NCBI GenBank assembly: GCA_029204225.1
Contig: CM055098.1
Coordinates: 22,943,367-23,007,366, forward strand
DNA: 64,000 bases
Direction of reading: 5' to 3'
Source: Diphasiastrum complanatum
Lineage: Eukaryota > Streptophyta > Lycopodiopsida > Lycopodiales > Lycopodiaceae
Within the stretch, counting starts at the first letter, position 1, and each line of letters opens with the position of its first letter. The notes under the pieces are model-generated. The model did not search any database. It saw only the letters and a list, made by a program, of their open reading frames with translations, and had not been told where the DNA came from. Shown here one piece after another: positions 1 to 64,000 of this stretch. Made by a program: the position numbers and the translations under genes.

Positions 1-91
<91 letters not shown>
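1..91. repeat. (CT)n microsatellite, cut by the window start
   Basis: Pure CT dinucleotides, at least 45 units, reaching the left edge of the window, so the true length is unknown. It is one of several long GA/CT arrays here (592-711, 5578-5783, 18772-18936, 19143-19337). Confidence 0.98.
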
Positions 92-713
<622 letters not shown>

Positions 714-947
714 ATGATTAGAATTATTATTATTAACGTCTTTTGGTGCCCAGGGGCACATAAGACAAAAGAGAGTACAAAATGTGAGAAGCATTGTCCG
801 CATAAGGACTTATTTACCAATGAAAAGACAGTAAAACTAAAACTAAAATATCGATCTCTCTGTCTCTAAGAGAAAATGTATCCAAGCTTGACCACCAGCT
901 GGTGAGGGTACAAAGCAAGAGCTTAACCACCTGCTCCGCGGAGGAAA

Positions 948-3900
948 CTAGCTACGAGCAAGCCGAAAGTAACGAGTGATGGTAGTAGTGGGTCGTGATG
1001 TAGGCTGGTGGGAGGCGTATGAAGATCTAGTAGCACTGGATCGAGCCGAAACTCTCTGTGTCTTCGATCTTCGGACGGGGACGTCAAAATCCGCAACCGA
1101 AATATCCACTCTGTCTCGCTTCTGGAAGAATTGAGTAATGTGAGCCTGACTGGAATCCATATCTGAGAGCGTAGGTAGAAGTGAAGCTCGTAAAATATAC
1201 ATCTCTCTCAAAAGAAGACCCACACATCTAGCGTCTGGATACTCGAGGAAGGAGCTCAACGTGAGGGGAATATCTCGGTATAAACAATGGTATCGTCCTC
1301 TAATCTCATAGTATACTGGGCAGCGAAAGATGAAATGAAACTCATCTTCCACCTCCTGAAGAGAACAGAGCTGACATATCCGCTGCAATCTGGGAGTGTC
1401 TGTGTATCTACCTGTCTCGATAGCAAGCTGATGAGAGGAGACTCGAAGCTGTCCTATACGATATCTCAGACCAAAAGATAGCGTCTGTGTAAGATAAACT
1501 GGAAGAATAGGCAAGCCCGAAACGTCCAGCCGTAAAAGATGTGTGCCATAATAATGTAGCTTGACCCTATCTGGATCAGGATGTGACCATATAGTGCGTA
1601 TGTAGCTCCGGTAGATCTGCTGTCTGATATAAGCATGAGTTCCATTCGGAAGATCAAGTGCGGATAAACCCCAAGTCTGAAGAAGGGCTGAGACACTGCG
1701 ATACCAAGAGTGCTTGGCTCCCTGATCCGCAATGGTACAAGATGAAGTGAGAGTAGCAACAATGTATCTGGAGGTATCTAGATCTGATACCCTGTGAAGA
1801 AAGGTGATGATCTGAAACATAGCACCAACAACTAATGGAGGAGAAGCAAACTCGGCTAGTATGATATCATGTGGTACTGAGGGCTTAGCCCGGATTATCC
1901 TACTGAGCATGAGAATCTGGATACGAGTAAGATCTCTCCATGTATCGCGTGATAAATCAGGGCACCAAGTCTCAGCCGAATATAGCACAACTGGGGAGAC
2001 AGTAGCAGAAAATAGTAGGCATCTGGTAGCAGGATCCTGCACATAATAAGTAGAGCAAAATCTCTCCATATGCACAAGAGCGGTATGCCCCTTGCGGAGC
2101 CTGGCGGTGGCTGCTGGTCGAAAAGTGAGTAGCGGACCAGAGAAAAGAACTCCCAGATAGGTGTAGGAGGTCACGATCTCAATCGGTAGCCCGTCATAAT
2201 AGAAAATCACATCTCTCATATGCTGTCTGTTGGTGTTAAACACCATAATCTTAGTCTTCTTAAGGTTAACCGTCAATCCCCAACGCTGGCAAAAGTGATG
2301 TAAAGCAGAAAGGTGACTCTGTAAACCAGCTGCAGAGGATGAGAGGAGAACCACATCATCAGCGTACAAGAGAATGGGGATAATAATGTCTGCTAGGGGA
2401 CAGCCCTCTCCACCTTCCTCGCGAATAATCCACTCGAGGTCATCTATATATAGTGCAAAAAGAGTGGGTGATAAGGGGCAACCCTGCTTCACACCAATGG
2501 TAGAATGTATCTGTGAGGACCAGCCACTACCATCTCTGAAACGTGCCAAGACTCGCTCATATAAAGTAATGATCGCAGCAATAGTATCCTCTGAAAAGCC
2601 AAGTGAAGACAGTCTCTGGAAAAGAAGATGTCGTGGAACAGAGTCAAAAGCTTTGCGAAAATCCACAAAGCAACAGTAAATTCTCTGTTTCCGATGTCGA
2701 GCCTCCTCAATAATGCATCTCAAAATGAAGATCTGGTCTGAAGTAGAATATCCCGGTCTGAAACCAGCTTGACCCATAGCGTGTAAACCCTCAGTTTCAG
2801 CAAAAGATCCAGTAACTGTCTGTAGTATAGAGCCATATATCTTAGCCAGAGTGTGGCCAATCATAATGGTGCGGTAGTTTCCTACATTCATGGGATCACC
2901 TGCCTTGAGGATGGGGTGAAGGATATTAGTACACCAAGCCGTAGGAAAACCAGAAGTAACAGATGTGTTAAAAACATGAGCAATGTAAGGGGAGATGAGA
3001 TGTGCTATGGGCTTTAGGAAGTCTACACTTAAGGAGTCATAGTCAGTGGCTTTATTTAGTTTGGCATGTTTAATGGCGTTTTCAACCATGTCAGGGGTGA
3101 AAAGTGAGCAGTGGTCAGGTCTCGGTGAGAGTGAGGTAGGAGGAGAGTCCGTGGTATATAACTCCGTGGCATACTCGATCCAGGATTCGATGGCTATGGG
3201 GGCCAATGTTGAAGAGTGTCTGGTGAAATGTTTCCAGAAAAAAGAGGAGGAGGGTGAATCTAAAGAGTTGATCATTTTTTGGCAGAGTGATTGTAGGTAC
3301 TTGATCTTCTTTGTTCTGGTGGTTCTATGATATTCTTTCTGGCATTGTTTGAGTGTGGCAGGGGAGTGTGACCTGGCATATGTCACATGATTGTGAAGAG
3401 AGCGGCATTCTGCATCATACCATCTGTTGTGAACACTTCTGTGAGATGATGTTGTTTTGGTGGGGAAGGATGAGGAAGCAGCAGCTAAGAGGGATGTAGA
3501 GAGAAAAGTGGCTTGCTGGTCAATTGGTGCCATGAACGGGAAGTTAGCGAGTAGTTGGGATAAGATTGTGGTGTAATTAGTGAATCCAGATTGGGTGAAA
3601 GAAATACGTTTATGAGTGGGAAGAGAGCAAGAAACTTGCAAAGAAGAGGTTATGTGACCAAGTGAGATGTGTAAGAGTGAGTGATCGGAAATGGTAGGGG
3701 GTGTAATGGAGAAATCAGAAATGTGAGAGATCAAAGCAGGTGATCCAATGAAGTAGTCGACCACACTATGTCCTCCACCATGAGGATAGCATGTATATGC
3801 TGATGAGGAAGGCCACTGTGTGAGGCCATTCAAAATGGCAAGAGCGTGTGTCTCTGCTAGAGTGATCAACTGTTCCCCGAAAGATGTAGCTGGAGTGTCT

Positions 3901-4499
3901 GCATCATGTGATACCCGGTCTAGCCCCATATCCAAAGGGTAAAGCCTGAGAAGATCCGTAGCTGCATGAAATTCGGTTTGTCTAGAGCTTGTGCGGGCGT
4001 TGAAATCACCTGCTAGTAAAATGGAACCCTGCTGAGAAAAGATAGCAATATCATCTGAGAGAGCCTGAAAAGGGTCCCCGCCAAACTCAGCAAACACTGA
4101 GGTCTGTGGAGCAAAATAGCATACAGCTATATAGATGTCCTGAGATAATCCCAATAGTGAGCCAATAATGTGTAACCAAATATAGCGAGCGTATGGATCT
4201 TGTTTAACCATCTGAACTGTGGTGTCTCTGTATAAATAAACTACTCCTCCAGATCCTCGACAAGTTTTTCCCCTAACAAATGGACGAAAAGCAAAATGCC
4301 AAGAGTACTCCTGTATATTTGGAAGAGGATGATATAAGGACTCATGGGTTTCAGCCAACAACAAAATGTCGCATTTTCTAATAAAATCAGCAAAGTCTCC
4401 GGCTGATGACGAAGATAAAAAACCATTACAATTCCAGAAGCCAAGTCTCAAATTGGTAGGGGATCTCGGGTAGCTTCTATATCCGGGGGCCCCTAGTTC
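948..4499 (-). CDS. LINE ORF2: APE endonuclease and reverse transcriptase
   Basis: About 1,180 codons in one open frame. The N-terminal 230 residues are an exonuclease-endonuclease-phosphatase domain: N in LGFWNCNG, E in LLLAETHES, GDFNART and the terminal SDH motif are all present. The reverse transcriptase follows, with AGFRPGYSTSDQI, FVDFRKAFDSVPR, GVKQGCPLSP and the catalytic YADD. Near the C terminus is a C-x2-C...H...C motif (CQLC ... HFIFRC), as in L1-like ORF2 proteins. The role would be target-primed reverse transcription in the nucleus. There is no ATG between the ORF1 stop (4500-4502) and the endonuclease; the first Met is about 80 residues into the domain, so I start the feature right after the ORF1 stop, with which this frame is continuous. 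Expression by readthrough or reinitiation is inferred. Confidence 0.9.
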   Translation of the reverse strand, partial: ELGAPGYRSYPRSPTNLRLGFWNCNGFLSSSSAGDFADFIRKCDILLLAETHESLYHPLPNIQEYSWHFAFRPFVRGKTCRGSGGVVYLYRDTTVQMVKQDPYARYIWLHIIGSLLGLSQDIYIAVCYFAPQTSVFAEFGGDPFQALSDDIAIFSQQGSILLAGDFNARTSSRQTEFHAATDLLRLYPLDMGLDRVSHDADTPATSFGEQLITLAETHALAILNGLTQWPSSSAYTCYPHGGGHSVVDYFIGSPALISHISDFSITPPTISDHSLLHISLGHITSSLQVSCSLPTHKRISFTQSGFTNYTTILSQLLANFPFMAPIDQQATFLSTSLLAAASSSFPTKTTSSHRSVHNRWYDAECRSLHNHVTYARSHSPATLKQCQKEYHRTTRTKKIKYLQSLCQKMINSLDSPSSSFFWKHFTRHSSTLAPIAIESWIEYATELYTTDSPPTSLSPRPDHCSLFTPDMVENAIKHAKLNKATDYDSLSVDFLKPIAHLISPYIAHVFNTSVTSGFPTAWCTNILHPILKAGDPMNVGNYRTIMIGHTLAKIYGSILQTVTGSFAETEGLHAMGQAGFRPGYSTSDQIFILRCIIEEARHRKQRIYCCFVDFRKAFDSVPRHLLFQRLSSLGFSEDTIAAIITLYERVLARFRDGSGWSSQIHSTIGVKQGCPLSPTLFALYIDDLEWIIREEGGEGCPLADIIIPILLYADDVVLLSSSAAGLQSHLSALHHFCQRWGLTVNLKKTKIMVFNTNRQHMRDVIFYYDGLPIEIVTSYTYLGVLFSGPLLTFRPAATARLRKGHTALVHMERFCSTYYVQDPATRCLLFSATVSPVVLYSAETWCPDLSRDTWRDLTRIQILMLSRIIRAKPSVPHDIILAEFASPPLVVGAMFQIITFLHRVSDLDTSRYIVATLTSSCTIADQGAKHSWYRSVSALLQTWGLSALDLPNGTHAYIRQQIYRSYIRTIWSHPDPDRVKLHYYGTHLLRLDVSGLPILPVYLTQTLSFGLRYRIGQLRVSSHQLAIETGRYTDTPRLQRICQLCSLQEVEDEFHFIFRCPVYYEIRGRYHCLYRDIPLTLSSFLEYPDARCVGLLLREMYILRASLLPTLSDMDSSQAHITQFFQKRDRVDISVADFDVPVRRSKTQRVSARSSATRSSYASHQPTSRPTTTITRYFRLARS

Positions 4500-4505
4500 C
4501 TATTG
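4478..4505 (-). promoter_or_regulatory. candidate stop-codon readthrough site between LINE ORF1 and ORF2
   Basis: In the minus sense ORF1 ends CAA TAG GAA CTA, followed at once by the self-complementary GGGGCCCC. ORF2 continues in the same frame with no ATG before its endonuclease. A leaky UAG in a CAA-UAG context followed by structured GC-rich RNA is known from plant-virus and retroviral readthrough; its use here is inference. Confidence 0.35.
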
Positions 4506-5420
4506 TGGAAGGTCGAAAAATCTCGGTTTCCCGTCAATAAAAACAACCCTTTGCCCTTTCTCTTTCGCTTCAAGGATAATCTTTTTTCTTGCCAACCATT
4601 GAGTATTTGTTAAGTCATCATCCATATAAATGAAAGTACCTTTAAGCTTTGCCCTAAGCCGAAGGGCAGCATTGCGTTGTGAAAGCGAGCGGAACTTGAT
4701 AAACAAAACATTGTCATCAAATTTACTACGCCAAGCAGTATCAAAACCATCAGCCACATGAGATAACTTGGAAATGAGCAAATCCGTAGCTTCTTCCAAC
4801 GGTTTTCCACCATTGGCAATGCCTCTTACTCTAATGTTAAAGGCTTTTTTGGCCCTTCTGGCTTGTTCACCCAAAACTGTCTCCAAATCGTTTTCCTTCG
4901 GAAAAGATGAAATCTGAGAGTGATTACCTTGCTTAAGGATCGATGTCGTTTCTTCAACCTGTTTTGCGAGTGATGAGAGTTTGCTGCCCATATCATCCGG
5001 TTTGAAGAGTGCTGCCCACGTTTTCGTCTCCTCGACTTGTTTCTCCAAGCTATTGATCTTGTTGGAAGTCTCCTCCAAGGCACTTTTTTCTGCAATTCGT
5101 TGCTTAAGATATATATTTTCTTGCTCAAGCTGCTCCACACGTTCCGTGACACCAAAAAGATCCTTAGCTAACTTGCTATTTTCAGCTTCAAAGAGGTGTA
5201 GTTGTTTCTTAAGTCCAAGAATTTCTTGTCGGATAAAACTAAGATCATAAGCAAAAAGAATTTCGGTAGGTTTGGAAGGAGTGTAGTCAATGGCAGCCAT
5301 GTTGATAGGAATGTCACTAGTTTCTATCACCAAAGACGGCTCCTCCATCACTACCGGTGATGGGGGGGTGTCCAACAGGGAGGGGGGTGTAAGAACACCC
5401 CCCTTTTTCTTAGGTGCCAT
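4500..5420 (-). CDS. LINE ORF1: coiled-coil RNA-binding protein
   Basis: 306 residues, starting at the ATG of MAPKKKGG; the frame stays open upstream only by reading the CT array as Ser-Leu repeats, so that part is not counted. After a proline-rich N terminus, residues about 70-175 form a heptad-rich coiled coil (LKKQLHLFEAENSKL, VEQLEQENIYLKQRI). Residues about 200-306 contain FNIRVRG, FIKFRS, a run like RNAALRLRAKLKG, and TQWLARKKIILEAKEKG, which resemble the RRM plus C-terminal domain of L1-type ORF1 proteins (trimeric nucleic-acid chaperones). It ends at a TAG (4500-4502) directly followed by the ORF2 frame with no shift. Confidence 0.8.
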   Translation of the reverse strand: MAPKKKGGVLTPPSLLDTPPSPVVMEEPSLVIETSDIPINMAAIDYTPSKPTEILFAYDLSFIRQEILGLKKQLHLFEAENSKLAKDLFGVTERVEQLEQENIYLKQRIAEKSALEETSNKINSLEKQVEETKTWAALFKPDDMGSKLSSLAKQVEETTSILKQGNHSQISSFPKENDLETVLGEQARRAKKAFNIRVRGIANGGKPLEEATDLLISKLSHVADGFDTAWRSKFDDNVLFIKFRSLSQRNAALRLRAKLKGTFIYMDDDLTNTQWLARKKIILEAKEKGQRVVFIDGKPRFFDLPQ

Positions 5421-5575
5421 AGGAGGCGGTAAGCAGATGGAGGACAGTGTAGACAAACGGCCAGGCGTAGCAGTGCAGTAGCGCAGACCAGCGTAGGGCA
5501 GCGTAGGGCAGGTGCGAAGGTCAGCACTGTAGCGCCAGCAGGGCGGACAGCAGCACCAGCAAGGCGGGTGGGCGC

Positions 5576-8874
<3,299 letters not shown>

Positions 8875-9349
8875 TGATGTCAGCAGATACACTCTGTCAT
8901 TGCTAATCTGCCACTCTTGTAATCTCCTAATTAGTTGTAGATGTTTAGTCACTCTAATCTTAAAAATTACATAGAACAACTATATACTTGCTGGATGATA
9001 CTTGATAATATATAACAGAGAATACACAGAAGTGTAGAAGTCTGATGCTAGTAAGCAATCAAGATGAAATACAGACAAGAAGTCCGCCTGCGAGCGAGAT
9101 TTGCACATTGGTTGAGATTTATTGAATGCTGCATTAATTTATAAACGTAGATCAGTAGTGACTGACTACATTCTAGAGGACTGTAGGAGTGATTTCGCTG
9201 GCAGTGTCCAGCAATCGCATCTGAACTCCATCCAAATCACATTGAGTCATAGTCACTTCGCCTTCGCGACAGTTTTGTGACCGCGAAAGCTATTGATCTC
9301 TTCTCATCATTGTTTCGCGACCACGAAAGCTATTTATCTCTTTTCATCA
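8875..9349 (+). repeat. probable 3' LTR of Copia A
   Basis: The segment follows Copia A pol and starts TGATG and ends CATCA, matching short inverted termini of an LTR. Its last 190 bp recur in part at 45580-45719: about 70 bp from GACTACA to CAATCGCATCT is highly similar, and both copies end CATCA followed by GAAACAA. No upstream polypurine tract is clear and the 5' LTR is absent, so the left boundary is uncertain. Confidence 0.5.
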
Positions 9350-9350
9350 G

Positions 9351-10250
9351 AAACAACTTCAGCCCAGAAGTGCTTAGGTAGTGATGCATGAGCAAGCATG
9401 CACTTAGCCGATTCAACTAAGGTTCGATTCTTCTTCTCGACAAGTCCATTGGACTACAATGAATAGGGAGTGATGAATTCTTGCTCAATACCTTGATAAG
9501 TTAATACTCCCTAAATTTAGTTGAGATGTACTCTCCACTGGTGTCGGACCTCGGTGTTTTGATTTGTTTACCAGTTTCCTTCTCAACTCGCTCCTTAAAT
9601 TTTTTGAAGAGGTTAAATGCCTCTAATTTATGCGTAATTAAAAAAAAAGTTGTTCTTCTATAATAGTCCTCAATAAAGGTTATGAAAAATCTGGCACATA
9701 CCAATGACAAGGTTTGCATATCTGTATGTACAATGTCTAGAAAATCTTTAGCTACATATTCCTGACTTGATCTAAAAGGGTTCCCAGTCTACTTTTTGAT
9801 CATGTAACTCTAGAAGATAGGGAGTTTGAATTTTCTATCTCAATAGTCAAGATCAAGTACAATAGATTGTTTAGACATGTTCAATACAGATGCATTATTC
9901 AAATGAGCAAGTCTATTGTTATTAGAAATCCTTTATTGATGTGAATAAAAGTATTCAGAGCTTGATTTGTAGCAGAATAACAATGACTTAGTCTTATAAG
10001 TATACATGCCTCTTTCCGAATGCAAAGATCTTATTTATCCTATCGACAACTCTACACTGATCAGATTTGAATTCTACTCCATGTCCTAGAGTCTGTAATT
10101 CTGTTGACAGATAGCAAATTTGTAGACAGATTAGGTACATAAAAGACTTTAAGAGTAGTTTGAATTGATAATTCTAGAAGCTTAATCTTACTGTGCCTTC
10201 ACCTTTGATAGCATGTGTGCTATTGTTGCCAAGGTGAACATAATTGGCCG
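9351..10250 (-). pseudogene. Copia pol fragment (protease-integrase region)
   Basis: Read on the minus strand from 10250 to 9351: a pre-integrase segment (LGHGVEFKSDQCRVVDRINK near 10080), then integrase core pieces (FITFIEDYYRRT, SGEYIS), then VEKKNRTLVESAKCMLAHA. Many stops and shifts. The same subfamily's segment is at 51002-51260. Adjoins the Copia A LTR-like end at 9350. Confidence 0.75.
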
Positions 10251-11004
10251 CACCTTGCATGTACTTGACAATCGTTCACTAAAGGTGCTTCGTTGCTTGA
10301 TACTCTCTCATTGAAGGTACATCATTGGATGTGTAGCTAGCATGTACAATGTGTGCATATTCTAGTGAAAGGGTAAATTGAATGTGTTTAATTTAAAAGC
10401 AAGTAAATGTGAAAGGAGGTGAGCAAGGTCATGTCATGTGAAAGCAGCAAATCCAATCGTAAAAGATAGTGTTTGACATTTTATTTCATATATTGGAAGT
10501 GCATTAAATTATGCAAAGAGATTCATTCCTACAGAAATTATGTCCAATGTTTTTGTTGGGTTGGATTTCATACACAATACTAATTTGAACACAACAAATT
10601 GTCTTTTTTGAGCTTCACTTAAAAAGAGATCGTTTTTGATATAGATGTAATTACAAATCCATCTCGAGGTTTGAAGTATGTGGATGGAAATCATTTCAAT
10701 TAAAGTGGATCCTAGAGAGTGGAGAAGGAACTTGACTTAAGTATGCCAAGATCTTGGTTCTTGCTTCATGACTATGCCAATCGTTTGATTTCAAAACATT
10801 ATGCACACATAATGGCACATGAAATTTAAGTAATGAATGAATTAGAGATGTTACTCTCCTCAGCTAAGTCATCGATAGATGAACCTCCAAATGGATTCAC
10901 AAAGCAAAGTTGGTCTCACCGTAGACAAGCTAAATGGATCCAATTATCATTTATAAAAATTTAATATGAAGACCTTGCTAATTGCCAATGAGCTTTGGTG
11001 CTAA
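10251..11004. other. no gene seen
   Basis: AT-rich sequence between two Copia fragments of opposite orientation. I see no coding similarity; it may be decayed LTR or leader sequence. Confidence 0.5.
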
Positions 11005-13379
11005 TTCAGTTTCACGTATGCTTACTATATTGATGATTTTAGTAGATTTTGTTGGATCTATCTACTAAAGAACAAGGATGAAGTGTATGATGTCTTTATC
11101 AAGTTCAATAATGCAAGGGAGAACCAATTTTTCACAAAGATCAAGTGCTTAAGGAGTGAATATGGTGGAGAGTACATATCTACCAGGTTTAAGGACTTTT
11201 GTGATGGGCATGGGACCAAGAGGGAGTATACAACATCAAGGACCCCACAACAAAATGGAGTGGCTGAAAGGAAGAATAGGACTTTATGTGAAAGTGCTAA
11301 AGCTATGAGGTTAAGTGCTAATCTTGACAAACCATTTTGGGATGCTTTGTTGTGTGCCAATTTCTTGTGCAATAGGTGGCCGAGTGCTATTTTGGATGGT
11401 AGGACACTTTTGAGATGCTATTCAAGAGGAGGCCAAGTGTCAACTTTCTAAGAACCTTTGGATGTACATGCTATGTCAACATTACTCTTGATGATAGGAC
11501 CAAGGAGGATTCATCTTCAAGAAGAAGTAGTTTTGTTGGATATAGTGAGGTGCGTAAAGCCTACAAGGTTTACATTCCTTCTACTAGAAAAGTGATTGTT
11601 GGTAGAGATTTCATTTTTGATGAGGGTAACATTCCAAACATGTCTTCAAGCATGATTGATGGTAGTGTGGATGTATCTAACATTCTTGATGTTGATGCGA
11701 AGGATCCTACTTTGGATGGTGATGATGATGGACCTTCATCAAGTCAAAAGCCAAGGAGAACATCAAGAGAAAGACAAGTACCTTCAAGGCTCACATATGA
11801 TCAAAAGGGTAAACAAGTAGTTTCTGGAAACTATGTTGCTTTACTAACATCTTTGGATGAACCTACAAGTGTAGATCAAGCAAGGAAAGAAGAGTGGTGG
11901 ATCCAAGCAATGGATCTTGAGTATCAAGCTCGTATGAAGAATGGAACATGGAGATTGGTGGAGTTGCCTAAGGACAAGAAAGCTATTGGATGCAAATGGA
12001 TCTTCAAGGTGAAGACAAACTAAGATGGATCTATCAACAAGTACAAGACAAGGTTAGTGGCAAAAGGATATGCTCAACAACAAGGGATTGACTATGATGA
12101 GACCTTTGCACCTGTGGCAAAGATGGTAAGCATTCGAGTCATCATTTCACTTGCTACACTTTACATTTCAAATGCATTCTTAAATGGTGGTCTTGAGGAG
12201 GAAGTGTACACGGAGCACCCCGAGAGCTACATTTCATCAACAAAGCCAAATCATGTGTGTCTACTACAAAAGAGTTTGTATGGCCTTAAGCAAGCACCAA
12301 GGAGTTGGTATGCTAAGCTTAACACTTTTTTACTCTCTCAAGGCTTTGTTATGAGTGAGTATGATCATTTACTTTACTATAGGTGTGCTGGAAATGATGC
12401 TACCATCTTGCTAATCTATGTGGATGATATCATCTTGAGTGGTGGAGACAATAAAGATGTGGAGGATATCAAGAATGCTCTTAAGAAGGAGTTTGAGGTG
12501 CATGATCTTGGTAATTTGCATTACATTTTGGGAATAGAAGTCATTAGATCTTCTCAATCTACTTTCATTTGTCAAGAAAATTATGCTAATTTTATTCTAG
12601 AAAGATTTCATATGGTAGATGCAAAAGCTAGTGATACACCTATGGAGTCTCATGTAAAGGCTAACTATAAGAGATAATGAAAGATCCTTTGAGGATATTA
12701 CTCTCTATAGGAAGCTAGTTGATTCAATCATCTATCTAACCATTACTAGACCAGATCTAAGCAATTGTGTTGGAACATTGAGTCAATTCATGCAAGATCC
12801 TAGTGAGGAGCATTGGAAGCTAGGAAAGTGAGTTTTGAGGTACATCATTGGAACTCGAGATTTTGGCATATTGTATGAGGGATCATCACCTAGTCTTTTT
12901 GGATTTCTGGATTTGGACTATGCTGGAGATGTAATGGATAGAAAATCCATTAGTGCTCATTGTATTTTCATAGGTGATGGAGCTATATCATGGATGTCGA
13001 AGAAACAAGCCACTATCTCATTGTCATCTAGTGAGGCCGAGTACAAAGCTCTTACACATTGCACAAAGGAGATGGTATGGATCAAGAGGATGATCAAGGA
13101 TCTTCACTTGCTAGATTTTTCAAAGAGCCCAATCATCTTTTGTGACAATCAATCAGCCCAAAGTTTGGCAACCAATCCTATCTTTCATTCTAGGAGCAAG
13201 CATATTGAGGTGCAATACCATTTTGTGAGGGAGCAAGTCATTGCAAAGGAGGTGGAGCTTCAAAATGTGTCTTCAAGCTGATATCTTCACCAAAGCATTG
13301 GGAAAGGACTTGTTCATAAAGCATAGGACTTCACTTAAAGTGCTATCAAAGTCTATGCTAAAACTAGTTGAAGAGGGAG
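11005..13379 (+). pseudogene. Copia B pol, 5'-truncated
   Basis: Begins inside the integrase core (YIDDFSRFCWIYLL), through EYGGEYIST and TPQQNGVAERKN, a frameshift near 11400-11430, then the linker and RT (GCKWIFKVK, a stop at 12021, KGYAQQQGIDYDETF, YGLKQAPRSWY, YVDDIILS), a break near 12675-12835, then RNase H (SSSEAEYKALT, FHSRSKHIEVQYHFV) with a last frameshift near 13275 before the normal end at LVEEG. A purine-rich tract GAAGAGGGAG (13370-13379) precedes the LTR. Its LTR is homologous to that of Copia2 (54766-59978), so Copia B represents the autonomous kind of that family, although this copy is dead. Confidence 0.88.
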
Positions 13380-14028
13380 TGTGAAAGATTCAATTAGTTT
13401 GATCATTTTGTCAATATTTCCATATTTGACATATTGAGGCCCAAACTTGTTTTAGACTTAGAGAATAACTTTTCAAAGTTCATTAGTCAAAATTTCATTT
13501 GAATAAATACTTTTTGAAAGTGTGAGAAAGTTTGGAGGCGAGTTTTAGGAGATTCAGACTTGAATAGTTGGGTACATTGAATCTAGACCCAAAAGTAGTA
13601 GGGTTAGCATTTTGGAGGGAAAGCCAAGTGTCCAAATAGGGTTTGGACTTGTTATAAAAGAATGTAACTCATGGAGAGAGTGATCTTCTCCCTTCTCTAT
13701 CTCATTGCATGCTTATACATGGTTCTCTTGGGTTCTACTATCCAATGGTGCACTATATTGGTGATTGCATGCAATTTTATGTGTAGAATGATCCATAATT
13801 GCTATTTTCGGTTTCACACGTGTGAATGACAGTAGCTTGCTGGATTTGTATGGACAGCAACAGTACATAATCATTTCATTCAAGTTTGATCAAGTTTTAT
13901 TAGTGTTCGCATCTCATTTTGTGTGTAGATGCTGATTTTTCTACATTGGTGAGATTGGTAGTGTATTTCTCTTTCTAACCAAAGATCTTTCAAGTTGATT
14001 GGATCTTAAGGATTTGAAAACTTTCACA
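13380..14028 (+). repeat. 3' LTR of Copia B
   Basis: 649 bp, starts TGTGAAAGATTC and ends CTTTCACA, directly after a polypurine tract. It aligns over its length with the Copia2 LTRs at 54766-55407 and 59335-59978. TATAAAA lies at 13653-13659 and the palindrome TTCACACGTGTGAA at 13813-13826. Confidence 0.88.
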
Positions 14029-14039
14029 TGGGGGTGTAG

Positions 14040-14744
14040 ATTTCAGGTGAAGAGGAGAGCTTTAGATAGGGTTGGTAGGTTATTTGAGGTGGGCGGTTCG
14101 CTCCTGCTCCATCCCATCATGATTTGGGATGGATGGAGTTTGCATGTGGACATTGTTGTTCGGCCTTGCGATGGAAAGCAGAAAAGAATAGCCATTTTTG
14201 TTGCATGAAAGGCAAGGTGCATTTGCCTTTGATGCCATCACTGCCTTCTACGCTATTTCGTTTGTACACGTCCTCCGATGACTTGGGAGCTCATTCTCAG
14301 AAGAACATTCGGGGTTACAATAACTTATTGGCATTCGCATCTTTTGGGGTGAATATGGATAAATCCATCTCCAACTCCGTAGGCGTCGCATACACGTTTC
14401 AATTCTCTGGGCGGTTGTACAATCACATTGGTGGTTTATTTTCATCAGATAGGCCTTCCTTTTCGCAGATTTACTTCATGGATGGTGATGATTTGCAGGT
14501 GGATCAGAGATTATCTCTAAACCTCGAGCTTAGGTGTAATGTTCTCTCGCATTCCTTGGAGAGGAGGGTTTGTAGGAGGATCCACCTCAGCGACAACACC
14601 TATTGTGGTAGTTGTGATGATGATGGTGTGTCTCATGCGGCCTCGAGTCTAGCACATCCCTCTAGCAGGCCTCGTCGTAGGGATTCCTTACATCGAGAAA
14701 CTCTAACTCAGAAAGCAACGCGCATATGGCACATGATACTATGA
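14040..14744 (+). pseudogene. Helitron Rep/helicase N-terminal region fragment
   Basis: The frame from about 14124 carries the segment that precedes the Rep domain in plant Helitron proteins: a cysteine pair with CSALRW, then FCCMKGKVHLP, an LFRLYTSSDD segment, KNIRGYNNLLAFASFGVNMD, and GRLYNHIGGLF ... FSQIYFMDGD. The frame ends at 14744 without Rep catalytic residues or helicase. It sits between Copia B's LTR and Copia C, so it is a fragment carried or stranded among insertions. Identification is by family pattern. Confidence 0.8.
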
Positions 14745-14911
14745 CTCCTGCATCTGTCACACTTGAATATCTCAACACCCCCATACTCACCCCTCACATT
14801 TTTCCATCTTCGACACCCCCTGCCCAAAATCTCGTTTCTTCTATGGGGACTCCATGGCAAACATAAGTCCAAAAATCACCACAACTTGGCATGATTTTTC
14901 TAATATTGAAA

Positions 14912-15750
14912 TCAAAAGGTATCATCCATCTCAATAAGGCTAACTACTTGCTTATGGATATAAGTGTCCACTTTGGATCCTTCACTTATTCTCATAAGAA
15001 GTTTACAACTTACCTTTAAGATTGAAAACTTACAATTTTCATCTTTATGAATTAACACATCATTCATGATCTTATTGAAACCAAAAGATCCTACATTATG
15101 AAGACATTTCCATTCCTTGACTTCATAACAAAAATCTTTACAAAAAAAATAGTTTGTCATAAGTTGACATGAGAGCATAAATGAGACTATTTTCATTTTG
15201 TGTGCTCCTCCTTATTCTTGATTGATTTCTCTTGGATCATAACAATAAGTTTGAACTTATCTAAAGTCCCAAGCAAAATACTTTCCAAGGACATGAAATA
15301 AATCCAATTTACTTTCATGAAAGTGACATCTATCTTTGCATCTTGAACCAAACAATGCACTTCCAAATGAAATTTTTTAAAAGGTTTGACATGTGTTGTG
15401 ATGGACTCTTGAAGACAAATCTTGCAAGTCCTTGTGAGACTCCAAGCCTCATTCACCTTTCCACAAAGGAAACACCTTTCCTTGGATTTGTCCTTCTTGT
15501 ATTTGCATTTCGAATTTGAATCTCCATCCTTCACCTCGGCCCCCTTTCTTTGGTTGTCCTTGGATGGATTGGTCTTCTTTTTGTAGCATCTTGAGGAAAA
15601 ATATCCACCCTTGCCACAAAGGTTGCACTTAAGAACCTTATTTGCCTTCAATAGGATGCCACCTATTGATGCCATGTGAAACAAAACTTGTGATATGATT
15701 CTACAAATGTAATTTGTGACTCTCAAGAGACTAGATTTGAACATATTCAA
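14912..15750 (-). pseudogene. Copia C gag remnant with zinc knuckle
   Basis: Two adjoining minus-strand frames. The first (15750-15193) holds CNLCGKGGYFSSRC (C-x2-C-x4-[Y for H]-x4-C) followed by a Lys-rich stretch and a second Cys cluster (CFLCGKVNEAW). The second (15196-14912) has no clear domain. The knuckle His is replaced by Tyr. It would be a nucleocapsid-type gag, now non-functional. Confidence 0.5.
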
Positions 15751-15889
15751 TAGTCTAGAAGGACCTACAAAAGATCTAGCTCACAAACTTAAGAATCAAT
15801 CTTCACACTAATGACTAGTCGCTTGGAAACTTTGCTTTGATCACTAAGACAAAAACACACAATCTTTGAATCAAATCACAAAAGAAATC

Positions 15890-16620
15890 AGATCCAAACA
15901 CTCCTATTGGATTCAACAAATACCAATGATTCTTTCTTTTGAGAGTTGAAATGGATATGAAAAGATTTGGCACCTAGATTTTCCTTTTCACTTGACTAGT
16001 TCTCTCAACACTTGAGATTCTTGAACAAAAGATGGGTTTTGTTTCAAAACACATGAAAATCAAACTTAACTACTTCTTTTGGACTCACTCTTTTTTTACC
16101 CAAATAATCTCACTCTTGAGATTTAGAATAAATTTGATTTGATTTGACAACAAATTATACCACCAATTTTTACAAAACATAGGATCTACACTAGGTCACT
16201 CAAACTTGACATGTACATTTGATTCAAACACATAAAATTAAGATCCAATCACCCCTTTTGGAATCCCCAAAAAATCTCACTCTTGAGATTTGGAATGGAT
16301 TTTTAATAGTTTGATAACAACCTATGTCAAGAATTTTATACAAAGCTTAAAAATTAGACATCTAGAGATTCACAAAGATCCCAACCATGCATGAATGCTC
16401 AAATATGGACTCCTCCTCATTCCAGACATCCAATGGGATCACAACTTGACCCTCACACTCTCACAAAGAAAGTTGAATGGAACTAATTTGAGTTTCATAC
16501 AAACTATGTCAATTTTTGCTCAATAAATTGAATTCATTCACCCCTATTGGATTCCACCAATGACTCTACCTCTTAAGAGTTGGAATGAAATTCAAAATCA
16601 GAATTTGTGATTCTTCTCAC
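15890..16620. repeat. diverged direct repeats in the Copia C leader
   Basis: A module with TTTTGGA, then CTCACTCTTGAGATTTGGAATGGATTT-like sequence, recurs near 15900-15960, 16075-16150, 16245-16330 and 16540-16590, with spacing of about 170-290 bp and considerable divergence. Confidence 0.55.
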
Positions 16621-17269
16621 TAAGATATTGTGCTTCAAAGAGCTAATGCCACTTAGAAAGATTTGATCACCTAGGAGAAGACAAACTCTCAACCAATACC
16701 AACACAAAATGAGCTTCTAGATCTTGCCCTCTACAAAGGAAGGAACTCTTAGAAAATTGGATCTCTCTCTACACATTTGCCATACACACCTCAATGACTC
16801 TTTTCAAGCCTCAAAAACACTCAAACATATTGAGTAGGGTTGAACAATGTGACTTGGATCTCAATCTCTTTTCTAGAACTCTCAATTGAAGCCAATCTAT
16901 GTCAAATTCTACAAACGATTTGCATAGATTTCACTTGGAGGACAGATCCAAGGATGTTTTCTAGCAAGTTTATGCTTTTAAACTTGACCCTATCACTCTT
17001 GAACAAATCTAGGGTGATGGTAGAATGGATTTCAAAGTCTCACCTTGCATATCACTCCTTAATCTATGATTTTTGGCAATATCTCTCTCAACTTCAACAT
17101 ACACTCAAAAAATCAGAGAATCACATTTAATGCACCTGAATCAAGCTTCAAATTAATTACTTGGATGATCTAATCCAAGAACAAATCATAGGACTAGAAT
17201 CTCTATAGAAAATGCTTGAATTTGCACTAAAAATCACTAAATTTGGGTGTATGAGTCAAATTATGCATC

Positions 17270-17620
17270 AATTTAAATTTTATCAACCAAAACTAGATCT
17301 GTACAGCCCCACACGTGTGGAAGGTACACCTACAGCCTACAACAAGTTTTGGTACAAAAATATTGAGTCTATCAATCCATTCAAACTCTCTACCTCAAGA
17401 TTAGCTATTTTTCACAAACTTGCTAATTTGGGTGCATGAGCAGCAAATTGTAACATAAGGCTCAAAAACTGGTATTGTACATCCTCAAATGTGTGAAGAG
17501 TACCCCTGCAGCCCACAACCAAGTTGGATGCAAAAATTTTGAGTATACCTATCCAATCCAACTCGCCACATCATAATTAACTAGTTTCCAAAAACTTGCT
17601 AATTTGGGCTTAGTTTTGGA
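17270..17620. repeat. tandem duplication of about 150-170 bp
   Basis: The block at about 17285-17450 (CACACGTGTGGAAGGTACACC, CAGCC, ACAACAAGTTTTGG, CAAACTTGCTAATTTGGG) recurs diverged at about 17460-17620 (AAATGTGTGAAGAGTACCCC, CAGCCCACAACC, AAACTTGCTAATTTGGG). Confidence 0.6.
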
Positions 17621-17657
17621 TCAATTCCATCCAATCTCAATAAATCCTCTTGTACTT

Positions 17658-17670
17658 GGCTCTGATACCA
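17658..17670 (-). other. tRNA primer-binding site of Copia C
   Basis: The minus strand reads TGGTATCAGAGCC directly after the LTR end, matching the plant initiator-Met tRNA 3' end used by many Copia elements. It fixes the element's orientation. Confidence 0.85.
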
Positions 17671-18503
17671 TGTGGAAATCTGCAAAATTGGACCAAGAAT
17701 GGATCCTAAAATGATCCACAAGAGTGATTGGATGTCAGATGCAATTGATCTACTAAATCTACACAAGATTTAGATCAATCTAGATCAAATTTAGATGAGA
17801 AAATCTAACAAGAACAATCATAAATGAAAGGGAATTGTACTTGCTGGTTTCACACGTGTGAAAACCTATCAGAGTATGGACTCCAGCCTGAAAACAAAGT
17901 ACAATATGATACAAACTCAAAACATTCAAAACAAATGAAGACAAATGGAGAGATTGACAAGAAATTGCCTCCAAAACCAAGATTGGTGTTGCTTAATGAT
18001 TATGGCCAAATGTGGCTCTATATATACAAAAAGTGGGAGCTCATGGTATTGATCATCCCTGTAATCTCACATGTGTGAGGGTGCCTTTTCATGTGATGAT
18101 TCATCACGCAAAATTGACACTTGGACAAAACCTTCTATTTTGAGCACTTTTGGTCCATGTTTCTTCTATGTAGAGAACTAGGAAAAACTCTTCTAGAAGT
18201 GCAAATTCAATTTCCTCAGCTTATACCACACGTGTGAAAAGACCTCTACACATGGGATTTGACACCTAATCCCATGATGTGGCTCATGCAATCTCTAGAT
18301 TGATGCCATGTGGCACATGACTAAAAAACATGATTTTGGCCTTTTTAGCCAATAGAACTTGATTTAAACTAAATGTACAAGCTATATAATTGTACTATGT
18401 GAGAAGTACATTTATTTCACATGTGAGAACAAGATCCACACGTGTAATCATTCTATATACATAGATTTGGCCTTGACCAAGCATAATTTTTGCATTTTTC
18501 ACA
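17671..18503 (-). repeat. 5' LTR of Copia C
   Basis: Bounded at 17671 by the primer site and, by matching termini (TGTGGAAAT ... ATTTTTCACA), at about 18503. TATATATA at 18019-18026 (minus sense) and the palindrome TTCACACGTGTGAA at 17849-17862, plus further CACACGTGTG at 18227-18236 and CTCACATGTGTGAG at 18066-18079. No second LTR found. Confidence 0.65.
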
Positions 18504-18537
18504 AACTTACCCAGTAACCAAGCTTTTCTTTAGAGAA

Positions 18538-19338
<801 letters not shown>

Positions 19339-19359
19339 CATAACATACTTGGAAAAAAA

Positions 19360-19660
19360 CAATTGGCCTGTTAATCATTAATGGGAAAGGCATGAACCAG
19401 AAAATACCTAATGAATATGAATTGGCCCGTTAATCATTAATGGGAAAGACATGGGGAGGAGGGCCAGGCATGAGAGGAGGGCCATGCATGCACGAGGAGG
19501 AGGGCCATGCATGCTTTTTTCCATACATGCATCCTCCTCCCCATCAATTTTAGTTGAAATAAAGTGTATGCATGGGTGAGGGAGGAGGATGCATGGGGTC
19601 CCTCACCCATGCATACAAAAGTGTACATAAGTTTAAATATATATATATACTAGTAAAGAG
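19360..19660. repeat. hairpin-rich dispersed repeat, copy 1
   Basis: Contains a direct pair of GTTAATCATTAATGGGAAAG (19381-19386 region and 19431 region), GGAGGAGGGCCATGCATG modules, and a perfect 18-bp inverted repeat (19566-19583 with 19599-19616, 15-bp loop), ending in a TACATAAGTTTAAATATATAT run. A diverged second copy is at 39590-39920. Confidence 0.7.
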
Positions 19661-19754
19661 TGTCCGTCGTTGATGGGCAATGGAGGCAAATCTAGGTGGC
19701 GGCCGATAATTTGGATGATGGCCAATTTCGCACATCTCGCATTACGAATATCTA

Positions 19755-20880
19755 ACATTAAAGTCTTTGGAAAAAAACGGGTCCTTGAAAAAATTTGAGT
19801 CCTTGAAAAAATTCAAGCCTTCGAAAAAAAATTCTAGTCTTTGGAAAAATTTTAGCTTTGAAAAAATTCGAGTCTTTAGAAGAAAAAAATCGAGTCTTTC
19901 GAAAAATTCGAGTGTTTTGAAAAATTCGACTTGACAATACAAAGGGTCCTTCGATCCTTCGGAAAAATTCAAATTGACAATTCGACCCTTCGGAAAAATT
20001 TGAGCCTTTGAAAAAATCAAGTCTTTGAAAAAATTCAAGTCTTTTGAAAAATTTGACCCTTAAAAAAAATTCGATCCTTCGAAAAAATTCGAGTCTTTCA
20101 AATCTTTCCAAGAATTCAAGTCTTCGAGAAAATTCGATGCTTTGGAAAAATTCGAGTCGTTGAAAAAATTTCAGTCTTAAAAAAATTTCGAGTCATATGA
20201 AAAATTTGATCCTTTGAAAAAATTTGAGTCATTGAAAAAATTCGAGTTTTTTTCGAAAAAATTGAGTCTGAGAAAAATTTGAGTCATTGGAAAAATTCGA
20301 TTCTTTGAAAAAATTCGATTTAGTGAAAAAATTTCGAGTCGTTCCAAAAAATCGAATCATTGGAAAATTCGATTTGTATCAAAAATTCGAGTCATTATAA
20401 AATTTGAGTTGTTCCAAAAAATCGAGTCGTTTGAAAAAAATAAGTCTTTCGGAAAAATCAAGTTTTTCAAAAAACTTGAGTCTTTAGAAAAATTCGAGTC
20501 TTTGAAAAAAAAATCGAGTCATAAGAAAAATTTGAGTCATATGAAAAATTCGAGTCTTTTGAAAAAAAAATTGAGTCTTTGAAAAAATTCGAGTCTTTGA
20601 AAAAATTTGAGTCTTTGATAAATTCGAGTTATTGAAAAAATTCGAACTTTTGAAAGAATTTGATCTTTTGAAAAAATTCGATTCATTGGCAAAAATTCGA
20701 GTCTTTGAAAAAATTCGAATCGTTTCAAAAATTTGAGTCTTTGGAAAAATTTGATTCTTTGGAAAAATTCAAGTCGTTCCAAAAATTTGAGTCTTAAGAG
20801 AAAGTCGAGTCATATGAAAAAATTCGAGTCTTTTGAAAAATTTGAGTCTTTGAAAAATTCGAGTCATTGGAAAATTAGAT
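19755..20880. repeat. 18-bp minisatellite, about 60 degenerate units
   Basis: Unit close to GAGTCTTTGAAAAAATTC, 16-20 bp, with frequent substitutions and A-run length changes across 1.1 kb. Minus-strand reading frames through it (FFQRLEFF-type) are translation of the repeat, not a gene. Its right end abuts a Helitron helicase fragment. It is not a CRISPR array: there are no unique spacers. Confidence 0.93.
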
Positions 20881-21335
20881 TGTCTGAATGTCGAGCTCTC
20901 ATTCAATTCTGTCGAAAAAATTTTAGACCGAGAGTGTGCGGTCCTACCACCTTTCATCAATAGTGCAGCACTCCCACACAATGCAAATGCCAATGCTATC
21001 TACTCTTATGCATGCACTATGACAACATAACACTATCACGGCAAATGACTACTCCACTTATTCCTGTCATTTATCAGAAGTCTGTGTCTGCAAGCATCTC
21101 TGAACGACTGAAACAACTCACCATCAATTGTGCGCAAGTCTTCAAAGCTGGTTGCACCTTTGACATGAGCCAAAAGAACTCGCATATAGAACCTCTTCCC
21201 TTCGAAAGGGTGTACAAAATACATGCGACCAATGGCAAGGGTCGTCTGCATGTTGATTCCTTGGATCTACCTATGTGTTCTCCTGTCGTCCTAATACTGC
21301 CTCGACAAGTCTGACTACAACAACTCTCGAGCCTC
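20880..21335 (-). pseudogene. Helitron helicase fragment (pre-helicase and PIF1 region)
   Basis: Minus-strand pieces in one frame: 21251-21040 reads IGRMYFVHPFEGKRFYMR, HVKGATSFEDLRTIDGE and FRDACRHRLL, the segment just before the helicase in plant Helitron proteins. After stops, 20990-20881 reads SAALLMKGGRTAHSRSKI, which is the conserved PIF1-type helicase segment (usually ASSGIAALLL...GGRTAHSRF). The Walker A region that should lie between is deleted. A different protein segment of a Helitron lies at 14040-14744 on the other strand. Confidence 0.85.
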
Positions 21336-22016
21336 CGAATCACCACTTCTGTTCAGCTCAAAGAATGTTGTCAAAGTGGTACTTGAACGTCCATCTATGA
21401 CCTCCTCTAAATTCACTCCCTCACTAAAGTACACCAATTCCTGTCCAGGGGGATGAACTGCTAGTCGGATCACAACGGGCTTTCATTCTGTGGATGTGTG
21501 AGAATGAAAACTGAGTCCTCGCAAAAGGTTGTGCAAAAAACCATACTATATTATTATTATTCTGGGGGGGGAAGGGGGGGGGGGTGTGTGTGTCGCACTT
21601 TCCCCGAGTTGAAATGAAAAAAATCACATTTGGTTGTGCATGTAAAAAAAAGTGTTGTAGCAATTTTTTTTTTTTGATTCCACCTTAGGAGTGGACCTCA
21701 AGAGACAACTTTTTCTTGTGCAAAAAAAAAACAATTGATTTTACTGGGATGTTGAGTCAATTACTCGAGGAGCAACCACTTTTCACATCGAAGTTCAAAG
21801 GAGAGATTCTACTCTGAGTTAAAAGATCAAAGGAAGAGATTCTACTCTAAGTTAAAAGCCTATGATCGTTGAAAATAAAGAAGACCTTTTTGCTTTGCAA
21901 AAAAATCAAATTGGTTTTATGGTAACGTTGAGTCAATCACTCTAGGAGCAACTACTTTTCTTGTAGAAGATCAAAGAAGAGATTCTGCATTTAAAAAAAA
22001 AAAAGATTGGATTGGC
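21336..22016. other. no gene; diverged short repeats and a G-run
   Basis: Contains a G-rich run (about 21566-21590) and a repeated module with GTTGAGTCAAT, ACTC, AGGAGCAAC and AGAGATTCTACTCT near 21730-21860 and 21925-21990. No coding signal seen. Confidence 0.5.
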
Positions 22017-22772
22017 CTACTTCATAAAATTTTTGCTACGTTTGGTGGGCGCACCAATCATGTCATGTGACATAAGGGAGCAAGCGACATTGCATATCTT
22101 GGTTTGAAGTTTGGGACAACTAATATGATCCTGAAATTGTAAATGATGCTGGCAGCAACATACTCCATCTGGATCATTCCCATATCTTTCCCGAGACAAA
22201 TGCGTGGACCTATTTGAAATGCAGGAAACTTGTATGGATTCGGTCACAAATATTCCGTCTTTCAGCCAGCGCTCTGGCTTGAATTTCAAATAGTCCTTCC
22301 CCCATACGCTTTCCATCCTGCCCACTTCGTAAGGATGGTATCCCACCGTCATATTCTTTCGGATGACTGATCCATCTGGCCACACATAATCTTGCATCGC
22401 AACCTTAACATCGACTGGTACAGGTGGGTAAAGACAGAGTGATTATGAAATAGCTGCTTGTAGGTAATTCATCTGCTTCAATTCATCGTAAGAGAAGGTA
22501 GTGCATGATCCTTGTTGCAATCTTTCCTGTTGTGTGTTTTTCTGTGTACTCTCTTCCACGTTTGTATTCATACTTTGTGACATTGATCTTTCATCTAATA
22601 GACTTTGTATTTCAACATAACAACTCTGCTAAACGTGCGGGTGAGTAGAGAGCGCCCTGAAGAACCAGGAGAGAGTCATGGCAGTAGTATCTTTGCCGGC
22701 CAATAGAAAACTGATAATCACATCCTTGAGAAACTCATCTCAATCAGGGAGTTCCTGGTTGTTCACCAAATC
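22017..22772 (-). pseudogene. CYP94-like cytochrome P450 pseudogene, 3' part
   Basis: Minus strand, from the Copia1 insertion at 22772. The I-helix (FLLAGKDTTAMTLSWFF, near 22720-22670) is intact in pattern. Then a stop after THPHV, the K-helix ExxR region reading AAIS*SLC (the Glu is a stop, the Arg a Cys), SVIRKNMTVGYHPYEVGRM, FKPERWL (PERF-type), and after a 1-base deletion the heme loop [10 protein letters not shown] in another frame (near 22220-22190). CYP94 enzymes are fatty-acid and jasmonate omega-hydroxylases of the ER and their genes are normally intronless. The 5' part is at 38660-39395. Confidence 0.85.
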
Positions 22773-23454
22773 TGTAAAAATTACAGCAAATAAGGATCCT
22801 AAAACACTTGAAATGATGAGAGAAACAATAGATTATGATTTCATAAGATTAGCACAAGTTGAACCATCAAAATCCATCAAAAATCTATGCTTGAACCTCA
22901 CTAAATGGCCCAAATCCTTGAAGAAGGCTTCACACGTGTGAAATTACGGCCTTCCACAGTCTGAGTACTGTACACCAGACCTACATTCAATCCTATAATC
23001 ATTAGTAATCACAAGTACTCAAACAATTATGAACATAGAGAGCAATTGCACCATTATGAGAGAAAAAACATGAAATTGCTTGATTGATTTTGGTGAGATA
23101 TCATCACCTATATATACATGATCCATCACGGTTTTGGGCAGGTATGAGTAGCCCTAAACCTATCCCTAATGCTAATTTTGGTGGATCTTTCATCCCTACC
23201 AAGTTAGGGTTGGAATCTTGGAGATCCTTCAACAATGCAAAAATTACCAAAAATAGCTCCTATTTTTTCTCCCTTGTATCTAAGCATAATTTGGACTCAT
23301 TCCAAAGGTTCTAACACTTAGGTCTACTTGAGAACATCCTTATGAATGGAATCCTATGCTATTTGGCACGTGTGACAAGCCACATCATGACCATCTAACT
23401 ATTTACAAGTCATATGACCAAAACTAGTCAAGCTAGAATTGTGAATTTTTAACA
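22773..23454 (-). repeat. 3' LTR of Copia1
   Basis: 682 bp, bounded TGTAAAAATT ... AATTTTTAACA, identical to 28243-28924. Contains the palindrome TTCACACGTGTGAA at 22929-22942. Confidence 0.95.
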
Positions 23455-26400
23455 CTCCTGCTCACTATCTAGCTTGGTTGAATCATTGCTTTACTAATCA
23501 CTCCAAGTGATGATCTGAACTTCATAAAAGGTGTCTTTTGAAGTGGTTTAGTAAGTAGATCAGCTACACATTCATTGCTTGGAACATGCTCCAAAGCAAT
23601 CTCCTTGGCTTGCACCATTTCTATCACAAAGTGATGGCATATCTCAATGTGCTTAGATCTTGCATGGAAGATTGGGTTAGATGCAAGGTGTTGGGCTGAT
23701 ATATTGTCATTGTAGATGATTGGTGCCTCCTCTGAATCCATGATCTTTAGTTCCACCAATAATCTCAAAAAGTACCTCCTTTGTAGTGGTTGTCAAAGCT
23801 TTGTACTCGGCCTCGGTTGAAGATAGAGATATAGTTTCTTGCTTTTTTGAAAGCCATGAAACCACACCTTCTCCTATGAAAGTTGAATAGGCACTTGTTG
23901 ATTTCCTATCCCTCTTGTCCCCTGCAAAATCTGAATCACTAAATTCATGAAGGTTAATCACATCTCCTCTATATAGAATCCCAAAATCCAATGTACCCGA
24001 GATGTATCTTAGAATCCTCTTAGCCTTTTTCCAATGGATATTCAATGGCTTTTGCATGGATTGGCTCAACCTACATACACTAAAGCTAAGATCTGGTCTA
24101 GTTATAGTGATCCACATTAAGGAACCTATAAGTTGCCTAAACAAAGTGATGTCCATGAAGGATCTTTCATCATCTTCATTTGGCACTTTTACATCTTGCT
24201 CCATTGGTGTGTCAACACTTTTGCATACTTCCATCTTAAACTTCTTCGAAAGACTTTGAGCATAGTTTACTTGACTTATAAAGATAAAATCAGACCCTCT
24301 AAGTACTTCTATGCCTAAGATGAAGTGAAGACACCCTAGATCTACCATCTTGAACTCTAAGGATAGATCTATCTTGATTTTTTCAATACCATCAACACTA
24401 TTTCCACTAATGATGATATCATCTACATAAATGAGTAAAAGTACAATACCAACATCATCAAACTTAATGTAAAGAGTGGGATCATATTCACTTTGAACAA
24501 AAGAAAGTGAAATAAGATAGCAATGTAGTCTTGAATTCCAAGATCTCGAGGCTTGCTTCAAGCCATAGATGCTTCTTTGGAGATGGCATACTTTGTTCTC
24601 CATTCCATGCTTGATGAACCCTTGTGGCTACTCCATATAGATATCCTCTTCCAAAAAACCATTCAAGAAAGCATTAGAGACATCCATTTGACATAGAATC
24701 CATCCAAAATGTGATGCAAGTGCAATGATTAGTCTTATTGTGGCCATCTTGGCCACGGGTGCAAAAGTTTCCTCATAGTCTATCCCTCTCTCTTGAGCAT
24801 AACCTTTTGCAACTAATCTTGCTTTATGTTTGTTAACACTCCCATTTGCATTCAACTTAAGCTTGAAGACCCACTTGCATCCTATTACATTCCTTTGAGG
24901 TCTCTCAACAAGCAACCAAGTTTCATTCTCAATCAAGGCATCATACTCATCCAACATAGCTTTATACCATTCTTTGGAGTTCAATGCATCTTCAACATTA
25001 GACGGTTCTTCAAAACTAGATAAAGCATAAGGAGTGGATGATATACCCTCAACTTGCTGTCCTTTGCCTTGATATGTGAGCCTTGATGGCTCCACTTTTG
25101 CCCTTGAAGATCTCCTTGGTGTGATAGGTGGGTTTGGTGCTTGCTCCTCCATGAGCTCCTCCTCAAAACCAAGATCTTGCTCCTCGGCCATCTTCTTCTT
25201 GATTGTTGGAGCACTTGAGCCTTCTTCAAGCATATGCATATGATGTTCATCAAAGATGACATCCCTTGAAACAACAAATTTGTTCAAGGATGGGAGATAG
25301 ACTTTGTAGCCCTTGCTTGAGCTTGCATATCCAAGCATGATCCTCTTGTGGAAGATGGATCCTCCTTGGTTCTTGTTTCCAATGGCACATGCACATAACA
25401 TATACACCCAAAAACTTTCAAGTGATTAAGATTGGGTTTCTTTCCATACAACATCTCATATGGAGTTTTGCCTTCAATTGCTTTGCAAGACACCCTATTC
25501 ATCAAGTATTTTGCACATACAAGAGACTCACCCCAAAAGGATTTGGGAAAACAAGCATCTAATCTTAAAGCCTTAGAACATTCACATAATGTTCTATTCC
25601 TTCTTTCAGCAACTCCATTTTGTTGAGGAGTGTAAGGACAAGAAGTCTCTTTCTTGATCCCTTCCTCCTCACAAAAGGCCTTGAACTCATTGGAGATGAA
25701 TTCTCCACCATTGTCACTTCTAAGGATCTTGATGCTATGATTATGATGCTTTTCCACAAACAACTTGAACTTTACAAAAGTATCAAATACTTGAGACTTG
25801 AAGGAAAGTAAGAACACCCAACAATATCTTGAGTAGTCATCAATGAAGGTTAAAAACATGGATGAACCTCCATTAGATTTGGTGCTAGCAATGTGCACAT
25901 CCGAGTGTATGAGTTCAAGAGGATGAGATGACTTTGTGATGGAGTTAGGAAACACCTTCTTATGTGCCTTGGATAAGGCGTAAGCTTCACAAACCTTGTC
26001 TTCCTTCCCAATAGACCTTGGTAGGCCTAAAGCATACTCCTCCTTGATCATAGCCTCCATGGAACCCGAGTTGACATGTCCAAGTCTTTTGTGCCATAAA
26101 GTAAAGGTAGATATCTTGCTCTTCTCGGCCAACATGACAACATTAGTATCCACAAATGCATCCAGCTTATAAAGTTTGCCAAGTCTAGTGCCCTTAGCCA
26201 CTATCTTACCCTTCTTCTTGATGAAACATTCATTTGAAGCAAAGTCAACATTGAAACCATTGTCTACCATTTGGCCAACACTTAGTAGATTCTTTGTTAT
26301 TGTAGGAATGTACAAAACACCTTCTATGTTGATCTTTTTGGAAGATCCTAAGCAAAGGGGAATGCTACCAACTCCTTCAATCTTACAAGCTTCATCATTT

Positions 26401-27431
26401 GCTGTATAGATAGACTTTATAGGTCCATCATAAGATAATAGAGAAGAGAAAAACTCCCTTTTACTAGTCATGTGTGAACTAGCACCCGAGTCAATCCACC
26501 AAGGATCTTCTCCTTTGAAGCTTGTTGAAGAAAATATGGACATCATGAGAGAGTCCTCATGTGAACTCTCCTCCTCCTCCTCTTTGCTCATGTTGGCTTG
26601 GCTTTGATCTTGCTTCCTCTTGAAGCATTCCGAGGCATAATGCCCCATCTTGCTACAATAGTAGCACTTCACCTTTGATTTGTCCTTCTTGACTTTGGTG
26701 GTTGATGGAGATGCCTTTGGGGGTCCTTCTTGATCCTCAAGCTTTGTAGACTTCTTGAATGTTGATCCTTTGCCTTTGGACTTGCCTTTGCCTTTGGTGA
26801 AGAGAGCTTGGTCATCTCCACCTTGGATGGAAAGCCTATCCATCCTCTCTTGCATTTGGCTCCTTCTTGATTCCTCGGCCATGAGCGTGCCTTGGAGTTC
26901 TTCAAGTATGGGTAGCTTACCCATAATTGCATATCCCTGAACCAAATTGTCAAATTCAAAGCTTAGTCCATTCAATATGAGTTGAACAAGCTCTTCATCC
27001 TTGATAGGTTCACCTATAAAGGCTAGCTCTTTGTTCAATTCTTTTACTCTTAGGACAAAAGTATGTGCACTCTCTCCTTTCTTTTGATAGCTTCTATAGA
27101 TTTGATTCTTCAAAGCTAACATTCTAGTTTGGTTCTTGGATTCATAGACCTTTTGCAAAGTCTCCCAAGCATCTTGAGCTGAAGTGCAATCTCCTACCTC
27201 TCTTAAGAGTTCATTTGCAACATTCATTTTTATGCAATGTAGTGCAACATTGCACCTCTTGATGTATTTGGCTTTTTCTTGAGGATGAATAGGTTCACCC
27301 TCCTTACCATTTACAATTTCCATCAGATCTTGCATGATCATGATAGATTCCATTCTAACTTTCCATATGGAATAGTTAGTTTTGTTGAGCCTTTCATTAG
27401 TATCCAAAAGATATGCATTTATAGATGCCAT
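23455..27431 (-). pseudogene. Copia1 gag-pol polyprotein, three lesions
   Basis: Starts at the ATG of MASINAYLL (27431). Order: gag (about residues 1-230), zinc knuckle CYYCSKMGHYASEC, protease WWIDSGASSHMT, integrase (HKRLGHV zinc finger, then HSDVH, TFIDDYSRY, TPQQNGVAERRN), RT (KCWVFKLK-type, YGLKQASRSWN, YVDDIIISG) and RNase H (SDSDFAGD, STEAEYKAL). Lesions: a frameshift near 25340, a TAG at 24628-24630, and a frameshift in a T-run near 23770. In the integrase zinc finger the CxxC pair reads CEAY, so one zinc ligand is lost. Otherwise catalytic residues are all present. It could be a dead copy mobilised in trans, or the indels could be assembly errors. Confidence 0.93.
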
Positions 27432-28230
27432 CTAGTCTCCTAATCAAGGACTTGACACAAATGAAGGTTACTTCTATTGATTTGATTGAAGGTCTACCTT
27501 ATCCCACTTCTTAGGGACCTGAAAAGATCAGTAATAGACTTCCTATAAAGATCTAAGAATGATCTCTAACAAAATCAAATCATAGAATACTAGAAACAAT
27601 GCACTTGCTTGATTGAAGTAGACAATACTAGTAGAATTGCCCATCTTTCTATAAAGAACATTAAAGCTTCCAAATGATCTGATCAAGAGTGAATTTCAGC
27701 AACCTAATATACTTCCAAAATCACTTGTAAAAGTTCTAAATGGAACTTAATGAGGATGCAACACAATCTACTATCCAATCACAAGCAAAAAATGATCAAA
27801 ATTGATGAAAAATTGATCTAATTTGGTGCATAAGTCAAGCAATGGTTGGACTGAACCTAAATCACTTTAGGAGGTGCCTACTACACCTTAGAACAGCCTT
27901 GAAGAGTCCCCAAAACTCTGATCTTCCCTCTCCTTGAATGCTAGAAAGCCTTCTCTATGAAATCACCTCCAAAACTCGCTTAGAAATCAATGCTTGGAGC
28001 AAGCAAAACTTGCTATCTTGGTAATGTGAATTGAATTCAACATTGCCTCTGGTTTTAGACACCTAAACACCTGCAAATGAAGTCACACAACACCAATCTC
28101 CAATGTATTTGACTCACTTTGAGTTCTAGAATCAATACTAGATGCTAAGATCCAATCTACACAAGATTTAGATCAAAAATTGTGATCAAATTGAATGCAA
28201 ACCAAGGATTTAGCTCATTTCAGCCTTTAG

Positions 28231-28242
28231 GCTCTGATACCA
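28231..28242 (-). other. tRNA primer-binding site of Copia1
   Basis: Minus strand TGGTATCAGAGC immediately next to the 5' LTR, complementary to initiator-Met tRNA. Confidence 0.92.
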
Positions 28243-28924
28243 TGTAAAAATTACAGCAAATAAGGATCCTAAAACACTTGAAATGATGAGAGAAACAATA
28301 GATTATGATTTCATAAGATTAGCACAAGTTGAACCATCAAAATCCATCAAAAATCTATGCTTGAACCTCACTAAATGGCCCAAATCCTTGAAGAAGGCTT
28401 CACACGTGTGAAATTACGGCCTTCCACAGTCTGAGTACTGTACACCAGACCTACATTCAATCCTATAATCATTAGTAATCACAAGTACTCAAACAATTAT
28501 GAACATAGAGAGCAATTGCACCATTATGAGAGAAAAAACATGAAATTGCTTGATTGATTTTGGTGAGATATCATCACCTATATATACATGATCCATCACG
28601 GTTTTGGGCAGGTATGAGTAGCCCTAAACCTATCCCTAATGCTAATTTTGGTGGATCTTTCATCCCTACCAAGTTAGGGTTGGAATCTTGGAGATCCTTC
28701 AACAATGCAAAAATTACCAAAAATAGCTCCTATTTTTTCTCCCTTGTATCTAAGCATAATTTGGACTCATTCCAAAGGTTCTAACACTTAGGTCTACTTG
28801 AGAACATCCTTATGAATGGAATCCTATGCTATTTGGCACGTGTGACAAGCCACATCATGACCATCTAACTATTTACAAGTCATATGACCAAAACTAGTCA
28901 AGCTAGAATTGTGAATTTTTAACA
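28243..28924 (-). repeat. 5' LTR of Copia1
   Basis: Identical to 22773-23454. In the element's sense, TATATATA is at 28586-28579 and the palindrome TTCACACGTGTGAA at 28412-28399, 174 bp downstream. Confidence 0.95.
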
Positions 28925-28943
28925 AATCTTGCTCAATGTTCAT
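28925..28943 (-). pseudogene. CYP94-like pseudogene, sliver between two insertions
   Basis: About 14 bp of gene sequence plus target duplications lie between Copia1 (ends 28924) and Gypsy1 (starts 28944). Read with 22772 downward it gives MNIEQDLVNNQELPD, the segment before the P450 I-helix; read with 38660 upward it rejoins SRFMNI. TTCAT here (28939-28943) matches TTCAT at 38660-38664. Confidence 0.85.
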
Positions 28944-29677
28944 TGCTCTAACCCTAGTTAATAAGTGAGAGGGATTTGGCACCCTGCGTGTATAAGTCCA
29001 ACTCAATGATCACATAGTTATTTGATTGATTAGTTAAAAGTTAATAAAAGGACTTTAGGTCTTTTTGCGGGACTTTTAATGTCGCAGGGCCTGAATGTCA
29101 AGTTAGTGAATAAAGTTGGGTTTCCCTCCAATTTTGATGGTTCCCACACTTTTTTGTATTTGAATAAAAAGAGAGGCAAGACTGGACCAATAGGATTCAA
29201 AGGCCAGGGTCCTCCTCTCTACTATAAAAAGGGACCAACTCGAGTTGTTCCTTATGTTCATTTTCTCATTTCAATAAAGCAGATTGGTTCTCTTTAGAAA
29301 TGGATTGATGAATGTCCTTGTTCTTCCTCTCTTTTCCTCCATTTCTCATGCTTTCTTTGGTATTTTCTAATTGTTGAATTTGATCATTATTCAGATTGCT
29401 ATTTCTTATGCTTTTTGTGAGAGAGAAAGGGAGAGAGAGAAAAGTAAGTTTCTATCATTGTTGTGTATTTAGGGTTAATGGAAGTAGGTTTAATGGATGT
29501 AGTGTTAATGCTTAGTGTTAATGGATGTTAGTGTTAGATCCTCCATTCATGTTGAAATCTGAACTATACTATCGCTCTCATGGAAACGAACCTACGCGTG
29601 ACAACTAACTCCGTCTCTTTGATGCTAGATTGACTAGATCTTGGATTCAGGTTAGGCAAGGAAAGAAACCCACTACA
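28944..29677 (+). repeat. 5' LTR of Gypsy1
   Basis: Starts TGCTCTAACCC, ends CCCACTACA. Contains CTATAAAAAGGG (29220-29232) as a likely TATA box. About 25 bp present at the start of the 3' LTR are missing. Confidence 0.9.
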
Positions 29678-29678
29678 A

Positions 29679-29699
29679 TTTTGGTGCCGTTGCTGGGGA
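29679..29699 (+). other. primer-binding site of Gypsy1
   Basis: TTTTGGTGCCGTTGCTGGGG directly downstream of the 5' LTR, of the TGGCGCCGTTGCCGGGG type common in plant gypsy elements, with two substitutions. Confidence 0.75.
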
Positions 29700-30873
29700 G
29701 CTACGCCAATTTTTCAGTTTGCAGCATGTTTGGCTGATAGTTAGCTTGCATTATGGCATCTTGTCGTGGCATGAATAATGTTAAAACTGCATTGTAGAGT
29801 TAGTTTGGGATTGATTTTGCTAAATTTTGAGTGGATTTGCTTGTTTGAAATCTAATCTGATTATTAAATAGAGAAAGCTATTCAGATCACCAATCTTAAG
29901 ATCCATTTGGATATGAGATATCAGAGAAAATAACAAAAATCGATCAAATTTGATCAAAAAGAGACAAAAAGCGTCATCAGAGCCCAGAACTTTTTACTCT
30001 CTTTTAGAAAACCTTCGCCGAGTTGCAGACATCTTCGATTTTGTTTACAGAACCTTTAGTTTGAAGGGCGAAGATTAATTCCCAGCAGATTTCCAGAAAC
30101 ATCAGAAAAACCACCAAAAAACACGAAAAATTATCAAAACCCTAAAAAAAATACAGAAAAAGAACCTTCGCCCAATTCACTGTGCTTAGATGTGATTTAG
30201 ATCTATCTACTGCCAGGTCGACAAAGAATAATACCAAAAATAGAAAGGGTTTTAGAGGATCAGTTGTCATATTGTCATATTTTTGCCAAAAAGTCACTTT
30301 TTTGCAAAATTACCAGTATTACTCTTGATCCTTCGCCAGAACCTTCGCCGAGTTTTCAGAACATTCTATTTATATAAAAATACTATTCTTGAGTTCGGTG
30401 AAGATTTATCTTGATCAGATCACAAAAAATCTTGATTCTTACCCTCGTCAGATCACAAAAACTGTATTTTCTTGTGTCAGAAACCTTCGTCCGGTTTTCC
30501 ATAGTTTTATCTGTGTCAGATCTTCTAGTTGAGAAGTCGGCGAAGGTTATTTCCCAAGAAATTGCCAGAAAAGTGTTCAGAGAATTTTTATCCCAAAATA
30601 GCACTGTTGAACCTTTTGCGAGTCCTATTTTTAGTTTCTGATTTTCCAGATCAAGTCTCTATCAAAATTTGAATCAAATCTGATATATTTTGAATTGGAC
30701 TCTGAGAGATTTATCATTTTTTTAGAAGTATCGATTGATCGAATTTTGGATAGTTTTTCATTATATAGAATCAGATTTTTGAAAAGTGGAATAGAGCTAG
30801 CAGATCTAATCTAAAATAGTTTTTGGAAAAATCTATATCCAATCACATTATCAATTTGATCTAAATTTGTAAG
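29700..30873 (+). other. Gypsy1 leader with repeated AACCTTCGCC motifs
   Basis: Untranslated 1.2 kb. A motif close to AACCTTCGCCGAGTT recurs near 30010, 30163, 30330, 30340 and 30482, each set in A/T-rich CAGAAA-type sequence. No coding seen. Confidence 0.6.
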
Positions 30874-32370
30874 ATGGCTGCCCCTGGACCTGCTCTTGGA
30901 GGTGCTCCACAGGAGGTCAATCCAATTATTGTTAGAAGAGCACCCCGATTGGATCTACCCAAATATAATGGATTAACAGATCCAGTTAGATTTCTTCAGA
31001 TCTATGCTAAATCCTGTGAGGTCTATGGTGAGATTTATCCTCAAGATAAACTTAAGCTGTTTCCTATGGCCTTAACAGGCACGACACAAGATTGGTACTA
31101 TAACCAAGATGAAATTGAGCGTACAGATTGGGAGGTTGTTAAACGAGCCCTTATCACAAGGTTCAAACCACATAAGTTTATGGAAGACTCTTTTCTACTT
31201 TTAAGTAAAATTAAAATGGGAAAGCAGGAAATGGTTCGAGATTACATTGAAAGAGTGAAACGTCTTAGATCTGGATGTGAGCCTGAGCTAATTAATGAAA
31301 ATGCCATGATTATGTGGTTTTTGTCAGGACTACCTAAATGGATCAGACGTGAACTGAAACGCCATAATGAGTATGCACTTTTGCAAAATGCGATGGACGA
31401 TGCAATTCGGGAGGAGGATGAAGATTCAGATGAGCCGAATGTCAGTATGTTGCCTTATACAGTAGGGCAGACTAATACAACATCCACCACTATTGCATCA
31501 GCGAATGCCAATGCTACTATAGAAATGATGCTCAATGAGTTCGAGAAACTTGGGAAGACCCAGCAAAAACAGATGGAAAAGTTGCAGTTGCAATTTGATG
31601 AGAAGATCAAAGCATTGGAAAATTTTCATGGAGAAGCGAACAAGGAACCTGAGAAGTTTGCAAAGACGTTTTCTACCAGGGAAAATGTCAGGTGTTCTAT
31701 TTGTACAGGAAATCACACAGTGAACGAGTGTCCTCAATTGAAAAAACGAATGGAAATCAGTATTTGCCATCTATGTAATTCACCTGACCATGAGACTACC
31801 TTTTGCAACTTCAACCCTCCAATAATTCAGCAGTGGTATGCCCAGATGGGATATCGAGATCCACAATATGGAGGCAATCCAGCAACAAGACTACGACAAT
31901 CTACTCTTGGATACCCGGAATGTCTAGCTTTGTCTGCCTCACCAAAACACTTCGCTCCTCCTGCCAATTTGATGGAACCAAAACCTTACGGAAGAGTTGA
32001 GCAATGGAGCTATGGTAATGATCATGAAGGTGGATCTTCAGAACAGTATGCCATTTATGCTGCCGCTCAACAACAAGCCTCGAGAAATTGGGCCAGAGTA
32101 CCACTTGGATGCTTTGCATGTGGAGAGTATCGCAGAGTTGTAGAATGCCCAAATAAAGAAAAATTCGTATCATTCTGTCGTGACTGTGTATATGGGCATT
32201 GCTATAAAGACTGTCCAACAATACAGAAGCCACCACCAGCTACAGCACCTGTAAATTTGATAACAATCAAGCAAGGATCGGTAGCTCATAATAAACCAAG
32301 TGCACCCTTGATGGTGGTCACTAGAGCACAAAAGCAAAAAAGAACCAGTAGTGGATTCAGTACCTGCTGA
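30874..32370 (+). CDS. Gypsy1 gag with four zinc-knuckle-like motifs
   Basis: 498 residues, ATG after a long leader. Residues about 25-200 form a retrotransposon gag capsid domain (DLPKYNG, FPMALTGTTQDWYYN, MWFLSGLPKWIRREL). C-terminal half: CSICTGNHTVNEC, CHLCNSPDHETTFC, CFACGEYRRVVEC (His replaced by Arg) and CRDCVYGHCYKDC, i.e. four knuckle-like motifs where one to three are usual. It would package element RNA into virus-like particles. The frame is intact; downstream pol is broken. Confidence 0.85.
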   Translation: MAAPGPALGGAPQEVNPIIVRRAPRLDLPKYNGLTDPVRFLQIYAKSCEVYGEIYPQDKLKLFPMALTGTTQDWYYNQDEIERTDWEVVKRALITRFKPHKFMEDSFLLLSKIKMGKQEMVRDYIERVKRLRSGCEPELINENAMIMWFLSGLPKWIRRELKRHNEYALLQNAMDDAIREEDEDSDEPNVSMLPYTVGQTNTTSTTIASANANATIEMMLNEFEKLGKTQQKQMEKLQLQFDEKIKALENFHGEANKEPEKFAKTFSTRENVRCSICTGNHTVNECPQLKKRMEISICHLCNSPDHETTFCNFNPPIIQQWYAQMGYRDPQYGGNPATRLRQSTLGYPECLALSASPKHFAPPANLMEPKPYGRVEQWSYGNDHEGGSSEQYAIYAAAQQQASRNWARVPLGCFACGEYRRVVECPNKEKFVSFCRDCVYGHCYKDCPTIQKPPPATAPVNLITIKQGSVAHNKPSAPLMVVTRAQKQKRTSSGFSTC

Positions 32371-32449
32371 TTCTATACCATTGAACAATACACCAACAGC
32401 ATCGGAACTCTATCCAAATCTTAATGCAGAAAAACAAAGATATTAGGAT

Positions 32450-34810
32450 ATGAGACAGTGGATTAAACATCTGCAAGAAGAAGAGGAACTTGAAACTGCT
32501 AAAGTAATAGCTGAAGTTCGGTCTTCACCATTGCAACCTCCAAGAAATTTACGTACGGATATGAATGATCAATTACATCATCACGAAGAACCCTTCAAGA
32601 TGACTGAACCGGAAGCACCGCATATAGAATTACTCATGAATATTTTGTCTAGCAAGATCAATATTTCATTGGGAGAGCTCCTAAAGTTGGTGCCAAAAGC
32701 AAAAGAAGTCTTAGCACAACAGTTAGCTCAAGAAGAATCAGAAGACCATCAGGAGCTACTTTTTGTGTTGGATTTGAAGAATCTAGCGATGTACTCCATG
32801 TTGGAGCAGCTTGGGAAAGTGAACAAAAGAATATCACTCTGCCGATACAACATAGACAATTTTCTAAAGAAGCAACCGTGATAGATGACGGTTCAGGAGT
32901 TAACTTGATTTCTACAAAGCTATGTACAAAATGGGGCCTTACAAAGATTAAGCCTGCTACTTTTGCTATTAAGCTAGCTGATCAGACGATGGTTCGTCTA
33001 CGAGGAATGGTGGAAGATATACCTATCAGGATTGCAGGAGTACAGTTCGTCATTACTTTCATCGTGATGGACTTACCAGAAGCACCAAATGTCTACCGAG
33101 TTCTCTTAGGACGTCCATGGTTACGAGTTGTGCAAGTAATTCATAACTGGGGTACCGGCAAAATCACTTTTGAAAATCGTGAACGTGCAGTTAAAATTGA
33201 TCCTACGACTTGGACTATCAAGCCAGTGGTTCAAAAAGCGGATGACGATTTATCAACAACGGATCACACTTGTGATCGACCAGAGAAAAAATTGCGAGTT
33301 CACTACGATTCTCAAACGAATACTATCAATTGGAACGAAGCCCTTGCAACAATTGATTGTACAACAAGATATATGTGTCAACAAGATATTCAATCAGAAA
33401 TGAGCAAGATTTCCTTGTTAGATCGAACTTTGGATACGCCAATCACGTTTCCACTAAATGTGCTGAATGTAGCCTGGATATCAACGGAACCTATACCAGA
33501 TCCAATTGAGGATGATCTCATACCAATGGGCCATGCCTTAACTTATGATGACAATGCAGAACTTACGGATGAACAGATTCTACATCATATGGATCCGACC
33601 AGATTTGGAGTGCGTAATGTTCCTGATGAACCAACAATCAAATCGTCCAAAGTAGTTATATTGAAGGGAGACAGGATGACAGGTTCGATGATGAAGAAAC
33701 AAGCAAAGCAACATTATAATACGGTCTTGAAATGAGAAAATCCCCCTCAAAAGATCGATTTAAAGGAAGTGCCACTTCTATTGGATAAAGGCAAAGGAAA
33801 AGTCAAGAAATATTCTTCAAGTCAGATCTCCAACAAGACATCATCGTCTAGGAAGTCTTCACCTGAAAAGAAAGATTTATTATCTCGAAAGTCATCACCT
33901 CCACGATCAATTCCTGCTAAGAAGACTAAACGAAGATCCAAGACAAGTCCTTTCGAAAAAGAACAAGCAAATGTAGTCCAACATGATATGCCAGAGCATT
34001 TTAAACGTTTTACACTGGATGATGTGGTTATCATGTTACCTAAAGCACATCGTGAACCTGAAGAACACATGCCGAAATCTAAAGAGGTTTACGATGGCCC
34101 AGCTAGGACGCAGCCAATGAATCTTGCCGAACTAGGAGAACCGGAAAAGATTGTACAAGTGGGATCACAACTTACTCCTGAACAGTATCAAGCACTCCGT
34201 TTGCTACTTATTAAGTATCAAGATTGTTTTGCATGGACTTATCAAGATTTGAAGGGTATTCCGACATCAATAATTGAACATACCATACCTTTAGTACCTG
34301 ATGCAGTACCAAAGGTTACAAAGTTCTATCGTTGTAATCCTAATGTAGCAGATCTGATAAAGAAAGAACTTCAGAGATTGCTTGACGTCGATTTCATTTA
34401 TGAGATCGAGCATACCGAATCAATTTCACCGATTGCCATTATTCCTAAGAAAAATGAGAAATTGCGAATCTGTGTGAATCTCAAAGCATTGAATAAAGTG
34501 ACACGGAAGGATCACTTTCCGTTACCTTTTACTGAAAGCATTTTGGATCGCCTTGCTGGAGCGGAAGCTTATAGTTTCCTAGATGGATTTAGTGGTTACA
34601 ACCAGGTTAAGATTGCACCTGCCGATCGTCACAAATCTGCTTTTGCAACAGAATGGGACACCTATGCTTACAAAGTAATGTCATTTGGACTCTGTAATGC
34701 ACCAAGTTCATTCCAAAGAGTAATGCAATTTGCCTTTAAAGATTATCTGTAGAAATTCCTTAAAATTTACTTAGACGACTTGGGGCCCAACTACTATTCA
34801 GTGTAATGTA
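32450..34810 (+). pseudogene. Gypsy1 protease and truncated reverse transcriptase
   Basis: A linker frame (32450-32881), then in the gag frame an aspartic protease (VIDDGSGVNLIS at 32878; RVLLGRPWL), a TGA at 33733, a Lys/Ser-rich segment, and RT (EHTIPLVPDAVP, SPIAIIPKKNEKLRICVNLKALN, FLDGFSGYNQV, FGLCNAPSSFQRVM). A TAG follows at 34750 and the RT stops right after IYLDD at about 34780, where unrelated sequence (LGPNYYSV and a stop) begins. Rest of RT, RNase H and integrase are absent, so the element cannot transpose by itself. Confidence 0.88.
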
Positions 34811-34965
34811 CCCACCAAATTCACCTGTAAGTTGGCTGAATTCGATTCATTCCTCACTTGTGCTAGCGAAGCTCTTGTGAATTTTTCCTGCGACCAAAGC
34901 CTTCCAAATTTCCTGCATTGCCTTCTAATAAACTCTGACACAGTTATAATTCCTTTCTAATCATC

Positions 34966-37802
34966 ATGTCTTCTACCGATACTTCCCAGTCTCCGCGCTA
35001 TACTATCCATCGTGATGTCCCATCTGCAATGGACATCATGATTCTCTCTAGCACAAGCATGGTCACTCAGTGGATGACCCTTGCAGAGCCTCTACTTACT
35101 ACAATGGGTATTCATGAGAGAGCCTTTTCGGGATGCATCAATATGGATCTCATCACTCTTGCCTTCAGTACGTGGAAGGAAGAGAAATCCAAGTTTTACA
35201 TCACCTTCCAAGGAGCCACACACAAGGTGCGCGTCACTGGGGCCGCACTTGCAGCTATAGGAATCTCATCCGGTATGCAAGCCTCACCCAATCACAAGCA
35301 TGCCACACAGGCCATTAAGCCATACATTGACCTCACCAACGATCTACATTGGACTAATGATGGCTACCTTCTGGAAGCCATCATTGAGCCTTCCATCCAC
35401 CCCGCTGCCCAATTGTGATGGTTGGAAACCTTAGAAAAGACCGCATCACATCTCAAATCCTTCACATGATAGTGGAGTCCCACATAAAGTTGGCCAAAGC
35501 CCCTCTTGAACCATATAACTAGTTCAAGACTGTTTATGGTGAGCTCAAGCGAGCTATTAAGGCCAATACAAAGCAGCAATTCGCCGTTGGCTCTCTATTG
35601 TCCCTCTTAGCCGCTTCTCATTTAGAAAATAGAATCCATGGCTTCCACCTAGATTATGTGCTTTCGGTTTACGAAGAAGCACCGGCCGAGTCATCTCAAC
35701 AGGCCTCAAGTTCTCATAGTCGTCGTCGTCCACGCAGCGAGATCATAATTCCTGACTCGCCTTCCACGTCACGACGACGTACTAAGCATACCTCATCAGC
35801 TGCGCTTCCACCCCCTGCTGTTGCTCGCACTGAACTTCCCATTCCCCTCGCCTCTGCTCCCATACAAGGACAGTCTATGACCATCGGGCCTACCATTCCC
35901 ATCACAACTGCCCAGGCTGCCTCACACTCGCACACCGAAGCAACCTCACCCAACACACAGTTCTTCATGGATATGTTTGATGATTCGACCCCCTTGGAGC
36001 CATCGAAATCTTTGAAATGCCCCAGAGCCCAGCACCCTTTGAACCCCAATCCCTTGGAAGAGGATTCGGGCATATCCATGAAGCTACTGTTGGTGTTGAA
36101 GATGCCAGTCAGCAACCACCCACACAGGGTAGCCCAGCCACACTTCGGGTCAACACAGCTGTAAAGTCACCGATGCAGTTCGACGCCACGGTGTCTGAAG
36201 GGTTTGAAGACGAGGATATTTTTGAAGAAGAAGAGACCTTGGCACTTATTCCACGCCTACCAAGGACAGTACCATCAGGATCTCCTATTGCTGCCACCTC
36301 CACGACTGTCAATTCTGGTGATGCTCTCGGGTTAGTTTCAAGCCTTGGGCAAGTAATCTAGTTTATGCTGGATAAGAAGAAGGAAATGGAGCAGAGGATC
36401 TCTGATTTAGGATCCGAAAACACTCTGATCAGCCAGAAAATTGTCCAGCTGGAATGAGAGGTGAAGATAGCCAAACAACATGAAGAAAAGGTTGAAAGCA
36501 AAAAGTCATTGGCCCAGCAACAAGCTGATTGCTTGGAAACCTACATCAGCTCCCTGCAAAATGCCCTGACAACTGCACATGATCAGGTAGATAAGGCAGT
36601 GCAAGATGCCAAGCAACAGGTGCAACTGTTGAAGGGGCAATTACAAATGGCCGAACAAGATCGCACACGGCTTCAAGGTGAATTGGATGCAACCACCCTT
36701 GAGCATGATGCATATCTGCAAACACAAATACCCGATCATCCGGTCACACCGACGGAGATTGCATATTTGTTCAAGAAATTGGAAACATACAAAGTGGCCC
36801 TTCAGGAATTCCAAGGCCGCTGTGATAGGTTCAAAGGAGCAGCTTCAACCGAGTTGGCAAAGGCAAAAGAGACCATCAACGCCTATGAAAAAGCCGTCGC
36901 TCAAGTGTTGGAAGCCGGACCACAAATCCCCGTCCCGGTCATGCCGCAATTCTCCCCTTTGCGCCAAGAAGCTGTACAGATGGATACAGGGGTTGATTCG
37001 AGTATGGACCGGGGGGAGTTAACCGCCAACTATACCGGAAGTACAAGCGGGTCCATCCTCATCAAGGACAAGCCATTTATTCAGAAGGCCCATCAGCGTC
37101 GAGGACCAGATCCAGACCTTCTTAAAGCAGCATCCACATGAGTCCTCACATGGTGGATGGGTTCTCAAATTTAAGACCTCCGAGATCGAGGCCGGCAAAG
37201 AATTGGACAAAATACCTGCACTGGGAGAGCAGCCGGCATGGAGAATCATGGTTTTTGAGAAAACTCCGGAATCAATTAGAAGCTACGTCGCCAGCCCTCG
37301 CCAGTTGCAGGTAGATTCTTATTACGTGCCAATGCCGCAAAGACAAAAATGGAAAGATTTGGAATTGGCTATGGATAAAATCACCATCCATACCCCCAAT
37401 TGGCCAATCATCCACCAGCCTTACAGCTGGAATATTTAAGTGGATTTCCACTGGGCCTTACAAGCATATCAGAGAGAGTATGTCCACTCTTCAGATCCAA
37501 CGGTGCGACAATCGACAATGTTTGCAAAAGATCTAACGTTGTTGGCGTCAGTGGCAACCAAATGGGACGATTGCCTTTCTACCCTGGCATTTGATCCAAA
37601 TAAGCCGATGGCCTCAGAGCAAATCAAAGATCAGCTGCCAATTGCTCGACTGTATTTCCGTGCGGCTATGATGAGATGCTCTTGGGAATCCCCCTTCACC
37701 TCATGGACAACTTCCAAGTGGATTGCCGGAGCCCACCGTTGTTTCCTGCCGCATAATTTGGATTTCAATACTGCACGTCTTGACTTTATGGAGAAGGTGT
37801 AG
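34966..37802 (+). pseudogene. Gypsy1 unknown 3' ORF region
   Basis: Broken reading frames in place of RNase H and integrase: 34966-35418 (starts MSSTDTSQSPRYT), 35598-36164, 36017-37141 with stops at 36359 and 36455 (acidic stretch EGFEDEDIFEEEE, then a coiled coil with AHDQVDKAVQDAKQQVQLLKG) and 37203-37802 (WDDCLSTLAFDPNKP, RCSWESPFTSWTTSKWIAGA). I do not recognise the protein. Its position after pol, coiled coil and length (about 900 codons before decay) resemble the extra ORF of Tat/Athila gypsy elements, but no membrane segment marks it as envelope-like. Confidence 0.6.
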
Positions 37803-37883
37803 TATCATTTGATTAAGATTCGGTGCAAAGCCAATAAAAGTCTCCAATAACTGCATATTGCAGGTGTCGTGGGACCGCCACCA

Positions 37884-37899
37884 GTTTTGGTGGGGGATA
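37884..37899 (+). other. polypurine tract of Gypsy1
   Basis: TTTTGGTGGGGGATAC just before the 3' LTR start TGTTGG at 37901. Confidence 0.65.
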
Positions 37900-37900
37900 C

Positions 37901-38659
37901 TGTTGGAGGGTTTGCGGATCCCAAGGCAACCTTAACCCTAGTTAAAGTGAGAGGGATTTGGCACCCTGCGTGTATAAGTCCAACCCAATGATCACATAGT
38001 TATTTGATTGATTAGTTAGAAGTTAATAAAAGGACTTTAGGCCTTTTTGCGGGACTTTTAATGTCGTAGGGCCTAAATGTCAAGTTAGTGAATAAAGTTG
38101 GATTTCCCTCCAATTTTGATGGTTCCCACACTTTTTTAAATTTGAATAAAAAGAGAGGCAAGATTGGACCAATAGGATTCAGAGGCCAGAGTCCTCCTCT
38201 CTACTATAAAAAGAGACCAACTCGAGTTGTTCCTTATGTTCATTTCCTCATTTCAATAAAGTAGATTGGTTCTCTTTAGAAATGGATTGATGAATGTCCT
38301 TGCTCTTCCTCTCTTTTCCTCCATTTCTCATGCTTTCTTTGGTATTTGCTAATTGTTGGATTTGATCATTATTGGGATTGCTATTTCTTATGCTTTTTGT
38401 GAGAGAGAAAGGGAGAGAGAGAAAAGTGAGTTTCTATCATTGTTGTGGATTTAGGGTTAATGGAAGTAGGGTTAATGGATGTAGTGTTAATGCTTAGTGT
38501 TAATGGATGTTAGTGTTAGATCCTCCATTCATGTTGAAATCTGAACTATACTATCGCTCTCATGGGAACGAACCTACGCGTGACAACTAACTCCGTCTCT
38601 TTGATGCTAGATTGACTAGATCTTGGATTCAGGTTAGGCAAGGAAAGAAACCCACTATA
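37901..38659 (+). repeat. 3' LTR of Gypsy1
   Basis: 759 bp, TGTTGGAGGG to CCCACTATA (terminal CA mutated to TA). Followed by TTCAT, the target duplication. Confidence 0.9.
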
Positions 38660-39395
38660 TTCATAAACCTTGAAAGGAGGTCGGAATGATCCTCATCAGA
38701 CTCCTTTCCCCGTTATCTCTTCAATTTTCTTTCTTCTCGACCGAACTAGATCAATGCACCACTTGCAAAGCTTCTCGAAGCCGTCTCTTTGAGCCAATAT
38801 TCAAGGCTCGCATTATCTTCCAGAGGAGAGGATGAATACACATAAATATTTCTACAACTATGCCTGTTGCCTCATCCAGAGCTTTCGCAAATTTTACAGC
38901 CGGAAGAGAGAAATGAAGGCATGATGGAGCAACCTTGAAGGTAATTTGGCATATATTATCAAATGAGAAATGCGTCAATAACTCTTGCAGATCAAAGCAT
39001 ACGCTAGACTGACATAAATGTTCCAGAGTAGGCAAAAGCCTCCTCTCAACTTCTCGCTTCATAGACTCTACCATGAAATCTCTCAAAGACTGAGTGGTGA
39101 ACTCATGAGAAGCCACTTTTCTTTGAATTTTCATGTGCTCCCCATCAACATTGAAGATTCCTTTCCCGAGAAGATCCTCCATAACACTCTGGAAATACAC
39201 TCCTTTGGGATAGTTCTCAAACTTTTTGAACTTTGTCCTCAAAATGTGCTGGATATTATCAGGATTCGTCGTGACATTCCTAATGGTTTGAGAGGCATCC
39301 TTGTGCATCAGCTCCATAGCCCAATCCAGAAACGTGTGTCTGTTCCTGAATAAGTCGATGAAGTTTCCAAGCAATGGATACACCACACCATCTCA
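38660..39395 (-). pseudogene. CYP94-like cytochrome P450 pseudogene, 5' part
   Basis: Minus strand. Starts within YPLLGNFIDLFRNRHTFLDW with an in-frame stop just upstream (TGA near 39395), so the membrane anchor and first exon start are missing or mutated. Then TTNPDNIQHILRTKF, FENYPKGVYF, GIFNVDG, HMKIQRKVASHEFTTQSLRDF (the helix-C Trp is Met) and FDNICQITF. A frameshift occurs after LREALQVVH (near 38751), followed by RSRRKKIEE and DLLSRFMNI up to the Gypsy1 insertion at 38660. GIFNVDG and SHEFTT point to CYP94. With 22017-22772 it makes up one former gene spread over 17 kb. Confidence 0.85.
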
Positions 39396-39589
39396 GTTCC
39401 TACCATAGAGAGGGTGGCGAGAGAAGAAGGCGAAGGCGAAGGCGATTGTAGCAGCGAACTATTAGAGAGAGAGCAAGCGAGCTATTAGCGAGTCTGAGAG
39501 AGAGAGAGATTACCCCGCCCAATTTTCAAATGCTAGCTTGAGAGAGCGAATGAAGGGAGAGATAGAATGAAGAGGCCCTTTATAAATAA
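39396..39589. other. upstream flank of the CYP94-like pseudogene
   Basis: GAGA-rich and GGCGAA-repeat sequence (39405-39510) of the kind seen in plant 5' flanks. No gene seen. Confidence 0.4.
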
Positions 39590-39920
39590 TTATGAAAGTG
39601 GCAGGTTAATAATCACTCATTAATTATACAGTGGCAGGTTAATAATCACTCACTAATTATACAATGGCCAACATAAAAGTCCATTGAATCGTGGACTGCC
39701 ACTTGGAGGCTGGATAGTGGCCATTGCCAAGTGTGTATGCACACATGGGGAGGAGGGCCGTGCATCCTTTTCCCCATACATGCATCCTCCTCCCCAAGTA
39801 TTTTAGTTAGAAAAAGCTCATGCATGGGTGAGAGGAGGAGCATGCATGGTGCACCCATACCCATGCACAAAACTGTACATAAGTTTATATATATATATAT
39901 ATATATGTATATAGATAGAT
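39590..39920. repeat. hairpin-rich dispersed repeat, copy 2
   Basis: Diverged copy of 19360-19660: a 36-bp tandem pair of GTGGCAGGTTAATAATCACTC, then GGGGAGGAGGGCC, ACATGCATCCTCCTCCCC, GCATGGGTGAG, and the same ending TGTACATAAGTTTA followed by AT and TAGA repeats. Confidence 0.7.
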
Positions 39921-40529
39921 AGATAGATATGTTTGAAAACTCATAGAAAGTGTAAAAAGTTTAAACAATTTGGCTAACATTTATCGTGTACAAAAGTTAC
40001 ACCTTCATTGCAATACAACCCATATAAAATCCTTATTTGAAAATTGTTTAAAAATTCTTGTTGCACACTATGCTAACATTCCACCACTTATAAGCCTAAT
40101 ATTCATCATGAAACACATATGGGAGTAGTAAAAAAAAGTTTAAAAGTGCAAATTATTGAACATTCCTCCATTTATCAACTACTCAAAAAAAACTTAAACT
40201 CTTCAATGCTTACAAGATTTTAATTGTGCACAAAATTCAAAATTCACATGTGAACAATTTCAAAACAAGGACACTTTTAGCTCCATAAATGGCATTGCCA
40301 AGTTGTATATGTTGTACATAGCACCACCAGTTGCTTAACAAGGTCTTTAATTGCTTAACAAGGTCTCTCGAACCAGGTTGAAAACTGGAAGGAAAAAAAA
40401 AAGAGAAGAGGCAATATCCAACCAACAATGATCCCAACAACTGCTGCAGCTCACAAACTAACTTTGAGTAGCTTCTTACTAAGAAGCGAGAGGTGGGTTT
40501 CGTTAAATGCACGTCATTTAGATTGTGTA
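39921..40529. other. no gene seen
   Basis: AT-rich sequence downstream of the RING-H2 gene; its 3' UTR is expected at the right end (below 40530). Confidence 0.4.
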
Positions 40530-41012
40530 TTACAGGGCCTGAATTTTAAGAATGTGCTTACAAAGTGGACATCTAGGATCTATCCTTCTCCAGTTCTCGA
40601 TACAAACGCGATGATACTGATGATTGCACAAAAGCTGGAAAACCTTTTCCCCGCTTCGAAAGGCGCATAAGCAAATACAGCATTCGTCCTCATTTAGCCC
40701 ATACTGCACTTCGCTGCCCCATGCATCCAAGGCAGAAAGTACACCATCTACATTGTTTTCTGATGTCCTTATTCTCTGAAGCTCAATTTCAGGCGCAGCA
40801 ATGGTGACTTCCGAATTTCTATCTGTAAGGCTTTCTATCGCTCTTTCATGTCTATGAGGACTTTCTCCCCCGGTGCCATCATACAGAATACCTAGTGTGG
40901 CCCCAAAAATCATAAGGGTAAACGTATAGTCGCTGATCATCCAAGTCGTCCAGCGTCTTCTCCGAGATGCAAACGTCAGCGCTTGCGCTCGAACATATTG
41001 CCGCACGGTCAT
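40530..41012 (-). CDS. RING-H2 finger protein, probable membrane E3 ubiquitin ligase
   Basis: 160 residues from an ATG at 41012 to TAA. Residues about 24-45 (WMISDYTFTLMIFGATLGILYDG) form a single hydrophobic segment. The C-terminal RING-H2 is complete: C-x2-C (CCIC), 14 residues, C-x-H-x2-H-x2-C (CNHQYHRVC), 10 residues, C-x2-C (CPLC). Such proteins pass ubiquitin from an E2 to substrates, here presumably at a membrane; the substrate is unknown. The intact zinc ligands and lack of stops set it apart from everything else in the window. A GA tract lies 26-57 bases upstream of the ATG in the sense strand. A spliced upstream exon cannot be excluded. Confidence 0.78.
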   Translation of the reverse strand: MTVRQYVRAQALTFASRRRRWTTWMISDYTFTLMIFGATLGILYDGTGGESPHRHERAIESLTDRNSEVTIAAPEIELQRIRTSENNVDGVLSALDAWGSEVQYGLNEDECCICLCAFRSGEKVFQLLCNHQYHRVCIENWRRIDPRCPLCKHILKIQAL

Positions 41013-41035
41013 GTATTCGCTCCCTCCAGCCCATG

Positions 41036-41037
<2 letters not shown>

Positions 41038-41069
<32 letters not shown>
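41038..41069 (-). promoter_or_regulatory. GA tract in the RING-H2 5' leader
   Basis: Sixteen CT/GA units, GA on the gene's sense strand, just upstream of the ATG. GA-rich leaders are common in plants and bound by BBR/BPC factors; function here is inferred. Confidence 0.45.
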
Positions 41070-41072
<3 letters not shown>

Positions 41073-42014
41073 TCTCTATAGTGAAAGCAAAAAGCCATGG
41101 AGGTGGCTTTTGGCCATATAGGGCATGGAATCGCCAAAGTCCATCATGCTTGAACCTGGAATGGCCAAAGTCCATCCTTTTTGGCCTTGTATAGCAAAAG
41201 ATGATGCTAAGAGAGCTAGTAATTATGAAATTTAACAATGGATTGACTCTATATGCTATAGGAGGCTTACTCATCTTTGGAGCGACACTAAAGATTGCAT
41301 GGCCTAATCTTTCTATCATTGGTGGAGGCAGTGGGCCATGAGCATAGGCATTGATAGCCTATAAAAAGCACCCAATAGATGGAATAGTGCAAGGTGAAAA
41401 TTCAATTGGAAGATGAATTGAGAGATATGCAATACATGATGAAGAGAAAGTGTGCATGGCGATTGAATCAAGAACATGATTGAGAGTGGCACCTAGCGAC
41501 ATAATCAATTTCCATCTTCAAGCGATTTTAGGGGCTATGTATCCGATGAGAAGGTCGTCACCTTCACTTGATCCACTTGCCCCTTGCCAAGTTGTGCAAG
41601 CCAACTCTACAACATTTTGGAGGTTTTCCGACCCTATTATCGAGGCTTTTCTGAAGCAAAATAGAAAAAGAAAAAAGTCCCTGAACTTTGGTATCTCCAA
41701 CGATGTATGCCTCACTAGCAGAATCTCGGTACGTGCATCGTTTCCCGAGGTATCTCCATAACATTTTCGTGTTGTTTATAGAATGTGTTTTGCGAGGGTT
41801 ATACCGAGGTCCTCTCGATGTATCCCTCGGGGATATGCGAATCAGAATAAACCAATATCGAGGCCTATATCGAGGGACCTCGCTATAACCCTCTAGGATA
41901 GACTATATGAGAGTGCACCTGTTTCGAGGGATATAGAGAGGCCTTAGTCTCGAGGAATATTTCGAGGGTTGAAAAATGAAAACAAAATTTTAGGACATAA
42001 TGGAGCCAGTCATT
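41070..42014. other. no gene; palindromic CGAGG-rich stretch
   Basis: 41780-41960 is unusually rich in CCTCG/CGAGG and ATATCGAGG in both orientations (for example TATCGAGGGACCTCGCTATA). It may be the end of an uncharacterised DNA transposon. No coding signal. Confidence 0.4.
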
Positions 42015-42042
42015 AGGCCCTTTTTGAACTCAAAAAGGGCCT
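42015..42042. repeat. 12-bp perfect inverted repeat
   Basis: AGGCCCTTTTTG and CAAAAAGGGCCT with a 4-bp loop. Confidence 0.8.
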
Positions 42043-42557
42043 CTTTCTTGCCTAAACAAGGTTCTTAATCATAATTAGTTTAGTGCTAATCAATCCTATG
42101 TGGTAGTTCACCTTGGATTTATCATGGGTCAAGTGCTAGTTTAATAGGTTCCCCTTAGACCTATCCAATAAACCAAGAAACGGGTGGCCTTAAATGCCTT
42201 TTGTAAGGTAAATTCAAATTTTGAAGTCATTTTAATGTTCATTTTTAAAACCTTTCAAATTCTATTTTTTTAACTTGATTGAAAAAATAAATGAGGCAAT
42301 ATGACTTTTGGCCTCCATTCTAAAGGAAACTTTAAAAGAAACTTTCATTCTTCACAGCTTTCAAATGTTTTGTCTTAAAGTAAATTTCACAAAAAGGGGG
42401 GGCGAATATGAGCTTCGGCCCTCATAATGAAAATGCCAACAAAAAAAAATTGAAACTCGAAAATGAGAAAGAGAGAGGAAGTGTGGGCTGGGCGCCTACG
42501 CAGCTAGTTGGCCATACAAGCCAACGACCATTTCCAATCTCCACATTTTGGGCCATT

Positions 42558-42692
42558 GGCCCGGGTGAGAGCTCCCGCTGCTGTGTGGCAAAGAGAGGCG
42601 GGGGACGGGGGGTTTGGGGGGGAGACCTAGTGGCACGTGCCAATAGGTCCCCCACTCCCGTTGCATTGGATGGCCGTGCTCTCACCCGGGCC
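42558..42692. repeat. GC-rich nested foldback
   Basis: Outer arms GGCCCGGGTGAGAGC (42558-42572) and its perfect complement (42678-42692). Inside, GGGGGAGACCTA pairs with TAGGTCCCCC around the palindrome TGGCACGTGCCA. The open frames here on both strands are a by-product of high GC. A related short foldback, GGGGCCCAAGCTCATATTGGGCCCC, is near 42855-42879. Confidence 0.75.
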
Positions 42693-43573
42693 AGCGGCAA
42701 AGAGTGTGCAACAAGGGGGGGGGGGGGGGAAGCGGGCGGCTGACGTGGATGGTAGTTGACCGTGCAGCCAGCAGGCCCCAAGTGAAGTTAATGGGAGGGG
42801 GCACCCGCCCCCTCACCATTTCAAATTGGTTTTTTTTTAGTTTCTTTTTATTATGGGGCCCAAGCTCATATTGGGCCCCTTCTTTCTAAACTCAAATTAA
42901 GAAAATTGTCAATTGAAAGTCTCTTGAAATGCAGGCTAATCTTCATTTGAAATCTGAATTTTAAGTGTGGTTAAGAGTGAGACATTGTCATTAATAAGGG
43001 GCTAGGGATATAGAGTTAATGGGGGCTAGTGGGTGGGTTAGATTTTGAGAATTTTATTTAGCCATTGGATGCCAGTTTGATTTTCTGCATGCTCTTTGAA
43101 TTGTTTGAACTTGATGAAAGCTTCTGATTTCTGTTTAATGAAGTAAACAGCTGTTCTTTTGGAGAATTCGTCAATAAACATTAGGGGAAATATGGGCTCA
43201 AAATGGGCCCTTTAAGAAATTCCACTTTAGAGAGAGGCTACGTAGAGAGAGAATGCAAACTGGTAACTTCTGGTTGCCGTTTTCCAAGTTTCCGGCCTTG
43301 CCCGACGTTTAACTAGTATGCAATAGTTAGTTTAGCATGAGATGTAATAACTTCTCTTTATGCTCGTTTTAAAATTCGGGACAAGAGCTTTAAGACTGAA
43401 AATCTTAGTGTGCTCAATGCAAAAACTGAAGCGGGAGAGACAAAACTTTTGAAATCACTGTATGCTTATATTGAAATATGAGGCGGGACGATTTTTCAAT
43501 GCGACATAAACATTACAAAAGTAAGGAATGCTAGATCTATTCATATTGATTTATTGTAGGTAGATTCATTTAC
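42693..43573. other. no gene seen
   Basis: Poly-G run (42714-42729), short foldback near 42855-42879, then AT-rich sequence without coding signal up to the transposase-like gene. Confidence 0.4.
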
Positions 43574-45580
43574 ATGATTGTAGCTTTAAGAATGGCAATG
43601 TTCCATTTGCATGTTGCTCTTCCGATGAGATGCACTCCAATTATTAAGAAAAATGCGAAAGTTGTAGAGAATGCTGCAACAATAGTTAGAGAATTGAGAA
43701 TGAATAATCATATGAAGATAGATTTGTGGGTGGGTGGATCAATTTATCCTAATGATCCAGCTACTAATTTGTGTCCAAATTTTAAGTCCGTAACTCATCT
43801 TTTCAGATATGTATGTGAAGAAAATAGCGAATTACTTGGATATTGTCAAAGGTTGCATGATATTGGAATGCATAGCATATCTTGTCTGAATCAACAATTA
43901 CAATTTGCTAATCAACAATTGCAATGTGCAAATCAACAATGCTTCATTATGTGCAACACACTAGTGCTGAAAATAATGCACTCAAGAATGTTGTGTCAGA
44001 GTTAAATGCTACTGTCACTACTCGTTGAGGATCAAACCAAGAAATGTTAGAATTCATGGAAAAGTTGCGATCTGAGAGTTTAAAATCTGCTATTGATCTA
44101 AAAGTTATCAATAAGACAATGATGAAGAGGAAATAAAAGAGAGCACCGATGAAGAATATTGATGACCTATCTACACATAGCGGCAATCAGAAAAAAAAAA
44201 AATCCAAGCATTCAAGTATGTTGTCATCTAAATTGTTTATTTGATTTGTATATGTCATTTAAGTTTGATTTGCACTTGATAACATGGATTATTTATTTAT
44301 TAAACATTATTTGAGTTTCATACGTTTGTTGCAGATCATGTTTGGTGGCAAAGAACTATTTAACATATCGTTCATGCATTGGATCATCTTTAAGTCATGT
44401 TGTACCAAGAAAGTCAGCAAAGGAAATGATAAAAAATGCACAGTTTGAAAAAATAAAAAATGAAATTATGGAGACTATTTTGGTTCAATCATACTTGAAT
44501 GCAAATGTGATACAAGGTGCATGTGATGTATCTGGAATTAGCAGAAATGCTTATTCTACTTTTTTTAGAATAGTTAAAGAAGCTTTTTCCCAAGTGATGG
44601 TGAAGAAAATTAATCTTCCGCGTCCATATCGGGTAAGATTAGCTAGAAATTTTTATAATGACAGAATGTTCAAAGTAGTTGGCCAACCACTTCATATAAT
44701 TGAATTATACAAATCAGAATATGGTGAGCTCAATTACAATGATTGCAACAATATTTTCCTTGATATTGAAAAGGTTCTAAAATACATTATTTGATTCTAT
44801 AAACTAGACGAACATCAAGTAAATGGAAAGATCATTATTATAATAAAATTGAATGAATCTGAAATCATCAAGGGTCAGAAGTTGGAACGTGTGAGTGTCA
44901 CTTTGATGAACAAAATTTCAGATACAGATGATCGAACGTTTAGTGTCCAATCGGAAAATCACATATGGTGGTTGGCGGCATTCCAGGTATACATTTCAAT
45001 TTTCCTTTAGAATATATAATTAACAATTCATACCTTGTCAGTTTTTATTGACATGTCATGCATCACTTGCTTCTCTACAAGTCTTGAAAGAGGATCATAA
45101 AATACTATCATGGATATTTTCAAGAACAGATTATGGCGAGATTATAAAGAGACATTTGGAGGGTGAGAAATTTACAGTAAAAAACCATGGAAGTTTTCAA
45201 ATTCAATGGCACCTTGCAGGGGATTTGAAAACATTAAAATGTGTGTATAATGTCTCTCATGGGACAACATCAAAGCATCCATGTCTTTATTGCATGAAGG
45301 ATTGCTACAATATGAATTTGGGACGATCAACAAACACTGGCCCAACACGAGAAGCTGAAGATCCAAATATGAAAAGTGTTTTGCCAATTTCATTAAAATA
45401 TGTTCACATATGTACATTGCATGCTAAAGTTCATATTATTGAAAAACTAATTTACCTGCATATTCTACTAGCATGCAATCATAAACCAGAGTCAGTGGCT
45501 AAAACATCAATTAGGAGGTTGGAAATAGTTCTGTCAAATGCAAGACTATGTAAAGGGAATGTCACAATTGAAAGTGCTTG
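43574..45580 (+). pseudogene. intron-containing DDE-like transposase relative, truncated
   Basis: Exon pieces join in frame across GT-AG introns at 44217-44334 and 44987-45041. Order: unknown N-terminal region (43574-43940), a coiled coil with repeated QQLQFAN units (frameshift near 43940; stops near 44020 and 44133), a basic KKKKSKH stretch, a helix-turn-helix-like segment (GACDVSGISRNAYSTFFRIV), a beta-rich part (KIIIIIKLNESEII ... RVSVTLMNK) after a TGA near 44794, then WHLAGDLKTLKCVYNV, HPCLYC and LKYVHICTLHAKVHIIEKL. The GDLK, C-x2-C and HxxTLH pattern resembles an unnamed transposase-like family of eukaryotic genomes; the assignment is from pattern memory. The gene is cut at about 45580 by an LTR-like segment. 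Confidence 0.55.
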
Positions 45581-45719
45581 ACTACACTCTGGAGGACTGT
45601 AAGAGTGATTCCACTAGCAGTGTCCAGCAATCGCATCTAAACTCCATTCGAGGCAAAAGAGAGAGTCGTGGTTCCTTCGCAAAAGCTTCGCAACTACGAT
45701 CCTCCTCATACTCCCATCA
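45580..45719 (+). repeat. LTR-like segment shared with Copia A
   Basis: Similar to 9162-9349, best over the 70 bp from GACTACA to ATCGCATCT, and ending CATCA followed by GAAACAA in both places. It cuts the transposase-like gene on its left and a minus-strand frame on its right. Confidence 0.65.
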
Positions 45720-45938
45720 GAAACAAAAATTATCTATATCCAAAATAGGAGTACTAATAATCTGAGAAAAAATATCAAGATAAAAAATTAAACTATAACG
45801 ATTCTCATAAACTAGCTTATCGATATCGAAGGGAGCAAAAAAAATACTAGCAAAATACTCTGATTTGTCATATGAAATGTCACTGGCATTAAAAAAATTC
45901 ATAAGTTTGTCATCTGAGGCCATGGAGGAACTAGCCAT
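45720..45938 (-). pseudogene. N-terminal fragment of an unknown protein
   Basis: An ATG-started minus-strand frame (MASSSMASDDKLMNFFNASD) of about 70 codons, rich in Phe, Asp and Ser, stopped where the LTR-like segment begins. I do not recognise it. Its start lies next to the first copies of the GATATCG motif, so it may be a second gene of the same transposon, facing away from the transposase-like gene. Low confidence that it is coding. Confidence 0.3.
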
Positions 45939-45947
45939 ATTGAATCC

Positions 45948-47396
45948 GATATCGGTTCAATGCGACAGATAAATATCGGTAGAGGAATAAAACAAAGTGC
46001 GCGCTCTGATCCGATATGGTAAGGCCGAGAATGAAATTTTACGAAAAGCACTTGTCGAAAGTGGCTGATATCGATTCAACACGCCTGAATGAATACGAGC
46101 ATGCACAACAAGGGATGGCACGCGTCGATTCGATATCGCAAGAATGAAAAAAAAAACAAGAAGGCTAGAGAGTTCAGTATAAAAGATCACGGAATTGAAA
46201 TATGGAAAGTGGTGCACATATTTATAGCCAATTCCTGTTGATCACAACCATACATTTGTCAAATAACGAATTGAGATTTACAGTCTATATTTATCCACCA
46301 ATCAGAATGAGACAAATTTGTACCTATGCCGAAATACATTAACTAGTCTATCACTAGATTCAATGAATCATCATAGCCCTGACCCTAGAATCTGTACCTA
46401 CGCCGGAATACATTAAATAGACAATCACTAGCCTCTTAGAATAATTATTAAAAAAATTATAAACAAATGATTAATGGATATCATTGAAAAACGTGTACGA
46501 AGAGAATTATTACAATATTTAAGCACTGTAAAGACGAAAATTTTTCTTTTGAGATAATGTTCATTCAAAACATTTTCATAAGTCTTTCATCATGCGTTCC
46601 AGTATGATTTTTTGCATATGGGATATCGGATCAGTGCACCTGACAGACGATGTATTTGCTGCATTTAGACTGTGCACGTCGAATCACTATTCCAAGACCA
46701 AAATATTATCGAAATTTTTGAAACTATTGGATCCTATATGCATGATCAAAGCTTGATTCGGGAATCAAAAGGCTCTTCATACTGGCCAAACTTATGCAAA
46801 ATCTATCGAATCAAGCTCTGATCATTCATATTGCGTCCAATATCGGATGAGCATGCGAAAATACATACTCTGGTTTTCAAATGCTTTATATGCGCATTGA
46901 TTAGCTATCGGGTGAAAATCTGGGCTTTGGAATTTTTCAAAATTATAATTATTGGATATAAAAAAGGTCTTATATTTAAAGCTTAACGTTGTCAATTTCA
47001 GCATTAAATGGTAGAAGTGTGATAACATACTTTTGTAGCATTAATTGTAGATGTGACCATACTTTATTTGAAATTAATTCTGATTAATTCGATGTGGACT
47101 AATCATTTTGATGATTGATGGATATTTAGATTGATTTGATTGACAAGCCTCTGAGTAGTCATCATCGTAATCCAAGTCTTGCACATCCAAACCACCACGT
47201 TTGCAATCATTTTTTATTTTCTCTATATATTTTGATCAACGACACTGAATTTTTTTTTGCTTATACTTATTTGCATCCATGAGATATCGATTCAGCGTGC
47301 TCAAAAACAACCTCCTTTAATTCGTTACTACTCGCTCACGCCCATCCGCTACCAGCTAATAGATTTGTTGAGCTCAGGTATCGCTTTGACGCGTCC
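45948..47396. repeat. dispersed GATATCG...TTC...GCG motif cluster, left
   Basis: A 17-18 bp motif near GATATCGRTTCRAYGCG. Forward: 45948-45964, 46067-46084, 46622-46639, 46842-46857, 47283-47300, 47378-47396 (weaker). Reverse: about 46000-46016, 46122-46137. Spacing is irregular and the intervening DNA is AT-rich and non-coding. More copies lie at 49004-49022 and 50233-50336. Confidence 0.65.
47221..47234 (+). promoter_or_regulatory. possible TATA box of the H3-like gene
   Basis: CTCTATATATTTTG about 225 bp upstream of the H3-like ATG at 47456. Position suits a promoter; no other evidence. Confidence 0.3.
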
Positions 47397-47455
47397 GACC
47401 TGAGGTCTGATCTTGAAATCAACATTATCGTGCACTGATCCGCTACTACATAGTA

Positions 47456-48373
47456 ATGGCATGGACCAAGCAGATAGCACGAGGGCATTCAGGTGGAATA
47501 CCAATTTCAGGTGTGGGTTAGGGACATCCACAACCACCACCTCGTCCACCACCACCTCCTCCTATGCCAAGGGGCAGAAGAAGAGACCCATCCTGGCTCA
47601 AGGATATTCGGAAGCTTCAGAAGACAAATAATCTTCTGATTCCGAAATCTCACATACAGAGGTCCATCAGGCAGGTGACAAGAAGTCTATCTGTAGATGT
47701 GAGATGGACGGTAACGGCAATTGAGGCGCTGCACACAGCATATGAGGATTTCTAGGTGAAAAGTTTTTCTGATACTATTGTTGCAGCTGTCCATGCCAAG
47801 AGGGTGACCATCATGCCCAAGGATCTCAACATTGTGTTCAGGCTTTGGAACACATATGACAAGTTACCTGAATACGTTAGACCTGCTTCCTCCTCTCCTC
47901 CAAAACAAGATTCAGAAAGGAGAAAATGAAAGCAATCTCAACCAACCCGGCTTGTTATTCGTATACAGAGCGGGAGTGTTTCAAAGAAGAGGAGATCTCT
48001 TGACCCTCCATCTAAAGCGAGGGATTTTTCCAAGCCATCTCCTCTGAATACTATTCTTTCTTCTAGGCATTCTCCTCCTAAGTCTCCTTCTTCTCCCCCC
48101 ACTCCATCTTTAACTTCTCCTGCTAAATCTTCCTCTCTTGATAAATCTCCACCTCCTAAATCTCCTCCTCCTCCTAAATCCGTAAATATTAGTTCCTCTC
48201 CTCCTGTTCTTGGAAGCGATTTAGATGATTTTGTTAGTGTAAAGATAGAATCAATTTTGAATGACAATTCTTTATGTGGTTTATCACTTCTGTCACCCCT
48301 TGCACTTGCCTTTGTAAATACTCCTCAATATGTACAGTATGACCAATTGTTAAACACTATCTTAAAGGTTTAG
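47456..48373 (+). pseudogene. histone H3-like protein with proline-rich insert and basic SP-rich tail
   Basis: From ATG 47456 one frame of 305 codons, broken by TAG 47519, TAG 47753 and TGA 47927, no frameshift. Residues 1-13 read MAWTKQIARGHSG, matching the H3 tail MARTKQTARKSTG: K4 kept, R2 to W, K9 to G, S10 to H. The rest of the tail is replaced by a poly-proline stretch. From LKDIRKLQK the frame aligns without gaps to the H3 core (about 85 positions, 37 identical by hand count), ending in HAKRVTIMPKD, the H3 signature of loop 2 and helix 3. Then a tail of KSP, SPPK and SPAK repeats like linker-histone DNA-binding motifs, and TPQYVQYDQLLNTIL. It would be a divergent, CENP-A-like or orphan H3 variant. 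Exons of a C48-like protease follow on the same strand. Confidence 0.85.
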
Positions 48374-48816
48374 GTCCTCGGTACAGTTTTAGGATGCCGA
48401 AGACCATGGTCTCCCCCTCTCTAGTTTAGATACTAGTGAATTAGAAAGTAGGGATAAAATGCTAGGGGACAATGTAGGAGGTGGGGCAATTCAGTATTGG
48501 ATGGAGTTTTTCAGACCCCATTGTTTATACATGTTGCATTGTTTCCCCTTCAATTCATGGCTGCATTTGATCATCCTGATTTCAAAAGTTTGCACGATGC
48601 CAATACGACTCCAATTCTTGTGCTGCCATACATAACAAAATAAGTGTCTATTTTTCAGATTTTATTTTATTGAATTTTTCATATGAATTTTGATTTCACA
48701 TTGATTCTCATAAATTTATTGTTTTCTGATTTCAGTGATCATTGGAGCTTATATGTGTTGTCCTTGTACGTCAATGATGAGGGTGTGTGTAATCCAGTTT
48801 GTTTAAAGATGAACTC

Positions 48817-48820
<4 letters not shown>

Positions 48821-48901
<81 letters not shown>
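48821..48901. repeat. (AC)n microsatellite
   Basis: Forty AC units interrupting the protease exon after its catalytic His segment. Confidence 0.97.
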
Positions 48902-48903
<2 letters not shown>

Positions 48904-48984
48904 TTGCCAGGACCCATATACAGAAAATATTGGAACTCTTTCTATTACCAAATGCAAAAGCATAATTGAAGTTGAAAATGTTTG

Positions 48985-50373
48985 ATGCAGAGGTATAAAT
49001 TTTTCAATATTGGTTCCACGCGCCCTTGTAGTTATTGATTGGTGTTAGCTGATTCTGATGAATCCCCATGATACTTGGACAGAGCAACTCAAGAGCACCT
49101 CTCACCTTAGACCGAGGAGGTCTCTGAGAAAACGAGACTAATGAAGACTGAGAGCCGAGAAATGCTAGTTAGGAATGACAAGCAAGAACTGTGTAAGCCT
49201 CATGGTGAATCCCGGAAGATGGAATGACCATGTAGGAACTAGTATTACTAGGCAAATGTAATAAATGCAAGTAGACCCCTCTTAAAAAAAGTAGAGTGAG
49301 CCACCTTTTGATGATGACCTCTAGTAGAGAGCATTATTCCACTTATAATTTGTGAAATGTGGAAATTCCACTAGGATGTCACCTAAGGAGCTCTCTTGCT
49401 TATTTAAGGGACTCCCTCTTTGTGAAGAGGAGCTTTTTGTGAATTGTATCAACTCCATGCTGAAATGAGAAGAGCCTCTTCACGAGTTTGGTGCATCCAT
49501 TGAGTTCCTTGATCATGCTTGTTTCTTGAGTGATGCATTTATGATCTTGCCTTTCCCTCCTTTTGTGTGTGGTTGTGGATTGTAGAGTGGATTAGATTTG
49601 CTGCTTTCCTAGAGTGGATTAGTTTCTTTTCTTGTTTGTGGATTAATGTAGGAACCAGCATTTAGGTAAACTAAATAAGCTGGATCTGTGGTGTACTTCT
49701 TGCATATCTCCTTACAATCCAGTTCTTGATGTTCTTGGGATGTCCAAGAATCAATAGGTTGGTTGGTTTCTTGATTCTTGGACTTCTAACATGCTATGGA
49801 TTAGTTTCTTGTTTCTTGGTTTGTCAATTTATGCTAGTGTAGCTCAGCTTAGTAAAATTTAGGTTCTGATTCAATTCGTTTTTAGGAGTAAATAGTTGTA
49901 GAATCTTCAAAATGTTCATTTGGACTGCACTTTGATCTGTGAATGAGCATTCATGGCTTGCATCTTGTTTAGAATGTAAGTGCGTTCAAGAGAGACGACC
50001 CTGAGTAGTCCTTTGACAGGCAGGACAAAAACAATATACTACAATGACAATCTGTTCCCTTCTGCCTAGTTTGACATTGTAATATCAAGAGCACACATAA
50101 CGAATGCCTAGAAGCTTGGTAACAGGCAGAATACCAATCCGTAGAAGTTGTAAGCAAGGATCAAAAGAACCGTAGTAAACAGATCCTCTAGGTCCTCTGG
50201 ATTTGTAAACAATTGGTTTATTTTCATAACGTGCACGCTGATCCGATATTCAATCAAACTTTTTTGATATCGGTTCGATGCGTGCTTGTTTCCGTTGTAG
50301 ATTTTATTCTTACATCCTGCGCGTTGATTCGATATCTCATAATGTTCAAATTTGGATTCTGTAGTCCCCCCAG
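48985..50373. other. no gene; intervening sequence between protease exons, with GATATCG motifs
   Basis: 1.4 kb without coding signal, either a long intron or a separate insertion. Motif copies: 49004-49022 (CAATATTGGTTCCACGCGC), 50233-50249 (reverse), 50266-50285 and 50319-50336 (reverse). Confidence 0.45.
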
Positions 50374-50742
50374 CAGGTTAATTCTGTCAACTGTGGTTGG
50401 TATACCGTATGCAATGCCAAACACTTTTTTAATTAGCTTGCATTACAAGATGGACTTCCAAATCTGGAAGAGGTAATATTCAATTAATTACTTTTAATTG
50501 TGTTTTTGTTTTCTTCATATACAAATTTCTATTAACTGATCTTTGATTAATTACATTTAACTGTGTTTATGTTTTTTTTTCAGTTTAAATGCCCGAAGGT
50601 CTCCCCAATGGAGATAATGCACTTCAGACAGGAGACCATTAAGCTTGTGATTGAAAAGTCATATCTAGTTGCAATGGCCGAGTGTTCTCCACCCAAGCTA
50701 CTTCCAACTGGAGAAATGGATTTAGAGATTATAGATAGTTGA

Positions 50743-51001
50743 TACTAATTAAATATTCACCTCACTTGATGTGGATGAGACACATGTACAGAAAATTTTA
50801 ATAGAAATATACTTACATTTTTTCTATGGTTGTTCTTACTTGTTTTTTTTTCCTCTTATCAATTCAAGTTATGATTCATTCATCTTCAATTTCTACTATT
50901 TTTTTGACATGTTTGTTTTTCATAGCCTTGGTCTGCCTTGCCTTTACCATGGTCTTTTTTTGGATAAGTAGTGCTAATGCTTAGGGTTAATGGAGTTAGA
51001 G
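50743..51001. other. no gene seen
   Basis: T-rich sequence after the last protease exon. Confidence 0.4.
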
Positions 51002-52100
51002 TTATATATGGATCTTCCATAAGTATCCATGTCTCTTGCTGAGTGCAAGGATCTTATTACTCCTATTGATAATTCTGCATTCATCAGACTCAAACTCCAC
51101 CTTATGACCTAAATCTGTATTTCTACTTACTGATAACAAATTTGTAGAGAGTTTAGGAACATACAAGTTTTGACAATAGTTTGAATTGATCATGTTGGAA
51201 TCTAAATCTTACAGTACTTTCACCTTCGACAGTGTGATACTATCGTCACCAAGATGAACATACTTCTTTGTGTTGTAAGGCATATAGGATTGGAAAATCT
51301 CATGATGATTGGTGATCTAGAAATCATGAATCATCCGAATTCGCGTATTTTTCTTTGACCATAAAAGCATCTTCATCCATTTTGACTTAAGGAGATGCTG
51401 TAACTATATTTGCTTGTTGATCAGGTTCCTCGGCTGCATTCTTTGCTTTGAGAATTCGACAATCCTAGATCTCATGGTTATTGCGTTTGCAATACCTGCA
51501 AAACATCTTCTTCTTCGACGAATGTGAATTCGATTATCGTTCTCAACTTTGAGTCTATTTATAATTCGATGCAGACTGGTTGGAGCTTTTTTGCTTTTGT
51601 CGTTTTGAGCCCTTGTTGACATACAGAGCATGAGACGAAGAGGTAGACAAAGTGTCTTGACTTCTTCGATTATCTTCTTGCAACAACATAGTGATAAGTC
51701 TGGTAAGAGTTAAATCTGAGTGTGTCATGATGATCATCACCGTAGTTCTCATATGTAGAGGGCAGGCTTGAAAGCAATGTCATGATTGCGTATGACTGAT
51801 CCAACAACGGCCATTTGTTGCAAGAGATTCTTAAACTGGTTAATGTGATTATGAGGAGAATCATTATTTGACATCTTGAGTGTGAGGAATTTCCTTCGAA
51901 GATGTAACTTACTAGTTACATCTCTCACATCATATAGTGAGCTCATGATGTCTCAAACTTCTTTCAAAGTTTTAGCTTCAACTATGTGGCCAATTTGAGT
52001 ATTTGATATATTGAGGATAATAAGCACGAAAGCTTTACCATCCTGCCATAGGCGACACTCTGCAGAAATGAACGTAAAACTATTATCAGATAAAATGACA
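51002..52100 (-). pseudogene. Copia gag and pre-integrase remnant
   Basis: Minus-strand order: gag fragments (MSNNDSPHNHINQFKNLLQQM near 51860, FKPALYI), a decayed zinc knuckle near 51500 (CRYCKRNNHE), then LYVPKLSTNLLSVSR and HKVEFESDECRIINRSNKI (51190-51010). Many stops and shifts. The last segment matches the fragment at 9351-10250. Confidence 0.7.
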
Positions 52101-52119
52101 GTAGAGAGGTATTAGAAAT

Positions 52120-52848
52120 TCATTCGATGACTATTTTTCTAAACCTTGGGCCTCAAACTTGAACCATATCACTTTATTGTTCTTGGACCAAAGTATATTT
52201 GCACAACTTGGGCAATGGGTCCTAGTGGGAGGGCTCCCTCCCAAAGGGTCCTTAGGCTTATGGAAGTTGTTTCATGACCTTCCATAAGCCTATGAAGGCT
52301 CTTGAACTCCTTTAGGCCTCTCTCTTTCTCATTGGATGTGCATGGAACTCCATAGTGTATTGGAGGGTACCAATTGCCATCTATATAAGGGGAGTAGGAT
52401 GCCGATTGGGAGGAGGAGAGATCTCTTTTGCTTGTATTGCTTATGCTCTAGTGTGGCTACTAGTGTGTAGAGTACTTTCTTGTGTGTAGTATGTTGAGGG
52501 TTTGGATCTTGCTTATGGTATGGGACATAAGTAGGGTTTGGATCTTGAGTATGCTATGGAGTGTTGTGGTATGCTTGTGATTTATTTACGGTTAGCAAGA
52601 GAGTGCTAGATAGGTTTTGCTTGAAGCTTGGATCTAGCTATTGTTGGGTGGTGAATACTTGAGGCCAGCTTGTTATCTATCTTTGTGTTTAAGAGTAGGG
52701 ACACAGGTGGAGGAGAGATCCTTGGAGGCTTGTAGATTCTTACTTGCAGGTGGAGGCATCCTAGCTTGGAGTTGTGGAAGCATCTTGGAGCTTGCAGGTT
52801 GCTTGGAGGCTCTACCTTGGAGGACTTTCTCCCTTCCACTTGTTAAAG
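52120..52848 (+). repeat. probable 5' LTR of Gypsy2
   Basis: The right edge is fixed by the primer site; the left is a guess since no second LTR is in view. CTATATAAGGGG at 52381-52392 is a good TATA box. Downstream sequence is rich in diverged AGTGTG/GGAGG repeats. Confidence 0.5.
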
Positions 52849-52860
52849 TGGTATCAGAGC
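52849..52860 (+). other. primer-binding site of Gypsy2
   Basis: TGGTATCAGAGC, complementary to initiator-Met tRNA. Confidence 0.8.
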
Positions 52861-53214
52861 TAGACAAAGGATGGTAATCTTTCTAACCTTCTTCATGTTC
52901 TATTAAGATCACCAACTAAATTATTTGGGGAAGATTATTGGCTTTTCTATTGGTAGGAAGCTTGTAGTTAAAGTACCCAATGAATCTAGTTCTCTTTGGA
53001 AGAGGTAGTGATGCTTATAGAATTGTTTAGGGGCTGATTTTTTATTATAATTAGAGAAAATGAATGTGGGCTATTGGTTTAGAATTTTTTTGTAAAAGGA
53101 TTTGTGGAATGGTTAGAAGAAGTCTTGTACATCCACAATTTGTTTTTTGAGAAAAGACTTATTTTAGCTTGTGTTTTTTTTATCAAAACTAGTGTTTTTT
53201 TTGCATAAATGAAA

Positions 53215-53505
53215 TGTTTGAAGTTTTGATTTTCATTTTAAACTTCTATTTTTCAGACCTGTAAATCTGAAAATCAGATCTAAAAAGTGAAGTTTTCATC
53301 CAAACTTCATTAGTTATACCTTTCTCTCTCTTAGTTTCATGTAGATGGCAATGTAGGAAGGGAATGGTAGTGCAACTTTGTGCATAAAACAAGTTTTGAA
53401 GTTCTATTTTTTGTCATTATGAAGTTTTGATTCTTAGACCTGTAAATCTCAAAATCAGATCTGAAAATTGAAGTTTTCATAAAGCTTCAATAATTTTCCA
53501 TTTCT
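53215..53505. repeat. direct duplication in the Gypsy2 leader
   Basis: A block with GAAGTTTTGATT, CAGACCTGTAAATCTGAAAATCAGATCT-like sequence and GAAGTTTTCAT occurs at about 53218-53310 and again at 53395-53490. Confidence 0.7.
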
Positions 53506-53727
53506 AGACACTAGTTTCATGGATTTGGAGATCTAGAATAGTGAGAAATGTGAAAATTTTGCTTGCAAAAAGTAGGCCTAGATTGAGCTTACAAACAATA
53601 AGATTGAATGAGTAGAAGTAAAATGCTTTTTATATGCATTGGATGTACGAATTAAAGCATTTCTATTATTCTAATTTGAGCCCTTGTTGTTATATTTGCA
53701 TAATAGGAAAACACACAAGCAACACCA

Positions 53728-54765
53728 ATGGATCAAACCAATGATAACCCAACTTTTGATTTATCAAACCCATCCAATGTGGCACAAGCTCTTGACCTTT
53801 TATATCACCAAGTTCAAGCCACTAATAAACAGCTTCTTGAAACTAATCAAAAGAACCAAGACTTGGAGTCTAGATTAGACAACCAGAAGAAGTATGTAGT
53901 TCCACCTTCCGTAAAATTGTTTAAGGGAGAGAAGAAAGATAGGAACTTGCAAGTGATAAGTTCATGGATTAATGTTTGGAACAAATACTTTGACATGAAC
54001 CAATTCCCTGAATGTGAAAAGTTATCTACTGTTACTATGTTCCTTGAAGGAAGAGCCTTAGTATGGTGGGATGACCTAGTTGCAAAAGGCAATCAACCTT
54101 GTACATGGGAAGATTTTTGCATAGTATTTAGGGAATACTTCCTACCACTATTAGATGACTATGAACACTTTCAAAAGTTGAGTCATATAACAATGAAGAA
54201 AGGTTTGGAACAATTTATTCAAGATTTTCATGAGTACCTGAATCCACTTTATAGTGATATTTCATCTAAGGTACAAATGTTAATGTTTATTGATGGGTTA
54301 CCAAAAGATTATCAAGTGGATGTTCGTAGGAACCATCCAAAAACCTTAGAGGATGCTATTGGGGCTGCAAAATTTTTTGATGACACACCTAAGCCACCTA
54401 AGGGATCAATAGCCTAATGAGCAGAAAAAAAGTTTTCAATCTAAGAGGAAGGATAGAGAAGCTGTTAGTGAAACACATCCTAATTCCAATAATCCTAAGA
54501 AAGCCAAGAAAAACTTTAAAAACCATCAAGGTGGCATTGATAAAGTTGAAGCTCGTAAGAAGAACCTATGCTTCAAGTGCAATGGCGAGGGTCACCTTGC
54601 ACGAGATTGGGTCAAATAACAAGCTTCAACTGCAAGTAATCTATCTTGAAGTAATGAGATGGATGTTTATTTCCTTAGTTCTTTAGTTTTTGGACCTAAT
54701 GACCTTATTTGCATTAAAGATAAAATTAAAGATCAAGTTGTTAATGTCCTTTTTGACACAAGATC
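53728..54765 (+). pseudogene. Gypsy2 gag and start of protease
   Basis: ATG at 53728. A coiled-coil N terminus (LLYHQVQATNKQLLETNQK), then the retrotransposon gag domain (MFLEGRALVWWDDLV, FIDGLPKDYQVDVRRN). After a stop near 54417 and a frame change, the zinc knuckle reads CFKCNGEGHLARDW: the last Cys is Trp. A stop follows, then the protease start VLFDTRS at 54745-54765, where Copia2 has inserted. Confidence 0.85.
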
Positions 54766-55407
54766 TGTGAGAGATTCCAACTAGTTTAGTCATATTTTGG
54801 AAAATTGTCACTAAGAGGCCAAAACTCATTTTAGACTTAGAGATAAAATTTTTGAAGTTATATTAGTTTAAAATACATTCAATAAACACTTTTTGAAAGT
54901 CTGGGAAAGTTGGTAGTCAAGTTTGAGAGAGATTCAAATTTGAACTTTGGGTACATTGAATCTAGACCCAAAGATAGTAGGGTTTACATTTTGGAGGGAA
55001 AACCAAGTGGCCAAATAGGGTTTGGACACTCTACAAAAGGATGTATCTTGTGGAGAGACATATCTTCTCTCTTCTCTCTCTCATTTCATCATTATACATG
55101 GTTCTCTTTGGGTTCTACTACTCATTGGTGCACTATCTTGGTGATATCTTGCAATCTTGTGTGTAGAATGCTCATATTTTGTTATTTTTGGTTTCACACA
55201 TGTGAAATACAGTAGGGTACTGTAATTGTACGAACAAAAAACATTTTATGTTTTGGTTCATGTTTGATCAGTATCTCTTAGAGTTTTTATCTCATTTTGT
55301 ATATAGATGCTGATTTTTCTACATTGGTGGGATTGTTGGTTTGCTCCTTATTGTAACCAAAGATCAAGGACTTGGATTGGATCTTGAATGATCTAAAATC
55401 CTTCACA
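54766..55407 (+). repeat. 5' LTR of Copia2
   Basis: TGTGAGAG ... CTTCACA, 642 bp. The TATA position reads CTACAAAAG (55030-55038), one change from the 3' LTR's. Palindrome form TTCACACATGTGAA at 55193-55206. Confidence 0.92.
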
Positions 55408-55419
55408 TGGTATCAGAGC
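55408..55419 (+). other. primer-binding site of Copia2
   Basis: TGGTATCAGAGC directly after the LTR. Confidence 0.9.
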
Positions 55420-56008
55420 TCTTGTGTTTCAGGTTATGAAAGGATCAGCCATCTTTAGCAAGGATTTGGAGGAGTTACCAATGCTAGAGCATGCTAGATT
55501 GATTTCTACTCAAAAATCAGCATTTTTGCATATGTAGATTAGATCTTTTGTAGGTCAAAACTCAATATAGGTTTATATACTTAATCAATTCTGATTTCAC
55601 ACTTGTTTTATTGGAATTAGATGATTTTTGGTGCATTAGGAAGGTCTCATGGGAGTCTACAAGAAGATATATCAAGTTTTTAGAAATTGCATGTAGAATT
55701 TGAGATATTCAATTTTTTGTGTTTTTGTCAAAACCCTAATTTTGATTGGATCTCTAGTTTCTGAGGTTACTAAACTTCATTTGAGTGTGTTTCAATATTA
55801 GGAAGTGTCAAGAATCATTAGATTGAGGATAGATCATAGGTTGATCAACATTTCACTATTCTATGTGTTGATTTTCTAGTTAGAGTGCTAGAAGAGATTT
55901 GAGAGGTTCCATATCTTTGTGATTTCTTCTTGAGTTAATTTATTGACATTCAAGAGAGTGATTTGTGCATTGGAACAGGTTGAAAGAATAAGATCAGGTC
56001 ATTGCAAC

Positions 56009-57400
56009 ATGGCTACAAGTGGAGGCCTTATGTTGGAAGGCAATGATAGGCTACCTCAATCAACTATTCTACTTGGAAGGTGAGGATGGAGTCCTTATTG
56101 GAGATGAATGAGTTGATGGAGATTGTTGGAGGTGTGGAGGAGAGGCATCAAGCACCTCAAGATCAAGTGAGGTATGATAAGAGAGCTAAAAGAGCTCTAC
56201 ACATGATAAAGATGAATGTTACCAATGAATTTCTCAAGGAAGTTGGTAAGTGCGCATCATCTTTGGAGGCTTGGGAAGCTTTGAAGAAGCTTTATGAATC
56301 CAAGTTTACATCAAGAGCTCTTACTCTTAGGAGGAAAATCTTTCAATGTTTGCAAAAGAAGGAAGAGAGTACTCATGCTTTTGTTTTGAGGGTTAAAGCA
56401 TTCAATGATGAGTTAGCATGTAATGATGAAAGCATTAAGGAGGTAGAACTTGTTCAAGTTAAACTTAATGGCTTGTTGGATGATCATGCTAATCTTGTTC
56501 AAAGTTTTGTTATTCAAAAGACTTTGCCAAGTATTGTGGATTTGCAAGAGATCTTGGTGAATGAGGAGTATAGGCTTCAATCAAGAGGAGGTGGAGCTAC
56601 ATCGACATCTCATTTTGAAGAGCAGGCTATGCTCATCAAAGGCAAGTTCAAGGGCAAAGGCAAAGGCAAGTGGTCTAAAGGACAAGATCAAGGTGAGACT
56701 TCCTCTTTTGGCAAAAAGAAAGATAAGTCTAAGTTGAAATGCTTTTATTGTGGAATCAAAGGGCATTTTGCAAATGAATGTTTGAAGAAGCAAAGAGATA
56801 AAAGTAACAAGCAAATCAACTTTACTACTAATGATGAGGATCTAGGTGGTTGTGGTTCTCTTTTGATGTGTTCTTCAAGTCCAATATCAAGTGAAGGTGA
56901 CAAAGATTCATGGTGGATTGATAGTGGAGCTAGTTCACACAGGACCAGTCACAAGGAGTTCTTTACTTCTTTGGTCACTTATGATGGAGCCAAGAAAGCG
57001 ATACACATGGCCAATGGTGGTGAGTGTGTGATTGAAGGTATTGGTTCAATTCCTATTTGTCTCTCTACTAATAGAAAATCAAGACTTGATGGTGTTCTTT
57101 ACATTCCTTCACTTTCAAAGAATTTGCTAAGTGTTGGTCAAATGATAGAGAAAGGATACATGGTAAAGTTTGGTGGTGATGCTTGTTTTATTACAAAGGA
57201 AGAAATCTTGGTTGCTAGGGGCAATAGACAAGGTACACTTTTCAAGCTTGATGATTTTGTTATGGCTAACAAAAAAGATGGAATGGAAAAGAATATTGGT
57301 CTCAACTTTCCAAAGTTACCTTTTAGCATCAATAAGATTGGTGGATCTTATGCAAAGTCTAACAAGCTTCCTTATGCTAGATCTAGGTTAAGATCTAATA
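56009..57400 (+). pseudogene. Copia2 gag, protease and pre-integrase region
   Basis: ATG at 56009 (MATSGGLMLEGNDRL), a frameshift near 56058, then an open gag frame (VRMESLLEMNELMEIV, MIKMNVTNEFLKEVG, AFVLRVKAFNDELA), zinc knuckle CFYCGIKGHFANEC, protease WWIDSGASSHRT and the segment VLYIPSLSKNLLSVGQMIEKG ... RQGTLFKLDDFV. It is co-linear with the same part of Copia1. Similarity stops after about 57270, before the integrase zinc finger. Confidence 0.88.
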
Positions 57401-59334
57401 TGTTCATCTTTGTGCTAACTTGGCTAGTGTTGAGGATAATGATGGTGTTTCAATGGTTCTTCATGGCAAGTTCAAGCATGCAAAAGGTAAGGAAAGAGCT
57501 AACTTCATCAATGGAGGTGAAGGTTCTTCCTTGGAAAAGATTGTTGTTAATGATTTCTTTGATCATATGGAAAAAGATGTTGCTAGGTGCATTCATGAAG
57601 GAGATGGTTCTTCTACATTCTTTTGTGATGAGTCCAAGAAAGTAATTTTTGCAACAAGTGGAGTCACATCTCTTCATGAAGAGAGTAGATCAAATGGTTC
57701 TATCAAGAGACTTGGTGAGGGAGATAGTCACAAGTCAAGAAGAAGAGAAGTATGTGAAGAGTTCAAAGTAGGATGTACTTTGAATGATGTCACTGTGAAT
57801 GATAGTGAGGAAGAATCATTATCATATGAGTCACTACCTAAAACATTGAGTAGAAGTTCTTGTTTGAAAAAAGAGAGTACTATAATAATCCTTATGTTGA
57901 AGGTACTAATCATTTTTTTCATGGCTTCCAATGTTTTTGAGGTTTCTACTTCTTATGATGCAATCATTAAAAGAGGGTCTTATGAAGGAAAGAGCAATAG
58001 AAGATTTGTTCTTGGGAAGATCCAAGGCATGGATCTCACATCTCTTCATCAACTCAAAGGAATCTATGATTGTGAATTGATCACTCATGATCGAGATGGC
58101 AAAAGGTTGGTTGGAGAAGACTACATGGAGCAAATCTAGAGACAATTTTTTCAAGGCAAGGGAGATCTCATTGGTGAGCTTATTGAGGTTTGTTATGGAC
58201 TCAAGAGGACTGGATTTATTAGGTTTGATACTCATCTTCACCTACTCTACTTCATGTTGGATGGAAAGTTTGGAATCTATCTTTACATTTATGATGGTGA
58301 CATTGGTGACATTGTTTTCACTAACCTTTGTGGAAGTTCGAGATCAAGCATTGATGAGATCTTGATATATTTGATGATCAAGAAAAAGGTAAGCAAGTGG
58401 AAGTGACTCACTTTGCTTCACTCACATGTTTTGGAGAAATTTCTTGTGTAGATGATGCTATGCAAGTGGATATTGGTTCTCATGGTTTTCATACTGGAAA
58501 AGCAAGTAATGGATCTGAAAAAAAAAGGTTGTTCAATGACTTTGATGGTCAAGTGAAAGATCAAGAGGTTGGTCTCAAAGGGCTTCAACAACACAAAAGA
58601 CAAGGTGGCAATTTGCAGCTAGTCAAGAGCATCAAAGGAGGGCCAATTGGCAAAGATGCTATGGATATATTTTTGCAGGAGTCTTTAAGATTAAGTAAGG
58701 TCAAAGGAGCAGCAAGGAAGTGTTGTTCAAGTTCACTTTACTTGGTCTATCTCATGTTTGAGCTATTTCATGTAAATGTTTGCAAATTGTCAAGATATGG
58801 ACAAACTAGCTACATTGTCTTGCAATATCTTATTGTTGGAGTTGTACTAGCATTTTTGGCTGGTTTTGCTGATGGAAATGAAGCTATTGGAGGTTCATTA
58901 TGTCACTCATTCATGTCCAAGTCATCAAGTGTTGATGATATCTTGTGGCAAGATGGAGATGGAGGCTCATTCATGGAGTTTTATGGTGGAGACATATCAA
59001 GAAAAGACAAAGTTGGAGGATACAAGCAAGCAAATGGTAGTCACTCACATTTATTGTTTGGTTGCTATAATTTTTCAGAGAGTTCAAAGTTTGAAACATG
59101 CCAGGAATCATTTCATTCACATTTTATTTGGTTCTTCATGTTCTAGTTATATCTTGATGTGTAAAATTGATGTAAGAAATAGTGAAGCATCCAATTTGGA
59201 CACTATTCTCTAAATCAATTATGAAAGATACTTTAGAACCTTAGAAAGGATATCTATACTTAGGATGGAGATCATTCTAAAGTTGGATCAAAGTAGTATG
59301 GTTAAAACTATGCCAAAACTAGTTGAAGAGGGAG
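57401..59334 (+). other. Copia2 unknown coding-like region replacing integrase and RT
   Basis: Two long frames: 57420-58139 (239 codons; acidic, Ser/Glu-rich, with VNDFFDHMEKDVARCIHEGDG and a hydrophobic stretch IIILMLKVLIIFFMA) and 58397-59146 (249 codons; GPIGKDAMDIFLQESLRLSKVKG, then hydrophobic YIVLQYLIVGVVLAFLAGF). I recognise no domain. Open frames this long in AT-rich DNA without retroelement similarity suggest once-coding sequence, perhaps captured or a family-specific ORF, now with a few breaks. The first Met shown is not certain to be a real start. Confidence 0.5.
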
Positions 59335-59978
59335 TTTGAGAGATTTCAACTAGTTTAGTCATATTTTGGTAAATTGTCAATAAGAGGCCAAAACTCATCT
59401 TAGACTTAGAGATAAACTTTTTGAAGTTATATTAGTTTAAAATACATTCAATAAACACTTTTTGAAAGTATGGGAAAGTTGGTAGTCAAGTTTGAGAGAG
59501 ATTCAAATTTGAACTTTGGGTACATTGAATCTAGACCCAAAGATAATAGGATTTACATTTTGGAGGGAAAACCAAGTGGCCAAATAGGGTTTGGACGCTC
59601 TATAAAAGGATGTAACTCGTGGAGAGACATATTTTCTCTCTTCTCTCTCTCATTTAATCATTATACATGGTTCTCTTTGGGTTCTACTACTCATTGGTGC
59701 ACTATCTCGGTGATATCTTGCAATCTTGTGTGTAGAATGCTCATATTTTGTTATTTTTGGTTCCACACGTGTGAAATATAGTAGGGTACCGTAATTTTAC
59801 GGACAACAAACATATTTTATGTTTTGGTTCATGTTTGATTAGTATCTCTTAGAGTTTGCATCTCATTTTGTATGTAGATGCTGATTTTTCTACATTGGCA
59901 AGATTGTTGGTTTGCTCCTTATTGTAACCAAAGATCAGGGACATGGATTGGATCTTGAATGATCTGAAATCCTTCACA
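59335..59978 (+). repeat. 3' LTR of Copia2
   Basis: 644 bp, starts TTTGAGAG (terminal TG mutated to TT) and ends CTTCACA. TATAAAA at 59601-59607; palindrome TCCACACGTGTGAA at 59762-59775. Confidence 0.92.
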
Positions 59979-61650
59979 GGATCCACTCATAGCTTTATTA
60001 ATGTAAATTTGGTGCAAACACTAAACCTTCCCCCCAGAAAAGGGTGAGAAAAATTACTGTTGTGTGACAATGGCATCAGGAATGAATTTTGTGTTTATGG
60101 AATATGTTGTTTTTGATTTAGAATTGCACATACAGGACTCTAAAAAGCTAGAATTCCATGTTGTTGCATTAGCAAATGTGAATATTGTTCTTGGGCAACA
60201 ATGGCATTTTGATAGGAATAAATCATTGAAAATTGATTTTGTTGAAAAATCTTTATCTTTTATGCATGAGAATTCTTTAATAAAATCATGGCTAGTTCAA
60301 GTGTTGACACTGAAAATGTTAACCCTTATTCTAAACAAGAACTTAATTCTATTATAAAAAAATCAGCTTTTAAAGTTTATTTATGTTTTCATAATGATAT
60401 CATTTTCCCCAATGACGAAGAACTTAAGATAAATGCCATGAGTATACCCAAGGAGAACACTATAAAATTTGAAGCCTATAATGAACTTAGGTAGGAATTC
60501 AATGATGTTTTTTTAGACCTTGTTGTAGGTTTACCATCAAAAAGGACATTTGATCATAAAATTGACCTAATACTTGAGCAATTCCAATTGCACAGTGTCC
60601 TTATAGGATGAGTGCATCGGAAGAGACTGAGGTAAGTAAGCAATTACATGATTACTTGAAAAAGAGGTGGGTACAACCTAGTAAATCTCCTTGGGCATCA
60701 CCAGTAGTTCTGGTTGCCAAGAAGGATGGGACTATAAGGTTTTGCGTTGACTATAAAAAATTGAACAAGGTGACCATTAAGAATAAATATACACTACCGC
60801 GGATGGATGATCTAATAGACTATCTTGGTGGTGACGGGTACTTTACCAAGATAGATCTAAGATCGGAGTACCATCAGATATGCATTAGGGCAGAAGATAT
60901 ACCAAAAACCGAGTTTCGAACTCTCATTGGTCACTACAAATTTTTTGTGTTGCCTTTTGGTTTGACCAATGCATCGACAACTTTCCAACAGATGATGAAC
61001 GATTTGTTCAGGCCATATTTGGGAAGATTCGTAGTGGTATTCTTAGATTATATCCTAGTGTTTAGTAAGACTTTGGCGGAACATAAAGAGCATCTTAGGA
61101 TTGTCTTGTACATCCTAAGAAGGGAAAAGCTCTTTGCCAAGGAGTCTAAATGTGACTTTTTTGCTAAGGAATTGTCCTACTTGGGACATAAGATTTTCGA
61201 ACGAGGAGTGGAGATCGAGGCCGATCGTATCCAGAGGGTTATTGAATGGCCTATTCTTACCACAGTTCGGAAAATCAAGTATTTCTTGGGTTTGTTGAAT
61301 TTTTTCGTCGGCATATTTCCCAATTTGCTCAATTGGCATTTCTCCTTGCCCAGGCCTTGAAAGGCTATAAGAAACTAAGCCGGAGGGATAAGAATCCACT
61401 AGTGGTGTGGACGGAGGATATAAATAATTGTTTTGAGTTGCTTAAGAAAAGTGTCACTTCGGCACCAATACTAATCATTGGTGATCCTAATAAGGCTTTT
61501 GTGGTTAGGACCGATGCCAGTGATTATGCTATTGGAGTTGTTTTGATGCAGGATGGACATCATGTGGCTTATGAAAGCAAGAAACTCAATCTTGTTCATT
61601 CTAGGTATTGTACCTATGAGAAGGAACTTTTAGCAATTGCATGTATGCCT
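59979..61650 (+). pseudogene. Gypsy2 protease end, RT and start of RNase H
   Basis: Protease resumes at STHSFINVNLVQTLNLP; a frame shift and stops follow, with ANVNIVLGQQW (the LG motif end of protease). RT spans about 60480-61250: SPWASPVVLVAKKDGTIRFCVDY, FTKIDLRSEYHQI, LPFGLTNASTTFQQMMN, and at the active site VVFLDYILVF where FxDDIL is required, so one catalytic Asp is Tyr. After a frameshift near 61260-61300 the RNase H begins (FVVRTDASDYAIGVVLMQ, YCTYEKELLAI) and stops abruptly at about 61645. Chromovirus-like by the LLAI and DASDYAIG motifs. Confidence 0.9.
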
Positions 61651-62292
61651 GGTCTACACCAGACCTGATCTAGCATTTAAAGTCAGCACATTGTCACAAT
61701 TTATGTCAAATCCTAGACTACCTCACTGAAAGGCTCTACTTAGAGTACTAAGATACATTCAAGCCACTAAGCACTATGCTTGTGTTATGATGGAAATTCA
61801 AAGAATGCTTTGACATTAATTACTTATTCTGACTGTAACTGGGTTGGTAATGTGGACACAAGAAAATCCACATTTGGCTATCTTTGCTTTCTAGCAGGTG
61901 GACGCATTTTATGGAACAATTGAAAGCAGAAATGCATTTCTTTGTCTTCCACAGAATCAGAATATGTCGCCGCTATCTCTATGATAAAGGAAATTATCTG
62001 GCTTAGAAGATTGCTTTAGGATCTTATGATCATTCAAATCAGTCCAACTATACTCTATTGCGACAATCAGAGCTGCATTGCTCTATCTCTGAATCTACGA
62101 ACTCACTCTAGAACTAAACATATTGAAGTTCAATTTCATTTTTTTAGAGAGAAAGTTTTAAATAAAGATTGCCAATTAAGTTATTGTCTTACTACCAATA
62201 TGTTGGCTGATATCTTGACTAAGCCTCTATCAAGAGAAAAGCATGTTACTTTGTGTAGCTTGCTCAATTTCATTCTAGATCCTAGGAGTTAA
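61645..62292 (+). pseudogene. Copia D RNase H end, joined to Gypsy2
   Basis: Begins with the Copia RT/RNase H boundary TRPDLAFKVSTLSQFM, then HWKALLRVLRYIQATKHYA, a shifted RNase H centre, and YCDNQSCIALSLNLRTHSRTKHIEVQFHFFREKVL ... MLADILTKPLSREKH to 62292. No LTR or target duplication marks the join to Gypsy2, so this is a recombination or deletion joint. Confidence 0.85.
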
Positions 62293-64000
62293 GCTTAAGT
62301 AAGGGAGCTCAAACCTTTTCTATTCACGTCATCAAAACACGAATCACTCAACTTCATTGCATCTCCTGAGTACTAGTAAACTATGTAAATACACACTCTC
62401 TCTCTACGACAACTTTGCAATCTTACTCTTTGAAGTTGAGAACATCTGAGCAATAATCAACCGAAGTAGAAGCAAGATCGACGATGAACTCTTCGATTTC
62501 AAGGTACTCGACTACATTCTCTTCGTTCTCCCATGAACTTAAATTCTTCGGTTTGAGATCCACGTCATCCACACTGCCCCGTTAGACGCAAACCACGTCA
62601 CAGTTCACTTTAGTAACTCCATTGTTTCACGCTCGTTGCCTATGCAGTCATTATAACTACCTCATATACATATATACATAACGACAACTCATGAAAACGA
62701 TGATGAGTCAATCTGTGATGAATGCATGTAAGTGGAGATGAGTAAAATTGAGTTCTTGTGCGGACTAAATTGTGTCTTCATTATCTGATTCCATAGGATC
62801 AAAGATTTTAAAGAGAGTGAAAGCCATTCAGAGGATAGAGATAGTTATTTAATATATAACTAGCTAAGTAAGATCACTGCACACAGTGCAACATTATTGT
62901 GAACCATTCTTGGGCACATGATAGTGATCTGATCGTTGTACTTACAACTGCTTAATTCAGATTCGCTATTCTTCTTATGTGCATTACACTACGAATGCTT
63001 CTGATAGTTTTATTTCTCTATTGACGCTCACTCAATCCAGAATGTCTAATATTCGAAGGTAGCAGGGCTGTCTTAGACGCCTAATTGTTCGCTCCTTCAT
63101 GGTTGTCTTTGACACCTACAAGACATTCCTCCATTCGTTCTAAGTCAATGCTTATGTTGTAGTTTTGGAAGGATTTTGAAAAGTTCTCTATGTTGGAGTT
63201 GCGTATATTCTTCCGCACCTAATTTATTTGAGAGCACCCCAACAGACCAAGGTACATGGCCCATGTGGGACTATGTCCTATCCAATGAGGATGTTCCATT
63301 TGTCAATTAAGTCAAGTTCTTATGCTCAATATTTGATGTTGTGTCGGCATCCTCTTAGATTTAGATGGTCCTTGACATTTTTTTGGTTTCTCATGATGAT
63401 TGGTCCCTGGATGGCCCTTATGCATTGGGCACTTCCTTAATCATGAAGGTTTGGCCTAATCTTGGTCCCATGACCCATTGTATAAGGGAAGACTGCTTAC
63501 AAGATAGACACAATGGAAAACTCACTATGGAGAAACCAACCAACCAATCAACTCTAGAAGCTTTGCCCCCAAGCCAAGATATAGGAAGCATGAAAGTAGA
63601 GTAAAAGTCTGACAATGAATCAACCACAAATATCAATGTGTGTAGCAGGACGAGTTTGGCCTCCTTATATAGAGCCTAGAACCACCTATGCACATGGTCA
63701 TGCAAGGTCCTAACTCCCCTATACATATATTCATTTAGAATAGAGTCTCTATGCACGGATCCTCTATTCATAGATTGTTATGATAACTCTACACATGCCT
63801 TGACTGTCCCAAACCTTGTACTAACTCCATTTAGTGTGTTCTGGGCCTCACAAGGATATTAGTTACTTTCGGGTCACGTCCAATATGACGTGGCATAACT
63901 AACAGCGTGTTTCACTGGAGTATTGTATATCCAAGACTAGGAGTATACTGAATCTTATGTACTGGTCATGGACATGACATTCTTCCCCCCTTAATCTGGT
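62293..64000. other. no gene seen
   Basis: After the Copia D end there is a purine stretch (TAAGTAAGGGAGC, 62294-62306) that could be its polypurine tract, then AT-rich sequence. A TATATAG lies at 63665-63672. Open frames at 63228-63640 show no recognisable similarity. Confidence 0.45.

Follow-up and report, generated by a model that had tools for sequence, protein, structure and literature searches.

A decayed gene in which the tail and core of a histone H3 are followed by the boxes of a Ulp1/C48 protease lies at positions 47456-50742 (+ strand) of the window, the window being the whole stretch of 64,000 nucleotides of Diphasiastrum complanatum DNA that was analysed. The locus is probably a decayed copy of a gene in which the H3 part, a linker and the C48 part would form one spliced polypeptide. 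This gene is one of a pair carried by a multicopy element, for which a DNA transposon is the most likely identity.

Exon 1 (47456-48639, + strand) was placed by its frame and by profile matches. It comprises the H3 tail (47456-47521), a proline-rich stretch and the H3 core (47522 to about 47860), a KSP/SPPK linker and, behind it, the protease domain from its beginning to LPYIT. In-frame stops are found at 47519, 47753 and 47927, together with two mutually cancelling frame changes near 48360 and 48510; the H3 frame opened on the + strand by the ATG at 47456 ends at 48371, after the frame change. With X written at the stops, the H3 region matched the Pfam Histone profile at 4e-21, and the two halves between stops, searched separately, matched at 3.4e-10 and 3.9e-5, the second being just under the cut-off. 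The best match among solved chains was H3 (1.3e-18, residues 1-130); 176 solved sequences matched at E <=0.001, of which the best 60 were inspected. The first-pass annotation, made from the letters of the window, had described an H3 tail and core aligned without gaps and a KSP/SPPK-rich stretch behind them. The H3 match held in the profile search and the KSP/SPPK-rich linker is present after the core; in the alignment to the solved H3 the core is gapless, but the tail has one gap of one residue. Set against MARTKQTARKSTGG, the window tail MAWTKQIARGHSGG is recognisably that of H3. A single-sequence fold of the window H3 piece was of low confidence (pLDDT 48.5). A chance match was rejected on the profile E-values and the copy number.

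The remainder of the gene follows on the same strand. Intron 1 (48640-48735) has the acceptor CAG and, in the window, the donor AT; the donor is GT in all 24 copies that could be aligned there. Exon 2 (48736-48992), its 3' end placed by likeness to a second subfamily of copies (subfamily C, below), contains the C48 His box (DHWSLYVL) and the motif KMNS, with Asn at the position of the catalytic Asp. An (AC)40 run lies within exon 2 of the window copy; copies having such a run show from 3 to 49 repeats. Intron 2 holds an insertion at 49043-50211 with TG...CA ends and a 5-bp target duplication, ATTGG, at 49038-49042 and 50212-50216, from which we infer a solo LTR. This insertion is missing from ten aligned loci, and a long intron 2 as the original state was rejected on that ground. 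Exon 3 (50365-50471), placed by profile and alignment, carries the C48 Gln and Cys box (SPQQVNSVNCGWYTV), and exon 4 (50584-50742) a C-terminal segment (FKCPKVSPMEIMHFRQETIKLVIEK...) up to the stop. In the copy alignment the likeness of the window to other copies breaks off at 50969..50970, where the copies go on, and no continuation of the element was found in the window from 50969 to 60000. The window copy is thus decayed by its stops and cancelling frame changes, the lost donor, the (AC)40 run, the solo-LTR-like insertion and the loss of likeness on its right side. As regards the plausible GT-AG introns of the first-pass annotation, GT is found in the copies, but the window itself has AT at the first donor and its long second intron contains the insertion.

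Searched by themselves, the protease pieces of the window gave no relevant match in Pfam, NCBIfam or the PDB. A small C48 profile of seven sequences placed the Cys box at 50365 (SPQQVNSVNCGWYTVCNAK) at the top of 127,888 codon windows (21.6 versus 11.7 for the next). The His box at 48740 ranked second or fourth with short blocks and 24th with a 17-residue block, which the intron interrupts; none of the remaining C48 blocks tested in the window stood out. An intron-aware profile alignment of the window recovered the Cys box alone (26.5 versus 25.5 for the next window). When a composite of the window pieces was compared with seven Ulp proteins, its score was reached by 3 to 25 of 500 shuffles, and both alignments that were inspected spanned the Cys box only. 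From the window alone a protease is no more than likely. The window C48 pieces were further aligned to the Pfam-positive C48 part of a subfamily C copy, L051, with a score of 172, which was reached by none of 1000 shuffles (highest 49). The protease identity of the window pieces is settled by the paralogs. Of the Ulp1-like boxes first reported, then, the Cys box is a clear outlier and the pieces align to the C48 of a paralog, but the pieces find no Pfam, NCBIfam or PDB match of their own.

The genome in which copies were searched for comprises 1.74 Gb in 5176 contigs, the window lying on contig C7. Reading of the open reading frames of the window suggests that it is rich in transposons, with copia, gypsy and LINE-like frames. 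A protein search with the window frame gave at least 129 places for subfamily A, the window included (140 rows, 11 of which are second pieces), drawn from 129 scored candidates among 10,996 first-look candidates. Rows other than the window are 71-87% identical to the window frame. The number of independent insertions is lower than the number of places, because some rows from small contigs repeat the scores of rows from large ones. Twenty-nine further A loci were fetched. Intron 1 could be aligned in 24 of them (all except L019, L020, L023, L026 and L027), several being near-duplicates; the donor is GT in 24 of 24 and the acceptor AG in 23 (AA in L011). Splicing of this intron joins LPYIT-N-DHWSL, or a close variant, in phase. 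L011 and L032 each have a single open frame that begins with the H3 tail, continues over core and linker and reaches TPILVL(P/S)YI, immediately ahead of the His box. The His is missing from L030, and L018 is frame-changed there. With the window counted alongside these 29 loci, there are 30 A rows; exon 1 is fully open in three, two of which have no initial ATG, and not one row is free of damage over the whole gene.

Another 14 H3-like places were retrieved, of which nine belong to type B, three to subfamily C (L051, L052 and L055), one to type D (L056) and one to type E (L058). The frames of subfamily C have a different H3 core and linker and end again at the intron before the His box. L051, the sole C locus modelled in full, has four exons, GT-AG introns and an open frame of 470 amino acids (the choice of exon 4 acceptor gives 470 or 465 residues; the first was used). 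Its 470-residue protein matched Histone at 1e-27 and Peptidase_C48 at 1.1e-10 (42.2 bits). The C48 match begins at residue 316, within exon 1; since it extends from profile position 81 to 204 of 217, the beginning of the C48 domain is without profile support. Against the PDB, the protease part of L051 matched a Ulp1-like SUMO protease (6.5e-4) and yeast Ulp1 (1e-3). The protease exons were read in three C copies, of which L051 alone is open over its full length; the Cys box is lost from L052 and is adjoined by a stop in L055.

With the L051 exon as query, at least 122 rows of subfamily C were listed, L051 included, the others being 84-93% identical to it; exon 1 is stop-free in 24 of the 122. 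For at least 36 of these 122 C-type H3 rows, a C48 row follows downstream in the same orientation, at a distance of exactly 104 nt in 30 cases; the control, a C48 row upstream or on the other strand, occurred 0 times among the matches listed. Subfamilies A and C together amount to some 250 listed places, partly near-duplicates. The paralogs thus bear out the pairing of H3 and protease in one gene that had been proposed for the window: in open copies the H3 frame does not end before the protease but runs into it. Separate, neighbouring genes for H3 and Ulp1 are rejected as scarcely credible, because exon 1 is open from H3 up to the His-box intron in copies of both A and C and the predicted splice sites are conserved and in phase.

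Members of subfamily C score above the Peptidase_C48 (PF02902) cut-off, with 46.1 and 42.2 bits against 20.7 (profile positions 81-209 of 217). Subfamily A composites remain below it (15.2 bits versus 20.7), and another Pfam search gave no match for them. The catalytic boxes DHWSL, PQQ and NCGW are present in the window, and the same boxes occur in L051 and in many A copies. The catalytic Asp is not kept: the motif reads KMNS, with Asn at this position in subfamilies A and C. This Asn would speak against simple protease activity and may signal a SUMO-binding pseudoprotease. One may accordingly picture the H3 part as tethering the protein to chromatin, and the Ulp1-like module as a SUMO reader that does not cleave; the protein would then hold the transposition complex on SUMO-rich chromatin in the manner of chromodomain integrases. 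The Asn in both subfamilies and the weak C48 match in A favour such an arrangement. The His, Gln and Cys boxes, however, are kept in the window, in many A copies and in L051, and Asn at this catalytic position occurs in an active C48-like viral protease; on balance we regard a SUMO reader as rather unlikely.

The H3 parts of the three types were compared with each other and with host H3. In the Pfam Histone search the window (A), L051 (C) and L056 (D) gave 4e-21, 5e-28 and 2.1e-26, respectively. Core identity is 37-44% between A and C, and 38-52% between A, C or D and the host H3. The canonical C-terminus RRIRGERA is absent, with RLWNTYD in the window, RLRDTYH in L011 and RMRDRYC in L051 in its place. 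Six frames from A, C and D were aligned, and all of them keep the residues corresponding to H3 R69, R83, H113, R116, T118 and D123, numbered by our own alignment. In a tree of one short domain with 14 rows, which include some outgroups and two CENH3 rows, A, C and D stand on one side of a branch with 98/98 support. Membership in CENH3, or capture of a CENH3 gene, was rejected, as A, C and D form their own group in this small tree. By its sequence the module is a histone H3 variant with its own tail and a complete core, and its entry into nucleosomes is putative.

The tails differ between the types. MARTKQT is found in 11 of the 30 subfamily A rows, K9 is missing from the A tail, the C tail is degenerate (MDRRKQTRRDF) and the type D tail reads MARTESTARA. 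These features would allow the H3 part to be a decoy, whose ARTKQT-type tail and core occupy chaperones, readers or writers and not nucleosomes, so that silencing is disturbed: the MARTKQT rows of A, the MARTESTARA tail of D and the loss of K9 in A would all fit. We judge a decoy to be distinctly improbable, as the tail is degenerate in C and yet the core residues that contact DNA and H3' are kept.

The structure of the carrier element was studied by extending five A copies. The left end of the element in the window (43179-43213, + strand), which reads CATTAGGGG...GGGCCCTTT, is common to three copies that diverge just outside it. A transposase-like gene follows on the + strand (43550-45573); it is in decay and breaks off near 45573, and the same gene is found upstream of H3-Ulp1 in other copies. 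Specifically, it lies upstream on the same strand in the copies on contigs C8 and C9, in the second copy on C17 and in the window; it is mostly inverted in the A copy on C16, and none was found in the first C17 copy (L011), the upstream side of which is cut by other sequence. Between the two genes of the window, a motif search revealed an intergenic region (45948-47300) with an 18-bp GCGCGTTGATTCGATATC-like motif in both orientations. Further copies of the motif lie at 50233 and 50319. At up to three mismatches there are seven matches versus 0.11 expected; up to four mismatches give nine, a count without control.

Two subfamily C loci show the order seen in the window, the transposase-like gene and then H3-Ulp1, and the protein identity of the transposase-like pieces is 40-67%. 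At the type D locus L056 the H3 core, with its MARTESTARA tail, is followed by the start of the transposase-like gene, here downstream and not upstream; the 2.6 kb retrieved there showed no C48. An inverted counterpart of the left end lies downstream in one other copy, and in that one copy only, with 29 of 35 positions equal. Subfamily A has a shared left end and probably an inverted right end, and the most likely carrier is a DNA transposon bounded by such inverted ends. The transposase-like gene had no convincing match in Pfam, and its decayed or partial frames likewise gave no Pfam match to a MULE or Tnp2 transposase domain. No relative was found in viral contigs (600 pattern matches). Because of the upstream transposase-like gene, the ends and the multicopy fusion, H3-Ulp1 has the look of a gene that a DNA transposon has retained. 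The gene had from the start been taken for transposon-borne, with which its many copies and its linkage to the transposase-like gene agree. A host fragment captured at a single locus was rejected, there being many copies in two subfamilies.

Selection was estimated within each subfamily. In C, the H3 core gave dN/dS values of 0.11 and 0.14 in two pairs, both of which include L052, with 0.61 and 0.66 for the linker; in a third, close pair the core came to 0.38 and the exon as a whole to 1.13. For the C48 part, the C pairs gave 0.45, 0.62 and 0.91. Since dS differs strongly between regions in these pairs (0.46 versus 0.08), recombination in C is suggested. Within A, the value of 0.52 for the H3 core is inseparable from those of the shifted frames (0.38 and 0.65), the protease part of exon 1 gave 0.35 versus 0.59 and 0.86 for shifted frames, and the tail and linker gave 0.88 and 0.87. 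Long-term constraint appears well supported by the comparison of A with C, and only partly by recent copies.

Transposons often capture pieces of host genes, and the H3 and protease pieces might simply have been picked up and carried along without function. Such passenger capture would accord with this habit, with the decay of most listed copies and with the lack of clear selection on the H3 core of subfamily A. It is nevertheless very improbable in view of the same fusion, intron position and gene order across subfamilies with only 37-44% H3 core identity, the low dN/dS of the H3 core in two C pairs and the 24 of 122 listed C copies that are stop-free in exon 1.

We thus return to a retained gene whose protein would consist of an H3 variant, a basic Ser/Pro-rich linker and a Ulp1/SENP-type (C48) cysteine protease. 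The H3 module would pair with H4, or would be bound by H3 readers and chaperones, and the protease would thereby be placed in chromatin at the element or at its target site. SUMO takes part in silencing. The protease could strip SUMO from silencing or repair proteins, and its removal could ease expression or transposition. This whole mechanism of chromatin-targeted deSUMOylation is put forward tentatively, at somewhat below an even chance. Bolder, and rather doubtful, is the proposal that a transposon lineage with its own H3 variant, hard-wired to a SUMO-type protease, lays de-silenced nucleosomes on its own DNA or on target sites.

Known plant DNA transposons also carry a C48 domain, namely the Mutator-like and CACTA transposons with a ULP1-like region (MULE-ULP and CACTA-ULP; PMC2528002), in the main text of which the word 'histone' does not occur. 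The present element differs from these in having no MULE or Tnp2 match in Pfam and in the fusion of its protease to histone H3. Ginger1 DNA transposons have a C-terminal Ulp1 domain, for which the authors suggest a role in transposition (PMC2836005; again without the word 'histone' in the main text). In Ginger1, too, the Ulp1 domain is part of a transposon protein, but it is fused to an integrase-like transposase and not to histone H3 (PMC2836005).

Histone H3 and CENH3 variants share the tail, the core and the DNA- and H3'-contact residues with the H3 module, which is unlike them in its 38-52% core identity to host H3, its changed C-terminus, its carriage by a transposon and its fusion to a protease. 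Similarly, OTS1, ESD4, SENP and Ulp1/2 have the His box, the PQQ-Cys box and the box order in common with the H3-Ulp1 protease, which departs from them in the Asn at the Asp position and the N-terminal H3 fusion. No transposon-borne H3 and no H3-Ulp1 fusion was found by titles and the starts of abstracts in the open-access full-text literature. The remark in the first-pass annotation that no described H3-Ulp1 fusion was known therefore stands for that literature. The carrier, a DNA transposon with Ulp1, is of a known kind; going by the open-access literature searched, we rate the histone-protease protein as new.

For the Ulp1 carried by transposons, the H3 fusion points to chromatin as the site of action. 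By its sequence the gene is also a natural histone-protease fusion, with an H3K4-type tail in subfamily A. Should the H3 module be built into nucleosomes, a mobile element would be rewriting the chromatin of its host by means of a histone that it encodes itself, and new H3 variants could arise from this source. On the bolder proposal above, the element would bring along chromatin of its own that has an anti-silencing enzyme built in. The finding raises the prospect of a genomic parasite acting on the chromatin of its host with a histone of its own.

An (AC)n microsatellite was located within protease exon 2 of subfamily A, the subfamily of the window copy (positions 48820-48900), and in copies among L009-L038, loci fetched from the same genome. 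Its length ranged from 3 to 49 repeats among the subfamily A copies with a run. The frame of exon 2 is set in part by this length, because the reading frame was intact in seven subfamily A copies with 3, 6, 9 or 12 repeats, in which the run encodes Thr-His repeats.

Intron 2 of the window copy contained a solo-LTR-like insertion (49043-50211) flanked by a 5-bp target duplication (ATTGG); this insertion was missing from 10 aligned copies. A copia-type element was found at 22773-28935, with its two end repeats 99.6% identical to each other, and a copy of it (98.9% identical) was contained in the H3-Ulp1 element of L011, the first of two C17 copies of that element. A 75-nt direct repeat (45573-45647 and 9157-9231, 88% identical) coincided at its 45573-45647 copy with the truncation point of the transposase-like gene. 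An 18-bp unit, AAAAATTCGAGTCTTTGA-like, formed a tandem array at 19760-20880.

Type B, another multicopy H3-like type (L045-L050, L053, L054 and L057), consisted of a long proline-rich stretch followed by the H3 core, with C-terminal RRLRRERN in most; the sole B locus examined (L045, 2.7 kb) gave no C48 or transposase-like match. A short, diverged H3-like frame of type E, ending in ...MRITKID, was located at 418-813 of L058.

An 18-bp motif resembling GCGCGTTGATTCGATATC occurred nine times, in both orientations, at 45948-47300 and 50233-50336. Within the window the motif was confined to the H3-Ulp1 element and its copies may be binding sites.
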